NCBI RefSeq assembly: GCF_030143255.1
Contig: NZ_JARJNR010000002.1
Location: 248,001 to 312,000, forward strand
Source of the DNA: Frigidibacter sp. SD6-1
Lineage (GTDB): Bacteria > Pseudomonadota > Alphaproteobacteria > Rhodobacterales > Rhodobacteraceae
Reading direction: 5' to 3'
Length of the DNA stretch: 64,000 nucleotides
The position numbers and the translations under genes were made by a program. Every line of letters begins with the position of its first letter. Position 1 is the stretch's first letter. Positions 1 through 64,000 of this stretch are shown piece by piece. Under the pieces are notes generated by a model. That model did no database searches. It was not told the origin of the DNA and worked only from the letters and a program-made list of their open reading frames with translations.

Positions 1-1097
1 GCCATCGCCGCGGTACCCGCCCCCGCGAAATCCGCCCGCTCCTTCGCCGCCCGCATCAGGCCCGCCAAGATCGCCGCCAGCCGCGCATGCTGGCTTGAGT
101 GCAGATGATCGGCCTTGGTCGCGGCAAACAATATCCGCTCCACCCGCCGCTGCCCCAGGAGGGCAGCAAGCCATCCCCGCCGCCCCGGCCGGAAGGCCGC
201 CAGCACTGCGGCCATCGTGGTGCGCAGGTCTTCGACCGCGCGCGGACCCGCATCCAGCGCCGCCAGAAGATCGGCCAGCACCACCTGCCGGTCGATCCTC
301 GCGAAATGGTCGCGGAAGAAGGGCGTCACCACCTTGGTCTTGTAGGCCTCGAACCGCCGCGCGAACTCACGCCCGACCGAGCCCCGCCCCGGCGCCAGAT
401 CAAGCCGCAACGGCGCGAAGGTCAGCGCAGGCGACCCCGCCAGATCGCCGGGCAACAGGAACCGCCCGGGCGTGCAATCGGCATAGCCTGCCGCCCGCGC
501 CGCCTTCAGATATTCCGTGAAGAGCCCCGCCAGCCGCGTGGCCTCCCCCTCGTCGAGCCGGGCCCCCGCATCCGCCGCCACCAGCGCCTCCAGACAGACG
601 CGCGCCTCCGCCATCTCCTCGGCCCGCGCCGCAAGCTTTGCCAGCGCCCCGCGCGACCAGTCCTCATAGTTCTGGTCCATCAGCATCAGGTCCAGAAGCC
701 ACTCGCCCGGATAATCGACGATGTCGAGATGCAGGATCCGCTCGCCCATGACTGCCCCCGCCAGCCCCCGCCCCTGCAGCCGGAACGAGAGCCTGAGTTC
801 GCTCACCGCCCGCGTGCTTTCGGGCCAGTGCGGGGCCGTCCCGGTCAAGGCCGCCAGATGCGCCTCGTAATCGAAGCGCGGCACGGTATCGTCAGGCTGC
901 GGCTGCAGATAGACCGCCCGTATGCGCCCCGCCGCCTCGGCCCGAAGGCCCCCCATCCGCGCCCGGTCCAGCAGGTTCGCGACAAGCGCGGTGATGAACA
1001 CCGTCTTGCCCGCGCGCGACAGGCCGGTGACGCCAAGGCGCAAGACCTCCTCCGCCCCCACAAGGCCCCGCACCGCCTGCCCGATCCCGCCGATCAT
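1..1097 (-). CDS. ycjX: YcjX-like GTP-binding protein (DUF463), 3' end cut by window edge
   Basis: About 365 codons are visible, reading from the ATG at 1097 towards base 1; the C-terminus lies outside the window. A P-loop of the form GLSRAGKT is at residues 25-32, followed by the long alpha/beta region typical of the YcjX/DUF463 family (usually about 470 residues). The family is a predicted P-loop NTPase, often paired with an inner-membrane DUF697 protein (YcjF) and linked to envelope stress in enterobacteria. That partner, if present, would be past the left edge. The biochemical role is not settled. The start is the first ATG of the frame and gives the expected short N-terminus before the P-loop. 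Assignment rests on family resemblance read by eye. Confidence 0.85.
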   Translation of the reverse strand, partial: MIGGIGQAVRGLVGAEEVLRLGVTGLSRAGKTVFITALVANLLDRARMGGLRAEAAGRIRAVYLQPQPDDTVPRFDYEAHLAALTGTAPHWPESTRAVSELRLSFRLQGRGLAGAVMGERILHLDIVDYPGEWLLDLMLMDQNYEDWSRGALAKLAARAEEMAEARVCLEALVAADAGARLDEGEATRLAGLFTEYLKAARAAGYADCTPGRFLLPGDLAGSPALTFAPLRLDLAPGRGSVGREFARRFEAYKTKVVTPFFRDHFARIDRQVVLADLLAALDAGPRAVEDLRTTMAAVLAAFRPGRRGWLAALLGQRRVERILFAATKADHLHSSQHARLAAILAGLMRAAKERADFAGAGTAAM

Positions 1098-1219
1098 GCC
1101 ATCCTTCCGTTTCCTCCAAGATAGGCGCGCGGGGGCCACGGCGAAAGCCCCCGGCTTCCCCCGATCACCCCCTTGCCAAAACCCCCCGCCCGCTCCACCG
1201 TGAGGCGAACGGGGCTGAC

Positions 1220-1651
1220 ATGACACCACGCACCATCGCCGAGTATGAGGCGCTGACCGGCGCCGACGCGCTGACCGAGGCGGAACAGCGCCTGATCGCC
1301 GCCTGCCGGGCGGGTGCGCCATGCGTGCTGGGGGAAGAACGCCCGACCGAAGCCAGGACGCCCCTGCCCGAGGCTTTCGCGGGCTGCGATCCGAACCCGG
1401 CCGCGACATGGGCGAACGACCCCGCCCTCGGGATGGACTGGGACTCGTTCAACTCCGTCGGCTATGGGCTCGACCTCGTGGTGCCGATCCTCAACCTTGG
1501 CCAGACCGAGGCCTGGGCGCCGTCGAAGGATCGGGGCTGGTGGGGCTGGGGGCTCTGGTGGGGCCGGTGGGTGTTTCAGGCCGCTGGCTGGATCGTCACC
1601 GCCCTCGGCGCCGCCGCGATCACCGGCATCATCCAGCGCGGGCGGGAGTGA
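1220..1651 (+). CDS. small C-terminal membrane-anchored protein; probable internally shortened pentapeptide-repeat relative
   Basis: A 143-residue protein. The N-terminal 45 residues (ALTEAEQRLIAACRAGAPC segment) look like the leader of rhodobacterial pentapeptide-repeat membrane proteins as I remember them. The C-terminal 60 residues hold a Trp-rich stretch (GWWGWGLWW) and one membrane helix (about residues 118-138). No A(D/N)Lxx repeats lie between them. I infer that the repeat core has been lost or was never there. It is divergent from ycjX, with 122 bp between the two starts. A long antisense frame also exists here, but the composition and clear hydrophobic helix favour this strand. Function unknown. 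Confidence 0.55.
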   Translation: MTPRTIAEYEALTGADALTEAEQRLIAACRAGAPCVLGEERPTEARTPLPEAFAGCDPNPAATWANDPALGMDWDSFNSVGYGLDLVVPILNLGQTEAWAPSKDRGWWGWGLWWGRWVFQAAGWIVTALGAAAITGIIQRGRE

Positions 1652-1679
1652 GCGCGCCGGAGCGCCGTCACCGGACCCG

Positions 1680-1762
1680 CCCGCCCCGGCCCCGAGCCGG
1701 GGCCTCCGCGTCAAACCGCAATGCGCATCCAGAGAGAGGCCCCGGCTCGGGGCCGGGGCGGG
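1680..1762. repeat. 27-bp perfect inverted repeat (large hairpin)
   Basis: Arms 1680-1706 and 1736-1762 are exact reverse complements around a 29-nt loop, and each arm itself contains a GGCCCC/GGGGCC sub-palindrome. It lies between the convergent 3' ends of the small membrane protein and folE2. It could act as a two-way transcription stop or be a repeat element. There is no U-tract, so a simple intrinsic terminator is not shown. Confidence 0.75.
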
Positions 1763-1848
1763 GTCGGCCTGCATTACCCGACGCTCTTCCTTACCATACG
1801 TCCAGACATACCTCCTGCCATACGCAGGCTGCACCCGTTCCGCCGCCC

Positions 1849-2946
1849 TCAGGCGCTGCGGTGGAGGCTAGCGAAGAGGCGGGGCTCCAAGCTTTCGGAG
1901 GCGAAGGTCGGCCCCTCGGTCAGCACCGACACGGCATCGTGGCTGTGCAGGCTTTCCTGATGGACGGCGACGATGCGGAAGTCTCCGACACGCGGTTCGG
2001 CCAGCAGCCGTTCGGCGAACGACCGGGCCGCATCCTCGACGAAGATCGGGTGCGCGGCATTCAGTTCGGCGAAGGCCTGTTCATCCTCGCGCTTGACCAT
2101 CACCTGCGTCTCGGTCGGCACGGCGGCGCGGGCGATCTCGATCAGATCCTCGTACCAGAGCCGCTTTCCCCCTGATTCCACAGCGGAAATCCGCGCGATC
2201 GAGCGTTGCGAATGCGGCGTCGCCAGTTGCCCGCGCGCCTGGCGGGCATGTTCGGAAAGCTCCAGCGAACAGGGGCAGGTCGAGGAATAGACGTAATCCA
2301 GATGGATGATCCGTTTCCGCACCCCCGCCGTCTCGGCCAGTTCCAGCGCGATGTCGTAATATTGCCAGCCCATCAGACCCGAGCGCAGGCTTTCGACCCG
2401 GGCGGGGAAGGAAAAACGCATCTGCAGGCGGGCATCCAGACTGTCATGGTCGGCCTTGTAATCGTCCAGCGCCTTGGCCATCACGTCGAAAGAGAACGTC
2501 CGTTCCGCATGCGCATAGAAGGACCGCATGATGCGGCTCATGTTGATGCCCTTGCGCTCCTCCGTCAGGGAAACCGTTCCGGTGACCGAGGTTTCCAAGG
2601 TCAGGTCCGCGCCGTCGCGGGTATGGTAGCGGATCGGCAGCCGGAAGTTCGAGATGCCCACATGCTGGATCGGCGCCTTGGCGCCCACGATCAGGCTCGA
2701 CGGTCCGTTCTGCAGGTCGGGCATCGAGCCGCGATAGGCGGCGTCTGGGCGGAACTCCTCGGGGTAAGTCCGCGACAGATCGGGATAATTCCCGACCTCG
2801 CGCCCGGGCAGAAGCCGCGCGATGGCGGGGTCGAGCCTTGCCACCTCGGTCGGGTCGGCCTTTGCCGCCCAGGCCCGCAGGACCTCAAGCGCCTCTTCCG
2901 CCTCGGCGCGGTTCGGTTCGCGGTCGATCTCGCCTATGAAGTTCAT
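1849..2946 (-). CDS. folE2: GTP cyclohydrolase FolE2 (type IB)
   Basis: A 365-residue enzyme that makes 7,8-dihydroneopterin triphosphate from GTP, the first step of folate (and queuosine) synthesis; cytosolic. The COG1469 family is recognised from the HVGISNFRLPI region, the GINMSRIMRS motif, the SSTCPCS segment carrying conserved cysteines and the HNAAHP-like ELNAAHP motif near the C-terminus. Type IB enzymes can use metals other than zinc, and in some bacteria they are induced by zinc shortage; I saw no Zur site. The ATG at 2946 is chosen because a GGGGGG tract lies 4 nt upstream. A TTG four codons earlier would overlap that Shine-Dalgarno sequence. Confidence 0.95.
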   Translation of the reverse strand: MNFIGEIDREPNRAEAEEALEVLRAWAAKADPTEVARLDPAIARLLPGREVGNYPDLSRTYPEEFRPDAAYRGSMPDLQNGPSSLIVGAKAPIQHVGISNFRLPIRYHTRDGADLTLETSVTGTVSLTEERKGINMSRIMRSFYAHAERTFSFDVMAKALDDYKADHDSLDARLQMRFSFPARVESLRSGLMGWQYYDIALELAETAGVRKRIIHLDYVYSSTCPCSLELSEHARQARGQLATPHSQRSIARISAVESGGKRLWYEDLIEIARAAVPTETQVMVKREDEQAFAELNAAHPIFVEDAARSFAERLLAEPRVGDFRIVAVHQESLHSHDAVSVLTEGPTFASESLEPRLFASLHRSA

Positions 2947-3067
2947 CAGACCCCCCAAGGGCGTGGAGCCCGCTTTCTACACGATCGCGGCTGCGGATGA
3001 CATAGTCTATCGCGAACTGCGCCGCTGCGAAAGCGACCTTGCCGTGCCCCGGGACCTTCAAGGATCA

Positions 3068-3093
3068 CTCGCGCCGCGTGGCCGCGGCGCGAG
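3068..3093. repeat. GC-rich hairpin, 11-bp arms
   Basis: CTCGCGCCGCG at 3068-3078 pairs exactly with 3083-3093 around a 4-nt loop. It sits in the gap between folE2 (starting at 2946, -) and the HPVS-repeat gene ending at 3141 (-), so it probably ends or processes the transcript from that upstream gene. No U-tract follows. Confidence 0.6.
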
Positions 3094-3140
3094 CGCGTAT
3101 CGGCGACTGACGGAAACCGGTCCTTGAACTACGCGCGACC

Positions 3141-3446
3141 CTATTCGCTCGCCATTTCCAGGGCGGGCACGGCCGGGCGCGAGACGGGATGCGGCAGGGG
3201 CAGGACCACCGACGCGGACGGCAGGGCGTAGGGCTTCGAAACCGGGTGTGCGAGCGGAAGGGTCACAGCGCGGACGCGCGGCACCGAAACTGGATGCGCG
3301 AGTGGCGTGCCAAGTTTCCCGGACGCGGGCGCGGGGACCGAAATCGGATGTGGCAAGGGCAGGACCCGCACGCTCTGATCGGCCGAGGCAGAGACCGGCA
3401 GGAGAGCAGCAACGGCAACATAGGCGAGCGTCGAAAACTTGTGCAT
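3141..3446 (-). CDS. small secreted protein with four L-x-HP(V/I)S repeats
   Basis: A 101-residue protein with a clear Sec signal peptide (MHKFSTLAYVAVAALLPVSASA) followed by four copies of a PL(P/A)HP(V/I)S unit: LPLPHPIS, TPLAHPVS, LPLAHPVS and LPLPHPVS, spaced about 14-20 residues apart. Proline-rich linkers separate the copies. No known domain is recognised. The mature part has no cysteine and looks extended, as in a periplasmic linker or a peptide scaffold. The start at 3446 is chosen over upstream in-frame starts because it gives a canonical signal peptide. Function unknown; the repeats argue that the frame is real. Confidence 0.65.
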   Translation of the reverse strand: MHKFSTLAYVAVAALLPVSASADQSVRVLPLPHPISVPAPASGKLGTPLAHPVSVPRVRAVTLPLAHPVSKPYALPSASVVLPLPHPVSRPAVPALEMASE

Positions 3447-3560
3447 CAGGGAACCACTTCTGAGAGTTGAGCGCAGAAGCGGGAGAACCATGCTGCCAAG
3501 GCGCTCGTACGGCCAAAACCGTACAATGCGTTGTTGGATTTGCGGCGTCTCTGCGGCCGA

Positions 3561-4736
3561 TCAGGCGCGCTGCAGGGCCTGCACTATGTCGCTGACGATA
3601 TCGTCCCCGTCCTCGATCCCCAGCGACAGGCGCACCAGCCCCGGCGTGATGCCGAGAAGCGCCTTCTGCTCGGCCGGCAGCCTCTGGTGCGTAGTCGTCG
3701 CCGGATGGGTGATGATCGATTTCGCATCGCCGAGATTGTTGGAAATCTTCACGATCTGCAGCGCGTTGAGGAAGCGGAAGGCCGCCGCCTGCCCGCCGCG
3801 CAGTTCCAGCGTCACGACCGTGCCGCCCGCCCCCATCTGCTCCATCGCGATGGCATGGTGGGGATGGTCCTTCAGGCCGGGGTAGATCACCTGCATGAGT
3901 TTCGCATGGCCCGTCAGCCGCTCCGCCACCTTCAGCGCCGTCGCCGCCTGGGCCCGCACCCGCAGGTCAAGCGTCTCCATCCCCTTCAGCATCACCCAGG
4001 CGTTGAAGGGCGAGAGGGCCGCGCCGGTGTGCTTGAGGTAGGGCTCCAGCACTTTGCGGATATAGTCACGGCTGCCGCAGACGACGCCGCCGAGTGCCCG
4101 CCCGCCACCGTCGATATGTTTGGTCGCGGAATAGACCACGACATCTGCGCCAAGCGATACCGCCTTCGAGAAGGTGGGCGTCGCGAAGACATTGTCGACG
4201 ATCACGGTCGCACCCACCGCATGGGCGATCTCGGCCACCGATTTCAGGTCGATCACTTCCAGCGTCGGGTTCGACACGCTTTCGAGGAAGACTGCCTTCG
4301 TTCCCGGCCGCACCGCCGCGCGCCATGCGTCGAGGTTCGTGCCGTCGACCAAAGTCACCTCGACGCCAAAGCGGCCAAGAACTTCCAGAACATACAGGCA
4401 GGATCCGAACAGCGCCCGCGCCGCAACCACATGATCGCCCGCCTTCAGCAGCGCTGTCAGCGCGCCGTTCACCGCCGCCATGCCCGAGGCGGTCGCGAAG
4501 GCATCCTCCGTCCCCTCGATCGCGGCCATGCGTTCCTCGAACATCCTGACCGTCGGGTTGCCGTAGCGGGCATAGATGAATTCGTCCGGCCCCGCCTCGA
4601 TGAAGCGCGCCTCCGCCTCTTCTGCGCTGTCGTAGACGAAGCCCTGGGTGAGGAAAATCGCCTCGGACATCTCGCCATACTGGCTGCGGCGCGCGCCCGC
4701 ATGAATGAGTTTCGTCCGCGTCTTCCAGTCTGTCAT
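3561..4736 (-). CDS. metZ: O-succinylhomoserine sulfhydrylase
   Basis: A 391-residue PLP enzyme of the Cys/Met metabolism fold that joins sulfide to an activated homoserine to form homocysteine, the direct sulfhydrylation route to methionine. Landmarks are the substrate loop YARYGNPT (about residues 55-62), the VDNVFATP strand and the PLP lysine K206 in SATKHIDGGGRALGG, which is characteristic of the MetZ group. The ATG at 4736 is preceded by GGAGG with 5 nt spacing; a TTG upstream is less likely. The leader carries a SAM-II riboswitch and a terminator hairpin, so expression should fall when S-adenosylmethionine is high. Separation from O-acetylhomoserine enzymes is by family resemblance only. 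Confidence 0.94.
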   Translation of the reverse strand: MTDWKTRTKLIHAGARRSQYGEMSEAIFLTQGFVYDSAEEAEARFIEAGPDEFIYARYGNPTVRMFEERMAAIEGTEDAFATASGMAAVNGALTALLKAGDHVVAARALFGSCLYVLEVLGRFGVEVTLVDGTNLDAWRAAVRPGTKAVFLESVSNPTLEVIDLKSVAEIAHAVGATVIVDNVFATPTFSKAVSLGADVVVYSATKHIDGGGRALGGVVCGSRDYIRKVLEPYLKHTGAALSPFNAWVMLKGMETLDLRVRAQAATALKVAERLTGHAKLMQVIYPGLKDHPHHAIAMEQMGAGGTVVTLELRGGQAAAFRFLNALQIVKISNNLGDAKSIITHPATTTHQRLPAEQKALLGITPGLVRLSLGIEDGDDIVSDIVQALQRA

Positions 4737-4751
4737 GGCCGCCTCCGGCAA

Positions 4752-4781
4752 CAAAAAACCCCCGACCGGAACGGCGGGGGT
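4752..4781 (-). terminator. attenuator hairpin in the metZ leader
   Basis: Read on the minus strand, CCCCCG pairs with CGGGGG around a 10-nt loop and is followed by six T residues. This is a classical intrinsic terminator lying between the SAM-II aptamer and the metZ ribosome-binding site. A GGAGGTG segment just upstream can pair with the CACC that begins this hairpin, a possible antiterminator. This suggests transcriptional control. Confidence 0.75.
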
Positions 4782-4793
4782 GAAACACCTCCG

Positions 4794-4850
4794 ACCCTTT
4801 TAGCGGCTTCTTTAACGTGGCCCGCAATCCGGTCATCAAATCGCCACGGG
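4794..4850 (-). promoter_or_regulatory. SAM-II riboswitch upstream of metZ
   Basis: Read on the minus strand, the element contains CGTGGCGATTTG, then CCGGATTGC, GGGCCACGTTAAAGAAG and GCTAAAAGGGT. This order and the GTGGC/GCCAC P1 stem match the SAM-II (metA) pseudoknot class of alphaproteobacteria, which binds S-adenosylmethionine. GCTAAA is the conserved 3' pseudoknot strand. It lies about 60 nt before metZ, the usual target. A covariance-model search with the Rfam SAM-II model would settle it. Confidence 0.92.
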
Positions 4851-4938
4851 CGAGGGCTTAGCCCAAAGCCGGGCCCTGGTCAACGGGCCTTGCGGCGACT
4901 GCGGAATTGGGTTGAACTGCGGGAAACGGGAGATATCC

Positions 4939-5190
4939 ATGCGCCGCCCTGCCCTTGCCGCCTGCCTCGCCTCGACCCTCGCCGCCTGTGTGGCCGATCT
5001 GCCGCCCGAAGTACCTCAGGGATCGGTTGAGTTCGCCGGCGTGACCTACCCCGTCACCGCGCGGGGCGACCTGTGGTTCGTCACCGCAGGTGACAGGCGC
5101 GTCCAGTGCCGGGCCGCGACGAGCGAGGATTGCTACTGGTCGCTGCGCGCCCATCTGGCCGCCGAGGCGGCGCTGGCCGATCTGGGCTAG
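4939..5190 (+). CDS. small lipoprotein
   Basis: An 83-residue protein with a short signal sequence ending in a lipobox (LAAC at about residues 14-17), so it should be lipidated and membrane-anchored facing the periplasm. The mature part (about 66 residues) contains two further cysteines in the RRVQCRAATSEDCYW segment that could form a disulfide. The start at 4939 has a GGGAG Shine-Dalgarno sequence 6-8 nt upstream and gives a tight signal peptide. Divergent from metZ; function unknown. Confidence 0.75.
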   Translation: MRRPALAACLASTLAACVADLPPEVPQGSVEFAGVTYPVTARGDLWFVTAGDRRVQCRAATSEDCYWSLRAHLAAEAALADLG

Positions 5191-5204
5191 GTCGGCGGGG
5201 CAGG

Positions 5205-5275
5205 CCGAAATCTTTCAAAGATTTCGGACCGGACCCTTTGAAAGGGTCCGGCCGGATTTCGTGCCGAAATCCGGC
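5205..5275. repeat. three consecutive perfect inverted repeats (11-bp arms)
   Basis: Three hairpins sit end to end: arms 5205-5215/5217-5227 (CCGAAATCTTT), 5229-5239/5241-5251 (CCGGACCCTTT) and 5251-5261/5265-5275 (GCCGGATTTCG). They fill the gap between the convergent lipoprotein and ispZ genes. The first matches a second copy at 41318-41340 almost exactly. They probably serve as transcription stops or as members of a dispersed palindromic repeat family. Confidence 0.8.
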
Positions 5276-5283
5276 TGGCGCGC

Positions 5284-5889
5284 CTATTCGTCCGGCTGGC
5301 CTTCGGTGCCGTAGGCCTTCAAGAGCCCGCCCTGCGCGATGAAGAAGAGGAACAGCGCGGCAGGCAGGCCGAAGGTCTTGAAATTCACCCAGGCCTGATC
5401 CGACATCGTGCGCCAGATCGCCTCGTTGGCGACCGCGAGGCCAAGGAAGAAGGCCGTCAGGCGCCGGGTAAGGATCATCCAGCCTTCCTCCTTGAGCGGC
5501 ATCGCCTCCTCGATCGCGAGCGCGAGGTAGGAGCGGCCTCGCATCAGGCCGAAACCGAGGATGCCCGCAAACAAGAGATAGATGATCGTGGGCTTCATCT
5601 TGAAGAAGCGCTCGTCGTTCAGCCAGACCGAGAGGCCGCCGAAGACCACGACCAGCACCAGCGTCGCGATCTGCATCGGCGCGAGCCGCCCGGTCAGCCG
5701 CCAGAGGATCAGCGTCGTGGCGACCAGAAGCGGCACGAAAAGCGCGGTGGCGAGGATGAAGCCGCCATATTCGGTGCCGCCCAGGGTGAAGGTCTTGTCC
5801 TTCAGCCGCCCGAAGGCGAGGAAGAAGGCCAGGATCGGGCCGAACTCCAGCCCCAGCTTCAGCCATGGATTGATCTTTCTGCCCGCCAT
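5284..5889 (-). CDS. ispZ: intracellular septation protein A family (YciB/IspZ) membrane protein
   Basis: A 201-residue inner-membrane protein with about five or six hydrophobic helices. The N-terminal KLGLEFGPILAFFLAF, WLNDERFFKMKPTIIYLLFAGILGFG and NEAIWRTMSDQAWVNFKTFG motifs are diagnostic of the YciB/IspZ family, linked to septation and cell-envelope integrity. The family is usually about 180-210 residues. It is the last gene of an operon with the EamA transporter (8-nt gap) and ftsY. The three hairpins just downstream probably end the transcript. Confidence 0.93.
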   Translation of the reverse strand: MAGRKINPWLKLGLEFGPILAFFLAFGRLKDKTFTLGGTEYGGFILATALFVPLLVATTLILWRLTGRLAPMQIATLVLVVVFGGLSVWLNDERFFKMKPTIIYLLFAGILGFGLMRGRSYLALAIEEAMPLKEEGWMILTRRLTAFFLGLAVANEAIWRTMSDQAWVNFKTFGLPAALFLFFIAQGGLLKAYGTEGQPDE

Positions 5890-5897
5890 TCCGTTCC

Positions 5898-6797
5898 TCA
5901 CCGTCCGAATTCCACAATCACCGCGCCCGCCGCGATCAGCGCCATCAGTGCCACCCGCACCGCCCCCACACGCTCGCCCAAGACGAGCCAGCCGATCAGC
6001 GCGGCAAAGACCGTCGAGGTCTCTCGCAGGACCGCCGCCTCGCCCACACGATCGAGCCGCGTCGCCATCATGATGGCGCCGAAGCTGAAGAAGGCGACCA
6101 AGGCACCGACGACACCGCGCCTCGCCAGCGCCCGGGCCTCGGCCCCGCGCATGGCCAGAAGCTTCCGCCTCATATAGACCGGCATGAAGAAGCCGTCGAT
6201 GAAGAAGAACCAGGCGAGGAAGGTGAACGGATCGGCGGTCGAGCGGATGCCCCAGGCGTCGTAGGTCGTGTAAAGCGCCACGAAAAGACCGGTCAGGATC
6301 GCGAAACCGAGCGCGGGCGCGAGCGTCTCGCGTCCCACCGCCAGATGGCGCCAGTTGTAAAGCGCAAGGCCGTAGATGCCCGACATGAGCACCGCGACAC
6401 CGAGCCATTGGCCCGCGCTGAAATGCTCGCCGAAGAACAGCCCGGCGCCGAACACAGCGAAGAGCGGCCCGGTGCCCCGCACCACCGGATAGACGACCGT
6501 ATAGGCCCCCCGGTCATAGGTCATCGCCTGCGCGATCTTGTAGCCCACATGAATGACGAAGGCCCCCGCGAAGATCGGCCACATATGCGGCTCGGGCCAG
6601 GGCACGACGAAAAGCGCGAAGGGCGCGGCGATCAGCGCATAGGAGCCATCAATCGCCGCGCGCGAGGCCCAGGGGTCATGCCGCCCCTTCTGCAGCGCAC
6701 CAAAAAGCGCATGCAGGACGGCGGCCATCAACGCGAGCGCCAGCGCCGCCTGATGGCCGGCCGGTGTGCCTTCCAGCGCGCGCAGCCAGTCGCTCAA
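5898..6797 (-). CDS. EamA/DMT-family transporter
   Basis: A 299-residue membrane protein with about ten predicted helices in two EamA repeats, the usual drug/metabolite-transporter layout. Substrate cannot be read from sequence. The start is probably TTG at 6797: the frame has no nearby in-frame ATG, GGGG and GAGG lie just upstream, and the ftsY stop is only 4 nt away. Sandwiched between ftsY and ispZ, a gene order I associate with Rhodobacteraceae. One of four EamA transporters in the window. Confidence 0.88.
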   Translation of the reverse strand: MSDWLRALEGTPAGHQAALALALMAAVLHALFGALQKGRHDPWASRAAIDGSYALIAAPFALFVVPWPEPHMWPIFAGAFVIHVGYKIAQAMTYDRGAYTVVYPVVRGTGPLFAVFGAGLFFGEHFSAGQWLGVAVLMSGIYGLALYNWRHLAVGRETLAPALGFAILTGLFVALYTTYDAWGIRSTADPFTFLAWFFFIDGFFMPVYMRRKLLAMRGAEARALARRGVVGALVAFFSFGAIMMATRLDRVGEAAVLRETSTVFAALIGWLVLGERVGAVRVALMALIAAGAVIVEFGR

Positions 6798-6801
6798 TCC
6801 C

Positions 6802-7968
6802 TCATGCCCCGCCGCCGACGAGGGCGCGGGCGAACTCCTCGGGGTCGAAAGGGGCGAGGTCGTCGATCTGCTCGCCCACCCCGATCGCATGGATCGGCAG
6901 GCCGAACTTGTCGGCGAGCGCCACCAGCACACCGCCCTTGGCGGTCCCGTCGAGCTTGGTCATCACCAGACCCGACACATCGGCGATCTTGCGGAAGATA
7001 TCGACCTGCATCACCGCATTCTGCCCCGTCGTCGCGTCCAGGACGAGAAGCGTGTTGTGGGGCGCCGAGGGGTCTTTCTTGCGGATCACCCGGACGATCT
7101 TGGCCAGTTCCTCCATCAGGTCCTGGCGGTTCTGCAATCGGCCAGCCGTGTCAATCATCAGAAGATCGGCGCCCTCGGCCTCGGCCCGTGTCATCGCGTC
7201 GAAGGCGAGCGAGGCGGGGTCCGATCCTTCGGGCGCCGTCATCACCGGCACGCCTGCCCGGTCGCCCCAGATCTGCAACTGCTCGACGGCCGCGGCGCGG
7301 AACGTGTCGCCCGCAGCGATCACCACCTTCTTGCCCGCCGCGCGGAACTGGCTGGCAAGCTTGCCGATGGTCGTGGTCTTGCCCGAGCCGTTCACGCCCA
7401 CCACCAGGACAACCTGCGGCTTCTTCGGATACAGCGGCAGGGGCCGGGCGACCGGGGTCATGATCCGCGTCACCTCGGCGGCGAGGATATCCTTGATCTC
7501 GCTCACCGACAGGCGCTTGCCCATCCGGCCTTCGGCAAGGTTCGCGGTGACGCGCATTGCCGTCTCCACCCCCATGTCGGAGCGGATCAGAAGCTCCTCG
7601 AGGCTTTCGAGCATCGCATCGTCAAGCTCGCGGCGCGGCTCCGCCTCGGCCTTCGCGCCGCCGAAGATCCGGCCGATCAGGCCCGGGCGGGCCGGGACTG
7701 CGGCAGGGGTGGCGGCGGGCGCAGGTTGCGGTTTGGCGGCGGGCTCTGGCGTCCGGGGCACGGGCGTCGCGGCGGCAGGCGGCGGAGCCGCCGGTTCAGG
7801 CGTCGCGGCGGGCGCGGCCGCTGGTGCCGGGGCGGGTTCGGGCGCTGGCGGGGCGGCGGGTTCGGGCGCCGCGTCCGCAGGCGCCTCGGCGATGATCGCC
7901 TCCAGCCCCTCGTCGAGTTTCGACGAGCTTTTGAACAGCCGGTCCTTGAGCTTGTTGAAAAATGACAT
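6802..7968 (-). CDS. ftsY: signal recognition particle receptor FtsY
   Basis: A 388-residue SRP GTPase that docks ribosome-SRP complexes at the membrane for co-translational insertion. Residues 1-115 form a low-complexity Ala/Pro/Glu-rich A domain. The N domain covers about 115-180. The G domain has the P-loop GVNGSGKTTT (191-200), then DTFRAAAVEQL, DTAGR and TKLDGTAKGG. Full length for the family. ATG start at 7968. It heads the operon with the EamA transporter and ispZ. Confidence 0.97.
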   Translation of the reverse strand: MSFFNKLKDRLFKSSSKLDEGLEAIIAEAPADAAPEPAAPPAPEPAPAPAAAPAATPEPAAPPPAAATPVPRTPEPAAKPQPAPAATPAAVPARPGLIGRIFGGAKAEAEPRRELDDAMLESLEELLIRSDMGVETAMRVTANLAEGRMGKRLSVSEIKDILAAEVTRIMTPVARPLPLYPKKPQVVLVVGVNGSGKTTTIGKLASQFRAAGKKVVIAAGDTFRAAAVEQLQIWGDRAGVPVMTAPEGSDPASLAFDAMTRAEAEGADLLMIDTAGRLQNRQDLMEELAKIVRVIRKKDPSAPHNTLLVLDATTGQNAVMQVDIFRKIADVSGLVMTKLDGTAKGGVLVALADKFGLPIHAIGVGEQIDDLAPFDPEEFARALVGGGA

Positions 7969-8027
7969 AAGCCACCCGCCTTCTGACCTTCCCCCACCTA
8001 ATCGCTTGAAGGGGCCAAGGAAAGGGG

Positions 8028-8675
8028 TCAGGCCGGATGCGCAGGCAGGAGGCCGATCAAAATCAGCGCCTGACCGCTCCAGTAGGCGGTCCAGAGCAGG
8101 CGCTGGATAAGCGGGCGCATCCGGGCGCCCGGCGGCAGGACGAAGAGATCAAGCGCCAGAAGCGCGTCAGAGAGAACGAAAAGCAGCGCACCCGCCAGCG
8201 TGACCCCGAAACCCGGCGGCAGGCTCAGCGCCGCCAGCGCCATCAGCGTGATGATGACCACATAGGCCCTGACCGGCCAACGCAGCGCCCCGGTTTTCGG
8301 CGCGAGCCAGACCTCTGTCGAGAGCGCCAGGGCGATCAGCGGAAGCGCGAGGAAAGGCACGGGCGCACCGGCCCCCTGCCCCCAGAACTGCGCCGCATAG
8401 GCCAGATGACCAAGCCCGAAGGCGCCCATCCCGGCAAGGAAGGCCCGCTCGCCCGGCCGCGACAGAAGGAAATCGCCCAAGGCGCCAAGCGCCAGACCGA
8501 TGAGGACCGGCACCGGAGCGCCGAGGAGAAGGCCGAAGGGCAGAAGCGCCGCCACCGACAGAACCTTGACCGCCGATTTCACGCCCGAGACGGGCAGAAC
8601 GGCGAAACGCGCGCCATAGATCAGCGCGAGACCGAGCGCGAGGGCAAGGCAGGCAGCAGGCAGGAAAAGATCCAT
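8028..8675 (-). CDS. YhhN family membrane protein (lysoplasmalogenase-like)
   Basis: A 215-residue protein with about eight hydrophobic segments. The ALGDFLLSRPGERAFLAGMGAFGLGHLAYAAQF region and the late SDALLALDLF motif carry the conserved acidic residues of the YhhN/TMEM86 family, whose animal members hydrolyse the vinyl-ether bond of lysoplasmalogens. Bacterial members are mostly untested, so the activity is inferred. Same strand as ftsY but 59 nt upstream of it; may be transcribed separately. Confidence 0.85.
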   Translation of the reverse strand: MDLFLPAACLALALGLALIYGARFAVLPVSGVKSAVKVLSVAALLPFGLLLGAPVPVLIGLALGALGDFLLSRPGERAFLAGMGAFGLGHLAYAAQFWGQGAGAPVPFLALPLIALALSTEVWLAPKTGALRWPVRAYVVIITLMALAALSLPPGFGVTLAGALLFVLSDALLALDLFVLPPGARMRPLIQRLLWTAYWSGQALILIGLLPAHPA

Positions 8676-8777
8676 TCGGTCCCCGGTCGGAAGATGTGCA
8701 CCGGGACCATGCCCGGCGCCGCACCGCCGGGCAACCGTTCCCTCGCGTCGTCAGCCGCGAGAGGGGCCGCACTCAGG

Positions 8778-9056
8778 TCACGGGCGCAGAAGGATCGCGA
8801 CCGCGATGAAGCCGATCAGAAGGACCGCATCGACGATCCAGGCCCAGACCGGCAGGCGGGTATAGACCGCCCAGATCGTCGGCGGCGGGGCCGTCACCCG
8901 GACCGACCCGTTGTTGACGGCAAAACCGACGATGCCGGTAAAGACCGCCATCGCCGCGAAGATGTAGAAGGCAGGGAACGGGGTTAGCACACCCGCCACC
9001 ACGGCAGCGATACCGATCGCGATGGCGACTATCATTGCAAGAAGGGGGCTGTTCAT
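8778..9056 (-). CDS. small three-helix membrane protein
   Basis: A 92-residue hydrophobic protein with about three membrane helices (near residues 5-25, 28-45 and 67-88) and no recognised domain. The start at 9056 is supported by a GGAG Shine-Dalgarno sequence about 7 nt upstream; earlier in-frame starts would add a non-hydrophobic leader of 40 residues. Divergent from alkB across a 302-bp gap. Function unknown. Confidence 0.65.
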   Translation of the reverse strand: MNSPLLAMIVAIAIGIAAVVAGVLTPFPAFYIFAAMAVFTGIVGFAVNNGSVRVTAPPPTIWAVYTRLPVWAWIVDAVLLIGFIAVAILLRP

Positions 9057-9358
9057 GACTTTTCTCCGAAGGATGCTGAAAATGGACCCGGCGGCCAGGG
9101 AACGGACGAAATCGAACGGTGGACACTCCCGCCGGGCTGTCGGCATCATAGCAGATCGCAACTCCGGGCCGAACAACCTTCCGTTGCGTAAATCGTCGGG
9201 TATTCATGGCTTGACGCGCCCTTCGCATGGCTTCGCGCAGGTGGCGAGGCGCTCCTCGCGCCGCGCCCGAGGTGGCGAAGCCCGCTTGAGTCGCGCCCCC
9301 CGCTCGGGCAAGACTGCGGGCGCGATGGCGTTGCCAGCGCTGCCAAACGGAGGTTTCC
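9057..9358. other. 302-bp intergenic region between a membrane protein and alkB
   Basis: A divergent upstream region. I see no tRNA-like cloverleaf, no convincing hairpin with U-tract and no clear sigma-70 hexamers at proper spacing. The sequence is slightly less GC-rich around 9155-9210. It presumably holds both promoters and any regulator site for alkB, but I cannot point to one. Confidence 0.4.
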
Positions 9359-10438
9359 TTGCCCCTCAAGCGCCCGGACCTGTCTGTCCTTGCCCATCCC
9401 GCGCTGCGCTTCGCGCTGGCGGCTCTCCTGCCTGCGCTCCTTCTCGCGCTCGGCGCGGTCCTTGGCGGGGGCTGGGCCTTCCTCGGCTTTCTGTGGATGA
9501 CCGGCCTTGTCTTCGCGGGCGACCAGCTGGCGCGCTCGCTGGGTCTTTCCCAGCCGGAGATGCCGCGCGATCCGCTGTCGGACCGGGTGGTCCTGTCCGT
9601 TGGTGCCGCGCATTTCCCGTTCCTGGCCATCGTGCTTTACGGCCTGTCGGGCGGCACGGGGCTCGGGTTTTTCGGCTGGCTCTTCACCGCGATCGGCGCA
9701 GGCCTCTGGTGCGGGCAGGTATCGAATTCGGTCGCCCATGAGTTGATCCACCGGACCGAGCGCGCGCCGTTCGAGCTTGGCCGCTGGATCTATGTCTCGC
9801 TTCTCTACGGCCATCACACATCGGCGCACCGGCTGGTTCATCACCGCCATGTGGCCACGCCCGATGATCCGAACAGCGCAGCCTTCGGGGTAAGCTTCTA
9901 CGAATTCCTGATGCGCGCCGTGCCGGGGGAATTCATGGCAGGCTACGAGATGGAAAACAGCCTCAGGGCGGCGAAACCGGGCGGCAAGCCCGGCATCCAT
10001 CCTTACGTGATCTATGTGGGCGGCGGGTGCCTCTTCCTGATGGTCGTGGCCGAGCTCTTCGGGCTTTTCGGATTCCTCGCCTATCTCCTTCTCTGCGCGC
10101 ACGCGCAGTTGCAGCTTCTCCTGTCGGACTATGTCCAGCATTACGGGCTGGAACGCAGGAAGGCCGGGCCTGACGCCTATGAGCCCTTCGGGCCGGAGCA
10201 CAGCTGGGACGCGCCGGATTTCCTCTCGGGCCTGATGATGCTGAACGCGCCGCGCCATGCCGACCATCACGCCCATCCGGGGCGGAGTTTCGGCGAATTG
10301 CAGCTCTCGCCCGACGGCAAGGCGCCCCTCCTGCCCGCCTCGCTGCCGGTGATGGCGACGATCGCGCTGGTACCCTCCGTCTGGCACCGGATCATGGATG
10401 CGAGGATCAGCCGCATGCGGCGCGGATCACCGGCATGA
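9359..10438 (+). CDS. alkB: alkane 1-monooxygenase AlkB
   Basis: A 359-residue integral-membrane diiron hydroxylase that oxidises terminal carbons of alkanes. All histidine clusters of the family are present: HELIHR (127-132), HRLVHHRH (157-164), the YVQHYGL motif, and NAPRHADHHAHP near residue 300. About six membrane helices surround them. The start is TTG at 9359, with a strong GGAGG 5 nt upstream; the frame has no better ATG. The enzyme needs rubredoxin and rubredoxin reductase, neither of which is seen next door; the ferredoxin at 14.6-14.9 kb is of a different type. The 3' end overlaps the next start in an ATGA, suggesting translational coupling. Confidence 0.95.
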   Translation: MPLKRPDLSVLAHPALRFALAALLPALLLALGAVLGGGWAFLGFLWMTGLVFAGDQLARSLGLSQPEMPRDPLSDRVVLSVGAAHFPFLAIVLYGLSGGTGLGFFGWLFTAIGAGLWCGQVSNSVAHELIHRTERAPFELGRWIYVSLLYGHHTSAHRLVHHRHVATPDDPNSAAFGVSFYEFLMRAVPGEFMAGYEMENSLRAAKPGGKPGIHPYVIYVGGGCLFLMVVAELFGLFGFLAYLLLCAHAQLQLLLSDYVQHYGLERRKAGPDAYEPFGPEHSWDAPDFLSGLMMLNAPRHADHHAHPGRSFGELQLSPDGKAPLLPASLPVMATIALVPSVWHRIMDARISRMRRGSPA

Positions 10439-10836
10439 GGCCTGGGCTTGTGCTGGCGGCGGCGTTTCTCGCCGCGGGCGGCGCACTCGCCGATCCCTTG
10501 CCGCTTCAGGGCGAGGCATTCGACAAGGCGGTCACCGGCCGGACCTTTCACTATCGTGCGGGCCCGACCTCGTTCGGAACCGAGCAATATCTGCCGGGAC
10601 GGCGGGTGATCTGGGCCTATACGGGCGACGATTGCGTGAAGGGTGTCTGGTATCCCGAGGGTGAGGATATCTGCTTTCTGTACGAGGATCAGGAGGGGCC
10701 GGTCTGCTGGTCCTTTGCGACCACCGACACGGGTCTTGTGGCGCGATCGCTAGGCAATCCCGACCTGCCACCGCTGACCGGACGGCAGACCTTGCCCGGC
10801 ACTCTCGCATGTCTTGGACCCGACGTCGGGGTATAG
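10435..10836 (+). CDS. secreted cysteine-containing hypothetical protein, coupled to alkB
   Basis: A 133-residue protein with a Sec signal peptide (cleavage near ALA-DP, residue 19-20). The mature part has four cysteines (in DDCVKG, DICFLY, PVCWSF and LACLG), probably two periplasmic disulfides, and aromatic-rich beta-like stretches. The ATG overlaps the alkB stop (ATGA), so the two are probably translated together. No family is recognised with confidence. Whether it serves alkane oxidation or is a chance neighbour is unknown. Confidence 0.75.
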   Translation: MRPGLVLAAAFLAAGGALADPLPLQGEAFDKAVTGRTFHYRAGPTSFGTEQYLPGRRVIWAYTGDDCVKGVWYPEGEDICFLYEDQEGPVCWSFATTDTGLVARSLGNPDLPPLTGRQTLPGTLACLGPDVGV

Positions 10837-10873
10837 GGGCCGGTATTTCGTCCCGCGTGGCGCCCGCGCCGAC

Positions 10874-10899
10874 CCGCCGGGGATATTTGAAAACGAAAG
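10874..10899 (+). repeat. copy of the GGxGTATTT-type 3'-end element
   Basis: CCGCCGGGGATATTTG followed by AAAACGAAAG lies between the convergent ends of the secreted protein gene and xseA. It matches the family also seen at 13801, 26706, 26744 (-) and 50212 (-): a GC block, (G/A)TATTT, then a purine-rich tail. Confidence 0.5.
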
Positions 10900-10904
10900 A
10901 GAGA

Positions 10905-12401
10905 TCAGAAGAGTGTTCCCTGATCCGGCGGTGGCGGCTTCCTGGAACCTGCCTTCGGGCGGGCGCCCGTCGCGATGCGGCCGTCCTGGAACTCGATCTC
11001 CAGATGTGTCGCCCCTTCGGCAACCGCACGGCTGGTGACGATGCGGTCGTCGGCGCGGACGACGGCGAAGCCGCGTCTCAATGTCTCGCGGTAGCCAAGC
11101 GTCTGTCGGGTGCGATCCAGTGCAGAGAGATGGTCGAGGAGCGCCGCGAGGCGCGCGGAGACCGCCCGGTCAAGGGCCTGACCGAACCGCGCCAGATCGG
11201 CACGGCGCTGTCTGGCATCCTTCGTCTCATCCTCGAGCCTGCGGCGAAGCGCGGGGGCGAGGCGGGCGGAGAGCTGGCCGAGATGGCGCCGTTCCGCCTC
11301 GATGAAGCGTGTCAGCAGCGGCGGCTGGACGCGGGCGCTGATCCGCGTGAGCGCAGTGCGCTTGGCAAGGGCCGCCTGCCGCAGCGCGCCGGGCAGCCGG
11401 TCGGACCAGAGGTCGAGCCGCTGGCGCGCGTTGCCGGTCAGCGCCTCGGGGCGGCCGAGCCCGCGGGCAAGGTCGGAGAGGCGCTGCTGGCGCTGGTCGA
11501 GGCGCTGGCGCGTGGCGCGCGCAAGGCGGGCGGATTGTTCCTGCGTCCAGGCCAGAAGCTCCATCCGGACCGGCACCGCCATTTCGGCCGCTGCCGTGGG
11601 CGTGGGCGCGCGGCGGTCGGCGGCATGGTCGATGAGCGTCGTGTCGGTTTCATGGCCGACGGCCGAAATGAGCGGAATGGCCGAGCCAGCGGCGGCGCGC
11701 ACCACCTGTTCGTCATTGAAACCCCAGAGATCCTCGATCGAACCGCCGCCGCGCGCGACGATCAGAAGGTCGGGCCGCGGGATCGGGCCGCCCTTCTGCA
11801 GGGCATTGAAGCCCCGGATCGCGGCGGCAACCTCGGGGGCGCATTTCTCGCCCTGCACCGCCACTGGCCAGATCAGCACCCGGCGGGGGAAGCGGTCGCG
11901 CAGCCGGTGCAGGATATCGCGGATCACCGCGCCCGAGGGCGAGGTGACGACGCCGATGACCTCTGGCAGATAGGGGATCGGCTTCTTGCGGTCCGCCGCA
12001 AAGAGGCCCTCGGCGGCGAGCCGCGCTTTCAGCTTTTCCAGCATCATCATCAGGGCGCCCGCGCCGGCGGGCACGATATCCTCGACGATAAGCTGGTATT
12101 TCGACTGGCCGGGGAAGGTGGTGAGGCGGCCGGTGGCGATCACCTCCATCCCCTCCTCGGGCCGGACCGACATGCGCGCCGCCTGGCCTTTCCAGGACAC
12201 GGCGGCGATGACCGCGCGGTCATCCTTGAGGTCGAAATAGAGATGGCCCGAGGCGGGGCGCGAGACGCGGGAAATCTCACCCCTGACCCGGACATGGCCG
12301 AACTCGCCCTCGATCACCCGCTTCACCGCGCCGGAGATTTCCGAGACGGTGAATTCCGGGGCATTGCCGGGGCTGGGGGTGGCGTCTTCGAAAATGTCCA
12401 T
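10905..12401 (-). CDS. xseA: exodeoxyribonuclease VII large subunit
   Basis: A 498-residue large subunit of exonuclease VII, which degrades single-stranded DNA with the small subunit XseB. The N-terminal OB-fold (about residues 15-115: FTVSEISGAVKRVIEGEFGHVRVRGEIS) is followed by the catalytic region with GVVTSPSGAVIRD and DLLIVARGGGSIEDLWGFND, then GHETDTTLIDHAADRRAPTPTAAAE and a long coiled-coil C-terminal half. Start ATG at 12401. Divergent from purD across 70 bp. xseB is not adjacent. Confidence 0.96.
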   Translation of the reverse strand: MDIFEDATPSPGNAPEFTVSEISGAVKRVIEGEFGHVRVRGEISRVSRPASGHLYFDLKDDRAVIAAVSWKGQAARMSVRPEEGMEVIATGRLTTFPGQSKYQLIVEDIVPAGAGALMMMLEKLKARLAAEGLFAADRKKPIPYLPEVIGVVTSPSGAVIRDILHRLRDRFPRRVLIWPVAVQGEKCAPEVAAAIRGFNALQKGGPIPRPDLLIVARGGGSIEDLWGFNDEQVVRAAAGSAIPLISAVGHETDTTLIDHAADRRAPTPTAAAEMAVPVRMELLAWTQEQSARLARATRQRLDQRQQRLSDLARGLGRPEALTGNARQRLDLWSDRLPGALRQAALAKRTALTRISARVQPPLLTRFIEAERRHLGQLSARLAPALRRRLEDETKDARQRRADLARFGQALDRAVSARLAALLDHLSALDRTRQTLGYRETLRRGFAVVRADDRIVTSRAVAEGATHLEIEFQDGRIATGARPKAGSRKPPPPDQGTLF

Positions 12402-12471
12402 GTGCTGCGCTTGTCTGGCCTCGGCGATCACCTTATGACGCGCCCATCCAAAGGAAAAGCCGGGGGCGCGC

Positions 12472-13734
12472 ATGAATATCCTGATCCTGGGGGGCGGCGG
12501 GCGTGAACATGCGCTCGCGTGGGCGGTCAAGCAGAACCCCAAATGCGACCGGCTGATCGTGGCGCCGGGCAATGCCGGGATCGCGGCGATTGCCGAATGT
12601 GCCGATATCGACGTGCTGGACGGGGCGGCGGTGCTGGCTCTGGCGGTCGAGAATGCGGTCGATTTCGTCATCGTCGGGCCTGAGGCGCCCTTGGCCGCCG
12701 GGGTGGCGGATGCGCTGCGCGCGGGGGGCATCCTGACCTTCGGGCCCTCCGCAGCGGCGGCGCGGCTGGAGGCGTCGAAGGCCTTCACCAAGGAAGTGTG
12801 CGATGCGGCCGGTGCGCCCACGGCGGGCTGGGCGCGGTTTGCCGACAGGGACGCGGCGCTGGCCCATGTGCGTACGACGGGCGCGCCGATCGTGGTGAAG
12901 GCCGACGGGCTGGCGGCGGGCAAGGGGGTCGTGGTGGCGATGACGCTCCCGGAGGCAGAGGCTGCCATCGAGGACATGTTCGGCGGCTCGCTGGGCGCGG
13001 CGGGCGCCGAGGTGGTGATCGAGGAATTCATGGGCGGCGAGGAAGCCTCGCTCTTTGTCCTCTCTGACGGGACGGAGGTGCTGGAGATCGGCACGGCCCA
13101 GGACCACAAGCGCGTGGGCGACGGCGATACCGGCCCGAACACCGGCGGCATGGGCGCCTATTCGCCGGCGCCGGTCCTGACCGATGCGGTGCTGAAGCAG
13201 GCGATGGACGAGATCGTGCGGCCAACGGTCGCCGAGATGGCACGGCGGGGGACGCCGTTTCAGGGCGTGCTCTACGCGGGCCTGATGATCGAGAAAGGCC
13301 GCGCTCGGCTGGTCGAATATAACGTCCGTTTCGGCGATCCCGAGGCCCAGGTCCTGATGATGCGGATGGGGGCGCAGGCCTTGGATCTGATGCTCGCCTG
13401 CGCCGAGGGGCGGTTGGCGGGGGCGCGGGTGAACTGGGCCGAGGATCATGCGCTGACGGTGGTGATGGCGGCCGGGGGCTACCCCGGCAGCTACCGGAAG
13501 GGGACCGAGATCCGCGGGCTGGGCGATTTGCCCGAGACCTCGTCGGAGATGGTCTTTCATGCAGGCACGGTCGCGCGCGACGGCAAGGTTATGGCCAATG
13601 GCGGGCGGGTCCTGAACGCCACGGCGCGCGGGGCGAGCCTCGCCGAGGCGCAGGCTCGGGCCTACGGGCTCGTGGACCGGATCGACTGGCCCGAGGGCTT
13701 CTGCCGCCGCGATATCGGCTGGCGGGCGCTTTAG
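12472..13734 (+). CDS. purD: phosphoribosylamine--glycine ligase
   Basis: A 420-residue ATP-grasp enzyme that joins glycine to phosphoribosylamine, step 2 of purine synthesis; cytosolic. The N-domain starts NILILGGGGREHALAWA; the ATP-grasp part has VVKADGLAAGKGVVVA, EEFMGGEEASLF, and HKRVGDGDTGPNTGGMGAYSP; the VRFGDPEAQVLM motif binds metal. Full length for the family. purA lies about 22 kb away. Confidence 0.97.
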   Translation: MNILILGGGGREHALAWAVKQNPKCDRLIVAPGNAGIAAIAECADIDVLDGAAVLALAVENAVDFVIVGPEAPLAAGVADALRAGGILTFGPSAAAARLEASKAFTKEVCDAAGAPTAGWARFADRDAALAHVRTTGAPIVVKADGLAAGKGVVVAMTLPEAEAAIEDMFGGSLGAAGAEVVIEEFMGGEEASLFVLSDGTEVLEIGTAQDHKRVGDGDTGPNTGGMGAYSPAPVLTDAVLKQAMDEIVRPTVAEMARRGTPFQGVLYAGLMIEKGRARLVEYNVRFGDPEAQVLMMRMGAQALDLMLACAEGRLAGARVNWAEDHALTVVMAAGGYPGSYRKGTEIRGLGDLPETSSEMVFHAGTVARDGKVMANGGRVLNATARGASLAEAQARAYGLVDRIDWPEGFCRRDIGWRAL

Positions 13735-13776
13735 GGTCTGAAGCAGGTTTCGTCCGGGCTTTGCCCGGCCGATCCG

Positions 13777-13832
13777 CGCGGGGGGCCCTGCCCCCCGCGA
13801 CCCCCCGGAGTATTTTTAGACAGAAAGTGAAA
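13777..13832. repeat. hairpin plus GGAGTATTT element after purD
   Basis: Arms CGCGGGGGG (13777-13785) and CCCCCCGCG (13791-13799) pair around CCCTG. They are followed at once by CCCCCCGGAGTATTTTT and a purine-rich tail to 13832. This two-part structure sits between the convergent purD and FG-GAP genes and is the fullest copy of the window's 3'-end repeat family. It may also end transcription of purD. Confidence 0.6.
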
Positions 13833-13837
13833 GAGTT

Positions 13838-14607
13838 TCAGTCGCAGCCCGGCAGGTTGGCGAAGCTCCCGGGGTCGCGATAGGCGGAAAGGTCGCGGCT
13901 GATCAGCGCGCCACCGGAAAGCGCGATGGCCACGACCCGCGTCCAGTCTGCATTGGCGGCAAGGATCGTCGGAACCCCGCCGCAGCGGGCGATGCCACCC
14001 TGGATGAAAGGATCACCGTACCGATGGTTGGTCAGGCCGCGCGCCTCGGCCACCGGGGCAAGCCGGTCACCGTCCAGCCGGACGATCTTCAGGATCTTGC
14101 CGAGGTGGGGGGTCTCTACATAGGCGATCTCGACCCGCCCGTCGCCGTCGAGGTCGGCGGCACCGACCGGCGCTAGCCAACGGTGGCGGGTGCCGATGAA
14201 CGGGGTTGCGGCGATGCGGCCCTTCCCGCCCCAGACCGCAAGACGGGAGCCCTGGGTAAGGCTCGATTCCACCACGATCACTTCAAGGTCGCCATCACCG
14301 TCGAGATCGGCAAGGCGGGGTGCCACATCTTCGAAAACGAGAGCATCGCCCGCGGGAAACTCGGTGCCATCAAGGCCCAGCGCCGCCCACTCATTGCCGG
14401 GACCCAGGGCCTCATGGTTGTAGCGCGTCGATGGCTGAGCGAAAGACGCGCGGGCGACGCCATCGCCCCCTGCCTCGGCTGCAGGGCTCACGCAGGCGGC
14501 CAGAAGCCCTGCAAGGGCGCCCACGGCGGCGAGAGCCGCCCGGCCAGACCATCTGGCGGCGGCAGCCGCCCGGCCAGACCATTCGGCGGCGGCAGCCGCC
14601 CGGGCCA

Positions 14608-14608
<1 letters not shown>
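13838..14608 (-). CDS. FG-GAP/VCBS repeat lipoprotein
   Basis: A 256-residue protein with a signal sequence and lipobox LLAAC near residue 40. Two calcium-binding-type repeats DLDGDGDLEVIVVES and DLDGDGRVEIAYVET mark a beta-propeller-like FG-GAP/VCBS domain, as found in exported adhesive or scaffolding proteins. The N-terminus is unusual: before the hydrophobic core are two 10-residue tandem copies (GRAAAAAxWS) encoded by a 30-bp DNA repeat. The ATG at 14608 overlaps the ferredoxin stop (TGATG), implying coupled translation. Role unknown. Confidence 0.8.
14520..14606. repeat. 30-bp tandem repeat inside a signal-sequence coding region
   Basis: A unit containing GGCGGCAGCCGCCCGGCCAG is repeated with a 30-bp period, with two near-perfect copies and a third partial copy that reaches the start codon. 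Each unit adds ten codons in frame to the N-terminus of the FG-GAP lipoprotein. Copy number could vary by slipped replication. Confidence 0.7.
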
Positions 14609-15974
<1,366 letters not shown>

Positions 15975-16000
15975 AAAAGGCGCCCCGCAGGGCGCCTTTT
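15975..16000. terminator. bidirectional intrinsic terminator
   Basis: AAAAGGCGCCC (15975-15985) pairs exactly with GGGCGCCTTTT (15990-16000) around a 4-nt loop, giving a GC stem with a T-run on both strands. It lies between the convergent EamA and degP-type genes and can serve both. Confidence 0.88.
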
Positions 16001-16017
16001 CCGGTAGGATTGCAGGA

Positions 16018-17505
16018 TCACTCGACCGAGATCGCGACGAAGCGCGGATCGCCCTCGCGCCGGATCAGGAGGAGGAGCGACTTGCGCCCCGCGTCCTTCG
16101 CCTCCTCGATCCGGCTTTCGATATCCTTGATCGAGGCGACGCGGGCCTGACCGGCCTCGGTGATCAGGTCGCCCGCGCGCAGGCCCTTGGCGAAGGCCTC
16201 GCTCGTCTGGTCGATGTCGGTGACCAGAAGGCCCTGATCTTCGGGCGAGAGATTCAGCTGGCTGCGCATCTCGTCGGTCAGCTCGTTCAGCTGCATGCCA
16301 AGGAGGTTCTTCTCCATCGGCTCGGTCGGGCTGGCCTTGGCGGGCACCGGCACGGCCTCGGCTTCCTCGCGGCGGCCAAGCGTGATGGTCAGCGCGACGC
16401 TTTCGCCGTTGCGCAGGACAGTGATCGGCACCGGCTTGCCGACCTCTGCATCGCCCACGGTGCGGACAAGCTCGCGCGAATCCTTCACCTCATGGCCATC
16501 GAACTCGACGATCACATCGCCGGACTCGACGCCCGCCTCTTTCGCCGGGCCATCCGGCACATCGGTCACAAGCGCGCCATGCGCGGCCTCAAGCCCCATC
16601 GCCTCGGCCACATCGGGCGTCACGTCCTGGATCTTCACGCCAAGCCAGCCGCGCCGGGTCTCGCCGAAATTCCGCAACTGATCGACGACTTTCGTCACCA
16701 CATTCGACGCCATCGAAAAGCCGATGCCGATCGAGCCGCCGGTCGGGCTGAGGATCGCGGTATTCACCCCGACCACCTCGCCGTTCATGTTGAAGAGCGG
16801 CCCGCCCGAATTGCCCTTGTTGATCGCCGCATCGGTCTGGATGAAATCGTCATAGGCGCCCTGCAGTTCGCGGTTGCGGGCCGAGATGATCCCGGCCGAG
16901 ACCGAGAAGCCCTGACCCAGCGGATTGCCCATCGCCATGACCCAGTCGCCGACGCGCATCCTGTCGCTGTCGCCGAAAGTGACGAAAGGCAGCGCCACGT
17001 CGCTTTCGACCTTCAGGACCGCGATATCGGTCTTGGGATCGGTACCCACCAGTTTCGCATCGAGCGTCTCGCCCGAGAAGAATTCGATCTGTATCTCGTC
17101 GGCGCCGTCGATCACATGGTTGTTGGTGACGATGAACCCGTCTTCCGAGATCACGAAGCCCGAGCCGAGCGCGTTGGCGCGCTGTGGCCCCCGGTTGCCC
17201 GGCCCGCCGAACCGGTCGCCGAACTGATCGTTGAATTCCTTGAAGAAATCTTCGAAGGGCGAGCCTTCCGGTACCATCGGGCCCGGCCCTGTTGGCGCTT
17301 CGACGACGGTCGATGTGGTGATGTTCACCACCGCCGGACTGACCTGGTCGGCGAGATCGGCAAAGCTTTCGGGGGCGCCGAAGGCCTCGACCTGCGGCGC
17401 CTGTACGGCGAGGTAGACAGCCGAAACGATGGCGATCCAGACCGTGCGCATCCCTTTTGCCTGCCTGCCATGGCGCGGCGCGGGAGCGAGGACTTGAAGT
17501 GTCAC
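16018..17505 (-). CDS. degP: DegP/HtrA-type periplasmic serine protease (Do family)
   Basis: A 495-residue envelope protease and chaperone. Catalytic triad H130 (TNNHV), D160 (KTDIAVLK) and S233 (GNSGGPL); two PDZ domains follow (about 260-360 and 390-480). An N-terminal signal or anchor runs from about 18 to 41. GTG at 17505 has AGGAG 7 nt upstream and keeps the basic n-region; an ATG 18 codons later is possible. Last gene of hflK-hflC-DUF2065-degP, consistent with a joint role in membrane-protein quality control. Ends before the shared terminator. Confidence 0.95.
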   Translation of the reverse strand: MTLQVLAPAPRHGRQAKGMRTVWIAIVSAVYLAVQAPQVEAFGAPESFADLADQVSPAVVNITTSTVVEAPTGPGPMVPEGSPFEDFFKEFNDQFGDRFGGPGNRGPQRANALGSGFVISEDGFIVTNNHVIDGADEIQIEFFSGETLDAKLVGTDPKTDIAVLKVESDVALPFVTFGDSDRMRVGDWVMAMGNPLGQGFSVSAGIISARNRELQGAYDDFIQTDAAINKGNSGGPLFNMNGEVVGVNTAILSPTGGSIGIGFSMASNVVTKVVDQLRNFGETRRGWLGVKIQDVTPDVAEAMGLEAAHGALVTDVPDGPAKEAGVESGDVIVEFDGHEVKDSRELVRTVGDAEVGKPVPITVLRNGESVALTITLGRREEAEAVPVPAKASPTEPMEKNLLGMQLNELTDEMRSQLNLSPEDQGLLVTDIDQTSEAFAKGLRAGDLITEAGQARVASIKDIESRIEEAKDAGRKSLLLLIRREGDPRFVAISVE

Positions 17506-17636
17506 GATGAAACTCCTGTTGTCTCTGGGCCTCGGGAAGAGAGGCACGGGTCTTTTCAACACTGTCGGCGGGCAGAAGGGAACTCACTCCCGGTCGCATG
17601 CCGTCAAAAAGTGGTGAGCGGACGGCGCGAAGTCAA

Positions 17637-17843
17637 TCAGCCGCCCGCCAAACCTACCAGCCAGATCGTGGCGACGCCCGTCGCGATGGCGGCGAGGCCC
17701 ATCAGTCGGCGGTTTTCCACCGAGATCCGGGACAGCAGCGCCAGTATCTCCTCGATCTTGCCGGGGGCCAGTGCCAGCACCAGCCCCTCGACGACGCACA
17801 GAAGGCCAAGGGCGAGGCCGATCTCGGTCAGCCCCAGGCCCAT
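17637..17843 (-). CDS. DUF2065 family small membrane protein (YjeT-like)
   Basis: A 68-residue protein with two membrane helices and the conserved central LLSRISVENRRLMGLAAIATG pattern of DUF2065. This family regularly sits beside hflC in proteobacteria, as here (1-nt gap to the hflC stop), which supports a function with the HflKC complex. No catalytic residues are visible. Confidence 0.85.
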   Translation of the reverse strand: MGLGLTEIGLALGLLCVVEGLVLALAPGKIEEILALLSRISVENRRLMGLAAIATGVATIWLVGLAGG

Positions 17844-17844
17844 G

Positions 17845-18738
17845 TCATTGATCCGCGACCGCTCCGCCGCCCCCCGCCGTGGACGAGCGCAGATAGTCGA
17901 AGAACTCGCTGTCAGGCGCGATCACGAGGGTCGAGTTGTCGCCAAGCAGCGAGGCGCGATAAGCGGCGAGCGACCGGTAGAAGTCGAAGAACTCCGGGTC
18001 GGCGCCATAGGCGTCAGCGAAGATCGCGGTGCGTTTGGCATCAGCCTCGCCGCGGATGATTTCGGCCTGACGCCTGGCGTCTGATACGGTCTCGATCACC
18101 GCGCGGTCGGCGGCGGCGCGCAGGCGCTGCGCCGCCTCGTTGCCGCGCGCAACCTGGTCGGCCGCCTCGCGCTGACGCTCGGCCCGCATCCGGGCAAATG
18201 TGGCTTCAAGGTTCTGCTCCGGCAGGTCGGTGCGCCGCAGCCGCACATCGACGATCTCGACCCCCAGTGCCGCCGCCTCGGTCCGGGCGGCATCGCGGAT
18301 CTGCAAGGCCAGTGCCGCGCGGTTCTCCGACAGGATGGCCGAACTGTCGACACCGCCCAGAACCTCGCGGATCTGGGCACGCAGGATCGTGTCGATGCGG
18401 TTTTCGGCGAAGCTTTCGCCACCCGCACCGGTCGCCTGACGGAAACGGGTCACATCGACGATCCGGTAACGGGCAAAGGCATCGACCACCAGACGCCGGT
18501 CGTCCGACGGCGTGACTTCCAGGGGCTCGATGTCGCGGCCGAGGATACGGTCGTCATAGCGCACGACTTCCTGGATCAGCGGAACCTTGAAATAAAGCCC
18601 CGGCTCTTCATGGATCGCCTTGATCTGGCCGAACTGCAGCACAAGCGCCTTTTGCCGTTCATCGACGATGAAGACCGACGACAGGACGGTGGCCAGAAGC
18701 ACTGCCGCGAGCGGCAGGAGGAGGGTTGTCCGGTTCAT
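17845..18738 (-). CDS. hflC: HflC, SPFH-domain regulator of FtsH
   Basis: A 297-residue inner-membrane SPFH/band-7 protein that forms a cage with HflK around the FtsH protease. One N-terminal helix (residues 5-25) is followed by VDERQKALVLQFG, the SPFH core and an Ala/Glu-rich coiled coil with the YRSLAAYRASL motif. The start overlaps the hflK stop (TGATG), the usual coupling for this pair. Confidence 0.95.
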   Translation of the reverse strand: MNRTTLLLPLAAVLLATVLSSVFIVDERQKALVLQFGQIKAIHEEPGLYFKVPLIQEVVRYDDRILGRDIEPLEVTPSDDRRLVVDAFARYRIVDVTRFRQATGAGGESFAENRIDTILRAQIREVLGGVDSSAILSENRAALALQIRDAARTEAAALGVEIVDVRLRRTDLPEQNLEATFARMRAERQREAADQVARGNEAAQRLRAAADRAVIETVSDARRQAEIIRGEADAKRTAIFADAYGADPEFFDFYRSLAAYRASLLGDNSTLVIAPDSEFFDYLRSSTAGGGGAVADQ

Positions 18739-19910
18739 CAGTTGTTACCTCCGGCTGCGGGCTTGGCGCCGGCGGGCGGCTTGCCGATCTCGTTCAGGGG
18801 CAGGAAGGGCACGACGCCCTGCTGGCCGCCCGCATTCTCGTCGAGGATGACCTTGTTCACCCGGCCCATCACCTCTTCCATCGTCTCCAGATACAGCCGC
18901 TTGCGCGTCACCTCGGGCGCCTTCCGATATTCGGCCAGCACGGCCGAGAAGCGGCTGGCCTCGCCTTCGGCCTGGTTCACCACCTGCGCGCGATAGGCCT
19001 CTGCCGCTTCCAGCGTCGCGGCGGCTTCACCGCGCGCGCCCGCGACCACGCGGTTCGAATAGGCGTCCGCCTCTTTCTGCAGCCGGTCGCGTTCCTGTTC
19101 GGCTGACTGCACTTCCTTGAAGGCGTCGATGACCTCGCGCGGCGGGTCGGCGCGGTCGAAGTTCACCCGCACCACATTCAGCCCGCTGTCGTAACTGTCC
19201 AGCGTCTGCTGGATAAGTTCCTGCAACCTTTGCGCGATCGCGCCCCGGTCGCGGTTCAGGATCGGGGCAAGCGGCGATTGCGCGATGATCTCGCGCATCG
19301 AGCTTTCCGACACGGCGCGGATCGTAAGCTGCGGGTCGCGCAGGTTGAAAAGGTATTTTTCGGGGTCGCTGACATTCCAGACGACCTGGAAGTCGATGTC
19401 GACGATATTCTCGTCGCCGGTCAGCATCAGCCCCTCGTCGCCGCCGGTTTGGCCCACGCCGATATCCTCGGTCCGTTCCGGCGTCACCGCGATGACCTCA
19501 TAGGTATAAAGCGGCCAGGGCGCGAAGTTCAGACCCGGCTCGCCCACGGCAGAACGTTTGCCGAGGAACAGTTCGACCGATTTCTCTTCGGGTTTGACCG
19601 TGTAGAAAGAGGCGAAGGCCCAAAGCCCGACCGCCGCCAGCGCGCCAAGCGCCAGGGCGTTGCGCGGCAGGCCCGGCCCGCCCGAACCACCGCCCCCAAA
19701 GCCGCCGCCCCGGTCGTCACGCCCGCCCCGGCCGCCCATCAGCACCTTGAACTGTTCGGTGCCCTTGCGGACCAGATCGTCGATCTCGGATATCGGCGAT
19801 CCCTCGCCCCGGCGTCCGCCGCGCGGCGGCTCGCGGTCCCCGCGCCGCCGGTCATCGTCCTCGTCGTTGCCCGAACCGCCGCCGCCCCAGGGGCCCCCGC
19901 TTCCAGCCAT
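18738..19910 (-). CDS. hflK: HflK, SPFH-domain regulator of FtsH
   Basis: A 390-residue partner of HflC. It has a Gly/Arg-rich cytosolic N-terminus (residues 1-85), one membrane helix (about 87-105), the TVKPEEKSVELFLGK entry to the SPFH domain and a long coiled coil. The end is rich in Gly/Pro/Ala. Two further in-frame ATGs lie 6 and 9 nt upstream; 19910 is preferred because GGGAG then has 9 nt spacing and the conserved MAG-GGPWGGGG start is kept. First gene of the hflK-hflC-DUF2065-degP operon. Confidence 0.94.
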   Translation of the reverse strand: MAGSGGPWGGGGSGNDEDDDRRRGDREPPRGGRRGEGSPISEIDDLVRKGTEQFKVLMGGRGGRDDRGGGFGGGGSGGPGLPRNALALGALAAVGLWAFASFYTVKPEEKSVELFLGKRSAVGEPGLNFAPWPLYTYEVIAVTPERTEDIGVGQTGGDEGLMLTGDENIVDIDFQVVWNVSDPEKYLFNLRDPQLTIRAVSESSMREIIAQSPLAPILNRDRGAIAQRLQELIQQTLDSYDSGLNVVRVNFDRADPPREVIDAFKEVQSAEQERDRLQKEADAYSNRVVAGARGEAAATLEAAEAYRAQVVNQAEGEASRFSAVLAEYRKAPEVTRKRLYLETMEEVMGRVNKVILDENAGGQQGVVPFLPLNEIGKPPAGAKPAAGGNN

Positions 19911-19976
19911 ACGCATCATCTCCCGTTCATTCCTGCCCAAGCAACTGGGCACTCATCCCTGAATGTCAAGTCCGCC

Positions 19977-21335
19977 TCAGGCGGTGCGGACCGGTTTGCG
20001 CAAGGTCACCAGTTCCTCCGCCATCACCGGATGGACGGCGACCGTGCGGTCGAAATCCTCTTTCGTCGCGCCCATCTTGATGGCGATGGCCGCAAGCTGG
20101 ATCATCTCGCCCGCCCCCGGCGCCACGATGTGACAGCCCAGAACCTTCCTCGTCTCCGCGCAGACGATCAGCTTCATCAGAACCCGCCCCGGCCGCCCGG
20201 CGAAGGCCGTCTGCATCGGCCGGAAGGCGGTCGCATAGACCTCGATGGGCCCCCGGTCCCGCGCCTCTTCCTCGCTCAGCCCGACGGTGCCAAGCTCGGG
20301 CTGGGTGAAGACGGCGCTTGCCACCAGATGATGATCGGCCTTCGCGGGACGCGCTCCGAAGATCGTGTCGGCGAAGGCATGGCCCTCTCGGATCGCCACC
20401 GGCGTCAGGTTGATCCGGTCAGTCACGTCGCCCACCGCGAAGATCGAGGGGACGGCGGTCTGCGACCAGTCGTCCACGATCACCTCGCCCTTGCGGCCGA
20501 GCGTCACGCCTAGGGCCTCCAGCCCCAGCCCTTCGGTATTCGGGCTGCGCCCCGTCGCATAGACCACCTTTTCATAGACCGCCTCGCGCCCGTCGGTCGA
20601 AGAAACCCAGGTGCCGCCGTCAACCGGCTTCATCTCGATCACATCGGTGCCGACATGCAGGTTCACCCCCTGCGCCTTCATCTCCTCGGCGACATGGCCG
20701 CGCGCCTCGCCGTCGAAGCCGCGCAGGATCTGCTCGCCCCGGTAGAATTGCGTGACCGCGACGCCAAGCCCGTTCAGGATGCAGGCAAACTCGCAGGCGA
20801 TGAAGCCGCCGCCGACGATCAGAACCGATTTCGGCAGGGCGTCGAGCTTGAAGATTTCGTTCGAGGTCAGCGCCCCCGCCTCTGCCGCCGCCTGCGGCAC
20901 CGAAGGGCGGCCACCCGTGGCGATCAGGATATGTTTCGCTGTCACCTTCCGCCCGTCGGCCAGCGCGACAGTATGGGCGTCCGCGACGGTCGCGCGCATG
21001 TCGAAAGTGGTGACGCCCGCATTCTTCAGCCCCGACCGATAGGCGGCCTCCAACCGGTCGAGTTCGGCGTCAAGCTTGCCCCGGAACGCCTGCCAGTCGA
21101 ACGCGCCCGCCTCCGCCGCCCAGCCATAGGCGTGCGCATCCTCGATGGCGCTCTTGTAGGACGAGGCGAAGACCATCAGCTTCTTCGGCACGCAGCCGCG
21201 GATCACGCAGGTGCCGCCCATCCGGTATTCCTCGGCCAGGGCAACCTTGGCGCCGTAGTCCCCCGCCGCGATCCGCGCCGCGCGCACGCCGCCCGAGCCG
21301 CCGCCGATGACGAAGAGATCATAGTCGAAGGCCAT
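19977..21335 (-). CDS. gor: glutathione-disulfide reductase
   Basis: A 452-residue flavoprotein that reduces GSSG with NADPH. It shows the FAD motif GGGSGGVRAAR (11-21), the redox pair C43/C48 in GGTCVIRGCVPKK, the NADPH-binding VGGGFIACEFA motif, the central FAVGDVT motif and the HPVMAEE segment with the catalytic His near the C-terminus. Length is normal. Downstream of rpiA on the same strand with a 30-nt gap. The nearby GST-like genes would draw on the glutathione pool it maintains. Confidence 0.95.
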   Translation of the reverse strand: MAFDYDLFVIGGGSGGVRAARIAAGDYGAKVALAEEYRMGGTCVIRGCVPKKLMVFASSYKSAIEDAHAYGWAAEAGAFDWQAFRGKLDAELDRLEAAYRSGLKNAGVTTFDMRATVADAHTVALADGRKVTAKHILIATGGRPSVPQAAAEAGALTSNEIFKLDALPKSVLIVGGGFIACEFACILNGLGVAVTQFYRGEQILRGFDGEARGHVAEEMKAQGVNLHVGTDVIEMKPVDGGTWVSSTDGREAVYEKVVYATGRSPNTEGLGLEALGVTLGRKGEVIVDDWSQTAVPSIFAVGDVTDRINLTPVAIREGHAFADTIFGARPAKADHHLVASAVFTQPELGTVGLSEEEARDRGPIEVYATAFRPMQTAFAGRPGRVLMKLIVCAETRKVLGCHIVAPGAGEMIQLAAIAIKMGATKEDFDRTVAVHPVMAEELVTLRKPVRTA

Positions 21336-21365
21336 CACGCCCGCCTTTCTGCCGGCCCGCCGGCG

Positions 21366-22151
21366 TCAGCCGACGATGTCGGCGAAGGGATTTTCCTGGC
21401 GCGGGCGCACCGCGCGCATCTGCTCCGCCAGCCCCGGCTCCGCCTCGATCAGTTCGGCCCGGCCATCGGTGTGGCCGATGACCACGAGGTCGGACATATT
21501 GATGAAAAGCCCGTTTTCAACCACGCCGGGGATCTGGTTCAGGCTGCGCGAAAGCACAGATGCGTCAGCGATTGTGCCCATATGCAGATCAAGGATCGCA
21601 TTGCCCTCGTCGCTGACGAACGGCACCGCCCCCGCCATCCGCCGGGTGATCCTGACATCGGCGCACCCGAGATCGGTCAGGACCGCACCGATATGACGGA
21701 TCGTCGAGGCCAGACCGAACTGCAGCGCCTCGACCGGCAGGGGAAAGGCGCCGAGGCGGGCGACCCGCTTGCCCGGATCGGTAATGACGATCATCCGGTC
21801 TGACGCCGCCGCCACCACCTTCTCCTGCAGATGTGCCCCGCCGCCGCCCTTGATCAGCGTCAGGTCGGGGTCGAACTCGTCCGCCCCGTCAATCGTCACG
21901 TCGAGCCAGCCCGCCTGATCGAGCGTCACGACCCTAATGCCTTCGGCCCGCGCGAGGTCAGCGGTGCGCGACGAGGTCGGCACGCCCACGACCCGCAGGC
22001 CTTCCTCTCGCACGCGCTCGCCCAGCCGCTTCACCATGAAGGCCGCCGTCGACCCGGTGCCCAGCCCCAGCCGCATCCCGTCCTGAACGAAGGCCACGGC
22101 GGCATCGGCGGCGGCCTTCTTGGCCAGATCGGCGGGGGTGAGGCTGGTCAT
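21366..22151 (-). CDS. rpiA: ribose-5-phosphate isomerase A
   Basis: A 261-residue enzyme of the pentose phosphate pathway that interconverts ribulose-5-P and ribose-5-P. The family motifs are present: GLGTGSTAAFMVKRLG, DGADEFDPDLTLIKGGGGAHLQEK, and the phosphate-binding lysine region. The start at 22151 has GGAG 6 nt upstream; the ATG two codons earlier overlaps that site. Divergent from the first GST gene across about 250 bp with no visible regulatory site. Confidence 0.96.
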   Translation of the reverse strand: MTSLTPADLAKKAAADAAVAFVQDGMRLGLGTGSTAAFMVKRLGERVREEGLRVVGVPTSSRTADLARAEGIRVVTLDQAGWLDVTIDGADEFDPDLTLIKGGGGAHLQEKVVAAASDRMIVITDPGKRVARLGAFPLPVEALQFGLASTIRHIGAVLTDLGCADVRITRRMAGAVPFVSDEGNAILDLHMGTIADASVLSRSLNQIPGVVENGLFINMSDLVVIGHTDGRAELIEAEPGLAEQMRAVRPRQENPFADIVG

Positions 22152-22398
22152 GGGCATCTCCGTCTGCGGTCGCCCCGCTTATAGGAAAGCCCCCCCGGGG
22201 AAGCGAGGGGAAAACGGCCTCCCGGACGGTGGCGCCTGAACAAATGCCGACGCAGCCACGCCCTTGGCCCCGAAGAACCGTCCGGACCGGTGACGTCAGA
22301 TGGTCAGAAACCGGCATATCCGGTCGCGCACCGACGGTCGCCTGCGCCGCGCAGCCGTCAGCCTGCCATCTGAACCTGCCAGGCGAAGGAGAGCCCGC

Positions 22399-23085
22399 AT
22401 GTACATCCTGCACGGTATTCCCGACTGGGGATCACAAGTCATCCGCATGGCGCTCGAGGAATTGGGCGCGCCCTACCGGTTCGCCGAGGTCGACTGGCAG
22501 GCCGGCGGCCTGACCACACCCGACTTCCTCGCCCTGAACCCGTTCGCGCGCATCCCGGTGCTCGAGACGCCCGACGGCACGATGTTCGAAACCGCGGCGA
22601 TCCTGCAGTATCTGAGCGAACGCCACGGCCAGCTCGCCCCGCCCCCTGGCGACACCGAACGCGCAGGCTTTCTTGTCTGGTTCACCTTCATCACGAACCA
22701 GCTGCACCCGACGACGATGACACTTGTCCATCCGCACCGGCCGGGGGGCGAAGCCTGCCGCCGCCCGGTCGCCGAAGCGACGCACACGCTGCTGCGGGAA
22801 CAGCTCGCCGCACTCGAGCGCAGCGCCGCCACCGGGCCCTGGTGGCTTTCGCCCGACCACCCCTCGATCGCATCGCTCTACGTTCTGATGCTTCTGCGCT
22901 GGATCAGGGCCTATCCCGCATATCCCGACCATTCGATCCCGCTGGCGAACTATCCAGCCTTGCGCGCAATGGCAGAGGGTCTGGAACGCAGGCCCGCCGT
23001 CCGTCGGGTGCTTCAGGCCGAAGCAATCACAGATGCCGCGCCCTTTTCCGATCCGCCGCCCCCCGCTTCGGCTGAAACCGCCTGA
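22399..23085 (+). CDS. glutathione S-transferase family protein (copy 1)
   Basis: A 228-residue cytosolic protein with an N-terminal thioredoxin-like domain (MYILHGIPDWGSQVIRMALEE; RIPVLETPDGTMFETAAILQYL) and an all-helical C-terminal domain. The cis-Pro (IPVLE) and Glu/Thr binding residues (FETAA) for glutathione are kept. The start has a purine-rich GGAGAG upstream. It resembles the genes at 23126 and 24636 more than generic GSTs, so a local duplication is likely. Substrate unknown. Confidence 0.88.
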   Translation: MYILHGIPDWGSQVIRMALEELGAPYRFAEVDWQAGGLTTPDFLALNPFARIPVLETPDGTMFETAAILQYLSERHGQLAPPPGDTERAGFLVWFTFITNQLHPTTMTLVHPHRPGGEACRRPVAEATHTLLREQLAALERSAATGPWWLSPDHPSIASLYVLMLLRWIRAYPAYPDHSIPLANYPALRAMAEGLERRPAVRRVLQAEAITDAAPFSDPPPPASAETA

Positions 23086-23125
23086 CGGCAAGCCCGTCCG
23101 CCCCATGCCGATCCGGAGATTCTGA

Positions 23126-23806
23126 ATGTATGTCCTGCACTATTCCCCCGACCTGTCCTCGCTGATCGTGCGGCTGGCGATGGAGGAGATGGGCCTGCCA
23201 TACCGCGATATCCTGGTGGATTTCGACGGCGGCGAACATCGCGGCGCGGCCTATCGGGCGATCAATCCCACCGGCCTCATACCGGTTCTGGAAACGCCCG
23301 CGGGCCCGGTCTTCGAAACCGGCGCGATCCTGCTGTGGCTGTCCGAGACCCATGGTCAGCTCGCCCCGCCTCCCGGCGATCCGGACCGGGCCCCCTTCCT
23401 GAAATGGCTTTTCTTCATGGCCAACACGCTGCACGCCGACCTGCGCGCCCGCGCCTATGCGACCCGTTATTCCGGCGCAGCCCAGCCGGGCGACGAAACC
23501 GAACAGGCCTTCGTCCGGGCGGTCGAAGACCGACTTCTCGGCCATCTCGACCTTCTGGAGGCGCTGGCCACCGACGGCTGGCTCTGGTTCTCCGCTGACC
23601 GGCCGTCGCTCCTGACGCTTTATGCCGCCTGCATCCTGCGCTGGCTGCGCTACTTTCCCGGCGAGCGTCCGGACTGGTTCCGCCTTGCGCGCTACCCGGC
23701 GCTTCAAGGGATACTTGCCGAACTGGAAAGGCGGCCAGCCGCCCTTCGCGCCGCCGCGCGCGAGGAATTGGGACCGACGATCTTCACCGATCCGACCTTC
23801 GGCTGA
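23126..23806 (+). CDS. glutathione S-transferase family protein (copy 2)
   Basis: A 226-residue protein with the same plan as copies 1 and 3: MYVLHYSPDLSSLIVRLAMEEMG, GLIPVLETPAGPVFETGAILLWL and DPDRAPFLKWLFFMANTLH. The last two blocks are nearly the same in copy 3. The glutathione-site residues (VLE, FETG) are present. 40 nt after copy 1, probably co-transcribed. Substrate unknown. Confidence 0.88.
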   Translation: MYVLHYSPDLSSLIVRLAMEEMGLPYRDILVDFDGGEHRGAAYRAINPTGLIPVLETPAGPVFETGAILLWLSETHGQLAPPPGDPDRAPFLKWLFFMANTLHADLRARAYATRYSGAAQPGDETEQAFVRAVEDRLLGHLDLLEALATDGWLWFSADRPSLLTLYAACILRWLRYFPGERPDWFRLARYPALQGILAELERRPAALRAAAREELGPTIFTDPTFG

Positions 23807-23822
23807 AGCGCGATCCCGGGGG

Positions 23823-24428
23823 TTACAACTCAGCGCGGACGACATCCGCGTCCAGCGTCTGGACCGCCAGCATCGCGCCGGTAAATTCCTCAAGCGTCAG
23901 ATAGCCATCGTGATCAAGGTCCAGCAGCATCAGCGCCTGCAGCACCTCCTCGTCGGCGACAGACATGCGGTCTGCAGCCCGGAGCATCAGATAGACGCGC
24001 CGCTCGCGCTCATCCACCTTTTCGTCGCCCGTCAGGTCGGCTGCCCGGAAGGCAAGGTCAAGCCGCCCGCGCGACCCCTCCGCCGTCAGGGCCATCAGCC
24101 GGTCCATCTCGGCCCGCGTGACCGTGCCATCGGCGTCGAGATCGGCCTTCACCAGCGGCGTGAGCGCCTGCGCGCGCGCTGCCGCCCGCTCCGCCGCGAC
24201 CCGCCAGTCGATCCCCTCTGCCGTCAACCCCCGCGCCTCGCCGTAAGAGGCGATCATGTCGGCGACATCCGCCAGAAGGCTGCGCGACCCGCCGCGCAGC
24301 CGCTCGAACAACGGATCGGGCAGGGTCTCCGCCAGCGCCGCCGCCTGATCGGCTGTCAGCAGCGGCACCTCGGCCCGGCCCGCGGGCGCGCCGAGAATCA
24401 GCATCAGGCAAGCAATGAGGCAACGCAT
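23823..24428 (-). CDS. exported EF-hand protein
   Basis: A 201-residue protein with a Sec signal peptide (cleaved near residue 19) and at least three EF-hand loops: DLDADGTVTRAE, DLTGDEKVDERE and DLDHDGYLTLEE. The first and third have the full Ca2+-ligand spacing; the second lacks the usual Gly. Probably a periplasmic calcium binder or sensor. It lies convergent to GST copy 2 and divergent from copy 3, interrupting the GST cluster. Confidence 0.85.
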   Translation of the reverse strand: MRCLIACLMLILGAPAGRAEVPLLTADQAAALAETLPDPLFERLRGGSRSLLADVADMIASYGEARGLTAEGIDWRVAAERAAARAQALTPLVKADLDADGTVTRAEMDRLMALTAEGSRGRLDLAFRAADLTGDEKVDERERRVYLMLRAADRMSVADEEVLQALMLLDLDHDGYLTLEEFTGAMLAVQTLDADVVRAEL

Positions 24429-24635
24429 GGACCGCTCCGCACAAGGCTGCGGCGAGGCTAGTCCCCTCGCCTTAACGCATGGTTAACCGAAACCGGCTCT
24501 CTCTGCCCTGGCCCGATGGTGCAGGCCCGGTCATCCATGCCATGCCGGGCTGACGCCCGCTGCACCGCTCAGGTCGAAATCCGACTGTTCCTTGCCGCCA
24601 TTTCCGGGCAGAGAGGGCCGAAGGGAGGCGCGCCC

Positions 24636-25298
24636 ATGTACAGACTGCATTTCACTCCGGATGCCGCATCGCTGGCTGTCCGGCTGGTTCTGGAGGAACT
24701 CGGCCAGCCCTACGAGGCGCGGCTGATCGACCGGGCCGGGGGAGAGTTGCAAAGCGAGAGCTACCGCGCGCTGCAGCCCCTCGGGCTCATCCCGGTTCTC
24801 GAAACCCCCGACGGGCCGATGTTCGAAACCGCCGCGATCCTTCTTTACCTCGCCGACAGGCATGGCGGCATCGCCCCCGCACCCGCCGACCCCGACCGCG
24901 CGCAGTTCCTGAAATGGCTCTTCTTCATCGCCCACAATATCCACCCGACGCTCCTGCAGCTTTTCTACCCGGACCGGACCGCCGGACCGGACTGCGCGCG
25001 CCAGGTCGTCGACCATGCCAGCACCCGGATGCAAGGGTTCCTCTCGATCTTCGACCGGATGCTGGCGGAAGAACGGCCCACATGGTTCTCGGCCGACCGC
25101 CCGTCGCTGATGGCCTACTACCTCGGCTTGCTCATGCGCTGGCTCGCAGCCCCCGGCGCCCGCCACAGCTTCCGCTTCCCGCCGTCGGATTATCCGGCGA
25201 TCCACGCCGTGCTCCTCGCCCACGAGGCCCGGCCCGCCGCAATCAAGGCGGCCGGGGCCGAAAGCCTCGGCCCCACCCTCTTCACCGATCCTGCCTGA
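24636..25298 (+). CDS. glutathione S-transferase family protein (copy 3)
   Basis: A 220-residue GST-like protein: MYRLHFTPDAASLAVRLVLEELG, GLIPVLETPDGPMFETAAILLYL and DPDRAQFLKWLFFIAHNIHPT. The internal ATG at 24636 is preceded by GGGAGG and starts the thioredoxin fold directly; earlier in-frame ATGs add 40 residues with no matching fold. It ends 7 nt before sdaA, so the two may share a transcript. Confidence 0.88.
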   Translation: MYRLHFTPDAASLAVRLVLEELGQPYEARLIDRAGGELQSESYRALQPLGLIPVLETPDGPMFETAAILLYLADRHGGIAPAPADPDRAQFLKWLFFIAHNIHPTLLQLFYPDRTAGPDCARQVVDHASTRMQGFLSIFDRMLAEERPTWFSADRPSLMAYYLGLLMRWLAAPGARHSFRFPPSDYPAIHAVLLAHEARPAAIKAAGAESLGPTLFTDPA

Positions 25299-25305
25299 GG
25301 TTCCG

Positions 25306-26679
25306 ATGTTTCTCTCCGTCTTCGACATGTTCAAGGTGGGCGTCGGCCCCTCCTCCTCGCACACGATGGGGCCGATGGTGGCGGGCGGGCGGTTCCTCGA
25401 CCTGCTGCGCGCCTCGCCCTTCCAGGCCCATGGCCTGCGCGCCTCGCTCCACGGCTCCTTGGCCTTCACCGGCAAGGGCCACGCGACCGACCGCGCCACC
25501 ATCCTCGGGCTCGCGGGCTTCCTGCCCGACAGCTACGATCATGCGAAGGCCGAAGCGGCGCTCGCCGCGATCGCCGCGACCGGCACCGTCACCCCGCCCG
25601 GCCTGCCGACACTGGCCTTCGCGCCGGAAACCGACCTGATCTTCGATTACAAGCACCCCCTCCCAGGCCATGCCAACGGCATGGTCCTGATGGCGACCGA
25701 CGCACAGGGCGACGTGATCCTGCAGGAGACCTACTATTCCATCGGCGGCGGCTTCGTGGTGACCGAGGCAGAGCAAGAGGCTGGCGCCGCCGCGAAACCC
25801 CGTGCCGACTGCCCCTATCCGTTCGAGACGGCGGCCGAAATGCTCGCCATGGCGCGCGCCTCGGGCAAGACCATCGCCGAGATGAAACGCGCCAACGAAC
25901 TCAGCTTCCGCTCCGCCGCCGAGATCGACGCGGGCATGGCGCGGCTCTGGCAGGTGATGAACGATTGCATCGACCGCGGTCTCGCGGGCGAGGGCATCCT
26001 GCCCGGCGGGCTTAAGGTCCGCCGCCGCGCGAAGGCGATCCACGAGGCACTGAAGGCCGAACACGGGCTGAACCTGACCGCGCCCCATACGATCAACGAC
26101 TGGATGTCGACCTATGCGATGGCGGTGAACGAGGAAAATGCCGCCGGCGGACAGGTGGTGACGGCGCCCACCAACGGCGCGGCAGGCGTGCTTCCGGCCG
26201 TGATCCGCTATTGGCTCGACCATGTGCCCGGCGCTTCCCGCTCGAAGATCGGCGACTTCCTTCTGACCGCCGCCGCCATCGGCGGGCTCTGCAAGCACAA
26301 TGCCTCGATCTCGGGCGCCGAATGCGGCTGCCAGGCCGAGGTCGGCTCCGCAGCCGCGATGGCCGCCGCGGGCCTCTGCGCGGTGATGGGCGGCACGCCC
26401 GAACAGGTGGAAAATGCCGCCGAGATCGCGCTTGAACACCATCTCGGCATGACCTGCGACCCGGTGAAGGGCCTCGTCCAGGTGCCCTGCATCGAGAGGA
26501 ACGGCCTTGGTGCGATCAAGGCGGTCTCGGCCGCGTCGCTCGCGCTGCGCGGTGACGGCAAGCATCTCGTACCGCTCGATGCCGCGATCGAGACCATGCG
26601 CCAGACCGGCAAGGACATGCACGAGAAATACAAGGAAACCTCGCTCGGCGGCCTCGCCGTCAACGTCCCAAACTGCTGA
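25306..26679 (+). CDS. sdaA: L-serine ammonia-lyase (iron-sulfur, single chain)
   Basis: A 457-residue enzyme that converts L-serine to pyruvate and ammonia. The N-terminal beta domain begins [23 protein letters not shown]. The C-terminal alpha domain carries the cysteines for the 4Fe-4S cluster in [38 protein letters not shown] and the final NVPNC Cys, which in known structures caps the cluster. Full length. 7 nt after GST copy 3. Confidence 0.96.
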
Positions 26680-26852
26680 AGGCCCGGGCGGGGGCCAGCC
26701 CCCGCACCCCCGAGGTATTTCGGCCAAGATGAAGGCATATGTCTTCTTCTTTGCGAAAATACTCCCGCCGGAGGCGGCCCCGAGTGCCCCGGACCCCGGT
26801 CCGGGGCGCGAGAGATGGCTTGACCCGCGCCATGGCGCGGGTCTCCGCCGGA
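26680..26852. repeat. palindrome-rich spacer with two opposed GTATTT elements
   Basis: Between the convergent sdaA and EamA genes: hairpin GCGGGGGC/GCCCCCGC (26688-26705), then CCCCCGAGGTATTTCGGCC with a purine tail (26706-26733), then the same element on the other strand (26744-26770), then two short GC palindromes around 26795 and 26830. It looks like two copies of the 3'-end repeat facing each other. Confidence 0.6.
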
Positions 26853-27680
26853 TCAGCGCCCAAGGTCGCGCCAGCCCTGCCGGAAGACCGCGAAAAGCAC
26901 CACCGACCCGCCGAGCCAGGTCAGGGCGGGCGGCCATTCGCCGAGAAGCGCCGCCGCAAGCACGATCGCGATCGGCACGTCCGCCCCGCCGAGAAAGGCC
27001 ACTTCGGCAGGCGGTATGCGCCGCGCGCCCTCGGTCAAGAGGATGGTCGCGAGCGCGAAGGAACAGCCGAACGCCGCGAGCAACATCCCGTCCCGCGCCG
27101 AGACGGAAAGCGGATCGCCAAAGGTCAGTCCCGCAAGCCCGAGCGGCAGGGCGGCGGCGGCCATCGCGCGCAGGACCGGCACGCCTTCGCCTCGCCGGAT
27201 CAGGATCATGGTCATGGCCATCAGCACCGTCATCAGAAAGGCCATCAGATCGCCCGCGACCCGGCCCTGCCCGAGCCCGCCGCCCACCACCAGAAGCACG
27301 CCGCCAAACGAGAGGAGCGCTGCCCGCATCACGTCCCGCCTTGGCCGTTCCCCGCGCCCGAGCCAGTCGAGCCCGGCGGCCACGAAGGGTGCCAGAGTGT
27401 AGATCAGCGCGACATTGGCGACCTGCGTGGCACGAAAGGCACCGAGGAAAGCCGCGCTCGCCAGCGCCGACACGAGCGCGATCCGCCAGCCAGGCAAGCC
27501 CATCCGCGCCCGCCCCTCGCGCCAGAGCGCATAGATCAGGATGATCCCGCCGCCCACTGCCCCTCGCCAGGCCAGCACCGTCCAGACATCCGCCGCGATC
27601 GCCCGGGTGAAGACACCGGCCAGCGCGAAGGGCAGGGTCGATGCCAGAACCAGCAGAACCCCCGCCTGATGCCGCGTCAT
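26853..27680 (-). CDS. EamA/DMT-family transporter
   Basis: A 275-residue, ten-helix EamA transporter; helices are visible from residue 7 onward and the two-repeat order is kept. The ATG at 27680 overlaps the 3' end of the upstream gene by 4 nt (ATGA), so the two are likely coupled. Substrate unknown. Confidence 0.88.
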   Translation of the reverse strand: MTRHQAGVLLVLASTLPFALAGVFTRAIAADVWTVLAWRGAVGGGIILIYALWREGRARMGLPGWRIALVSALASAAFLGAFRATQVANVALIYTLAPFVAAGLDWLGRGERPRRDVMRAALLSFGGVLLVVGGGLGQGRVAGDLMAFLMTVLMAMTMILIRRGEGVPVLRAMAAAALPLGLAGLTFGDPLSVSARDGMLLAAFGCSFALATILLTEGARRIPPAEVAFLGGADVPIAIVLAAALLGEWPPALTWLGGSVVLFAVFRQGWRDLGR

Positions 27681-28114
27681 GCCTGACCTTTCCAGTCGCC
27701 GGTCGTATTCCACCAGCGATGCGGATTGGCACTTTGATCAAGCCCTTTCGACCGCGCCGTCAGAAGGGTCGTGATCCGGATCACCGGCTCCTGATAGCTG
27801 TGCACCTCGAAGACCGCCTCGACGATCCGCGCCGCCACTTCCGCGCCCTCTACCGTCTCGAAGGTGATCGACACGACCCCAGGCCGCTGCCGCACCGCCT
27901 CCTCCACCCCGGCCACCGCGCCTTCGCGCGGCCGGTAGCGTTCGGTGCCCGGCGCGCTGACGAAAGCATTGCTGTCGTAGGCAGGAGTCATCGCCAGCGG
28001 ATCGATCGCGGCCACCGCCTCAAGGATGCGGCCCACGTCCGCTTCCGGTGCCTGCACCTCGAAAAGATGTGCCTCCGCCATGCGCAGCGAACGGGTTTCG
28101 AATGGAATGTTCAT
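27677..28114 (-). CDS. CutA/YqfO-fold protein (NIF3 insertion-domain-like, often labelled RtxA)
   Basis: A 145-residue protein. The HSYQEPVIRI motif corresponds to the HPYEEPA strand of the YqfO/CutA-like fold, and two copies of a short alpha/beta unit are suggested (VGRILEAVAAIDPLAM and AARIVEAVFEVHSYQE). Database entries of this type are often named structural toxin RtxA, which is misleading: there is no RTX repeat. Divergent from a WYL-type regulator with a perfect dyad between, so it is probably that regulator's target. Function unknown. Confidence 0.75.
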   Translation of the reverse strand: MNIPFETRSLRMAEAHLFEVQAPEADVGRILEAVAAIDPLAMTPAYDSNAFVSAPGTERYRPREGAVAGVEEAVRQRPGVVSITFETVEGAEVAARIVEAVFEVHSYQEPVIRITTLLTARSKGLDQSANPHRWWNTTGDWKGQA

Positions 28115-28153
28115 TTCCGGCCTCCCTTGTGCCGCACCGGGTTTGCCGCGATC

Positions 28154-28177
28154 CTGCTGCCATCTAGCTGGCAGCAG
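28154..28177. promoter_or_regulatory. perfect dyad operator candidate for the WYL regulator
   Basis: CTGCTGCCA (28154-28162) and TGGCAGCAG (28169-28177) form an exact 9-bp inverted repeat with a 6-bp spacer. It lies in the 84-bp gap between the divergent CutA/YqfO-like gene and the helix-turn-helix gene, 22 nt before the latter's start. The position suggests binding by that dimeric regulator and autoregulation. Confidence 0.7.
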
Positions 28178-28198
28178 AGATGGGCAAGGTTCAGATCC

Positions 28199-28885
28199 AT
28201 GAAACCGATCCGCATGCTCGATCTCATCGCGCTCCTGCGCGGGCGCCGCCGCCCGCTGACGGCGGCCGAGATCGCCGAGCGGCTCGGCGCCTCGCGCCGC
28301 ACGGTCTATCGCGATATCGCGGGCCTGCAGGCCATGGGCGTGCCGATCGACGGGGCGGCGGGCGTGGGCTACATCCTGCGTCCCGGCTTCGACCTGCCGC
28401 CCCTCAATTTCACCGCCGAGGAGGTCGAGGCGATCGTCGTGGCCCTCGCCCTGCTGGCGCGCACCGGCGACCGGGGGCTGGTGGCGGCGGCCGAAGGGGT
28501 AGCCGCCAAGATCGCCGCCTCCGCACCCCGGCAGGCGGCAGCGACGCTTTCCGCTTCGGGCTGGCACGGCCTGCCGGAGGCGGGCGCCGACCCCGCCCTC
28601 CTGCGCCGCGCCATCCGGGATGAACGGCGGATCGCCTTTCACTACCGGAATGCCGGGGGAGACGAGAGCACGCGCGCCGCCCTGCCCCTCGCCCTCGTCT
28701 ATTACATCGATTCCACTGTCCTCGCCGCCTTTTGCGAAGTCAGGCAGGATTTCCGCCATTTTCGCCTCGACCGCATGAGCGATTGTTACCTCCCCGGCGG
28801 CGGTTTCAAGGGGCGCGGCCGGGCGCTGCGCGCCGACTGGTCAGCCCGGGAAAGCGCAGCCCCGCCGGAGCCTGCCCGCGCCTGA
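28199..28885 (+). CDS. HTH (DeoR/YafY-type) transcriptional regulator with WYL-like domain
   Basis: A 228-residue regulator. The N-terminal winged helix (residues 1-60) has RMLDLIALLRGRRRPLTAAE and LGASRRTVYRDIAGLQAMG, the DeoR-like HTH_11 form seen in YafY proteins. The C-terminal region includes DERRIAFHYRNAGGDE and the FRHFRLDRMSDCYL strand of WYL domains, which sense ligands. The start is the ATG at 28199. Divergent gene and dyad make a self-contained regulatory pair. Confidence 0.87.
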   Translation: MKPIRMLDLIALLRGRRRPLTAAEIAERLGASRRTVYRDIAGLQAMGVPIDGAAGVGYILRPGFDLPPLNFTAEEVEAIVVALALLARTGDRGLVAAAEGVAAKIAASAPRQAAATLSASGWHGLPEAGADPALLRRAIRDERRIAFHYRNAGGDESTRAALPLALVYYIDSTVLAAFCEVRQDFRHFRLDRMSDCYLPGGGFKGRGRALRADWSARESAAPPEPARA

Positions 28886-29026
28886 CGCTTGCCCTGCAAG
28901 CGGCTCCGGATCGCCTTGCCTTGGCGAAGCGATCCCGCTCTGGCCAATGACAAACTTTTGCCGCAGGCCACTGCCAATAGCCGTCGACAGAAACGCACCC
29001 AACTCCAAACTACCAGGACGCGAATC

Positions 29027-30385
29027 ATGAAAAGGGTCTTCGCAGCCGCAGCCATCGCGACGCTGTTTGCCGCTACTCCGGCCTCGGCCGGCATCCCCTA
29101 CGGATATTATGAGTTCGGCGAGATGGTCAGCGAACTGCCCGCCGAGGCCGCCGATCTGTTCGGTCAGCAGGCGACGCTCTGCCATCTCGTGCGCAAATAT
29201 CACATTGCCTACATCCCGCTCTTCTTCCGTTCCGAGGGCTATGTCATCGCCGCCAACCATTGCGCAGCGGCAAGTTACGTCCCGCTGACCGCCGACCGGT
29301 TCGCGGCGCTGCAAGCCATGGGCATTGTCCCCAAATCTCTGCCTGCGGTTCCGTCGCTGTCCCTCGGCCAGCGCAGCCCGCCCGTTGCGATCGGCCTTCT
29401 CGTCGCCGCCTTCGTCATGGTCGTCGCTTCGGCGAAACGCCGCCAGCGGCGCCGGGTCGCGGATCTTGGCGACCTTCCGGACGCGACAAAGGCGCTTCTC
29501 GACATGCTCGCGCACGCGGCGACAGCATGCGGCGTTCCACGGACGGAGGCGGCCCCCCTCATCGCAGTGCTCGCCACGCACTTCTCTACGACGCCGGTTC
29601 AGGCGCAAGAGGTGCAGCGCGGCGCCGATATTGCCCTCGCCCGAAGCCTGCCGAAGCCGCGCCCGGTGGATATATCGATGCTTGCAAGGGCCGTTCCGAC
29701 CGCCCATCGTCAAGCAGCGATGGAAGCGCTCATGACCCTTGTGGAGACGCAGGGCGCGTTGCCACCCAGCGCCCTGCCCTTCCTTCGCCACCTGTCTGCC
29801 CAGCTGAAGGCCGATGCCGGTCTCGCAAAGCGGCGCGCCTACGCCAATGTCTCGCCCGGTGGTCCGCTGCATGGGTTGATACGACCGGCAAAGGATCATG
29901 ATCCGCGGCCGACCGGAAGCCACGACGAGCCGCCCCGGGCAGCACCGACAGCAACCGCCTCCGCCCCCGAACCGACCGTGAGCGCGGGTTTCCATACCGT
30001 GGCCGAGCCGCTTCCCCCCGGAACCCGCGTCGCGTTCGAGATCATGTGCCGCGCGGCGCTCAAGAATGGCCTTCCGGGACCATCCGAGGTCGAGGCCATC
30101 CAGGCGATGAGCCAGCTGCTTCTGCGGATGCCTCTCGATCCCACTTTCCTCGCGCGGATGATCGCTGCCGCGGCCAACCTGCCCGATCCCCCCGATTTCG
30201 CCCTGCTGCTGGCGGGTCTGAGTGCGCCGGAAAAGGAGAAACACGTGCGCATGGCGCTTCTCGTCGCGTCGAGCCGCGGCAACACCAGCCCGGCTGCCGC
30301 CGCCTTCGTCGCGCAACTGGCCAGGGCAGCCGGGCTCGATGATGCACGCCTGCGCGCGCTTTATGCAGAGCTGGAAGAGGCCTGA
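29027..30385 (+). CDS. membrane-anchored protein with two TerB-like helical domains
   Basis: A 452-residue protein. A signal peptide (1-21) precedes a small periplasmic domain with two cysteines (C52 and C79), then one membrane helix (118-137) with an Arg-rich stop (KRRQRRR) putting the rest in the cytosol. The cytosolic part holds two all-helical regions (about 150-265 and 320-450) whose pattern resembles TerB/DjlA-type domains (for example HRQAAMEALMTLVETQGALPPSALPFLRHLS). A Pro/Ala linker joins them. The TerB assignment is by pattern only. Function unknown, possibly envelope sensing. Confidence 0.7.
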   Translation: MKRVFAAAAIATLFAATPASAGIPYGYYEFGEMVSELPAEAADLFGQQATLCHLVRKYHIAYIPLFFRSEGYVIAANHCAAASYVPLTADRFAALQAMGIVPKSLPAVPSLSLGQRSPPVAIGLLVAAFVMVVASAKRRQRRRVADLGDLPDATKALLDMLAHAATACGVPRTEAAPLIAVLATHFSTTPVQAQEVQRGADIALARSLPKPRPVDISMLARAVPTAHRQAAMEALMTLVETQGALPPSALPFLRHLSAQLKADAGLAKRRAYANVSPGGPLHGLIRPAKDHDPRPTGSHDEPPRAAPTATASAPEPTVSAGFHTVAEPLPPGTRVAFEIMCRAALKNGLPGPSEVEAIQAMSQLLLRMPLDPTFLARMIAAAANLPDPPDFALLLAGLSAPEKEKHVRMALLVASSRGNTSPAAAAFVAQLARAAGLDDARLRALYAELEEA

Positions 30386-30466
30386 GGAGGCCCCGAGCCG
30401 ATCTGACGGGCGCGGGGCTGGTTTTGCCGACTTGGCGGCCGGGTCGGCCGCTCCTATTGCGGTGCG

Positions 30467-30868
30467 ATGACACACATACTCGCGCCCGCCCGCTTCGCCC
30501 CTCTCCTCCTCGTGCCACTTCTCGCCGCCTGCGACGATGTCGGCCCGGTCGCGACCAAAGCTGCCACCCGCCTTGTCCGGGACGCCAGTGCCAGCGGTCC
30601 GGGCTGGGCGGCGGACATCGACCGCCCGCTGGCCGAGATCACGCTGGACGGCCGCGCAAGGATCGGGCCCGTGACCCATGACGATGGCCCGAACGGCCGG
30701 ACCTTCCGTGGCCAGTTCGACGGTCAGTCCTATGCGCTCCTTATCAGCGCCGGTCCTTGCGTGCAGGGCTCCGAGGGCGCGCCGACATCTTTCGAGTTCC
30801 ACGCGCGCCTGACCATCGGCGACCGGGTGCTCGAGGGCTGCGCCAACCGTGGCCGGCTCAGGCGGTGA
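30467..30868 (+). CDS. lipoprotein of unknown function
   Basis: A 133-residue protein with a lipobox LLAAC (residues 18-22). The mature part ends in RLTIGDRVLEGCANRG, recalling the C-terminal strand of COG3650-type envelope proteins; an earlier Cys in AGPCVQG could pair with it. Weak GGTGCG upstream. 81 nt after the TerB-like gene on the same strand. Function not known. Confidence 0.7.
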   Translation: MTHILAPARFAPLLLVPLLAACDDVGPVATKAATRLVRDASASGPGWAADIDRPLAEITLDGRARIGPVTHDDGPNGRTFRGQFDGQSYALLISAGPCVQGSEGAPTSFEFHARLTIGDRVLEGCANRGRLRR

Positions 30869-30908
30869 GGGCATGGACTTCCGCCCCGCCACGGGCTAGC
30901 GAGACCGT

Positions 30909-31838
30909 ATGAACACCAATGACCGCCCGCTTCTGGGCGTCGTGCTGATGCTTGGCTTCTGCACGATCGCGCCCTTGATCGACGTTGCCTCGAAACTCGC
31001 GGGACAAGCGGTTTCGGTGGGCTCGATCACCTTCGGGCGGTTCCTCGTGCAGGCGGTGCTGATGGCGCCGATCCTCATCGCCATGGGGCTGTCCGTGCGC
31101 CTTTCGGGCCGGGCGCTGACGCTGACCCTCGCGCGCGCCCTCGTCTCGGTCATCTCCACCTGGTGCTTCGTCGCCGCGCTGCGGTCGATGCCCTTGGCCG
31201 ACGCGCTCGCCATCGTGTTTCTGGAGCCGTTCATCATCCTCCTGATCGGCCGCTTCGCGATGGGCGAGCAGGTCGGGCCACGGCGGATCGGCGCGGCGGT
31301 CGTCGGCTTCGTCGGCTCGCTTCTGGTGATCCAGCCCGCCTTTGCCGCCTTCGGCCTGGTGGCGCTCCTGCCGCTCGGCACGGCGGTCAGTTTCGCGCTT
31401 TACATCCTGATCACCCGGGCGCTCTCGGCCCATGTCCATCCGGTCGCCATGCAGGTCCAGACCGCCTTCGTCGCGGGCGCCCTCTGCCTGCCCTTCTCGG
31501 GGCTCGCGTGGCTTGCGGGTGACCCGACGCTCAGCCTCTCGCTGCCGTCGGGCATTTTCTGGCTCTGGTGCTTCTGTGTCGGCCTCGCCGCCACGATCAG
31601 CCACATGTCGATGACCTATGCGCTGAAATTCGCACCTTCCGCCACACTCGCGCCTTTGCACTATCTGGAAATCGTGCCCGCCGCCCTCTTCGGCTATCTG
31701 GTCTTCGGCGATTTTCCGAACGCCGTCACCTGGGCGGGCATCGGCGTGATCGTCGCCTCGGGCCTTTACATCATCCACCGCGAGCGGATCGCCGCCCGCA
31801 GTGTCAGCGCAAGCCGTGCGCTGACAGAAGCCCCGTGA
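30909..31838 (+). CDS. EamA/DMT-family transporter
   Basis: A 309-residue transporter with ten helices and both EamA repeats; MTYALKFAPSATLAPLHYLEIVPAALFGYLVFGDFP is the usual second-repeat signature. Similar in plan to S-adenosylmethionine-transporter-like or RhaT-like members, but the substrate cannot be read. Its last 35 bp overlap the convergent thiamine pyrophosphokinase gene. Confidence 0.89.
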   Translation: MNTNDRPLLGVVLMLGFCTIAPLIDVASKLAGQAVSVGSITFGRFLVQAVLMAPILIAMGLSVRLSGRALTLTLARALVSVISTWCFVAALRSMPLADALAIVFLEPFIILLIGRFAMGEQVGPRRIGAAVVGFVGSLLVIQPAFAAFGLVALLPLGTAVSFALYILITRALSAHVHPVAMQVQTAFVAGALCLPFSGLAWLAGDPTLSLSLPSGIFWLWCFCVGLAATISHMSMTYALKFAPSATLAPLHYLEIVPAALFGYLVFGDFPNAVTWAGIGVIVASGLYIIHRERIAARSVSASRALTEAP

Positions 31839-32478
31839 CGGCGCGGTCCAGCTGATCCGCGGGCAGCACCACCAGCATCCCCGTCCGCGCGAAGGCCAGA
31901 TCGACGGCCCCCGTCGCCTCGTTCGAGGTGCCGATCCTTCCGTCGGGCGACAGCACCAGCCCGTCGATCGGCCAGCGCAGGCCGCTTGAGCGCCCTTCGA
32001 TCGCCGCCATCGGGAAAAGCGACAGCCGCGTGCCCGCCGCAAGGTCCAGTCGGAGGCGCGGCGGGGCGGCGAAAATCAGGTCCGTCTCGTCAAGGATGAT
32101 GCAAGGTTTGCCCGCATGGCGCACCAGCGCGTTCATCACCGACAGGGTGTGATCGGCCCGCGCGCCGGTGAACCCCAGCCCGAGAATCAGCGGCGCCCGG
32201 ACGCTCAGCAGGCACTTCTCGAAATCGGTCGTTTCCTGCTCGGCGATTCGCATCTGGCGCTCGGCCGGGATCGCGGACAGCGTCTCGGCCGTCACGGAAT
32301 CGAAATCCCCGATCACGAAATCGGGACTAAGCCCTTCAGAAACCGCCATATTCGCGCCACCATCGACGGCTATCAGCGTTGGCGCCCGCTTCAGGATTGA
32401 TCGAAGCAGGCCGGGGTTTGTTAGGCCCCCGCCCAAAAAAGTCACTGGTTCTTGGAATTCAACAGTTCTGTCTGGCAT
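31804..32478 (-). CDS. thiamine pyrophosphokinase (thiamine diphosphokinase)
   Basis: A 224-residue enzyme that transfers pyrophosphate from ATP to thiamine to make TPP. It shows the TPK motifs DGGANMA, DFVIGDFDSV, TTDFEKCL and LGFTGARADHTLSVMNAL, and a C-terminal beta domain with SLFPM. Full length. Convergent, with a 35-bp overlap with the EamA gene. No thi genes or TPP riboswitch nearby. Confidence 0.92.
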   Translation of the reverse strand: MPDRTVEFQEPVTFLGGGLTNPGLLRSILKRAPTLIAVDGGANMAVSEGLSPDFVIGDFDSVTAETLSAIPAERQMRIAEQETTDFEKCLLSVRAPLILGLGFTGARADHTLSVMNALVRHAGKPCIILDETDLIFAAPPRLRLDLAAGTRLSLFPMAAIEGRSSGLRWPIDGLVLSPDGRIGTSNEATGAVDLAFARTGMLVVLPADQLDRAVTGLLSAHGLR

Positions 32479-32582
32479 GATGAGTTTATTAGCGATTGTG
32501 GCAACGGCGGGTGCGGGCGGTCCGAAAGAATCCTTTAATTTACCTATATCTGTTCATGCTCGCGAACCAGTTCTGAGGTTCG

Positions 32583-34754
32583 ATGAAGAGGAACGCCGTG
32601 ATGGAAGGCAGACATAGAATGGTCGGGCCAAGCAAGATTCTCACCGTTTCCTACGGGACCTTTTCCTGCACGCTGGAAGGGTTCGACGAACCCTTCGTGA
32701 TGATGAAGGCGGTCGCCGAATATTTCCGCGACCTCGCCGCCGAGGACCGGTATTTCGGCGCAGAGCCGCCGGTGCCGGACGCCGAGATGCTGCAAAAGAT
32801 CGCCGAGCGCGAGATCCATCGCCGGGTCGAGGCGAAGCTGGGCGAACATGGCGTGACGCTGCGCCAGTCCGATCCGGTGGCGGAACCGGCCCCGGTCGCC
32901 GCAGCCGCGCCCCTGTCGGCCCCGATGCCTGCTCCGGCGCCCGCCCCGGCTGCTGCGCCTGAAGCGGCTCAGCCCGAAGAGACGGCACCAGTTGCCCCCG
33001 CCGCCGAAGAAACCGCGGCACCCGTGCCGGTCGAAGCCGCCCTCCCGGAAGAAGCCGCATTGCCGGTCGAGCCCGAACCCGCCGCAGCTGCATTGCCGGA
33101 GGCGGCGCAGGAAGACACACCGGAACCCGCCCTTGAGGTGATGGCCGAGGCCGCGCCCGCCGAAGAGGTGCCCGCCGACGATCTGATTGAGGCTGTCGCA
33201 GACGAAGAGGAGGCCGATACGGCCGAGATCGAGGCAGACGCGATCTCGACGGGCGCGGCGATCGAGGAGACTGCCGAAGCAGAGGCTGAAGCGCCGCTCG
33301 CCGCCGCCCCCCTCCCGGTCGCGCCCCCCCTGCCCGCCGCGCCGGAGCCGGTGCTCGAGGCGCCCGCCCCCGATTCGATCGCCGCCAAGCTCATGCGTAT
33401 CCGCGCCGTGGTCGAAGGCGTTCGCGCCGCGCAGACCGCCGATATCGGTGACGATGACGAGGCCGACAGCGAAGGGATGGCCGCCGCCGGGCCGCAGATG
33501 GAAGCGGATTTCGGCTTCAGCCTCGACCCGAGCGACGACAAGCCGGAACTCGTGGCGGCAGAGGCCGCGCGCGCGGCCGAACGTGCCGAAACGGCGGCGG
33601 AAAAGACCCCCGACGAAGCGCCGGAACCGATCCGCGCCGAGGCTTTGGCCGAGGCGCCTGCGCACTATCTCGAGGATGACGAAACCGACCTGCCGCCCCT
33701 GGCCGAGGATGACGCGCTCCTGTCGCGCCTGACGGCGCTGCGCGAGGAAGCCCAGATCACGCCGGAAGAGGCGCCCGCCAAGACCCCGGCGCCGGAGCCC
33801 GCGCCGCAAGGCGCCGCGCCCTGGGCGCCGCCGCCCGGCTTCGATGACGACGAGGACATGGCCGAGGCGCCCGCCGAAGAGCGCGCGCCCGAGCCGGAGC
33901 CCACGAGCTTCTTCCAGCGCGCCCGCGCCCGCGTGATCCGCATCGGCCGCCGGATCGGCCACCCCGAAGAGGCGGAGGACCATCACGCGCCCGCCGCCGG
34001 TGACGATCATCTGGCGGATGCCGCCGGCGCGGACGAGGGCCATGATGTCGAACGCCTGATGGAAGAGGCGCGCCAGAAACTGGAAGGCGCCGAAAGCCGC
34101 CGCAAGTTCACCTCGATCTCGCATCTGAAGGCAGCCGTGGCGGCGACGATCGCCGACCGCAAGATGAACGATGGCGAACCGAAGGCGTCGGCGGGCGACG
34201 AGGAGGCCGACCTCGACCGCTATCGCGAAGACCTGTCGCGCGCCGTCCGTCCGCACCGGCCGACCTCGATGCAACCGACCACCGCGCGCCCCGCCCCCGT
34301 GGCACCGCTGGTGCTCGTCTCCGAACAGCGCGTCGACCGCCCGTCGGCTGGCGGGCGGGAAACCAGCATTCGTCCGCGCCGCATCGCCTCGGACGTCGAG
34401 ACCGGCTTCGACGATGAAGACCATGAGTTCGACGGCGACGAGGAAATCTCTCCCGACAGCGTGAGCAGCTTCACCGAATTCGCCGAAAAGCTCGGCGCCC
34501 ACGATCTGACCGAACTTCTGGAAGCGGCCGCCGTCTATACCGCCTCGGTCGAGGGGCGCCCCTATTTTTCGCGGCCCCATATCCTCAGGAAGGTCGAATT
34601 CGCCTCGTCGCGCAGCGATTTCAACCGCGAGGACGGACTCAGGTCGTTCGGGATGCTCCTGCGCGAAGGCAAGATCATGAAGATCAGCCGTGGCCAGTTC
34701 GCTGTCGCCGAAGCCTCGAAATACATGATCGAGACGCGCCGCGCCGCCAACTGA
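32583..34754 (+). CDS. large acidic Ala/Pro/Glu-rich protein with conserved ends
   Basis: A 723-residue protein. The N-terminus (residues 15-90: ILTVSYGTFSCTLEGFDEPF, MMKAVAEYFRDLAAEDRYFG) and the C-terminus (about 635-720: SSFTEFAEKLGAHDLTELLEAAAVYTA, GLRSFGMLLREGKIMKISRGQF) are ordered and look conserved; the middle 500 residues are low-complexity A/P/E-rich with scattered Arg-rich patches. No signal peptide. The ATG at 32583 has GAGG 4 nt upstream; 32601 and 32619 are alternatives. Known to me only as a rhodobacterial hypothetical; perhaps a cytosolic scaffold. Confidence 0.8.
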   Translation: MKRNAVMEGRHRMVGPSKILTVSYGTFSCTLEGFDEPFVMMKAVAEYFRDLAAEDRYFGAEPPVPDAEMLQKIAEREIHRRVEAKLGEHGVTLRQSDPVAEPAPVAAAAPLSAPMPAPAPAPAAAPEAAQPEETAPVAPAAEETAAPVPVEAALPEEAALPVEPEPAAAALPEAAQEDTPEPALEVMAEAAPAEEVPADDLIEAVADEEEADTAEIEADAISTGAAIEETAEAEAEAPLAAAPLPVAPPLPAAPEPVLEAPAPDSIAAKLMRIRAVVEGVRAAQTADIGDDDEADSEGMAAAGPQMEADFGFSLDPSDDKPELVAAEAARAAERAETAAEKTPDEAPEPIRAEALAEAPAHYLEDDETDLPPLAEDDALLSRLTALREEAQITPEEAPAKTPAPEPAPQGAAPWAPPPGFDDDEDMAEAPAEERAPEPEPTSFFQRARARVIRIGRRIGHPEEAEDHHAPAAGDDHLADAAGADEGHDVERLMEEARQKLEGAESRRKFTSISHLKAAVAATIADRKMNDGEPKASAGDEEADLDRYREDLSRAVRPHRPTSMQPTTARPAPVAPLVLVSEQRVDRPSAGGRETSIRPRRIASDVETGFDDEDHEFDGDEEISPDSVSSFTEFAEKLGAHDLTELLEAAAVYTASVEGRPYFSRPHILRKVEFASSRSDFNREDGLRSFGMLLREGKIMKISRGQFAVAEASKYMIETRRAAN

Positions 34755-34778
34755 AACGCGGGATTTCCGGCTTGCGGG

Positions 34779-34801
34779 GGGCGCCCTTCCGGGCGCCCTT
34801 T
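34779..34801 (+). terminator. intrinsic terminator after the acidic protein gene
   Basis: GGGCGCCC (34779-34786) pairs with GGGCGCCC (34791-34798) around TTCC, followed by TTT. The stem is fully GC. It lies between this gene and the convergent DUF2842 gene and may stop both. Confidence 0.7.
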
Positions 34802-35022
34802 CACTCGTCGGGGTCCGCCTGCCCGATCCCGCGGAAAAGCGGCTTCAGGGGCAGCGCCCAGGCGAAGGCAAGGATGGCATAGAGCGGCACTTCCGCCCAG
34901 ATCGGCAGACGGCCGAAAGTCCGGTCAAGCCAGTTCACCAGGCTGACGGCCAGGATCACATAGACCGGCAGGCCGACGAGCAAGGCGACAAGGGCAAGGC
35001 GCTTGCGCGTGCGATGGGTCAT
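34801..35022 (-). CDS. DUF2842 small membrane protein
   Basis: A 73-residue protein with two membrane helices and the alphaproteobacterial DUF2842 pattern: basic N-terminus RTRKRLA, LVGLPVYVILAV, and AFAWALPLKPLFRGIGQ at the end. No enzymatic residues. It stands downstream of purA on the same strand across about 95 bp that includes an imperfect hairpin near 35068-35100. Function unknown. Confidence 0.85.
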   Translation of the reverse strand: MTHRTRKRLALVALLVGLPVYVILAVSLVNWLDRTFGRLPIWAEVPLYAILAFAWALPLKPLFRGIGQADPDE

Positions 35023-35117
35023 GGTCGGGCCTCCTGAGACGGGGCCGCTCCTCCCTCCTTGCAGTCGGTCCTCGCTTGATCAGCGAAGAGCGACGGACCG
35101 GAGCGATGAGCGGCCGG

Positions 35118-36410
<1,293 letters not shown>

Positions 36411-36521
36411 GAACCCGGTCCTTGCCTTTCCGTCAAACCCTGCGTCCTATAGCGATGGCGGACCGGCAGCGAAACAGCAAAATCGCGCGCACCCCGGCCG
36501 GGCGAGGAGAAGGAGGCAAAG

Positions 36522-36917
36522 ATGGGCATCATCCTGCGCTGGCTCGGGGCCTTCGCGCTGCTGTCGGCCACGTTCAACCCGACCGAAATCAACTATGTCC
36601 GCTGGGCCGAGGCGAACTATGCGGGCCAGTTCCCGCTTGTCCTTTTTCTCGGGCTTCTTCTCGCTGTCGGCTACATGATCTATGTCGTCGCCACCCTGCG
36701 TTCGATCGGCGCCTTCGGCATCGTGCTCATCGCAGCGATCTTCGGCTCGGCGCTCTGGGTGCTGATCGACTGGGGCGTGCTGACCTTGCAGAACCAAAGC
36801 CTAAACATGTGGCTGGCGATCCTTGCCCTCTCGATCATCCTCGGCGCTGGCCTGTCGTGGAGCATCCTGCGCCAGCGCCTGTCGGGCCAGGCCAGCGTCG
36901 ACGAGGTCGAGGGCTGA
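36522..36917 (+). CDS. DUF6524-type four-helix membrane protein
   Basis: A 131-residue protein with four membrane helices and the start MGIILRWLGAFALLSATFNPTEINYVRWA, which matches the DUF6524 family as I know it. Strong GAGAAGGAGG upstream of the ATG. One nt separates its stop from the next gene's start. Function unknown. Confidence 0.82.
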   Translation: MGIILRWLGAFALLSATFNPTEINYVRWAEANYAGQFPLVLFLGLLLAVGYMIYVVATLRSIGAFGIVLIAAIFGSALWVLIDWGVLTLQNQSLNMWLAILALSIILGAGLSWSILRQRLSGQASVDEVEG

Positions 36918-36918
36918 G

Positions 36919-37302
36919 ATGTTCCTCTACATCACCCTTGGCACCAACGACCTCGCCCGCGCCCGCCGGTTCTATGACGCGGTCATGCCCACCCTCGGCC
37001 TGATCCGCCGCGCCGACGAGCCGACAGAGGTGGGCTATGGCGCGGCAGATGACAGCCGCACCCGGCTCTGGATCACCGAACCTTTCGACGGCAAGCCCGC
37101 CACCGTCGGCAACGGCTCGATGCCCGCTTTCGAGGCCGAAAGCCGTGCCGCCGTCGATGCCTTCCACAAGGCAGCGCTGGACCAGGGCGGCACCGACGAG
37201 GGCGCGCCGGGCCTCAGGCCCTTTGGCGCAAGCTTCTACGCCGCTTACGTCCGCGACCCCGACGGCAACAAGCTCTCGGCCGTGTGCGAAGGGCCGACCT
37301 GA
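36919..37302 (+). CDS. VOC-superfamily (glyoxalase-like) protein
   Basis: A 127-residue protein with the vicinal-oxygen-chelate fold: LYITLGTNDLARARRFYDAVMPTLG at the start and YVRDPDGNKLSAVCE at the end, where the terminal Glu and an early residue could hold a metal. Some members are lyases or dioxygenases, others bind drugs; the substrate is not evident. ATG at 36919 is only 1 nt after the DUF6524 stop, suggesting co-translation. Confidence 0.87.
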   Translation: MFLYITLGTNDLARARRFYDAVMPTLGLIRRADEPTEVGYGAADDSRTRLWITEPFDGKPATVGNGSMPAFEAESRAAVDAFHKAALDQGGTDEGAPGLRPFGASFYAAYVRDPDGNKLSAVCEGPT

Positions 37303-37373
37303 TCGCGCCTTCGCCCTTGCGCCCCTGACACCTTGCGCCTAGATAGGCGCGTCAGCCACAAGACCCGGGTCCC

Positions 37374-37739
37374 ATGGAAAACGTCATCCTCACCGTTCAC
37401 CTGATCCTTGCGCTTCTCCTCATCGGGGTCGTGCTTTTGCAGCGGAACGAAGGCGGCGCGCTTCTGTCGGGCGGCGGCGCCATGACGGCGCGGGGTGCTG
37501 CCAACGCGCTGACCAAACTGACCTGGATCTTCGCGGCAGGCTTCATCGCCACCTCGATCACGCTCACCGTCCTCGCCGCGCGCAATGCCGCCGGTTCGTC
37601 GGTGATCGAGACCCCGCCCGCCGCCGCGCCTGCAAGCGAGACACCTGCCGACGCACCGGCGACGCCCGCGCTGCCGGAAGGCGATCTTCTGCCGCCTCCG
37701 GTTGAATCGGCCCCCGCGGACAGCGCGCCCTCGAACTAG
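37374..37739 (+). CDS. secG: preprotein translocase subunit SecG
   Basis: A 121-residue inner-membrane protein of the SecYEG translocon. Two helices (residues 3-21 and 51-69) flank the GGALLSGGGAMTARGAANALTKLTWI loop diagnostic of SecG. A Pro/Ala/Glu-rich cytosolic or periplasmic tail (about 80-121) extends it, as is common in alphaproteobacteria. Directly upstream of pyrG, a common order in this group. Confidence 0.94.
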   Translation: MENVILTVHLILALLLIGVVLLQRNEGGALLSGGGAMTARGAANALTKLTWIFAAGFIATSITLTVLAARNAAGSSVIETPPAAAPASETPADAPATPALPEGDLLPPPVESAPADSAPSN

Positions 37740-37758
37740 GCCAGACCACTATTCTTGG

Positions 37759-37780
37759 GAGGGCGCCACAAATCGCCCTC
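37759..37780 (+). terminator. possible hairpin terminator after secG
   Basis: GAGGGCG (37759-37765) pairs with CGCCCTC (37774-37780) around an 8-nt loop, 20 nt after the secG stop. The run that follows is AAAATC rather than T-rich, so it may be a processing hairpin instead of a true terminator. Confidence 0.4.
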
Positions 37781-37901
37781 AAAATCTTGCGGTCCGGTTG
37801 CGGGTCCGGGCCGAATCGGATATATCTTGACTCCCGTGATGCTGCGCGCCGGAAGGCCTGCGGTCAGAGAAAAACATTTCCTCACGGGGGCAGGTCCGGA
37901 C

Positions 37902-39545
37902 ATGGCGCGTTATATCTTCATCACCGGCGGTGTGGTCTCTTCGCTTGGCAAGGGGCTGGCATCGGCGGCATTGGGCGCGCTCCTGCAGGCCCGCGGCTAT
38001 TCGGTCCGGCTCCGCAAGCTCGACCCCTATCTGAACGTCGACCCCGGCACCATGTCGCCCTTCGAACATGGCGAGGTCTTCGTCACCGATGACGGCGCCG
38101 AAACCGACCTCGACCTCGGCCATTACGAACGTTTCACCGGCGTCCATGCCCGCAAGACCGATTCCATCTCCTCCGGCCGCATCTATTCGAACGTGCTGGA
38201 GAAGGAACGCCGCGGCACCTACCTCGGCAAGACCATCCAGGTCATTCCCCACGTCACCAACGAAATCAAGGACTTCCTTCGCATCGGCGAGGACGAGGTC
38301 GATTTCATGCTGTGCGAGATCGGCGGCACCGTGGGCGATATCGAGGGGCTCCCGTTCTTCGAGGCCATCCGTCAGTTCATCCACGAACGCCCGCGCGGCC
38401 AGTCGATCCTGATGCACCTCACGCTGCTCCCCTACCTCGCGGCCTCGGGCGAACTCAAGACCAAGCCTACCCAACACAGCGTCAAGGAACTGCAGTCGAT
38501 CGGCCTAGCCCCCGACGTGCTGGTCTGCCGCTCCGAACATCCGATCCCCGACCGCGAACGCGAAAAGATCGCGCTCTTCTGCAACGTCCGCCCCGACGCG
38601 GTCATCCCGGCCTACGACCTCTCCACCATCTATGAGGCCCCCCTCGCCTACCATCGCGCGGGCCTCGACCAGGCGGTCCTCGACGCCTTCGGCATCTCGC
38701 CCGCGCCCAAGCCGAACCTCGACCGCTGGACCGACGTGATGGACCGGCTGACCCATGCCGAGGGCGAGGTGCGCGTGGCCATCGTCGGCAAATACACCCA
38801 GCTGGAAGATGCCTACAAATCCATCGCCGAGGCGCTGACCCATGGCGGCATGGCCAACCGGGTGCGGGTGAAGGCCGAATGGATCGACGCCGAGATCTTC
38901 GAGCGTGAAGACCCCGCCCCCTGGCTCGAGGCCTTCCACGCCATCCTCGTCCCCGGCGGCTTCGGCGAGCGCGGGACCGAAGGCAAGATCAAGGCCGCCC
39001 AGTTCGCCCGCGAAAAGGGCGTGCCCTACCTCGGCATCTGCCTTGGCATGCAGATGGCGGTGATCGAGGCCGCCCGCAACATGGCCGGCGTCACCCGCGC
39101 GGGGTCGGAGGAGTTCGACCACGAGGCCGGCGCGAAACGGTTCGAGCCGGTCGTCTATCACCTGAAGGAATGGGTGCAGGGCAACCACACGGTTCAAAGG
39201 AAGGCCGACGACGACAAGGGCGGCACCATGCGGCTTGGCGCCTATACGGCGATGCTGGCGGAAGGGTCAAAGGTGGCCGAGGTCTATGGCGCCGCGACCA
39301 TCGAGGAACGCCACCGCCACCGCTACGAGGTCGACATCAAATACCGCGACCGGCTGGAAAAATGCGGCCTGATCTTTTCCGGCATGTCGCCCGACGGGCG
39401 GCTGCCCGAGATCGTCGAATGGAAGGACCACCCCTGGTTCATCGGTGTCCAGTTCCACCCCGAACTGAAGTCAAAGCCCTTTGCCCCGCATCCCCTGTTT
39501 GCGGATTTCGTGCGGGCGGCGAAGGAAGTGGAGCGGTTGGTGTAG
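37902..39545 (+). CDS. pyrG: CTP synthase
   Basis: A 547-residue enzyme that aminates UTP to CTP. The synthetase half opens [24 protein letters not shown]; it contains [40 protein letters not shown] split across its core. The class-I glutamine amidotransferase half has GICLGMQ with the nucleophile Cys and the final GVQFHPEL His-Glu. The ATG at 37902 starts the conserved [10 protein letters not shown]. Full length, so the insertion after it has not damaged the gene. Confidence 0.97.
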
Positions 39546-39549
39546 ACTA

Positions 39550-39578
39550 TTGACTTAGTGATGTCGACAAGCTACACG
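39550..39578 (+). promoter_or_regulatory. candidate promoter for the orphan ParA-like gene
   Basis: TTGACT (39550-39555) and TACACG (39573-39578) are separated by exactly 17 bp, immediately after the pyrG stop. The -35 box is near-perfect but the -10 box is weak. It suggests that the low-GC gene carries its own promoter. Confidence 0.4.
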
Positions 39579-39610
39579 TCAAAGCACCGAACCGACACGG
39601 AGCTTGGGCG

Positions 39611-40636
39611 ATGAGAACACTTGGATTTTGGAACAATAAGGGCGGCACAGGAAAGACGAGTCTGACTTTCCAGTCAGTCTGTGCTTTTGCGCAGATGAAT
39701 GCGGAGAACTCTGTTCTGATCGTCGACGTCTGTCCGCAGGCCAACCTAAGCGAGCTTTTGCTCGGGGGACAGGAAAACACCGGCGGTCAAAACCTCCTGA
39801 CACTGCATGGGATGCCAGGGAGGAGGTCAATCGGAGGTTATTTTCAAGGTCGCCTACCGAAGCCATTCGATAGAAGCGGAATAAATCCGAACGCCTTCAT
39901 TTCAAGACCAAGCGACTACAACGCGAAAATTCCGGGCAATATTTCTTTGCTTGCTGGCGACCCCTTGCTCGAACTTCAGGCGAACGCTGTCTCAACCTTG
40001 GCCAATACCCAAATTCCCGGAACAAACAGCTGGGCGGCGGTTGCAAGCTGGTTAATTGACTTCTTCGACTGCCTGAATGGTCAGTTTGATTACATTTTTA
40101 TTGATATGAATCCGAGCTTCTCGATGTATACGCAAATCGCTCTTGCGGCGTGTGATCGAATCGTTCTTCCTGTTACAGCTGATGATTCCTCGCGGCGCGG
40201 GATTCAGAACGCGATGAGTCTAATCTACGGACTTCAACTTCCGTCAGACATCTATGCGCAGCATAACTTTCACACTCGTATGAAGAACGGCGGAATTGAG
40301 CTTCCGACTATTCACATGATCGCCAAGAATCGGCTTACTCAATACATCAACACCGCAAAAAGTTATGCCGCTGTATTAAATGGAATTACGAAAGACGTAG
40401 AGAGAATTTTGAAAGATCATCCTGAATACTTTACGTTTAACACTGTTGACGAAGGTATGTTTGAAATGAAGGATTTTCAAACCTCTGGCGTCGTCGCCTT
40501 TGCGCGCGGAACTCCTTTTTCAAGCATGCCTTCTGGCACATTAAGCGTCGCGGGTCAGAGAGTGAAGGTTAATGCCTCGCAATTGCTTCAGAATCGAGAA
40601 AAAGTGGAGAATTTTGCGGCAAAGCTTTGGACCTAA
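39611..40636 (+). CDS. orphan ParA/MinD-like P-loop ATPase, probably horizontally acquired
   Basis: A 341-residue ATPase with the deviant Walker A NNKGGTGKTS (signature Lys10), Walker A' VDVCPQANLSE (D39) and a Walker B-like FIDMNPSFS. This is the ParA/Soj (AAA_31) class that dimerises on ATP. The C-terminal third is family-specific. No ParB-like gene, parS cluster, replication gene or integrase is next to it. Base composition is plainly lower in GC than every neighbour, with codons such as AAT, TTT and TCA in regular use. GGAG lies 9 nt before the ATG. Role could be partition relic, positioning, or defence; not decided. Confidence 0.85.
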   Translation: MRTLGFWNNKGGTGKTSLTFQSVCAFAQMNAENSVLIVDVCPQANLSELLLGGQENTGGQNLLTLHGMPGRRSIGGYFQGRLPKPFDRSGINPNAFISRPSDYNAKIPGNISLLAGDPLLELQANAVSTLANTQIPGTNSWAAVASWLIDFFDCLNGQFDYIFIDMNPSFSMYTQIALAACDRIVLPVTADDSSRRGIQNAMSLIYGLQLPSDIYAQHNFHTRMKNGGIELPTIHMIAKNRLTQYINTAKSYAAVLNGITKDVERILKDHPEYFTFNTVDEGMFEMKDFQTSGVVAFARGTPFSSMPSGTLSVAGQRVKVNASQLLQNREKVENFAAKLWT

Positions 40637-41047
40637 CTGGATAGAAATGACATTTTGCGTGCAGTCCGCTAGCCCATAGCCTTCAGAGGACCGACAGGGA
40701 GCGCGCCAGTGGCGCGTTGCCCGGTCCGATTGGCGCTGACGCAAGGCAGCGCCAAGGGGTGAGGCGGGATCGAGGAACGGTCCGGTGGACCGTTCCCCCG
40801 CCGAACGCCCGCGCGCACCGCGCGGGCCGGGCTCTTCGCAGAACCGGACGATCGGGCACGGGCGGCGCCTGCCCTGGCGGGCGCGAATGCGCCGCCGCCC
40901 TGAGGGCGGGCGCCGACCGTGCGTCGGGCGCGCGGACGGGACAGCGGCCGCCGGTCGCGGCGCCCGGGGCGCGATGGCCCCGGGCTTTGGCGGACGGATC
41001 GGCCCGTCTTAACGCTTCGCGAACCATAAGCGCGCAGCCTGTCCCCC
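40637..41047. repeat. 411-bp non-coding region packed with strong hairpins
   Basis: I see no convincing gene here. From 40702 to 40985 there are at least five near-adjacent inverted repeats: 40702-40716 (7-bp arms), 40730-40755 (TTGGCGCTG arms), 40774-40796 (GGAACGGTCC arms), 40807-40827 (GCCCGCGCG arms) and 40962-40985 (GCCCGGGGC arms), with partial dyads at 40889-40914. The sequence is very GC-rich and directly borders the low-GC ParA gene. It may be a multi-copy structured element, an RNA, or an insertion boundary. Confidence 0.6.
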
Positions 41048-41305
41048 ATGCGCAATCTCACCTCGCCGCTCGCACCCGAGATCTGGCTCCGTGACCTCTT
41101 CACCTCGAAGGCGGTGCAGGACGGCGCCGTGATCCGTCGCAAGGCACGCGACATCGAACGGTTCGCGGGGATGGAGCGTTTCATGGCCGAGGTGCAGCGC
41201 CGGGGCTATCAGGTGGCCGAGACCGGCGGCCAGATCATCATCTTTTGCAACCGCGCCCCCGTCCGCTGGCTGACCTCTCCCCCCGCGCCGCCGCCGATTT
41301 CTTGA
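41048..41305 (+). CDS. small conserved hypothetical protein
   Basis: An 85-residue cytosolic protein with no signal or membrane helix. The core SKAVQDGAVIRRKARDIERFAGMERFMAEVQRRGYQVAETGGQIIIFCNRAPV suggests a compact alpha/beta fold. I have seen similar rhodobacterial proteins mislabelled as phosphoribosylanthranilate isomerase; it is far too short for that. Followed by two palindromes at 41294-41340, the first overlapping its 3' end. Confidence 0.6.
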   Translation: MRNLTSPLAPEIWLRDLFTSKAVQDGAVIRRKARDIERFAGMERFMAEVQRRGYQVAETGGQIIIFCNRAPVRWLTSPPAPPPIS

Positions 41306-41340
41306 AAAGAAATCGGTCCGAAATCCTTCAAGGATTTCGG
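41294..41340. repeat. paired perfect palindromes (same family as 5205-5275)
   Basis: CCGATTTCTT (41294-41303) pairs with 41307-41316, and CCGAAATCCTT (41318-41328) pairs with 41330-41340 around a single C. The second is identical in plan, and almost in sequence, to 5205-5227. It sits at the 3' end of the 85-residue gene, facing dnaE2. Confidence 0.75.
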
Positions 41341-41394
41341 CTCCCGCCCCCCTGCCGACCCTTTCCATTTCCTTTGCGCCCCGCCCGCCCCTGT

Positions 41395-41427
41395 CGGGAC
41401 GGATGCGGGACGGATGCGGGACGGGAT
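41395..41427. repeat. 11-bp tandem repeat near the dnaE2 3' end
   Basis: CGGGACGGATG is present twice exactly (41395-41405, 41406-41416) and a third time with changes (41417-41427); a related GCGGGACGG follows at about 41438. It lies in the short gap after the convergent genes. Confidence 0.6.
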
Positions 41428-41451
41428 ACCGACGCTTGCGGGACGGTGGTT

Positions 41452-44400
41452 TCAGTGGAAATCGCGGCTGGGGAACAGCCGCTTGGCCTGCTCTCTCGGG
41501 TGCATGGCACGGGGGGGCTGGCGGGGCGGTTTGCGGGGCTGGCGGGGGGCCTCGTCGGCCCCGGGGCGGGTGATGCCCACTGCCCCGTCCAGCGGATGGC
41601 CAAGCTCCGACAGGCGGTGGGAGATATCCTCGATCTCGTCGGCGATCAGGTGGGTGACGATCCCCTCCCGCTCCAGCCGGCCGGTGACACGCAGAAGGCG
41701 GCCGCCCATGACAGCGCGGCGGAAACGTTCGTAAACCTTTGGCCAGACAACGATATTTGCGACGCCCGTCTCATCCTCCAGCGTCAGGAAGATGACGCCC
41801 GAGGCAGTGCCCGGCCGCTGGCGGGTGATGACGAGGCCGCAGACCGAGGTGCGGCGGAGGGGGGCGGCGACCAGCCGGTCATGCGGCAGAAGCCCCGGCA
41901 GCGCGGGGCGCAGAAGCTCCATCGGATGGGCGCGCAGCGTCAGGCGCAGGGCGATGTAATCCTCCACCACCTCCTCGCCCAGATGCATGGGCGGCAGCGT
42001 GACGCGCGGCTCTCGCACCCCCTCGCCATCAACCGGATCGGAAAACAGCGGCAAAGGCCCCGCCCCCTTTATCCCCCGCACCTGCCACAGCGCCTCGCGG
42101 CGGCTGAGACCCATCGACAGGAAGGCATCCGCCTCGGCCAGCCGTTCCAGCGCCGCCGGAAGAAGCCCCGCGCGCAGCCACAGGCTTTCGGGGTCGGGAT
42201 AGCCGTTGCCCCGCGCGGCGACGATCCAGCCTGCCTCCTCCTCTCGAAACCCCTTGATCTGGCGGAAGCCGAGCCTCAGCGCCAGCGCCCCGTCGGCGCG
42301 GCGTTCCAGAAGATTGTCCCAAGCACTGCTGTTCACGCAGATCGGCCGCACCTCGACCCTGTGGTCGCGCAGGTCGCGCACGATCTGGGCGGGGGCGTAG
42401 AACCCCATCGGCTGGGAATTCAGCAGCGCGCAGGCGAAGACCGCCGGATGGTGGCACTTGAGCCAGGACGAGACATAGGTCAGCATCGCAAAGGCCGCCG
42501 CATGGCTTTCGGGAAAGCCGTAATCGGCAAAGCCCTCGATCTGTGAAAAACAGGCCTCGGCGATCGCCTGATCATAGCCGTTGGCCCGCATGCCCGCGAT
42601 GAACCGGTCGCGGTGGGCGCCGATCGTGCCCATGCGGCGGAAGGAGGCGAGCGAGCGGCGTAGCTGGTCGGCCTCTTCGGCGGAATAGCCCGCGCCGACC
42701 ACGGCGATCTGCATGGCCTGTTCCTGAAAGAGCGGCACGCCAAGCGTCTTTTCGGTAACCCGGGCGAGCGCGGGGCCGAACGGTTCCGGCGCCTCCAGCC
42801 CCTGGCGGCGCCGGATGTAGGGTTTGACCATGCCGCCCTGGATCGGCCCGGGGCGGACGATGGCGACCTCGATCACCAGATCGTAGAAGGTTGCGGGTTT
42901 CATGCGTGGCAGGAAATTCATCTGCGCCCGGCTTTCGACCTGAAAGACCCCCACCGCATCGGCGCGTTGCAGCATCCGGTAGGTTGCGCGGTCCTCCTGC
43001 GGCACGCTGTCGAGCGTGAGGCGGGTCCGTTCATGTTCCTCCAAGAGGTCGAAGGATTTGCGCAGGCAGGTCAGCATGCCAAGCGACAGGACATCGACCT
43101 TGAGGATGTTCAGCGCGTCGATATCGTCCTTGTCCCATTCGATGACGGTACGACCCTCCATCGCGGCATTCTCGATCGGGCACAGTTCGTCGAGGCGGCC
43201 GCGCGTGATGACGAAGCCGCCGACATGCTGGCTGAGATGGCGGGGAAAGCCGATGATCTCGCCGATGAGGCGGATGGTCTGCGCCAATCGCCGGTTGGTG
43301 GGATCAAGGCCCAGTTCGCGGATGCGCTCGGGCTCCGCCCCCCGGTTGGACATGCCCCAGATCTGGCCCGACAAGGCGGCGGTCACATCCTGGGACAGGC
43401 CCATGACCTTGCCCACCTCGCGGATCGCGGCGCGCGAGCGGAAATGGATCACGGTCGCGCAGAGACCCGCGCGGTGGCGGCCGTATTTTTCATAGATCCA
43501 CTGGATGATCTCTTCCCGCCGCTCATGTTCGAAATCGACGTCGATGTCGGGCGGCTCGCCCCGGTGGCGCGAGATGAAGCGTTCGAAGACCATGCCGATC
43601 ATGTCGGGGGACACATCGGTGATGCCCAAGAGGTAGCACAGCACCGAATTGGCCGCCGAGCCCCGCCCCTGGCAGAGGATGCCGCGCCTGCGCGCCTCGG
43701 TCACGATGTCATGGACGGTCAGGAAATAGGCAGCGTAGTTCAGCTCGCCCACCAGTTTCAGTTCCTTTTCCATCAGCCCCAGAACCCGGTCGGGCGCGCC
43801 GCCGGGATAGCGACGCGCAAGCCCCTCGCGCGACAGCCGTTCCAGCCGGGCCTGCGGGCTTTCGCCATCGGCCACCTCGTCGGGGTAATCGTAGCTGAGC
43901 TCCGAGAGGTCGAAGCTGCAGCGCGCGGCGATCTCCAGCGTGCGGCGCAGCGCGGCGGGATGATTGCGGTAAAGCCGCGCCATGTCGGCGGCGCCCTTCA
44001 GGCGGCGTTCGCCGTTGGGCAGCGCCCGGGTGCCGATCCGGTCGATGGTGATGCCTTCGCGCAGGCAGGTCAGCACGTCGGCCAGCTGACGGCGCGATGC
44101 GCGGTGCATCAGCACATCGCCCACCGCCACCATCGGCGCCGAGGCGGCAAGCGCCAGATGGGCGCAGGCGTCGAACCAGGCCTGATCGGAGCCGTCATAG
44201 CGCGGCGCGGCGCCAAGGAAGACCTGCCCCGGATAGCGCCGACGCAGCCGCTGGACGGGCAGGCGCGCGGCGGCAAGGTCGGCGGCCAGACCGGCAGGCG
44301 GCAGGGCGATCAGGATCATGCCCCGGCACCCTTCTTCCAGATCGGCCAGCGTCAGGTGACATTCGGCCTTGCCCGCGCGGCGCTTGCCGAGTGTCAGAAG

Positions 44401-44844
44401 CCGCGCCAGCCGGTGATAGGCATCGGGGTCGGCGGGCAGGGCCAGCCAGTGGACCGGACAGTCCGTCAGCACCAGCCGCGCGCCGACGATCAGCTTCGGC
44501 AGGACGGGCTTTTCGGGCACGACAAGGTCCTGCGGCGTGCCGATCACCTGCCGCGAGTTGGGATCGACCCGGTGGGAGGAGCGGATGCGCAGCTTCTCCT
44601 CGGCTTCTTTCCTCAGGGTCTTCAGCGCCGACCAGGCGCGCACCACGCCCGCCAGCGAATTGCGGTCGGTGATGGCGATGGCGTCGAGCCCCAGCTCAGT
44701 GGCGCGCAGGACCAGTTCCTCGGGGTGGGAAGCGCCGGTGAGGAAGCTGAAGTTCGAGGTGACGCACAATTCGGCATAGCGCGATCCGTCCAGCAAGGGA
44801 TGCGGCATTCCGGCGGGGGTTGGCAGGGCGGCGGGCTTCGTCAC
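41452..44844 (-). CDS. dnaE2: error-prone DNA polymerase DnaE2 (ImuC)
   Basis: A 1130-residue C-family polymerase used for damage-induced mutagenesis with ImuA and ImuB. The PHP domain (about 15-250) starts YAELCVTSNFSFLTGASHPEELV. The palm has the catalytic acidic pair in GEPPDIDVDFEHERREEIIQWIYEKYGR, then LSQHVGGFVITRGRL and FQEQAMQIAVVGAGYS; an OB domain (GLVITRQRPGTASGVIFLTLEDETGV) ends it. The GTG start at 44844 overlaps the imuB stop (GTGA) with GGGGGA 7 nt upstream, so translation is coupled. Full length for DnaE2 and shorter than DnaE1. Confidence 0.95.
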   Translation of the reverse strand: MTKPAALPTPAGMPHPLLDGSRYAELCVTSNFSFLTGASHPEELVLRATELGLDAIAITDRNSLAGVVRAWSALKTLRKEAEEKLRIRSSHRVDPNSRQVIGTPQDLVVPEKPVLPKLIVGARLVLTDCPVHWLALPADPDAYHRLARLLTLGKRRAGKAECHLTLADLEEGCRGMILIALPPAGLAADLAAARLPVQRLRRRYPGQVFLGAAPRYDGSDQAWFDACAHLALAASAPMVAVGDVLMHRASRRQLADVLTCLREGITIDRIGTRALPNGERRLKGAADMARLYRNHPAALRRTLEIAARCSFDLSELSYDYPDEVADGESPQARLERLSREGLARRYPGGAPDRVLGLMEKELKLVGELNYAAYFLTVHDIVTEARRRGILCQGRGSAANSVLCYLLGITDVSPDMIGMVFERFISRHRGEPPDIDVDFEHERREEIIQWIYEKYGRHRAGLCATVIHFRSRAAIREVGKVMGLSQDVTAALSGQIWGMSNRGAEPERIRELGLDPTNRRLAQTIRLIGEIIGFPRHLSQHVGGFVITRGRLDELCPIENAAMEGRTVIEWDKDDIDALNILKVDVLSLGMLTCLRKSFDLLEEHERTRLTLDSVPQEDRATYRMLQRADAVGVFQVESRAQMNFLPRMKPATFYDLVIEVAIVRPGPIQGGMVKPYIRRRQGLEAPEPFGPALARVTEKTLGVPLFQEQAMQIAVVGAGYSAEEADQLRRSLASFRRMGTIGAHRDRFIAGMRANGYDQAIAEACFSQIEGFADYGFPESHAAAFAMLTYVSSWLKCHHPAVFACALLNSQPMGFYAPAQIVRDLRDHRVEVRPICVNSSAWDNLLERRADGALALRLGFRQIKGFREEEAGWIVAARGNGYPDPESLWLRAGLLPAALERLAEADAFLSMGLSRREALWQVRGIKGAGPLPLFSDPVDGEGVREPRVTLPPMHLGEEVVEDYIALRLTLRAHPMELLRPALPGLLPHDRLVAAPLRRTSVCGLVITRQRPGTASGVIFLTLEDETGVANIVVWPKVYERFRRAVMGGRLLRVTGRLEREGIVTHLIADEIEDISHRLSELGHPLDGAVGITRPGADEAPRQPRKPPRQPPRAMHPREQAKRLFPSRDFH

Positions 44845-46310
44845 GCGAATTCCCCCTGCACGAACCAGCCGGGATTTTCCGGCGTGTGAAAGAGCCACAG
44901 CCGACGGCCCTCGCGCGTGTCGACCTTCCAGTAATCGCGCAGGCCCGTGCGCCAGCCCTCATCCTCCAGCCACCATTCCGGGGCGATCCGTTCGGGGCCG
45001 GTGGCCTGCCCGGTGGTCAGCGCCATCCGCCGCCAGCGGAACCGGTCGGGCGGGCGGTTGCCCCGGCCCGTGATCGGTTCGGGCGCAAAAAGGCTCAGGG
45101 GCCGCGGGCGAGGGTTCAGCCAGCCGCCTTCGGGGCGGCTGAAGGCGGCTGGCGCAAGGGTGAAGGCGCGTTCGGGGATATGGCTGTCGGCAGGCAGGAA
45201 GCGGCGGATATTTTCCAGCCCGATTCTTGTGCCGATCCGGGTGATGAGGTCATCGAGCCGTTCGGGTTCATGGCGCGCCTCGCCGATGGCGATCTGCTGG
45301 GCGGCCAAAGGTTCGACCGCCACCGCCTCCAGCCGGATCTGGTCGATGCCGTAGCCCGCATCCACTTCGGCGATACCACGCTCGAAGAGCGGCAGGATGC
45401 GGGCGGGCTCGCGCATCGGGCCGGCCAGGCGCAGTTCGACCTGCCGGCTGGCCTGATCGACGCGCCTGAGGGTCAGCTGCAACCGCCGCGCCCCCGCGCC
45501 GTTCGCCTTCAGCCGCTCGCAGAGCGGCCCCAGAAGCCGCGCCGTGGCCGCCATCACGTCGGCGACCAGACCGATCGGTTCGGGCAGGGTCAGGCGCAGG
45601 CCGTAATGCGGCGGCTCGGCCAGGGGCGAGAGCGCCTCGGGCGCCTCTCCCAGCGCCTGATCGAGCCGCATCAGAAGGTCCGGCCCGAAGCGGCGCGAAA
45701 GCGGCGCCCGCGCGGTGGCCAGAAGATCGCCGATCCGGCGCAGGCCCAGCCGTTCGAGGCCGGTCGAGACCTCCGCCTCCAGCCGCAGCGCCGCGACCGG
45801 CAGGGGGGAAAGCGCCGCCCCTTCGTCCCCCGGCAAAGCGATCCCCTCGCCGTAATGGGCCAGCGCCCAGGCCGCGCCACGTGTGCCCGCAAGCCCGAGC
45901 CTCAGTTCCAGCCCCGCCCGCGCGGCGCGGGCGCGCATGTCGGCCAGCATCGCCGCCTCGCCGCCGAACAGATGGGGCGTGCCGGTGATGTCCAGGACCA
46001 GCCCGTCCATACTCTCCACCCCCACCCAGGGCGAATAAAGCCGGGCCCAGCGGCTGAGCGCGGTCAGGAAGCGCGCGTCGAGGTCGGGCCGCGCCGGGCG
46101 GCTGACCAGATCGGGGCAGAAGGCGCGGGCGTCGGCAAGGCTCATGCCCCGGTGAAGCCCCGCCTGTTCGGCCCGGATGTTCAGGCAATAAAGCCGCTCG
46201 GCATTCTGTTCTTTCAGCGTCAGGGCAAAGGGCGCCTCAACCGGGCAGGTCCGCAGAACCCGGTCGCTCGCCAGCCGGGGAAACCACATTGAGATGACGC
46301 GTTTCTTCAT
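44841..46310 (-). CDS. imuB: ImuB, catalytically inactive Y-family polymerase-like protein
   Basis: A 489-residue protein that bridges ImuA, DnaE2 and the beta clamp. The Y-family fold starts KKRVISMWFPRLASDRVLR, where active polymerases have an Asp-x-Asp motif; the palm acids are missing, as is normal for ImuB. LGLRRIGDLLATARAPLSRRFG is the helix-hairpin-helix. The region after residue 350 (RFLPADSHIPERAFTLAPA, SLFAPEPITG) is the ImuB C-terminal domain. The ATG at 46310 keeps the conserved start; it lies inside imuA (74-bp overlap). Confidence 0.93.
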   Translation of the reverse strand: MKKRVISMWFPRLASDRVLRTCPVEAPFALTLKEQNAERLYCLNIRAEQAGLHRGMSLADARAFCPDLVSRPARPDLDARFLTALSRWARLYSPWVGVESMDGLVLDITGTPHLFGGEAAMLADMRARAARAGLELRLGLAGTRGAAWALAHYGEGIALPGDEGAALSPLPVAALRLEAEVSTGLERLGLRRIGDLLATARAPLSRRFGPDLLMRLDQALGEAPEALSPLAEPPHYGLRLTLPEPIGLVADVMAATARLLGPLCERLKANGAGARRLQLTLRRVDQASRQVELRLAGPMREPARILPLFERGIAEVDAGYGIDQIRLEAVAVEPLAAQQIAIGEARHEPERLDDLITRIGTRIGLENIRRFLPADSHIPERAFTLAPAAFSRPEGGWLNPRPRPLSLFAPEPITGRGNRPPDRFRWRRMALTTGQATGPERIAPEWWLEDEGWRTGLRDYWKVDTREGRRLWLFHTPENPGWFVQGEFA

Positions 46311-46824
46311 TCCAACGGACATGCCAGGCGCCAAGTGTTCCTGATTTGTTCTTGATACTTTCCCACCGCATCAGAGTCGAGTCCCGCGCGCCCGGATCGA
46401 AGAGAGGCGTGGCGCGCCAGCGGGTCTCGGCGGCGTTCGAGCCCATGCCTTCGGGGATGAGGCAGAGCCCGGTCGCGCGCCCTGCCTTGGCGGCGAGCTG
46501 AAGCCTTCTCCCCTCGCGCAGGTCCAGGGGCCGGGTGACCTCCACCACCACGAACGGCGCCGCGCCGTCCTTCAGCGCCTCTTCGGCAATGGCGAGACTG
46601 TCGGTCTGGTCCTTGCCGAGGGCCAGAAGCAGGCGCGCGGGATCGAAGAAGCGGGCAAGGGCGACCGGGTTCACGCTGTCGGCAAGCCAGCCCTCGCGCA
46701 CCCAGATCACCGGACCCGTGGCGGACGCGGCGGCAATGGCGGCAAAGGCGAAGGCACCGGGGCCGCAGACCTCGTGCACACGCGCCCGCCGCAGGGGGAA
46801 GCTGGAAGAAAAGCCGGTTCGCAT
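46237..46824 (-). CDS. imuA: ImuA, RecA-fold mutagenesis protein
   Basis: A 195-residue protein with a RecA-like core but no usable Walker A, as in short alphaproteobacterial ImuA proteins. RARVHEVCGPGAFAFAAIAAA, PVIWVREGWL, AIAEEALKDGAAPFVVVEV and TRWRATPLFDPG are the recognisable pieces. First gene of imuA-imuB-dnaE2, with overlaps at both junctions. I looked for a LexA site (GTTC/GAAC pairs 7 bp apart) before the start and did not find a clear one. Confidence 0.9.
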   Translation of the reverse strand: MRTGFSSSFPLRRARVHEVCGPGAFAFAAIAAASATGPVIWVREGWLADSVNPVALARFFDPARLLLALGKDQTDSLAIAEEALKDGAAPFVVVEVTRPLDLREGRRLQLAAKAGRATGLCLIPEGMGSNAAETRWRATPLFDPGARDSTLMRWESIKNKSGTLGAWHVRWNEETRHLNVVSPAGERPGSADLPG

Positions 46825-46877
46825 GCGCTGACGCTAGCCGAAAAGCCGACGCATTCCAACGCCCCCTTGTGACGGCT

Positions 46878-47939
46878 TCAGCGCAGCCGCTGTTCGGTGA
46901 CCGGATCGAAGAAGAGCGCGCTGGCCGGATCGAAACCGACCTGAACCGGCGTCCCTTCGGCAATCGTGTCGTCATTGCGGGTCTCGACGATCAGCCGCAC
47001 CCCGCCGGGCGCCGTGAGATAATCGTAGGACACGCCGCCAAGCCGTTCGCGGATATCGAGCGTGATGGCCGAGGCACCGGGCGTCACCGTCAGATGCTGC
47101 GGGCGGAGGCCTACAAGCACCGTTCCGCCATCGGCGGGCAGCGTCACCTTCGTGGCGATCGTCTGATCCCCAAGGGCCGCGATGCGCACCCTGCCCTTCT
47201 CGACCCGCCCTTCAAGGAAATTCATGCTGGGCGAGCCGATGAAGCCCGCGACGAAGCGGTTGTCGGGGTCGCTGTAAAGCTGCATCGGGCTGCCGACCTG
47301 TTCGATCCTGCCCGCGCGCAGGACGACGATCTTGTCGGCTAAGGTCATCGCCTCGACCTGGTCGTGAGTCACATAGATCATCATCGCGCCGATCTCCTTG
47401 TGAAGCCGCGCGATCTCGACCCGCATGTCGACGCGGAGTTCCGCGTCGAGGTTCGACAGGGGCTCGTCGAAGAGAAAAACCTCCGGTCCCCGCACGATGG
47501 CGCGACCGATGGCGACGCGCTGGCGCTGGCCGCCGGACAAGGCCTTGGGCTTGCGGTCGAGATAGGGATCGAGCTTCAGGATGCGGCTCGCCTCGGCGAC
47601 CTTCGCCTTGATCTCGGCCGCCGGATGGCCGGTCATCTTCAGGCCGAAGCCCATATTCTCGGCCACCGTCATATGGGGATAAAGCGCGTAGGTCTGAAAG
47701 ACCATCGCCACGCCGCGCTCGGCGGGGTCGAGAGCGGTGACGTCGCGCTGCCCGATCCGGATCGCGCCGGACGTGGTCTGTTCCAGCCCCGCCACCATCC
47801 TCAGAAGCGTGGACTTGCCGCAGCCGGAAGGGCCGACGAAGACGCAGAATTCGCCATCGCCGATATCGAGGTCAACGCCGTGAATGACCCCGACGGGCCC
47901 GAACTTCTTCACGACATTGCTCAGCGTCACTCCGGCCAT
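46878..47939 (-). CDS. carbohydrate ABC transporter ATP-binding protein (MalK/UgpC type)
   Basis: A 353-residue ATPase with Walker A GPSGCGKST, Q-loop FQTYALYPHMTV, signature LSGGQRQRVAIGRA, Walker B VFLFDEPLSNLDAELR and switch His in YVTHDQ. A C-terminal OB/TOBE region (about 240-353) marks the CUT1 sugar-importer group. The ATG at 47939 is chosen because it starts the conserved MAGVTLSNVVKKFG. The partner permeases are not in the window: the binding-protein gene across the divergent regulator is truncated into a chimera. It may be stranded or serve another importer. Confidence 0.94.
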   Translation of the reverse strand: MAGVTLSNVVKKFGPVGVIHGVDLDIGDGEFCVFVGPSGCGKSTLLRMVAGLEQTTSGAIRIGQRDVTALDPAERGVAMVFQTYALYPHMTVAENMGFGLKMTGHPAAEIKAKVAEASRILKLDPYLDRKPKALSGGQRQRVAIGRAIVRGPEVFLFDEPLSNLDAELRVDMRVEIARLHKEIGAMMIYVTHDQVEAMTLADKIVVLRAGRIEQVGSPMQLYSDPDNRFVAGFIGSPSMNFLEGRVEKGRVRIAALGDQTIATKVTLPADGGTVLVGLRPQHLTVTPGASAITLDIRERLGGVSYDYLTAPGGVRLIVETRNDDTIAEGTPVQVGFDPASALFFDPVTEQRLR

Positions 47940-47949
47940 ACTCACCCCC

Positions 47950-48735
47950 CTAGTTGGTCTCTGGAAACTGCCAGGTTTCCGCCTCGGCGCCGACGGCTTC
48001 GGCACACTGCAGAAGCCGGGGTTTCAGCGCATTCAGTTCCTCAAGCGTGTGACGCGAGGTCGAGGTCGCGATGGACACCGCGCCGATGACCCGGCCAGAC
48101 CGCGACCGGATCGGCGCCGCGATCGAGATGATGCCGCGCTCGTGCTCCTCCCGGTCGAAGGCGACACCTTCGGCGCGGATCACCTCAAGCTCGGCCATGA
48201 GCGACGCCGGCTCGGTATGGGTGGCGGGCGTATAGGGATGGAAGGATTGCTGCGGCATGACCTTGTCGCGGGCGGCATCCGGCAGGAAGGCGAGGATCGC
48301 CTTGCCCACGCCGGTGCAATAGGCGGGTGCTACCCGGCCCGCCTGGGCCAGCGTTTCGAACATGTCGGTCGACTTGCGCTTGTCGACGAACAGGATATGG
48401 CCGCTGTCGATCTGCGCCAGATGAATGGCCTCTCCCACCTCCGCCGCCAGCGCGTCGAGATGCGGGCGGGCGAGCGGCGCGAGCGAACTGTGCGCCCAGG
48501 CATTGTGGGCAAGGCGCACGAGCCGGACGCCAAGCGCATAGGCGCCGCTGTCGGCATCCTGAGTGAGCATGCCCTGATTCACCAGCGTCTGCAGCAGGCG
48601 GTAGAGCGTGGCCTTGGGATAGCGCGAAATCGCCAGAAGCTCGGAAAAGCGTACCGACCCGCCCTGATCGGCAACCATTTCAAGCACGTCAAGCGCCTTG
48701 CCCACCGTTCCGTCGGCATGACCCTCGCTGCCCAT
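47950..48735 (-). CDS. IclR-family transcriptional regulator
   Basis: A 261-residue regulator with an N-terminal winged HTH (residues 8-70: VGKALDVLEMVADQGGSVRFSELLAISRYPKATLYRLLQTL, written here in parts) and the IclR ligand domain (GVRLVRLAHNAW, YCTGVGKAILAFLP, DREEHERGIISIAAPIRSRSGRVIGAVS). ATG at 48735 has AGAGGTGG upstream. Co-directional with the ABC ATPase (10-nt gap) and divergent from the sugar-degradation genes, which it most likely controls. Confidence 0.93.
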   Translation of the reverse strand: MGSEGHADGTVGKALDVLEMVADQGGSVRFSELLAISRYPKATLYRLLQTLVNQGMLTQDADSGAYALGVRLVRLAHNAWAHSSLAPLARPHLDALAAEVGEAIHLAQIDSGHILFVDKRKSTDMFETLAQAGRVAPAYCTGVGKAILAFLPDAARDKVMPQQSFHPYTPATHTEPASLMAELEVIRAEGVAFDREEHERGIISIAAPIRSRSGRVIGAVSIATSTSRHTLEELNALKPRLLQCAEAVGAEAETWQFPETN

Positions 48736-48804
48736 GCGACCACCTCTGCGACTCAGTTGACAGGATAGAGGATAGCGAACATAGTTTTCAATATTCAAGA
48801 CTTA

Positions 48805-48821
48805 GTTTCACTTAATGGAAC
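48805..48821. promoter_or_regulatory. candidate IclR operator
   Basis: GTTTCACTTAATGGAAC is a 17-bp inverted repeat with 6-bp arms, one mismatch and a 5-bp AT-rich spacer. It lies between the divergent IclR gene and the chimeric gene, 18 nt before the latter's ATG. A TTGACA (48757-48762) with a weak -10 box near 48781 lies upstream, so a protein bound here would block the start region. Confidence 0.4.
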
Positions 48822-48838
48822 AAAGTCGGGAGGATACA

Positions 48839-50203
48839 ATGGTCCATTACGCAAGGGGCGCGCTCGCCCTGACGGCGGCTTTGCTGATGACGACAGCAGC
48901 CGTTGCCCAGGACAAGCGCGTGGTGAAGTACAATGCCGACCACGATCAGGCGCCGCTTGCGGCGATGGAACGGGTGATCGCCGATCTCGAGGCCGCGAAC
49001 CCCGACATCGACATCCAGCTGAACAATTTCGACCATGAAGGCTACAAGACCGCGATCCGGAACTTTCTGACCGCGGATGCCCCCGACCTTGCCAACTGGT
49101 ATGCGGGCAACCGCATGGCGCCCTTCGTCAATTCCGGTCAGTTCATGGATGTCTCGGATGTCTGGGAAGCGAACGGGTTGAAGGATTCGTTTGGCTCGGC
49201 GCTCGCCTCGATGACCATCGATGGCAAGCAATGGGGCGTGTCCTATATGCGGGCACTTTGCCCCGACGCGATCCTTCTCCAATATGTCAACCCGATGGCA
49301 ATCGACACCTGGTCCATCGCCGCGCGTTACCGGGATATCCGGCAGGTTGGCCTCTGCCATTCCGTGCAAGGCACTGCCCATGAACTGGCCCGCGATCTCG
49401 GGATCGACCCTGAAACGCTCGTCTATCGGGCGGGCGGCATCAATCATATGGCCTTCTACACGGAGTTCGGCCAGCGTCAGCCTGACGGCTCCATCCGCGA
49501 CCTCTACCCCGCGCTGCGCGAGGGCTACCGCGCGGGCCGCATGCCGCTCGAAAGCAGCTGGAACCCGCGCTGCCCCAACCTCGTGCGCTACGAGGTGATG
49601 ATGCATCTGGGGTATTTCGTCACCGAAAGCTCCGAACATTTCGCCGAATATGTGCCCTGGTTCATCAAGTCCCGGCGCCCCGACCTGATCGAACGCTTCC
49701 GCATCCCCCTGGACGAATATCCCAAACGCTGCGAGGAACAACTCGTCAGCTGGAAGGCGCAGGCCGCGAGCTATCGCACGGCCGAGCGGATCGAGGTGAA
49801 CCAAAGCCACGAATATGTCGCGACGATCATGAATGCGGTCACGACCGGCACGCCATCGGTGATCTACGGAAATGTGGCGAACCACGGTCTTATCCCGCAG
49901 CTTCCCACGGGCTCTGCCGTCGAGGTGCCGTGCCTCGTCGATGCGAACGGCATCCAGCCGACGCCCGTCACCGACCTCGCCCCGCAACTGACCGCGCTGA
50001 TGCGCACCAATGTGAACGTACAGGAGCTTACCGTCGCCGCCCTTCTGACCGAGAACCGCGACCATATCCATCATGCCGCCATGCTTGACCCCCACACGGC
50101 GGCCGAGCTTGACCTCGGACAGATCCGCGCGCTGGTCGACGATCTGATCGCCGCGCACGGCGAGTGGCTGCCGACCTGGGCACGCGGGGCAAAAGCCGCA
50201 TGA
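48839..50203 (+). CDS. chimeric gene: sugar-binding protein N-terminus fused to GH4 alpha-galactosidase C-terminus
   Basis: A 454-residue open frame. Residues 1-24 are a signal peptide; 25-136 match the first lobe of a family-1 extracellular solute-binding protein (PLAAMERVIADLEAANPDI, DAPDLANWYAGNRM, DGKQWGVSY). From about residue 137 the protein is a GH4 glycosidase: LCPDAILLQYVNPMA, GLCHSVQGT with metal/catalytic C173, GINHMAFY with H203, and YFVTESSEHFAEYVPWF. The GH4 NAD-binding domain (GxGS motif) and most of the binding protein are gone. GGAGG lies 5 nt before the ATG at 48839. Probably produced by an in-frame deletion near 49244; likely nonfunctional as either protein. Confidence 0.85.
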   Translation: MVHYARGALALTAALLMTTAAVAQDKRVVKYNADHDQAPLAAMERVIADLEAANPDIDIQLNNFDHEGYKTAIRNFLTADAPDLANWYAGNRMAPFVNSGQFMDVSDVWEANGLKDSFGSALASMTIDGKQWGVSYMRALCPDAILLQYVNPMAIDTWSIAARYRDIRQVGLCHSVQGTAHELARDLGIDPETLVYRAGGINHMAFYTEFGQRQPDGSIRDLYPALREGYRAGRMPLESSWNPRCPNLVRYEVMMHLGYFVTESSEHFAEYVPWFIKSRRPDLIERFRIPLDEYPKRCEEQLVSWKAQAASYRTAERIEVNQSHEYVATIMNAVTTGTPSVIYGNVANHGLIPQLPTGSAVEVPCLVDANGIQPTPVTDLAPQLTALMRTNVNVQELTVAALLTENRDHIHHAAMLDPHTAAELDLGQIRALVDDLIAAHGEWLPTWARGAKAA

Positions 50204-50211
50204 GACTTGCC

Positions 50212-50240
50212 CTTTCATCTTGGTCCAAATACCTCCGCCG
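50212..50240 (-). repeat. copy of the GGxGTATTT-type element between the chimera and the dehydratase
   Basis: On the minus strand it reads CCGGCGGAGGTATTTGGACC followed by AAGATGAAA, matching the copies near 26706 and 26744. It occupies most of the 73-bp gap, so it lies inside a co-directional gene series, not at a convergent end. Confidence 0.55.
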
Positions 50241-50276
50241 GAGGCTCCCGAACCCTCCGCTATTCCCGAAGGCAAC

Positions 50277-51986
50277 ATGACAAAGAACCGCCGCAACCGC
50301 GCCTGGTATGGCAAGCTCGACAAGGATGGGTTCATCCACAGAAGCTGGATGAAGAACCAGGGTTTCCCCGACCATGTCTTCGACGGCCGCCCGGTGATCG
50401 GCATCTGCAATACCTGGTCCGAACTCACGCCCTGCAATTCGGGGCTCCGCGACCTCGCCGAAGGCGTGAAGCGCGGCGTGTGGGAGGCGGGCGGTTTCCC
50501 GGTCGAGTTTCCGGTCATGTCGCTCGGCGAGACGCAGATGAAGCCGACCGCGATGCTTTTCCGCAATCTTCTGGCGATGGATGTCGAGGAATCGATCCGC
50601 GCCTACGGGATGGACGGCGTCGTGCTTCTGGGCGGTTGCGACAAGACCACGCCGGGACAACTGATGGGCGCGGCCTCGGTCGATCTGCCCGCCATCGTCG
50701 TCTCCTCCGGTCCGATGCTGAACGGCAAATGGCAGGGCAAGGATATCGGCTCGGGCACGGACGTCTGGAAATTCTCCGAAGCCGTCCGAGCGGGCGAGAT
50801 GACCTTGAAGGATTTCATGGCGGCGGAAAGCGGCATGAGCCGCTCGAAAGGCGTCTGCATGACGATGGGCACGGCCTCCACCATGGCAAGCCTTGTCGAG
50901 GCGATGGGGATGAGCCTGCCCACGAACGCCGCCCTTCCCGCCGTCGATGCCCGCCGCATGGCGCTGGCGCATCTGACAGGCAGGCGCATCGTCGAGATGG
51001 TGGAGGAGGACCTGCGCCCGTCGAAAGTCATGACCCGCGCCGCGCTCGAAAATGCGATCCTCGCCAATGCGGCGGTCGGTGGTTCCACCAATGCGGTCGT
51101 CCATCTGCTGGCCATCGCGGGTCGCGTTGGCGTGGACCTGACGCTCAAGGATTTCGAGATCGGGTCGGACATCCCCCTCCTCGTCAACTGCATGCCCTCG
51201 GGCAAATATCTGATGGAGGATTTCTGTTACGCGGGCGGGATGCCGGTGGTGCTGAAGGCACTCTCCGCGCACCTGCGCAAGGCCATGACGGTGATGGGCA
51301 AGGACATCTCTGCCTATGCCGAAGGCGCCGAATGCTGGAACCGCGACGTGATCCGCCCCTTCGCCGATCCGGTGAAGCCTGCCGCCGGCATCCGGGTCCT
51401 GAAAGGCAACCTCGCGCCGGACGGCGCCATCGTGAAACCGTCCGCCGCCACACCCGCGCTTCTGGAGCATGAAGGCGTGGCGCATGTCTTTGAGAGCATC
51501 GAGGACATGAAGACCAATATCGACCGCGAGGATCTGCCTGTGACGGCAGAGACGATCCTCGTCCTGAAAGGCTGCGGGCCGAAGGGCTATCCGGGCATGC
51601 CGGAAGTGGGCAACATGCCTATTCCGCGCGCGCTGGTGAAACAGGGCGTGCGCGACATGATCCGCATTTCCGACGGCCGCATGTCCGGCACCGCCTTCGG
51701 CACGGTGATCCTGCATGTCTCGCCCGAGGCGCAGGTGGGCGGCACGCTGGCGCTCGTGAAGACCGGCGACCGGATCAGGGTGTCGGCCAAGGCCGGTGTG
51801 CTGGAGCTTCTGGTCAGCGACGCGGAGCTTGCCGCCCGCCGCACCGCCTGGGTGCCCGAGGAAAGCCCCTATACGCGGGGCTATGCGAAACTGTACATCG
51901 ACCATGTCCTTCAAGCCGACCGGGGCGCCGACCTCGATTTTCTCGTCGGCAAGGATACAAGGCCGGTGACGCGGGAGAGCCATTGA
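50277..51986 (+). CDS. sugar-acid dehydratase of the IlvD/Edd family (arabonate/galactonate type)
   Basis: A 569-residue Fe-S dehydratase that removes water from an aldonic acid, giving a 2-keto-3-deoxy acid. Cluster or metal ligands are expected in GICNTWSELTPCN, GGCDKTTPGQ and KGVCMTMGTASTM; RISDGRMSGTAFG carries the conserved catalytic Ser region. The Edd/IlvD subgroup resembles L-arabonate dehydratases (about 570-590 residues). Followed by an SDR, DgoK and a beta-galactosidase, so D-galactonate is the likely substrate here; this is inference from context. Confidence 0.88.
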   Translation: MTKNRRNRAWYGKLDKDGFIHRSWMKNQGFPDHVFDGRPVIGICNTWSELTPCNSGLRDLAEGVKRGVWEAGGFPVEFPVMSLGETQMKPTAMLFRNLLAMDVEESIRAYGMDGVVLLGGCDKTTPGQLMGAASVDLPAIVVSSGPMLNGKWQGKDIGSGTDVWKFSEAVRAGEMTLKDFMAAESGMSRSKGVCMTMGTASTMASLVEAMGMSLPTNAALPAVDARRMALAHLTGRRIVEMVEEDLRPSKVMTRAALENAILANAAVGGSTNAVVHLLAIAGRVGVDLTLKDFEIGSDIPLLVNCMPSGKYLMEDFCYAGGMPVVLKALSAHLRKAMTVMGKDISAYAEGAECWNRDVIRPFADPVKPAAGIRVLKGNLAPDGAIVKPSAATPALLEHEGVAHVFESIEDMKTNIDREDLPVTAETILVLKGCGPKGYPGMPEVGNMPIPRALVKQGVRDMIRISDGRMSGTAFGTVILHVSPEAQVGGTLALVKTGDRIRVSAKAGVLELLVSDAELAARRTAWVPEESPYTRGYAKLYIDHVLQADRGADLDFLVGKDTRPVTRESH

Positions 51987-52000
51987 TGCTTCGGGCCGGA

Positions 52001-52047
52001 CAAAATTCTTCGAAGAATTTTGCCAAGAGTTTTGCAAAACTCTTGGC
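52001..52047. repeat. two abutting perfect palindromes
   Basis: Arms CAAAATTCTT (52001-52010) and 52013-52022 form a 22-bp perfect palindrome; arms GCCAAGAGTTTT (52022-52033) and 52036-52047 form a 26-bp perfect palindrome sharing one base with it. They lie in the 79-bp gap between dehydratase and SDR, inside an apparent operon. Same paired layout as 5205-5275 and 41294-41340. Confidence 0.8.
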
Positions 52048-52065
52048 GACAGACGGAGCCGAGCG

Positions 52066-52836
52066 ATGACCCTTTCAGCGTGCTTTCCCGACCTTGAAGG
52101 CGCCTCGGTCTTCATCACCGGCGGCGGGTCGGGCATCGGCGCCAGCCTGACCGAAGGGTTCCTCAGGCAGGGCGCGAAGGTCGCGTTCGTACAGCGCTCG
52201 GATTCGGCCGCCTTCTGCGACGAGATGGAGGCGGCGACCGGCAACCGGCCGCTCTTCATCCGCTGCGACATCACCGACACCGGGGCGCTCAAGGCCGCCG
52301 TCGATCAGGCAGCGGAGGCGCATGGGCCGGTGCGGGTGCTGGTGAACAATGCGGCGAACGACAAGCGCCATGACGTGATGGAAGTCGACGAGGCGTTCTG
52401 GGGCTGGTCGATGGCCATCAATCTCAAGGCCTATTTCTTTGCCATTCAGGCGGTCGTGCCCGGCATGAAGGCACTGGGCGGCGGGTCGATCATCAACTTT
52501 TCCTCGATCAGCTACATGATGGGAAATGCGGGCTACACGCTCTACACCACCGCGAATTCCGGCATCAACGGCATGACCCGCAGCCTCGCGCGCGAATTCG
52601 GCCCCGACCGGATCAGGGTCAACGCGCTCGCCCCCGGCTGGGTGCTGACGCAAAAGCAGAAGGACCTGTGGGTGACACCCGAGGGCCTGGCGAAACATCT
52701 CGACCGCCAGTGCCTGAAGGATACGCTCGGGCCCGAGGATGTGGTGGGCGGCACGCTGTTCCTCGCCTCCGACATATCGAAGATGATGACCGGGCAGGCG
52801 CTGGTGATCGACGGCGGCGTAGTGGTGACAGGATGA
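52066..52836 (+). CDS. short-chain dehydrogenase/reductase with Asn in place of the catalytic Lys
   Basis: A 256-residue SDR with the cofactor motif TGGGSGIG (18-25), NNAAN (94-98) and the SSIS serine region (146-149). The catalytic YxxxK reads Y160-TTA-N164: the lysine codon position holds AAT (52555-52557). The remainder (GMTRSLAREFGPDRIRVNALAPGW, GQALVIDGGVVVTG) is intact. In context it would be a galactose or aldose 1-dehydrogenase. The replacement may be a trait of its subgroup or a loss of activity. Its stop overlaps the dgoK start (ATGA). Confidence 0.87.
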   Translation: MTLSACFPDLEGASVFITGGGSGIGASLTEGFLRQGAKVAFVQRSDSAAFCDEMEAATGNRPLFIRCDITDTGALKAAVDQAAEAHGPVRVLVNNAANDKRHDVMEVDEAFWGWSMAINLKAYFFAIQAVVPGMKALGGGSIINFSSISYMMGNAGYTLYTTANSGINGMTRSLAREFGPDRIRVNALAPGWVLTQKQKDLWVTPEGLAKHLDRQCLKDTLGPEDVVGGTLFLASDISKMMTGQALVIDGGVVVTG

Positions 52837-53756
52837 GCGGCCCGGTCGAACGCGCCGCATGGGTCGCCATCGACTGGGGCACCAGCAACCTGCGGCTCTG
52901 GCGCATGGGTGCGACGGGCGAGGTCCTGGGCGAGGCGCGATCGGGCCTCGGCATGGGGGTGCTGAAGCCCGGGGAATTCGAGCCGGTCCTGTGTGACCTG
53001 ATCGCGAACGACCTGCCGGAAAGCGGCCGCCTGACAGTCATCGCCTGCGGCATGGTGGGGGCGCGGCAGGGCTGGCAAGAGGCGCGCTATGTCGCGGTTC
53101 CCGCCCCGCCACCCGGCATCACGCAGGCGCTGAAGGTCGAAACCCGCGACCCGAGGCTTTCGGTCCATATCCTGCCGGGCATGAGTCAGGCCGCACCTGC
53201 CGACGTGATGCGCGGCGAGGAAACCCAGATCGCCGGGTTCCTGTCGGCGGAGCCCGGTTTCGACGGCGTCCTCTGCCTGCCCGGCACCCATTGCAAATGG
53301 GCCCATATCAGCGCGGGCGAGGTGGTGAGTTTCCGCACCTTCATGACCGGCGAGATCTTCGCGCTTCTGTCGGGCCACTCCGTGCTGCGCCATTCGGTGG
53401 CCGCCTCGGGCTTCGACGCCGAGACATTCGCCGCCGCGGTCAGCCATGTCATGTCGCGCCCGCAGGCGCTGGCGGGCGACCTCTTCTCGATCCGGGCCGA
53501 GACCCTTCTCGACGGGCTGGGTGCGGTGCAGGCGCGCTCGCGCCTCTCCGGCCTTCTGATCGGGGCGGAGCTTGCCGCCGCGCGGCCCTACTGGCTGGGG
53601 CAGGAGATCGTCATCCTCGGCGAGGGCGGGCTTGCCGCCGCCTACCGGACGGCGCTTGAGGCGCAGGGGGCGGATGCCCGCAGGGTCGATGCCGCCCGGC
53701 TGACGCTCGCGGGCCTCACCGCCGCCTGGCGGGCACTTGCCGGGGCGGTGGAATGA
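52833..53756 (+). CDS. dgoK: 2-dehydro-3-deoxygalactonokinase
   Basis: A 307-residue kinase that phosphorylates 2-keto-3-deoxygalactonate in the De Ley-Doudoroff route. Family motifs: AIDWGTSNLRLWRM at the N-terminus, CGMVGARQGWQEA, CLPGTHCKWAHIS and FMTGEIFALLSGHSVL. ATG at 52833 overlaps the SDR stop; its own stop overlaps the GH42 start (ATGA), so three genes are translationally chained. The next enzyme, the aldolase DgoA, is not adjacent. Confidence 0.93.
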   Translation: MSGPVERAAWVAIDWGTSNLRLWRMGATGEVLGEARSGLGMGVLKPGEFEPVLCDLIANDLPESGRLTVIACGMVGARQGWQEARYVAVPAPPPGITQALKVETRDPRLSVHILPGMSQAAPADVMRGEETQIAGFLSAEPGFDGVLCLPGTHCKWAHISAGEVVSFRTFMTGEIFALLSGHSVLRHSVAASGFDAETFAAAVSHVMSRPQALAGDLFSIRAETLLDGLGAVQARSRLSGLLIGAELAAARPYWLGQEIVILGEGGLAAAYRTALEAQGADARRVDAARLTLAGLTAAWRALAGAVE

Positions 53757-55693
53757 CCGCCCGGCGCCGGACGCTCGGCGTCTGCTACTACCCCGAACAT
53801 TGGCCCGAGGCGCTCTGGGCCGAGGATGCGCGGCGGATGGCCGACGCCGGTCTGACCTGGGTCCGGATCGGCGAGTTCGCCTGGGGGCGGATCGAGCCGG
53901 AACCGGGGCGGTTTGACTGGGGCTGGCTCGACCGGGCGATCGGGACATTGGGGCGCGAAGGCCTCAAGGTCGTGCTTGGCACGCCGACCGCAACGCCGCC
54001 GAAATGGGTGCTGGACCGCCATCCGGACATGCTGGCGGTCGATGCGGAAAGCCGCCCGCGCAAGTTCGGCTCGCGGCGGCATTATTGCTTCAGCCACGAG
54101 GGTTACTTGCAGGAATGCCGCCGGATCGTGACCGAGATCGCGCGGCGCTATGGCCGGAACCCGCATGTGGCGGCCTGGCAGACCGACAATGAATATGGCT
54201 GCCACGATACGGTCCTGTCCTATTCGGTTGCCGCGCGCCGAGCCTTCCGCGACTGGCTTCGCGCCCGCTTTCCGGCGAAAGGCGGAAATGGCGGCGACAT
54301 CGGCGCGCTGAACCGGGCCTGGGGCAATGTCTTCTGGTCGATGGATTATGCCGATTTCGACGATATCGACCTGCCGAACCTGACGGTGACCGAACCGAAC
54401 CCGGCCCACAGCCTCGCCTTCCGGGCCTTTTCCTCCGATCAGGTCGCGCGCTTCAACCGCGCGCAGGTCGAGATCATCCGCGCCTATTCCGACGCGCCGA
54501 TCGCCCACAATTACATGGGCCGGGTGACCGAATTTGACCATTTCAAGGTCGGTGCGGACCTCGATATCGCGTCTTGGGACAGCTATCCACTTGGCTTCCT
54601 CGAAGACCGGGTGGGCGCGAGCGCGGAGGATCAGCGCCATTTCGCCCGGCAGGGCGACCCGGATTTCCAGGCGTTCCACCACGATCTGTACCGCGCGGTC
54701 GGGCGCGGCCGGTGGTGGGTGATGGAGCAGCAGCCCGGGCCGGTGAACTGGGCGCCCTACAACCCCGCGCCCCTGCCCGGTATGGTCCGCCTCTGGACAT
54801 GGGAGGCGTTTGCCCATGGCGCCGAGGCGGTGTGCTATTTCCGCTGGCGGCAGGCGCCCTTCGCGCAGGAACAGATGCATGCGGGCCTTATGCGCCCCGA
54901 CAGCGCCGAAGCACCGGGGCTGGCAGAGGCGCGGACGGTGGCGGCGGAACTGGCCGATGCCCCAGAGGTCGCACCGGCCCCGGCGCCGGTCGCGCTGATC
55001 TTCGATTATGCGGCAGACTGGGCCTGGGCGGTGCAACCGCACGGGCGGGGACTGAGTTACTTCGATCTGGTCTTCGCCCACTACCGGGCGCTGCGGCGGG
55101 CGGGACTGTCGGTGGATATCCTGCCGCCCGACGGACGGGATTGCGACGGCTATCGCGCGATCTTCGCGCCGGGCATGATGCACATGCCCGAGCCAGTGAA
55201 AGAGGCGCTGGCGTCATGCGGCGCCGAGGTGGTCATCGGCCCGCGCAGCGGCGCGCGCGACGGGCATTTCTCGATCCCGGTGCCGCTGCCGCCCGCCTTT
55301 CCCGGCCTCGACGTCACGGTCGCGCGGGTCGAAAGCCTCAGGCCCGACATGCCGCTGCCCGTCGCGGGCGGCGGCGCTGTCACCGGCTACCGTGAGGCGC
55401 TCGACACGACATGCGAGGCTTTTCTGCGGCTTGAGGACGGCCAGGCCGTCGCGGTACGCGCCGGGCGGATCAGCTATGTCGGCGGCTGGGGCGACGCGGC
55501 GATGCTGGACCGGCTGGTCGCCGCGATTGCCGGGCGCGCGGGTCTCGACACCCTTCGTCTGCCGAAGGGCGTCCGGGTCCGCGACAGCGGGCGGGAGCGG
55601 TTCTGGTTCAACCACAATCCCCATCCCGTCGAGTGCGCCGCGGGCATGATACCCGCAGCCGGAGTCATCCGTCTGCGCACGGACGCCGACTAG
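53753..55693 (+). CDS. beta-galactosidase, glycoside hydrolase family 42
   Basis: A 646-residue cytosolic enzyme (no signal peptide) that releases galactose from beta-galactosides. The TIM barrel (1-370) starts LGVCYYPEHWPEALWAEDARRM; acid/base E147 in AWQTDNEYG and nucleophile E325 in WWVMEQQPG are present. The trimerisation domain (about 375-575, VALIFDYAADWAW) and a small C-terminal beta domain complete the GH42 plan. The 4-nt overlap with dgoK fits one operon delivering galactose to the galactonate route. Confidence 0.95.
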   Translation: MTARRRTLGVCYYPEHWPEALWAEDARRMADAGLTWVRIGEFAWGRIEPEPGRFDWGWLDRAIGTLGREGLKVVLGTPTATPPKWVLDRHPDMLAVDAESRPRKFGSRRHYCFSHEGYLQECRRIVTEIARRYGRNPHVAAWQTDNEYGCHDTVLSYSVAARRAFRDWLRARFPAKGGNGGDIGALNRAWGNVFWSMDYADFDDIDLPNLTVTEPNPAHSLAFRAFSSDQVARFNRAQVEIIRAYSDAPIAHNYMGRVTEFDHFKVGADLDIASWDSYPLGFLEDRVGASAEDQRHFARQGDPDFQAFHHDLYRAVGRGRWWVMEQQPGPVNWAPYNPAPLPGMVRLWTWEAFAHGAEAVCYFRWRQAPFAQEQMHAGLMRPDSAEAPGLAEARTVAAELADAPEVAPAPAPVALIFDYAADWAWAVQPHGRGLSYFDLVFAHYRALRRAGLSVDILPPDGRDCDGYRAIFAPGMMHMPEPVKEALASCGAEVVIGPRSGARDGHFSIPVPLPPAFPGLDVTVARVESLRPDMPLPVAGGGAVTGYREALDTTCEAFLRLEDGQAVAVRAGRISYVGGWGDAAMLDRLVAAIAGRAGLDTLRLPKGVRVRDSGRERFWFNHNPHPVECAAGMIPAAGVIRLRTDAD

Positions 55694-55886
55694 TCCTGTC
55701 CTGCCCACCTGCCAGAGGTGGCGACAAGGTCCGCCTCCTGCCCTGTCGCGCCGCACAGGGTGCGTGAAACCCGCCACTCATGCCGGCAGAGCAGCCCGGG
55801 AAGATCAACGCAGGCTGTACACGGCGCTTGCGGAATGCGAAAGATGGCCCCAGGGGCCGCGGAAATCGAGGGGCGGCAGGGGTTAG

Positions 55887-56264
55887 ATGGACGTTCCAAT
55901 CGGATTCTCGAATACGATTCTGCCGCTCTTCATTCTTTGCGCGGCGGCGATTTCCCTGCCGCGGCTGATCGTGCCAAAGGAAACCCGGTCCCAGCGGATG
56001 GTCGTCTCGGGTGTCCTGCTGTCGGCCTTTCTTGTCCAGTCCTTGTCCACCGCCCTCACGGGCTATCTCTTCGCCCAGACCGGCGCCAATGTCGGCGGGG
56101 CCTTGTCGGACGCGCCGGGCGAGACCATGTTCTACCTGATAAGGAACTCCTTCCTGCCTATGGTCGCATGGGGCCCGCTGATGATCGTTTCCTGGCTTTC
56201 GCTCTCCCGCCGGACAGAAAGGCTGCGCGGGCAGGATCTGGCGCGGGAACGGCTGAGGGAATGA
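55887..56264 (+). CDS. small membrane protein, first of a four-gene cluster
   Basis: A 125-residue protein with three membrane helices (about 10-27, 40-60 and 84-105) and a basic C-terminus. No family is recognised. It lies 193 bp after the GH42 gene, in the same direction as the three genes that follow (31-nt gap). The start at 55887 has a GGCAGGGG purine run upstream. Function unknown. Confidence 0.7.
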   Translation: MDVPIGFSNTILPLFILCAAAISLPRLIVPKETRSQRMVVSGVLLSAFLVQSLSTALTGYLFAQTGANVGGALSDAPGETMFYLIRNSFLPMVAWGPLMIVSWLSLSRRTERLRGQDLARERLRE

Positions 56265-56295
56265 CGGGCCACGGGCGTCCGGAGACGAGGCAGCA

Positions 56296-57651
56296 ATGAG
56301 ACGGCTGATCGAAAAGGGGCTGATGTTCGGCAATCTGGTCGCCGTGGATTCGCCCGCGCTGGTTGAGCGCTACAACCGCGCGCTGGAGCGGCTGACCGGC
56401 AAGCGGACGGCTCTTTCGGATTTCCATATCGACCTGTCGGGCTACAGCCCGGAAGTGGGCGACGAGCTGGGCGACCACCTTTACCTCAACCCCAACGGCA
56501 TGAACCGCCAGTTCATCCTTCTGACCACCGAACAGAAGGAAGCACCGCTGCTGAACGCCAAGTTCTCGACCTCGCGCGGCATTCTCGTGCGCTACATCGC
56601 GGAAAACGAAGAGCAGCTTTTCTCGCTCACCGCCCGCGACGCCGTGGCGGGCGAGTTGGAAAATACGATCTTCAAGCTTTCCACGCCCGGACAATTGCTC
56701 GACCTGCGGCAGGTGACGGTCAGGGCCGACACTGCCGGACAGGCGGTGAAGGGGGCCAAGAAGATGCAGGGCCTGATCCACCGGTTCCGGACCGAATATG
56801 ACGCCTGGTACGACGATGCGCTGATCGGCGAGATGATCGATCTGGCCAAATCGACCGGCGACATCACCCGCAACCCGATCCGGCTGAGCGAGAAGGCCTA
56901 CGATCAGGGCAATTTCTGGACCGCGCATTTCGGCGGGATCTATCTTTTCCCGAAGGTCGACTTTCCCGCCGCCATCTCCGTCGGCCCGAAGGAAGGGCTG
57001 GGCCGGATGCCGATCGCCTATACGTTCGACCTTGGCGACCGCAATCAGGTCGCGAAATTCCTCGACCTCAACGATCTTGCCGAACCGGTCGTCCATGCCC
57101 GGGGCGCCGATGCCGCCGCGATCCTGCGGCAGAAGATGGATTTCATCCTCGTCGATTTCGCCGCGCGCGCGGGGATCGACCATGGCGCGGGCACGCGGGC
57201 GGAACTGCGGCTGATCGCGAATACGCTCGCCGCGCAGCTGCCCGAGGAGTTTCACGGGCTGGCCGCCATGCTTCGCTGGGCCGAGGCGGGCGGCACATGG
57301 CCGCGCATCACCTCCGACCATCCGTCCTATTTCTACACGCTGCGCGCCAAGGCCGGACCCGACCGCGATCTGGTCAACATGCTTCTGGCCGAGCTTTCGC
57401 CCCTCGACATCCGCCAGACCTTCATCTGCCACAAGGAGCTGTTCTACCGGCTTTATTCCGGCTGGTCCGAGGCCAAGCAGGATTATGTGGCGACCTTCCT
57501 TGCCGCGGAATATCAGATGGACAGGGTCGGCACGCGCGAGGCCCTGTTCGGGCCTGAACCCGACATGGGCGACCATCTGCCCGATCTTGTCGCCCGCGTC
57601 GGTCCCTGGGGCGCCGTGCGCGCCAAACCTGCCCGAAAGGACAGACGATGA
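56296..57651 (+). CDS. DUF6638-like cytosolic protein
   Basis: A 451-residue protein with no signal or membrane helix. Patterns such as LMFGNLVAVDSPALVERYNRAL, DFHIDLSGYSPEVGDEL and HKELFYRLYSGWSEAKQDYVATFLAAEYQMDR match a rhodobacterial family I associate with DUF6638. No catalytic motif is evident. Its stop overlaps the next start (ATGA). It is the only clearly cytosolic member of the four-gene cluster. Confidence 0.75.
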   Translation: MRRLIEKGLMFGNLVAVDSPALVERYNRALERLTGKRTALSDFHIDLSGYSPEVGDELGDHLYLNPNGMNRQFILLTTEQKEAPLLNAKFSTSRGILVRYIAENEEQLFSLTARDAVAGELENTIFKLSTPGQLLDLRQVTVRADTAGQAVKGAKKMQGLIHRFRTEYDAWYDDALIGEMIDLAKSTGDITRNPIRLSEKAYDQGNFWTAHFGGIYLFPKVDFPAAISVGPKEGLGRMPIAYTFDLGDRNQVAKFLDLNDLAEPVVHARGADAAAILRQKMDFILVDFAARAGIDHGAGTRAELRLIANTLAAQLPEEFHGLAAMLRWAEAGGTWPRITSDHPSYFYTLRAKAGPDRDLVNMLLAELSPLDIRQTFICHKELFYRLYSGWSEAKQDYVATFLAAEYQMDRVGTREALFGPEPDMGDHLPDLVARVGPWGAVRAKPARKDRR

Positions 57652-57926
57652 TCGCCATCCTCCGCCTTCTGGTCTTTGCCTTCATCGGGCTGTCGGTCTT
57701 CTACCTGCTGCTCGGCGCCTACTGGCGATCGCTGCGCCGCGAGGCGCTGGAAAAGCAGTGGGACGCGGCCCCGCCCGAGGGCGAGGGCGAGAGCGAACGC
57801 GCGGCCTTCATCGCGAAGGGCATGGAGGCCTACGAGCACGGGCTGAAGAAGAAACTTCTCTGGCTCGTATACATCATCCCGATGGCGCTGATCGTGGTCA
57901 TCGCCTATGTGCAGAACTATCAATAG
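57648..57926 (+). CDS. two-helix membrane protein in the DUF6638/DUF1523 cluster
   Basis: A 92-residue protein with a helix at each end (residues 3-24 and 70-87) and an acidic, Glu-rich centre between them. The start overlaps the DUF6638-like stop by 4 nt and its own stop is 9 nt before the DUF1523 gene. Function unknown. Confidence 0.75.
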   Translation: MIAILRLLVFAFIGLSVFYLLLGAYWRSLRREALEKQWDAAPPEGEGESERAAFIAKGMEAYEHGLKKKLLWLVYIIPMALIVVIAYVQNYQ

Positions 57927-57935
57927 GGGGCGCCG

Positions 57936-58706
57936 ATGTCTGGCTATCTGGTCTGGGGGCTGATCCTTCTTCTGGTGATCGGGGGGGCGCTCTTTCTGCG
58001 CTACCGCTATCCCGAGGGCAGCACCGGGCGGCGGCGGATGAAATGGTCCTTCTGGGGCCTGGTGTTCCTGATCGTCGGCCTCTTCCTCAATTACACACTG
58101 CCAAGCCATGACGTGGTGCGGATCACCAATACCTACAATCGACTGACGACGGTTTCATGGGAAAACGCCTGGGCCTATGCCTCGCCCGACACCGGCACCG
58201 GCGAGGGGGCAGAGACGCGCGACATCCGCTTCATCGAGGCGGTGCATGACGACGACAGCGTGGTCGTGTTCCGCAACGAGGATACCGGCTGGGTCTGGCC
58301 GCCCTATTTCAAGTACGACAGTTCGAACCTCCATGCCGAGGCCTCGAACCTGAGGTCCGACAAGGCCGCGCCGCAATGGGTGATGGTCACCTATTACGGC
58401 TGGCGCCTGCCGATCCTGTCGATCTATCCGAACGCGGTGAAGGTCCGCGCCGTGGACAGCCCGGATGCGACGGTCCTGCCGTGGGTGAATATCCTCATCC
58501 TTTCCGCGCTTGCGCTTCTCGTGCTGATGTTGCGGCGGATGTGGCTTCAGTTCCGCGAGCGGACCATCGATCCCGTAGTGGAAGATGCGGGCGATTTCCT
58601 TGAAGGGATCGACGCGCAGGCCGATGCCGCCCGGGCGCAGGCGCGCGGCATGGTGGGGCGCTTCAAGGCCTGGCTAAACACCTGGCGGGCAAAGCCGAAG
58701 GGTTGA
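57936..58706 (+). CDS. DUF1523 family membrane protein
   Basis: A 256-residue protein. Two N-terminal helices (about 5-22 and 36-55), a periplasmic domain (TLPSHDVVRITNTYNR, DVVRI/RFIEAVHDDDSVVVFRNEDTGWVWPPYFKYDSS pattern split across it), a third helix (about 186-202) and a cytosolic tail. This matches DUF1523, a conserved proteobacterial family of unknown function. GGGGG lies before the ATG. Confidence 0.85.
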   Translation: MSGYLVWGLILLLVIGGALFLRYRYPEGSTGRRRMKWSFWGLVFLIVGLFLNYTLPSHDVVRITNTYNRLTTVSWENAWAYASPDTGTGEGAETRDIRFIEAVHDDDSVVVFRNEDTGWVWPPYFKYDSSNLHAEASNLRSDKAAPQWVMVTYYGWRLPILSIYPNAVKVRAVDSPDATVLPWVNILILSALALLVLMLRRMWLQFRERTIDPVVEDAGDFLEGIDAQADAARAQARGMVGRFKAWLNTWRAKPKG

Positions 58707-58753
58707 GCGGCCGCACGAGGAGGCTGCGTCAGCAGCAACGACGAGAGCGCGGA

Positions 58754-59071
58754 TCAAAGATCGCGGAAATAGGGATCGACCGCCCAGTAGGTCTCCAGAT
58801 CGGCGGCACGTCCCCGCGGCAGGCCGAGCGCCTCCATCGCATAGAGATCGGCGCCAAGGAGCGCCGCGAGCCGCCAGGCCTGCGCCGCATCGTCGCGGGC
58901 GGGGCTGCCGGGGCCGAACGTGGCCTCGATATCCGCCGCCGCCGTCGCCAGCGTGAAGATCAGCTCCGAGGGCCGCGCCTCCGGCCAGGCGTGCACCATG
59001 TCACGAACGACCGAGCGCCAGCCATCTGGCGCCTCGAGCAACTTCTCGATGGCAAAATGAACTTTTTCCAC
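58754..59071 (-). CDS. small conserved hypothetical protein
   Basis: A 105-residue, largely helical cytosolic protein (EKLLEAPDGWRSVVRDMVHAWPEARPSELIFTLATAAADIEATFG). The start is probably GTG at 59071; there is no early in-frame ATG. Divergent from deoC and convergent with the DUF1523 gene. No domain recognised. Confidence 0.65.
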   Translation of the reverse strand: MEKVHFAIEKLLEAPDGWRSVVRDMVHAWPEARPSELIFTLATAAADIEATFGPGSPARDDAAQAWRLAALLGADLYAMEALGLPRGRAADLETYWAVDPYFRDL

Positions 59072-59133
59072 GCCGGCAGCCCCACCTGCTGCCTCGATAT
59101 AAGCAGAAATCCCCTCCCGCGGCTACTTTGCGT

Positions 59134-59233
59134 CAAATTTGATCTGATTCTGGCGTCAGAAGACACCCTCCGTGCCAATTGTTGGCAGTTGCATCTCAAA
59201 CGCAGACCAAATCCTGACCAACTGGTCAAATTT
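59134..59233. promoter_or_regulatory. cluster of dyads upstream of deoC
   Basis: Three perfect dyads lie in the 251-bp gap before deoC: TCAAATTTGA (59134-59143), TGCCAATTGTTGGCA (59173-59187, 6-bp arms) and TGACCAACTGGTCA (59215-59228). GTCAAATTT occurs twice (59133-59141 and 59225-59233). The block is richer in A+T than its surroundings. These look like binding sites for one or more dimeric repressors acting on the deoC-aldehyde dehydrogenase operon. Confidence 0.55.
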
Positions 59234-59322
59234 CGCGGTTGATCGGATCGCGAGCTTTGGCTAATGTCGGGGGCAGTTTCCACCCGTTTGATCCGGCCAC
59301 GCGCGCCGCCCCGAGGTCCTCC

Positions 59323-60297
59323 ATGTCCCTGAGCGCGAAAGAAACCCCTGCCAATTTCCCCCGAAACCCGGGCGTGCCCCTGCAGACCGACTGGTTCGAC
59401 GCGATTGCCGTCAACACATCGGCCGCCGAACGGCGTGCCGCCACTCTGACCACGCGGCGGACCGTGAAGAAGGATTTCCAGGCCGCCTGGCTCGTCAATG
59501 CCATCCGCTGCATCGACCTCACGACACTGTCCGGCGACGACACGCCCGACCGTGTCGCGCGGCTTTGCGCGAAGGCCCGGCGGCCGCTTTCCGACGAGAT
59601 CATGCGCGGCCTCGGCCTCGACCATCTCACCACTGGCGCGGTCTGCGTCTACCCCTCGATGGTCCCCGCCGCCGTGAAGGCGCTGAAGGGCACCTCGATC
59701 CCCGTCGCCTCGGTCGCCACCGGCTTTCCGGCAGGTCTCACCCCCCTCCCCCTCCGCCTGGCCGAGATCAGGTACGCGGTCGAGGAAGGCGCCGAGGAAA
59801 TCGACATCGTCATCCACCGCGCGCAGGTCCTGAACGGCGACTGGCAGGCGCTCTATGACGAGGTCGCGGCCATGCGCGAGGCCTGCGGCGCCGCGCATAT
59901 GAAGGCGATCCTTGCCACCGGCGAACTCAGGACGCTGCGCAATGTCTACAAGGCCTCGATGGTCGCGATGCAGGCCGGGTCGGATTTCATCAAGACATCG
60001 ACCGGGAAAGAGGGCGTGAACGCCACGCTTCCCGTCTCGCTCATCATGGTGCGGGCGCTGCGCGACTACGGACGCCTGACCCGCCACAAGATCGGCTTCA
60101 AGCCTGCGGGCGGCATGAAATCCGCCAAGGACGCGATCGCCTGGCAGATCCTGATGAAGGAAGAACTGGGCAACGACTGGCTGCAGCCCGACCTCTTCCG
60201 CCTTGGCGCCTCCTCGATGCTCGCCGATATCGAACGTCAGCTCGAACATCATCTGACCGGCCGCTATGCGGCCGCCCACCGCAACGCGATTGCCTGA
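59323..60297 (+). CDS. deoC: deoxyribose-phosphate aldolase
   Basis: A 324-residue class-I aldolase that cleaves deoxyribose-5-phosphate to glyceraldehyde-3-phosphate and acetaldehyde. Motifs: DLTTLSGDDT, VCVYPSMV, ASVATGFPAG, EIDIVIHRA, the AHMKAILATGEL lysine and FIKTSTGKEGVNAT with its Schiff-base lysines. The long form (about 320 residues) is usual outside enterobacteria. The ATG at 59323 has GAGG 6 nt upstream. It ends 7 nt before an aldehyde dehydrogenase that could oxidise the acetaldehyde. Confidence 0.95.
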   Translation: MSLSAKETPANFPRNPGVPLQTDWFDAIAVNTSAAERRAATLTTRRTVKKDFQAAWLVNAIRCIDLTTLSGDDTPDRVARLCAKARRPLSDEIMRGLGLDHLTTGAVCVYPSMVPAAVKALKGTSIPVASVATGFPAGLTPLPLRLAEIRYAVEEGAEEIDIVIHRAQVLNGDWQALYDEVAAMREACGAAHMKAILATGELRTLRNVYKASMVAMQAGSDFIKTSTGKEGVNATLPVSLIMVRALRDYGRLTRHKIGFKPAGGMKSAKDAIAWQILMKEELGNDWLQPDLFRLGASSMLADIERQLEHHLTGRYAAAHRNAIA

Positions 60298-60304
60298 GGG
60301 TCCC

Positions 60305-62659
60305 ATGTCCAAAGTCACGGAAATCCTCGCCACCATGGATTACGGCCCCGCCCCCGAAGCGAACGGCGAAGTGGTCAAATGGCTGAAGGCGCGCGGCAGC
60401 TTCGGCCATCTGATCGGTGGCGCCTTCACCACGCCTGCCAAGACCTTCGCGGTTCAGAACCCGGCAACGGGCGAGGTTCTGGCCCATGTCTCGCAAGGCT
60501 CCGCCTCTGACGTCGAGGCCGCCGTCAAGGCCGCCCATGCCGCCCTTCCCGGCTGGTCGCGGCTGTCGGGCCACGACCGCGCCAGATGGCTCTACGCGCT
60601 GGCCCGCGCGGTGCAGAAACGCGAACGCTTCCTCGCGGTCCTCGAAACCATGGACAATGGCAAGCCGATCCGCGAAACCCGCGACATCGATGTGCCGCTC
60701 GTCGCCCGCCACTTCTACCACCATGCCGGCTGGGCCGAGATGCTGGAAGACGAATTCCCGGGAATGGGCCCGGTCGGCGTCTGCGGCCAGATCATCCCCT
60801 GGAATTTCCCGCTCCTCATGCTCGCCTGGAAGATCGCGCCCGCGCTCGCCGCCGGCAACACCGTCGTCCTGAAACCCGCCGAATACACGCCCCTCACCGC
60901 CCTCGCCTTCGCCGAGATCTGCGTGGAAATCGGCCTGCCCAAGGGCGTCGTGAACATCATCACCGGCGACGGCGAAACCGGCGCGGCGCTGGTCGCCGCT
61001 GAGGTCGACAAGATCGCCTTCACCGGCTCGACCGAGGTCGGCCGCGCGATCCGGCGCGCGACGGCCGGAACGGACAAGAAGCTGACGCTGGAACTTGGCG
61101 GCAAGTCGCCCTTCGTGGTCTTTTCCGACGCCGACATCGACGGCGCGGTCGAGGGCGTGGTGGATGCGATCTGGTTCAACCAGGGTCAGGTCTGCTGCGC
61201 CGGATCGCGTATTCTGGTGCAGGAGGTCATCGCCGAAGATTTCACCCGCCGCCTCAAGGCACGCCTCGCGAAACTCCGCGTCGGCGATCCATTGGACAAG
61301 TCCACCGACATGGGCGCGCTCGTCGATCCGGTCCAGCTGAACCGCGTCTCCTCGCTCGTCCGCGAGGGCGAGGCCCAAGGCGCCACGCTCCATCAGGCGC
61401 CGTGCGTCCTGCCCTCGAAAGGCTCCTTCTTCGCGCCGGGCTTCTTCACCAATGTCGCCCCCGCCAACGTCATCAGCGAAGTGGAAATCTTCGGCCCCGT
61501 CGCCACCCTCACCACCTTCCGCACCCCTGACGAGGCGGTCGAGCTGGCCAACAACACCCGCTACGGACTTGCGGCCTCGGTCTGGTCGGAAAACATCAAC
61601 CTCGCGCTTGACGTGGCCGCCCAGGTCAAGGCCGGCGTCGTCTGGATCAACGGCACCAACATCTTCGACGCCGCCGCCGGTTTCGGTGGCTACCGCGAAA
61701 GCGGCTTCGGCCGCGAGGGCGGGCGCGAAGGCATGCTCTCCTACCTCGCCGACGCGCCGGTCAAGGCAAAGGCCGAGGCCGCGCCCATCACCCCCGACAC
61801 CGCGCCCCACCCCGAGGCGTCGGGCCGCGCCGACGGCATCGACCGCACCGCGAAACTCTATATCGGCGGCGCGCAGAAGCGCCCCGATTCAGGCTATTCC
61901 TATGCCGTGATGGCGAAGGGCCGCACCATCGGCCTCGCGGGCCTCGGCAACCGCAAGGACATAAGGAACGCGGTCGAGGCCGCACATGGTGCCAAGGGCT
62001 GGGGCAAGGCCACCGGCCACAACCGCGCGCAGGTCCTCTACTACCTCGCCGAAAACCTTTCCCAGCGCGCCGCCGAATTCACCGAACGGCTGAAATCGGC
62101 GGGCACCCCCAAGGCCGCGGAAGAGGTCGAAACCGCCATCCGCCGCGCCTTCTGGTATGCCGCGCAAGCCGACAAGTTCGACGGCGCGGTACATTCGACG
62201 AAATCCGCCCATGTGACGCTCGCGATGAACGAACCCTATGGCGTGATGGGCGTGGCCTGCCCGACCGACGCGCCGCTTCTGGGCTTCCTCAGCCTCGTCC
62301 TGCCCGCCATCGCCATGGGCAACCGGGTCATCGCCCTGCCCTCGCAGAACATGCCGCTCGCCGCGACCGACCTCTATCAGGTCCTGGAAACCTCTGACCT
62401 GCCGGGAGGCGTGGTGAACATCGTCACCGGCGCGCGCGACGAACTGGCCAAGACCCTTGCAGGTCACGACGATGTGGCCGCCCTCTGGTATTGCGGCTCG
62501 CCCGACGGCGCCCGCATGATCGAGGCGGAGAGTGCCGGCAACCTGAAGGTCACCTGGACCCCCGAAAACCGCGACTGGCTCTCGCCCGCCGGTCAGGGCA
62601 AGGCCTTCCTGACCCGCGCGACGCAGGTCAAGAACATCTGGGTGCCCTACGGCGAATAG
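60305..62659 (+). CDS. two-domain aldehyde dehydrogenase, ALDH16 type
   Basis: A 784-residue protein with a complete ALDH domain (about 30-490) and a second, degenerate ALDH-like domain (about 515-784). The first has the NAD site PWNFPL, FTGSTEVG, general base E263 in ELGGKSP and nucleophile C297 in GQVCCAG. The second keeps the fold start (KLYIGGAQKRPDSGYSY) and helices but ends before any Cys loop. This is the ALDH16 layout known from animals and from bacteria such as Loktanella, where the Cys is kept. Co-transcribed with deoC, so acetaldehyde or another deoxynucleoside-derived aldehyde is a likely substrate. Confidence 0.9.
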   Translation: MSKVTEILATMDYGPAPEANGEVVKWLKARGSFGHLIGGAFTTPAKTFAVQNPATGEVLAHVSQGSASDVEAAVKAAHAALPGWSRLSGHDRARWLYALARAVQKRERFLAVLETMDNGKPIRETRDIDVPLVARHFYHHAGWAEMLEDEFPGMGPVGVCGQIIPWNFPLLMLAWKIAPALAAGNTVVLKPAEYTPLTALAFAEICVEIGLPKGVVNIITGDGETGAALVAAEVDKIAFTGSTEVGRAIRRATAGTDKKLTLELGGKSPFVVFSDADIDGAVEGVVDAIWFNQGQVCCAGSRILVQEVIAEDFTRRLKARLAKLRVGDPLDKSTDMGALVDPVQLNRVSSLVREGEAQGATLHQAPCVLPSKGSFFAPGFFTNVAPANVISEVEIFGPVATLTTFRTPDEAVELANNTRYGLAASVWSENINLALDVAAQVKAGVVWINGTNIFDAAAGFGGYRESGFGREGGREGMLSYLADAPVKAKAEAAPITPDTAPHPEASGRADGIDRTAKLYIGGAQKRPDSGYSYAVMAKGRTIGLAGLGNRKDIRNAVEAAHGAKGWGKATGHNRAQVLYYLAENLSQRAAEFTERLKSAGTPKAAEEVETAIRRAFWYAAQADKFDGAVHSTKSAHVTLAMNEPYGVMGVACPTDAPLLGFLSLVLPAIAMGNRVIALPSQNMPLAATDLYQVLETSDLPGGVVNIVTGARDELAKTLAGHDDVAALWYCGSPDGARMIEAESAGNLKVTWTPENRDWLSPAGQGKAFLTRATQVKNIWVPYGE

Positions 62660-62745
62660 GGCCGCTCATCCGCCCTGTCAGGCGTCTTCGCTGCATCCGA
62701 CATCGATGAGCCCACGAAAGGGCGCGAAGAGCGGCCCGGCGGACT

Positions 62746-63072
62746 TCAGAAATCGAAGAGATCGCTCAGGAAACTTTCACGCTTCTTCGGCTTTCGACGG
62801 CGATAATCGTCGTCATCCTCATCATCGTCGCGACGGCGCGGTCGCTCGCGCCGTTCCTGCGCGAAGGCCGGTGCTGCGGCCTGCGGCTCCGGCAGGGGAA
62901 CGGCGGCCTGCGCCCGGTTGCCCATCAGCGGATCGGCGCCCGTCGCCCGGTCGATGATCTTGTCGAGCTCCCCCCGGTCCAGCCACACGCCCCGGCAGGT
63001 CGGGCAATAGTCGATCTCGACCCCGTTGCGGTCGGCCATCACCAAAGTCTCATTGTCGACAGGGCAGCGCAT
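62746..63072 (-). CDS. TFIIB-type zinc-ribbon protein
   Basis: A 108-residue protein. The N-terminal zinc ribbon has CPVDNETL and CPTCRGVWLDRGELDKI (CxxD/CxxC), the zf-TFIIB (COG3809) pattern. The rest is a Pro/Ala linker, a highly charged RRRDDDEDDDDYRRRKPKKR stretch and a short end FLSDLFDF. The ATG at 63072 starts the conserved MRCPVD. Convergent with the aldehyde dehydrogenase gene and divergent from creatinase. Role unknown. Confidence 0.88.
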   Translation of the reverse strand: MRCPVDNETLVMADRNGVEIDYCPTCRGVWLDRGELDKIIDRATGADPLMGNRAQAAVPLPEPQAAAPAFAQERRERPRRRDDDEDDDDYRRRKPKKRESFLSDLFDF

Positions 63073-63309
63073 GTCCGTTCCTTTCCTTGTTCCCGATCGA
63101 GATAGGGTGCCCGTCGCCCATCGCAAGTTCTCCCTTGCCAGAAGCCGCGCTCTCAGCCATTTTCCGCGCGAGCCGTGACGATGGCGTCGTCACAGGGGTT
63201 GCCCCACAGGCCACCCCGACGCTTGCGGGCCAAAGCCCCGCGACTGTCCTGTACGCCGGGACCTTTCGGGGTCTCGGTCACGCACAGACCCCATTCACAG
63301 AGGTCTGAA

Positions 63310-64000
63310 ATGACGGAACGCCCACAGCAATACCGATTCCACCAGGGGGACCGCGTCCTTCCCTTCGCCGCATCCGAATATGACGCCCGCCTTGCCGGAC
63401 TGCGGCAGATCATGGCCGACCAGGGGGTCGAGGCCGCGATCTTCACCTCGATGCACAATATCGCCTACTATTCCGGCTTCCTCTACTGCTCGTTCGGGCG
63501 GCCCTACGGCCTTGTCGTCACCCCGACCCAATCGGTGACGATCAGCGCCGGCATCGACGCGGGCCAGCCCTGGCGGCGCTGCCATGGCGACAACATCACC
63601 TACACCGACTGGCAGCGCGACAATTACTGGCGCGCGATCCTCTCGGTCACCGGGCCGGGCCGGGTGATCGGCTATGAGGGCGACCACCTGACGCTCCTGC
63701 AAAGCCAGAAGCTCGACGCGTTCCTCTCGCCGAAGGCGAAGGTCGACATCGCGCCCGCGACGATGAAAAGCCGGATGATGAAATCGAAGGCCGAGATCGA
63801 GCTGATCATCCACGGCGCGAACGTCGCCGATGTGGGCGGCTTCGCCATTCGCGAGGCGGTGAAGGAAGGCGCGCGCGAGATCGACGTGGCCATGGCCGGC
63901 CGCGATGCGATGGAACTGGAAATCGCGCGTCGCTTCCCCGACGCCGAGTACCGCGACACCTGGGTCTGGTTCCAGTCCGGCATCAACACCGACGGCGCCC
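63310..64000 (+). CDS. creatinase (creatine amidinohydrolase), 5' part; cut by window edge
   Basis: 230 codons are visible. The text follows creatinase closely: AIFTSMHNIAYYSGFLYCSFGRPYGLVV, GQPWRRCHGDN and YTDWQRDNYW in the N-terminal domain, then the start of the M24 pita-bread domain, with WVWFQSGINTDGA at the edge. The enzyme hydrolyses creatine to sarcosine and urea. The catalytic His and the rest of the active site are outside or at the edge of the window. ATG at 63310; no strong Shine-Dalgarno sequence except AGAGG upstream. Confidence 0.9.
   Translation, partial: MTERPQQYRFHQGDRVLPFAASEYDARLAGLRQIMADQGVEAAIFTSMHNIAYYSGFLYCSFGRPYGLVVTPTQSVTISAGIDAGQPWRRCHGDNITYTDWQRDNYWRAILSVTGPGRVIGYEGDHLTLLQSQKLDAFLSPKAKVDIAPATMKSRMMKSKAEIELIIHGANVADVGGFAIREAVKEGAREIDVAMAGRDAMELEIARRFPDAEYRDTWVWFQSGINTDGA

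Follow-up and report, generated by a model that had tools for sequence, protein, structure and literature searches.

The open reading frame at 48839-50203 of the window, the 64,000-nucleotide stretch of the Frigidibacter sp. SD6-1 genome analysed here, fuses the beginning of a sugar-binding protein to a glycosidase of family GH4, and is a young fusion born of a deletion. It is most likely a pseudogene, while the remaining genes of its operon are still under constraint. The whole account, in which a recent illegitimate deletion of 3,038 bp happened to leave both remnants in one frame and the joined gene has since been drifting as a pseudogene, appears to us very probable.

The chimeric frame and its junction

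An ORF check of the window gives a single open frame of 454 codons from 48839 to a stop codon ending at 50203, with an additional in-frame ATG at 48815, 5' of this start. In that one reading frame, 136 codons of the binding protein of a CUT1-type sugar ABC transporter (48839-49246, plus strand) are followed by 318 codons of the GH4 enzyme and the stop (49247-50203, plus strand); the two parts are 95% and 89% identical, respectively, to genes of G004, a genome of the same genus. The Pfam profile SBP_bac_1 matches residues 40-128 (profile positions 7-97 of 307), Glyco_hydro_4 residues 135-188 (129-182 of 183) and Glyco_hydro_4C residues 200-420 (3-211 of 211). The open frame and these domains bear out the initial annotation, which had described an in-frame chimera with about 136 residues of binding protein, and the junction it had placed at about 49244 lies close to positions 49245-49247 found by alignment with G004.

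Neither protein is complete. Counted against G004, the binding protein retains 136 of 415 residues, the two-lobed whole not being present, and the GH4 part has lost 133 of 451 residues, the nucleotide-binding start among them. Residues 1-33 of the chimera are identical to G004, and its N-terminus, judged by eye, looks like a putative signal peptide. Cys173 and His203, which we take to be metal-site residues of GH4, stand in nearly invariant columns of the GH4 alignment, as the earlier mention of a kept Cys and His had implied. The accompanying remark that the NAD domain is missing applies to the nucleotide-binding start, but the Pfam NAD-domain profile is still matched over its final 54 positions. 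The GxGS-like nucleotide-binding motif of active GH4 enzymes is absent from the GH4 part in the window; among 95 GH4 hits, 93 have G[AS]G[SA] upstream, the exceptions being the window and one locus cut by its own end. A profile search of the window's genome found the chimera as the sole PF02056 hit. By sequence, the solved relatives of the GH4 part are GH4 enzymes (9 sequences, best 1s6y), and those of the binding-protein part are AcbH and other sugar-binding proteins (11 sequences, best 3ooa).

The state without the join is seen in G004, where the order binding protein, permease, permease, GH4 is intact, as the initial annotation had anticipated for close relatives. In a blast comparison of window positions 44001-60000 with the G004 stretch, the two sides align at 88-90%: the segment ending at 49247 has 89.9% identity, the one beginning at 49245 has 89.4%, and 3,038 bases of G004 lie unmatched between them. 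Missing with this block are the last 279 of 415 binding-protein codons, both permease genes and GH4 codons 1-133 of 451 (for the two truncated genes, the G004 start codon was chosen according to homologues, and residues were counted manually). Apart from this deletion and an insertion of about 80 bp, window and G004 are collinear over the 14.7 kb compared. A single deletion of 3,038 bp thus explains the join, which confirms the earlier proposal of one deletion of several kilobases. At the junction, 49245-49247, three bases (ATA) are common to both G004 flanks and there is no inserted sequence; we estimate that three shared bases would occur by chance in about 5% of cases. A repeat scan of G004, covering the 20 largest of 21 families of direct repeats, found no long repeat joining both breakpoints. 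G004 also carries a perfect 15-base inverted repeat (L021:10366-10380 and L021:13648-13662), which lies within codons of both genes, beyond the breakpoints by about 100 and 130 bp.

It has to be considered whether the living strain still has the block, which would then have been dropped from the library or from the assembly of 38 contigs. We regard such an artefact as quite unlikely, because only three bases are shared, too few for an assembler overlap, and because the 3,038-bp block was not found anywhere in the window's genome when all contigs were searched. The same query recovered G004 at full length (100%) and positions 1-3023 of 3034 in G002, another genome of the genus, at 79%. The assembly is moreover rated 100% complete, the junction lies deep within its contig, and mis-joining would not explain the excess of changes at conserved residues in the chimera that is described below.

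Distribution among relatives

Among the five genomes of the genus examined, G004 and G002 match both parts of the chimera as separate genes, and G001 and G003 have no match to the chimera query. Counting the window's own genome, 201 of 394 family genomes yield a match to this query at a cut-off of 1e-20. Among the matches listed, which extend to an E-value of about 1e-35, none in the 393 other family genomes spans both parts; each covers one part and extends no more than 30 residues beyond the junction. Several GH4 matches start slightly ahead of the junction, the widest listed being those of G368 (residues 107-454) and then G281 (124-454); inspection of these two and of G153 revealed full GH4 genes with a GxGS-like motif, 3.1-3.5 kb from the start of an intact binding-protein gene.

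Both parts occur in the same orientation at 58 of the loci analysed. In the window 0 bp separate them, and in the other 57 loci, 52 of which are distinct, 3,033-3,539 bp do. The split state, seen in all 57 of these other loci, is ancestral. Among 80 of 288 matching stretches examined none matches residues 1-454; several read 107-454, including the locus of Frigidibacter sp. RF13, where the two genes lie 3 kb apart. An old fusion common to many genomes, for which the initial annotation had named full-length chimeras in many distant genomes as the sign, is rejected for the searched set, in which no full-length match to the chimera besides the window occurred. The acquisition of a ready-made chimera from elsewhere is rejected as well, given that the flanks are collinear with G004. 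A near-match search of 72,556 plasmid records found no place covering 80% of the chimera query.

Constraint on the chimera and on the surrounding operon

The chimera is surrounded by genes recognized by profile matches. On the minus strand lie a MalK-type ATPase gene of the broken transporter (46878-48005) and an IclR-family regulator gene (47950-48798); on the plus strand follow genes for an IlvD/EDD-family dehydratase (50277-51986), a short-chain dehydrogenase (SDR, 52066-52836), a DgoK-family 2-keto-3-deoxy-galactonokinase (52833-53756) and a GH42 beta-galactosidase (53753-55693). This set presumably serves galactoside import and galactose breakdown through galactonate. There is no permease gene within the gap at the chimera locus, and the ATPase gene lies beyond the regulator, both as described in the initial annotation. 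The genes 3' of the chimera show no less constraint than their counterparts in G004, so the operon probably remains in use, supplied through another import route.

Two further differences in gene spacing were noticed. DgoK and GH42 abut (53753-53756) in the window and in G004, and are about 0.9-1.5 kb apart in many relatives (L022, L069, L072, L077), so that a gene sitting between them there, perhaps the aldolase DgoA, is missing or located elsewhere in the window and in G004. The insertion of about 80 bp relative to G004 lies between the IlvD and SDR genes, at about 51987-52066, and consists of two adjoining palindromes, CAAAATTCTTCGAAGAATTTTG and GCCAAGAGTTTTGCAAAACTCTTGGC; in G004 the IlvD stop and SDR start codons overlap at this place. 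With up to 3 mismatches allowed, a 24-base core of the insertion occurs seven times in the genome (the reversed control 0 times), and these copies differ, yet both palindrome arms remain matched. The insertion looks like a REP-like repeat that separates a coupled gene pair.

Whether the chimera itself is still constrained was assessed by counting, among the residues that relatives conserve, those at which just one of the two sisters, the window or G004, differs. In the main setting, a residue had to be conserved in at least 90% of relatives with an identity of at least 55%, and six neighbouring genes served as comparison. In the window lineage 11 of 225 such residues are changed in the chimera, as against 10 of 1,255 in the six neighbours (Fisher p 7e-5), and in the G004 lineage 0 of 225 and 8 of 1,255, respectively. 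When a majority of 70% or more is required instead, the chimera has 13 changes in the window lineage and 2 in G004, and the neighbours 22 and 20 (p 0.029). Over 12 interdependent settings the nominal p of the rate contrast between chimera and neighbours ranges from 3e-5 to 0.005; that of the lineage contrast between window and G004 ranges from 0.0013 to 0.50, the latter at the strictest setting, and is below 0.05 in 6 of the 12. The changes of the main setting fall on the binding-protein part (4 of 76) and on the GH4 part (7 of 149); since both halves contribute, neither half alone seems to be kept. Among the invariant residues lost in both halves are F50, L118 and P135 of the binding protein, each present in 47 of 47 relatives. 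This pattern fits the view that the two halves alike have recently been released from constraint.

Pairwise dN/dS against G004 has low values in the two halves (0.07 and 0.12), which is what one would expect if most of the divergence is older than the deletion. The frame that is open over 454 codons speaks against decay. In a neutral simulation, for which base composition and transition bias were assumed values, the observed excess needs about 0.02 substitutions per site, by which time 52% of frames are still open. That the frame is open hence does not speak for function. With dS between the window's genome and G004 at 0.33-0.54, the simulation puts the age of the chimera at roughly a tenth of the lineage's time.

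The excess of amino-acid changes can have more than one explanation. On the one hand, the fused frame might be translated, exported and selected for a new periplasmic role. The open frame of 454 codons and the unchanged binding-protein residues 1-33 would agree with this, and the surplus of amino-acid changes could reflect diversifying selection, for which signs of positive selection in fusions of this kind, as given in the available part of a recent preprint (PMC12803068), provide a parallel. A structure model from a 20-row alignment (mean pLDDT 67.6) has much of the GH4 part confidently folded, as a fold without the lost N-terminal part; in the binding-protein part, pLDDT is below 50 over residues 1-47 and 54-132, and the model is uninformative there because the alignment is nearly empty. 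Hence the model does not decide between decay and function. On the other hand, residues invariant in the examined relatives have been lost from both halves, and chance suffices to account for an open frame at the simulated age. The periplasm is not known to supply NAD, which counts against a role for the exported protein. The nucleotide-binding start is gone from the GH4 part, and NAD is required by most enzymes of this family, according to the part of PMC7676230 at hand. We consider a new exported protein quite unlikely. Its more specific form, a newborn periplasmic protein under diversifying selection since the deletion, for about a tenth of the species' age, with the GH4 C-terminal domain exported and working free of NAD, is most improbable. 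Relaxation and diversifying selection are not separable from one genome.

Alternatively, the deletion itself might have been kept by selection, as it would preserve continuous translation up to the downstream galactose genes and remove a costly transporter. Constraint on the downstream genes matches that in G004, and the fused frame continues to 73 bp before the next gene, both of which agree with such a benefit. The benefit is hypothetical, however, and an in-frame outcome is expected in about a third of deletions. We consider this explanation very unlikely.

The ATPase at 46878-48005 has not drifted: in the 90% setting, 1 of 188 conserved residues is changed, compared with 11 of 225 in the chimera (nominal p 0.008). 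This is unexpected for a dead transporter, unless the ATPase serves another one. The genome has 25 other SBP_bac_1 hits. For 19 of these, the 7 best included, an ATPase hit lies no more than about 5 kb away, and the remaining 6 have none within that distance at an ATPase cut-off of E 1e-40. Given these six, another transporter may borrow the ATPase. In the same search for orphan transporters, a stop flagged at C35:239173 falls outside the frame of the ATPase there.

Of the three outcomes originally offered for the locus, the data favour decay rather than a new exported protein, which found no support, or an assembly error, because the excess of changes at conserved residues affects both halves in the window lineage. 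The deletion of 3,038 bp, the parts lost with it and the intact state in relatives are established; according to the decay account, the deletion was a recent illegitimate event in this lineage that left the two remnants in one frame by chance (about 1 in 3). Transporter and GH4 enzyme would no longer work. The joined frame would retain a start and continuous translation ahead of the galactose-catabolism genes, so that these could stay expressed, and the joined gene, freed from its old constraints, would be a drifting pseudogene that has yet to meet a stop codon.

Comparison with known deletion-born fusions

Compared with the intact galactoside operon of Rhodobacteraceae and relatives (G004, G002 and other loci), the window has the same gene order and similar sequence outside the deleted block, but its binding protein and GH4 genes are truncated and its permeases gone. 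It provides a clean natural example of a gene fusion made by a deletion, for which another genome of the genus preserves the ancestral operon intact. The comparison with neighbouring genes allows decay to be tested against the birth of a protein, and its outcome leans to decay. Annotation software would probably call the chimera one full-length protein; otherwise this is ordinary operon erosion.

Fusions of this kind have been described by Kaul et al. (2026 preprint, PMC12803068), the available part of which reports multi-kilobase deletions that join two gene fragments, with the split state ancestral and old catalytic motifs lost. There, an acrR-glcD case keeps its frame, and two mycobacterial cases seem not to be immediately functional. 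The chimera shares with these fusions the multi-kilobase deletion, the split ancestral state and the lost catalytic motif, and keeps its frame as acrR-glcD does. In contrast to them, it is found in a CUT1 sugar-import operon of a Frigidibacter relative and in one genome; the preprint text as available contains none of the terms ABC transporter, Frigidibacter and Rhodobacter. Beside those cases, the comparison with neighbouring genes here points to relaxed constraint. Gallant et al. (2020, PMC7671302), as far as the accessible part of that paper goes, likewise reported chimeric proteins from multigene deletions in Mycobacterium tuberculosis, that is, gene fusion through deletion in natural isolates. 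One of the M. tuberculosis fusions is expressed according to mass spectrometry, whereas the product of the present one is putative. The chimera is a new instance, in another lineage, of a deletion-born fusion, a kind that is already known.
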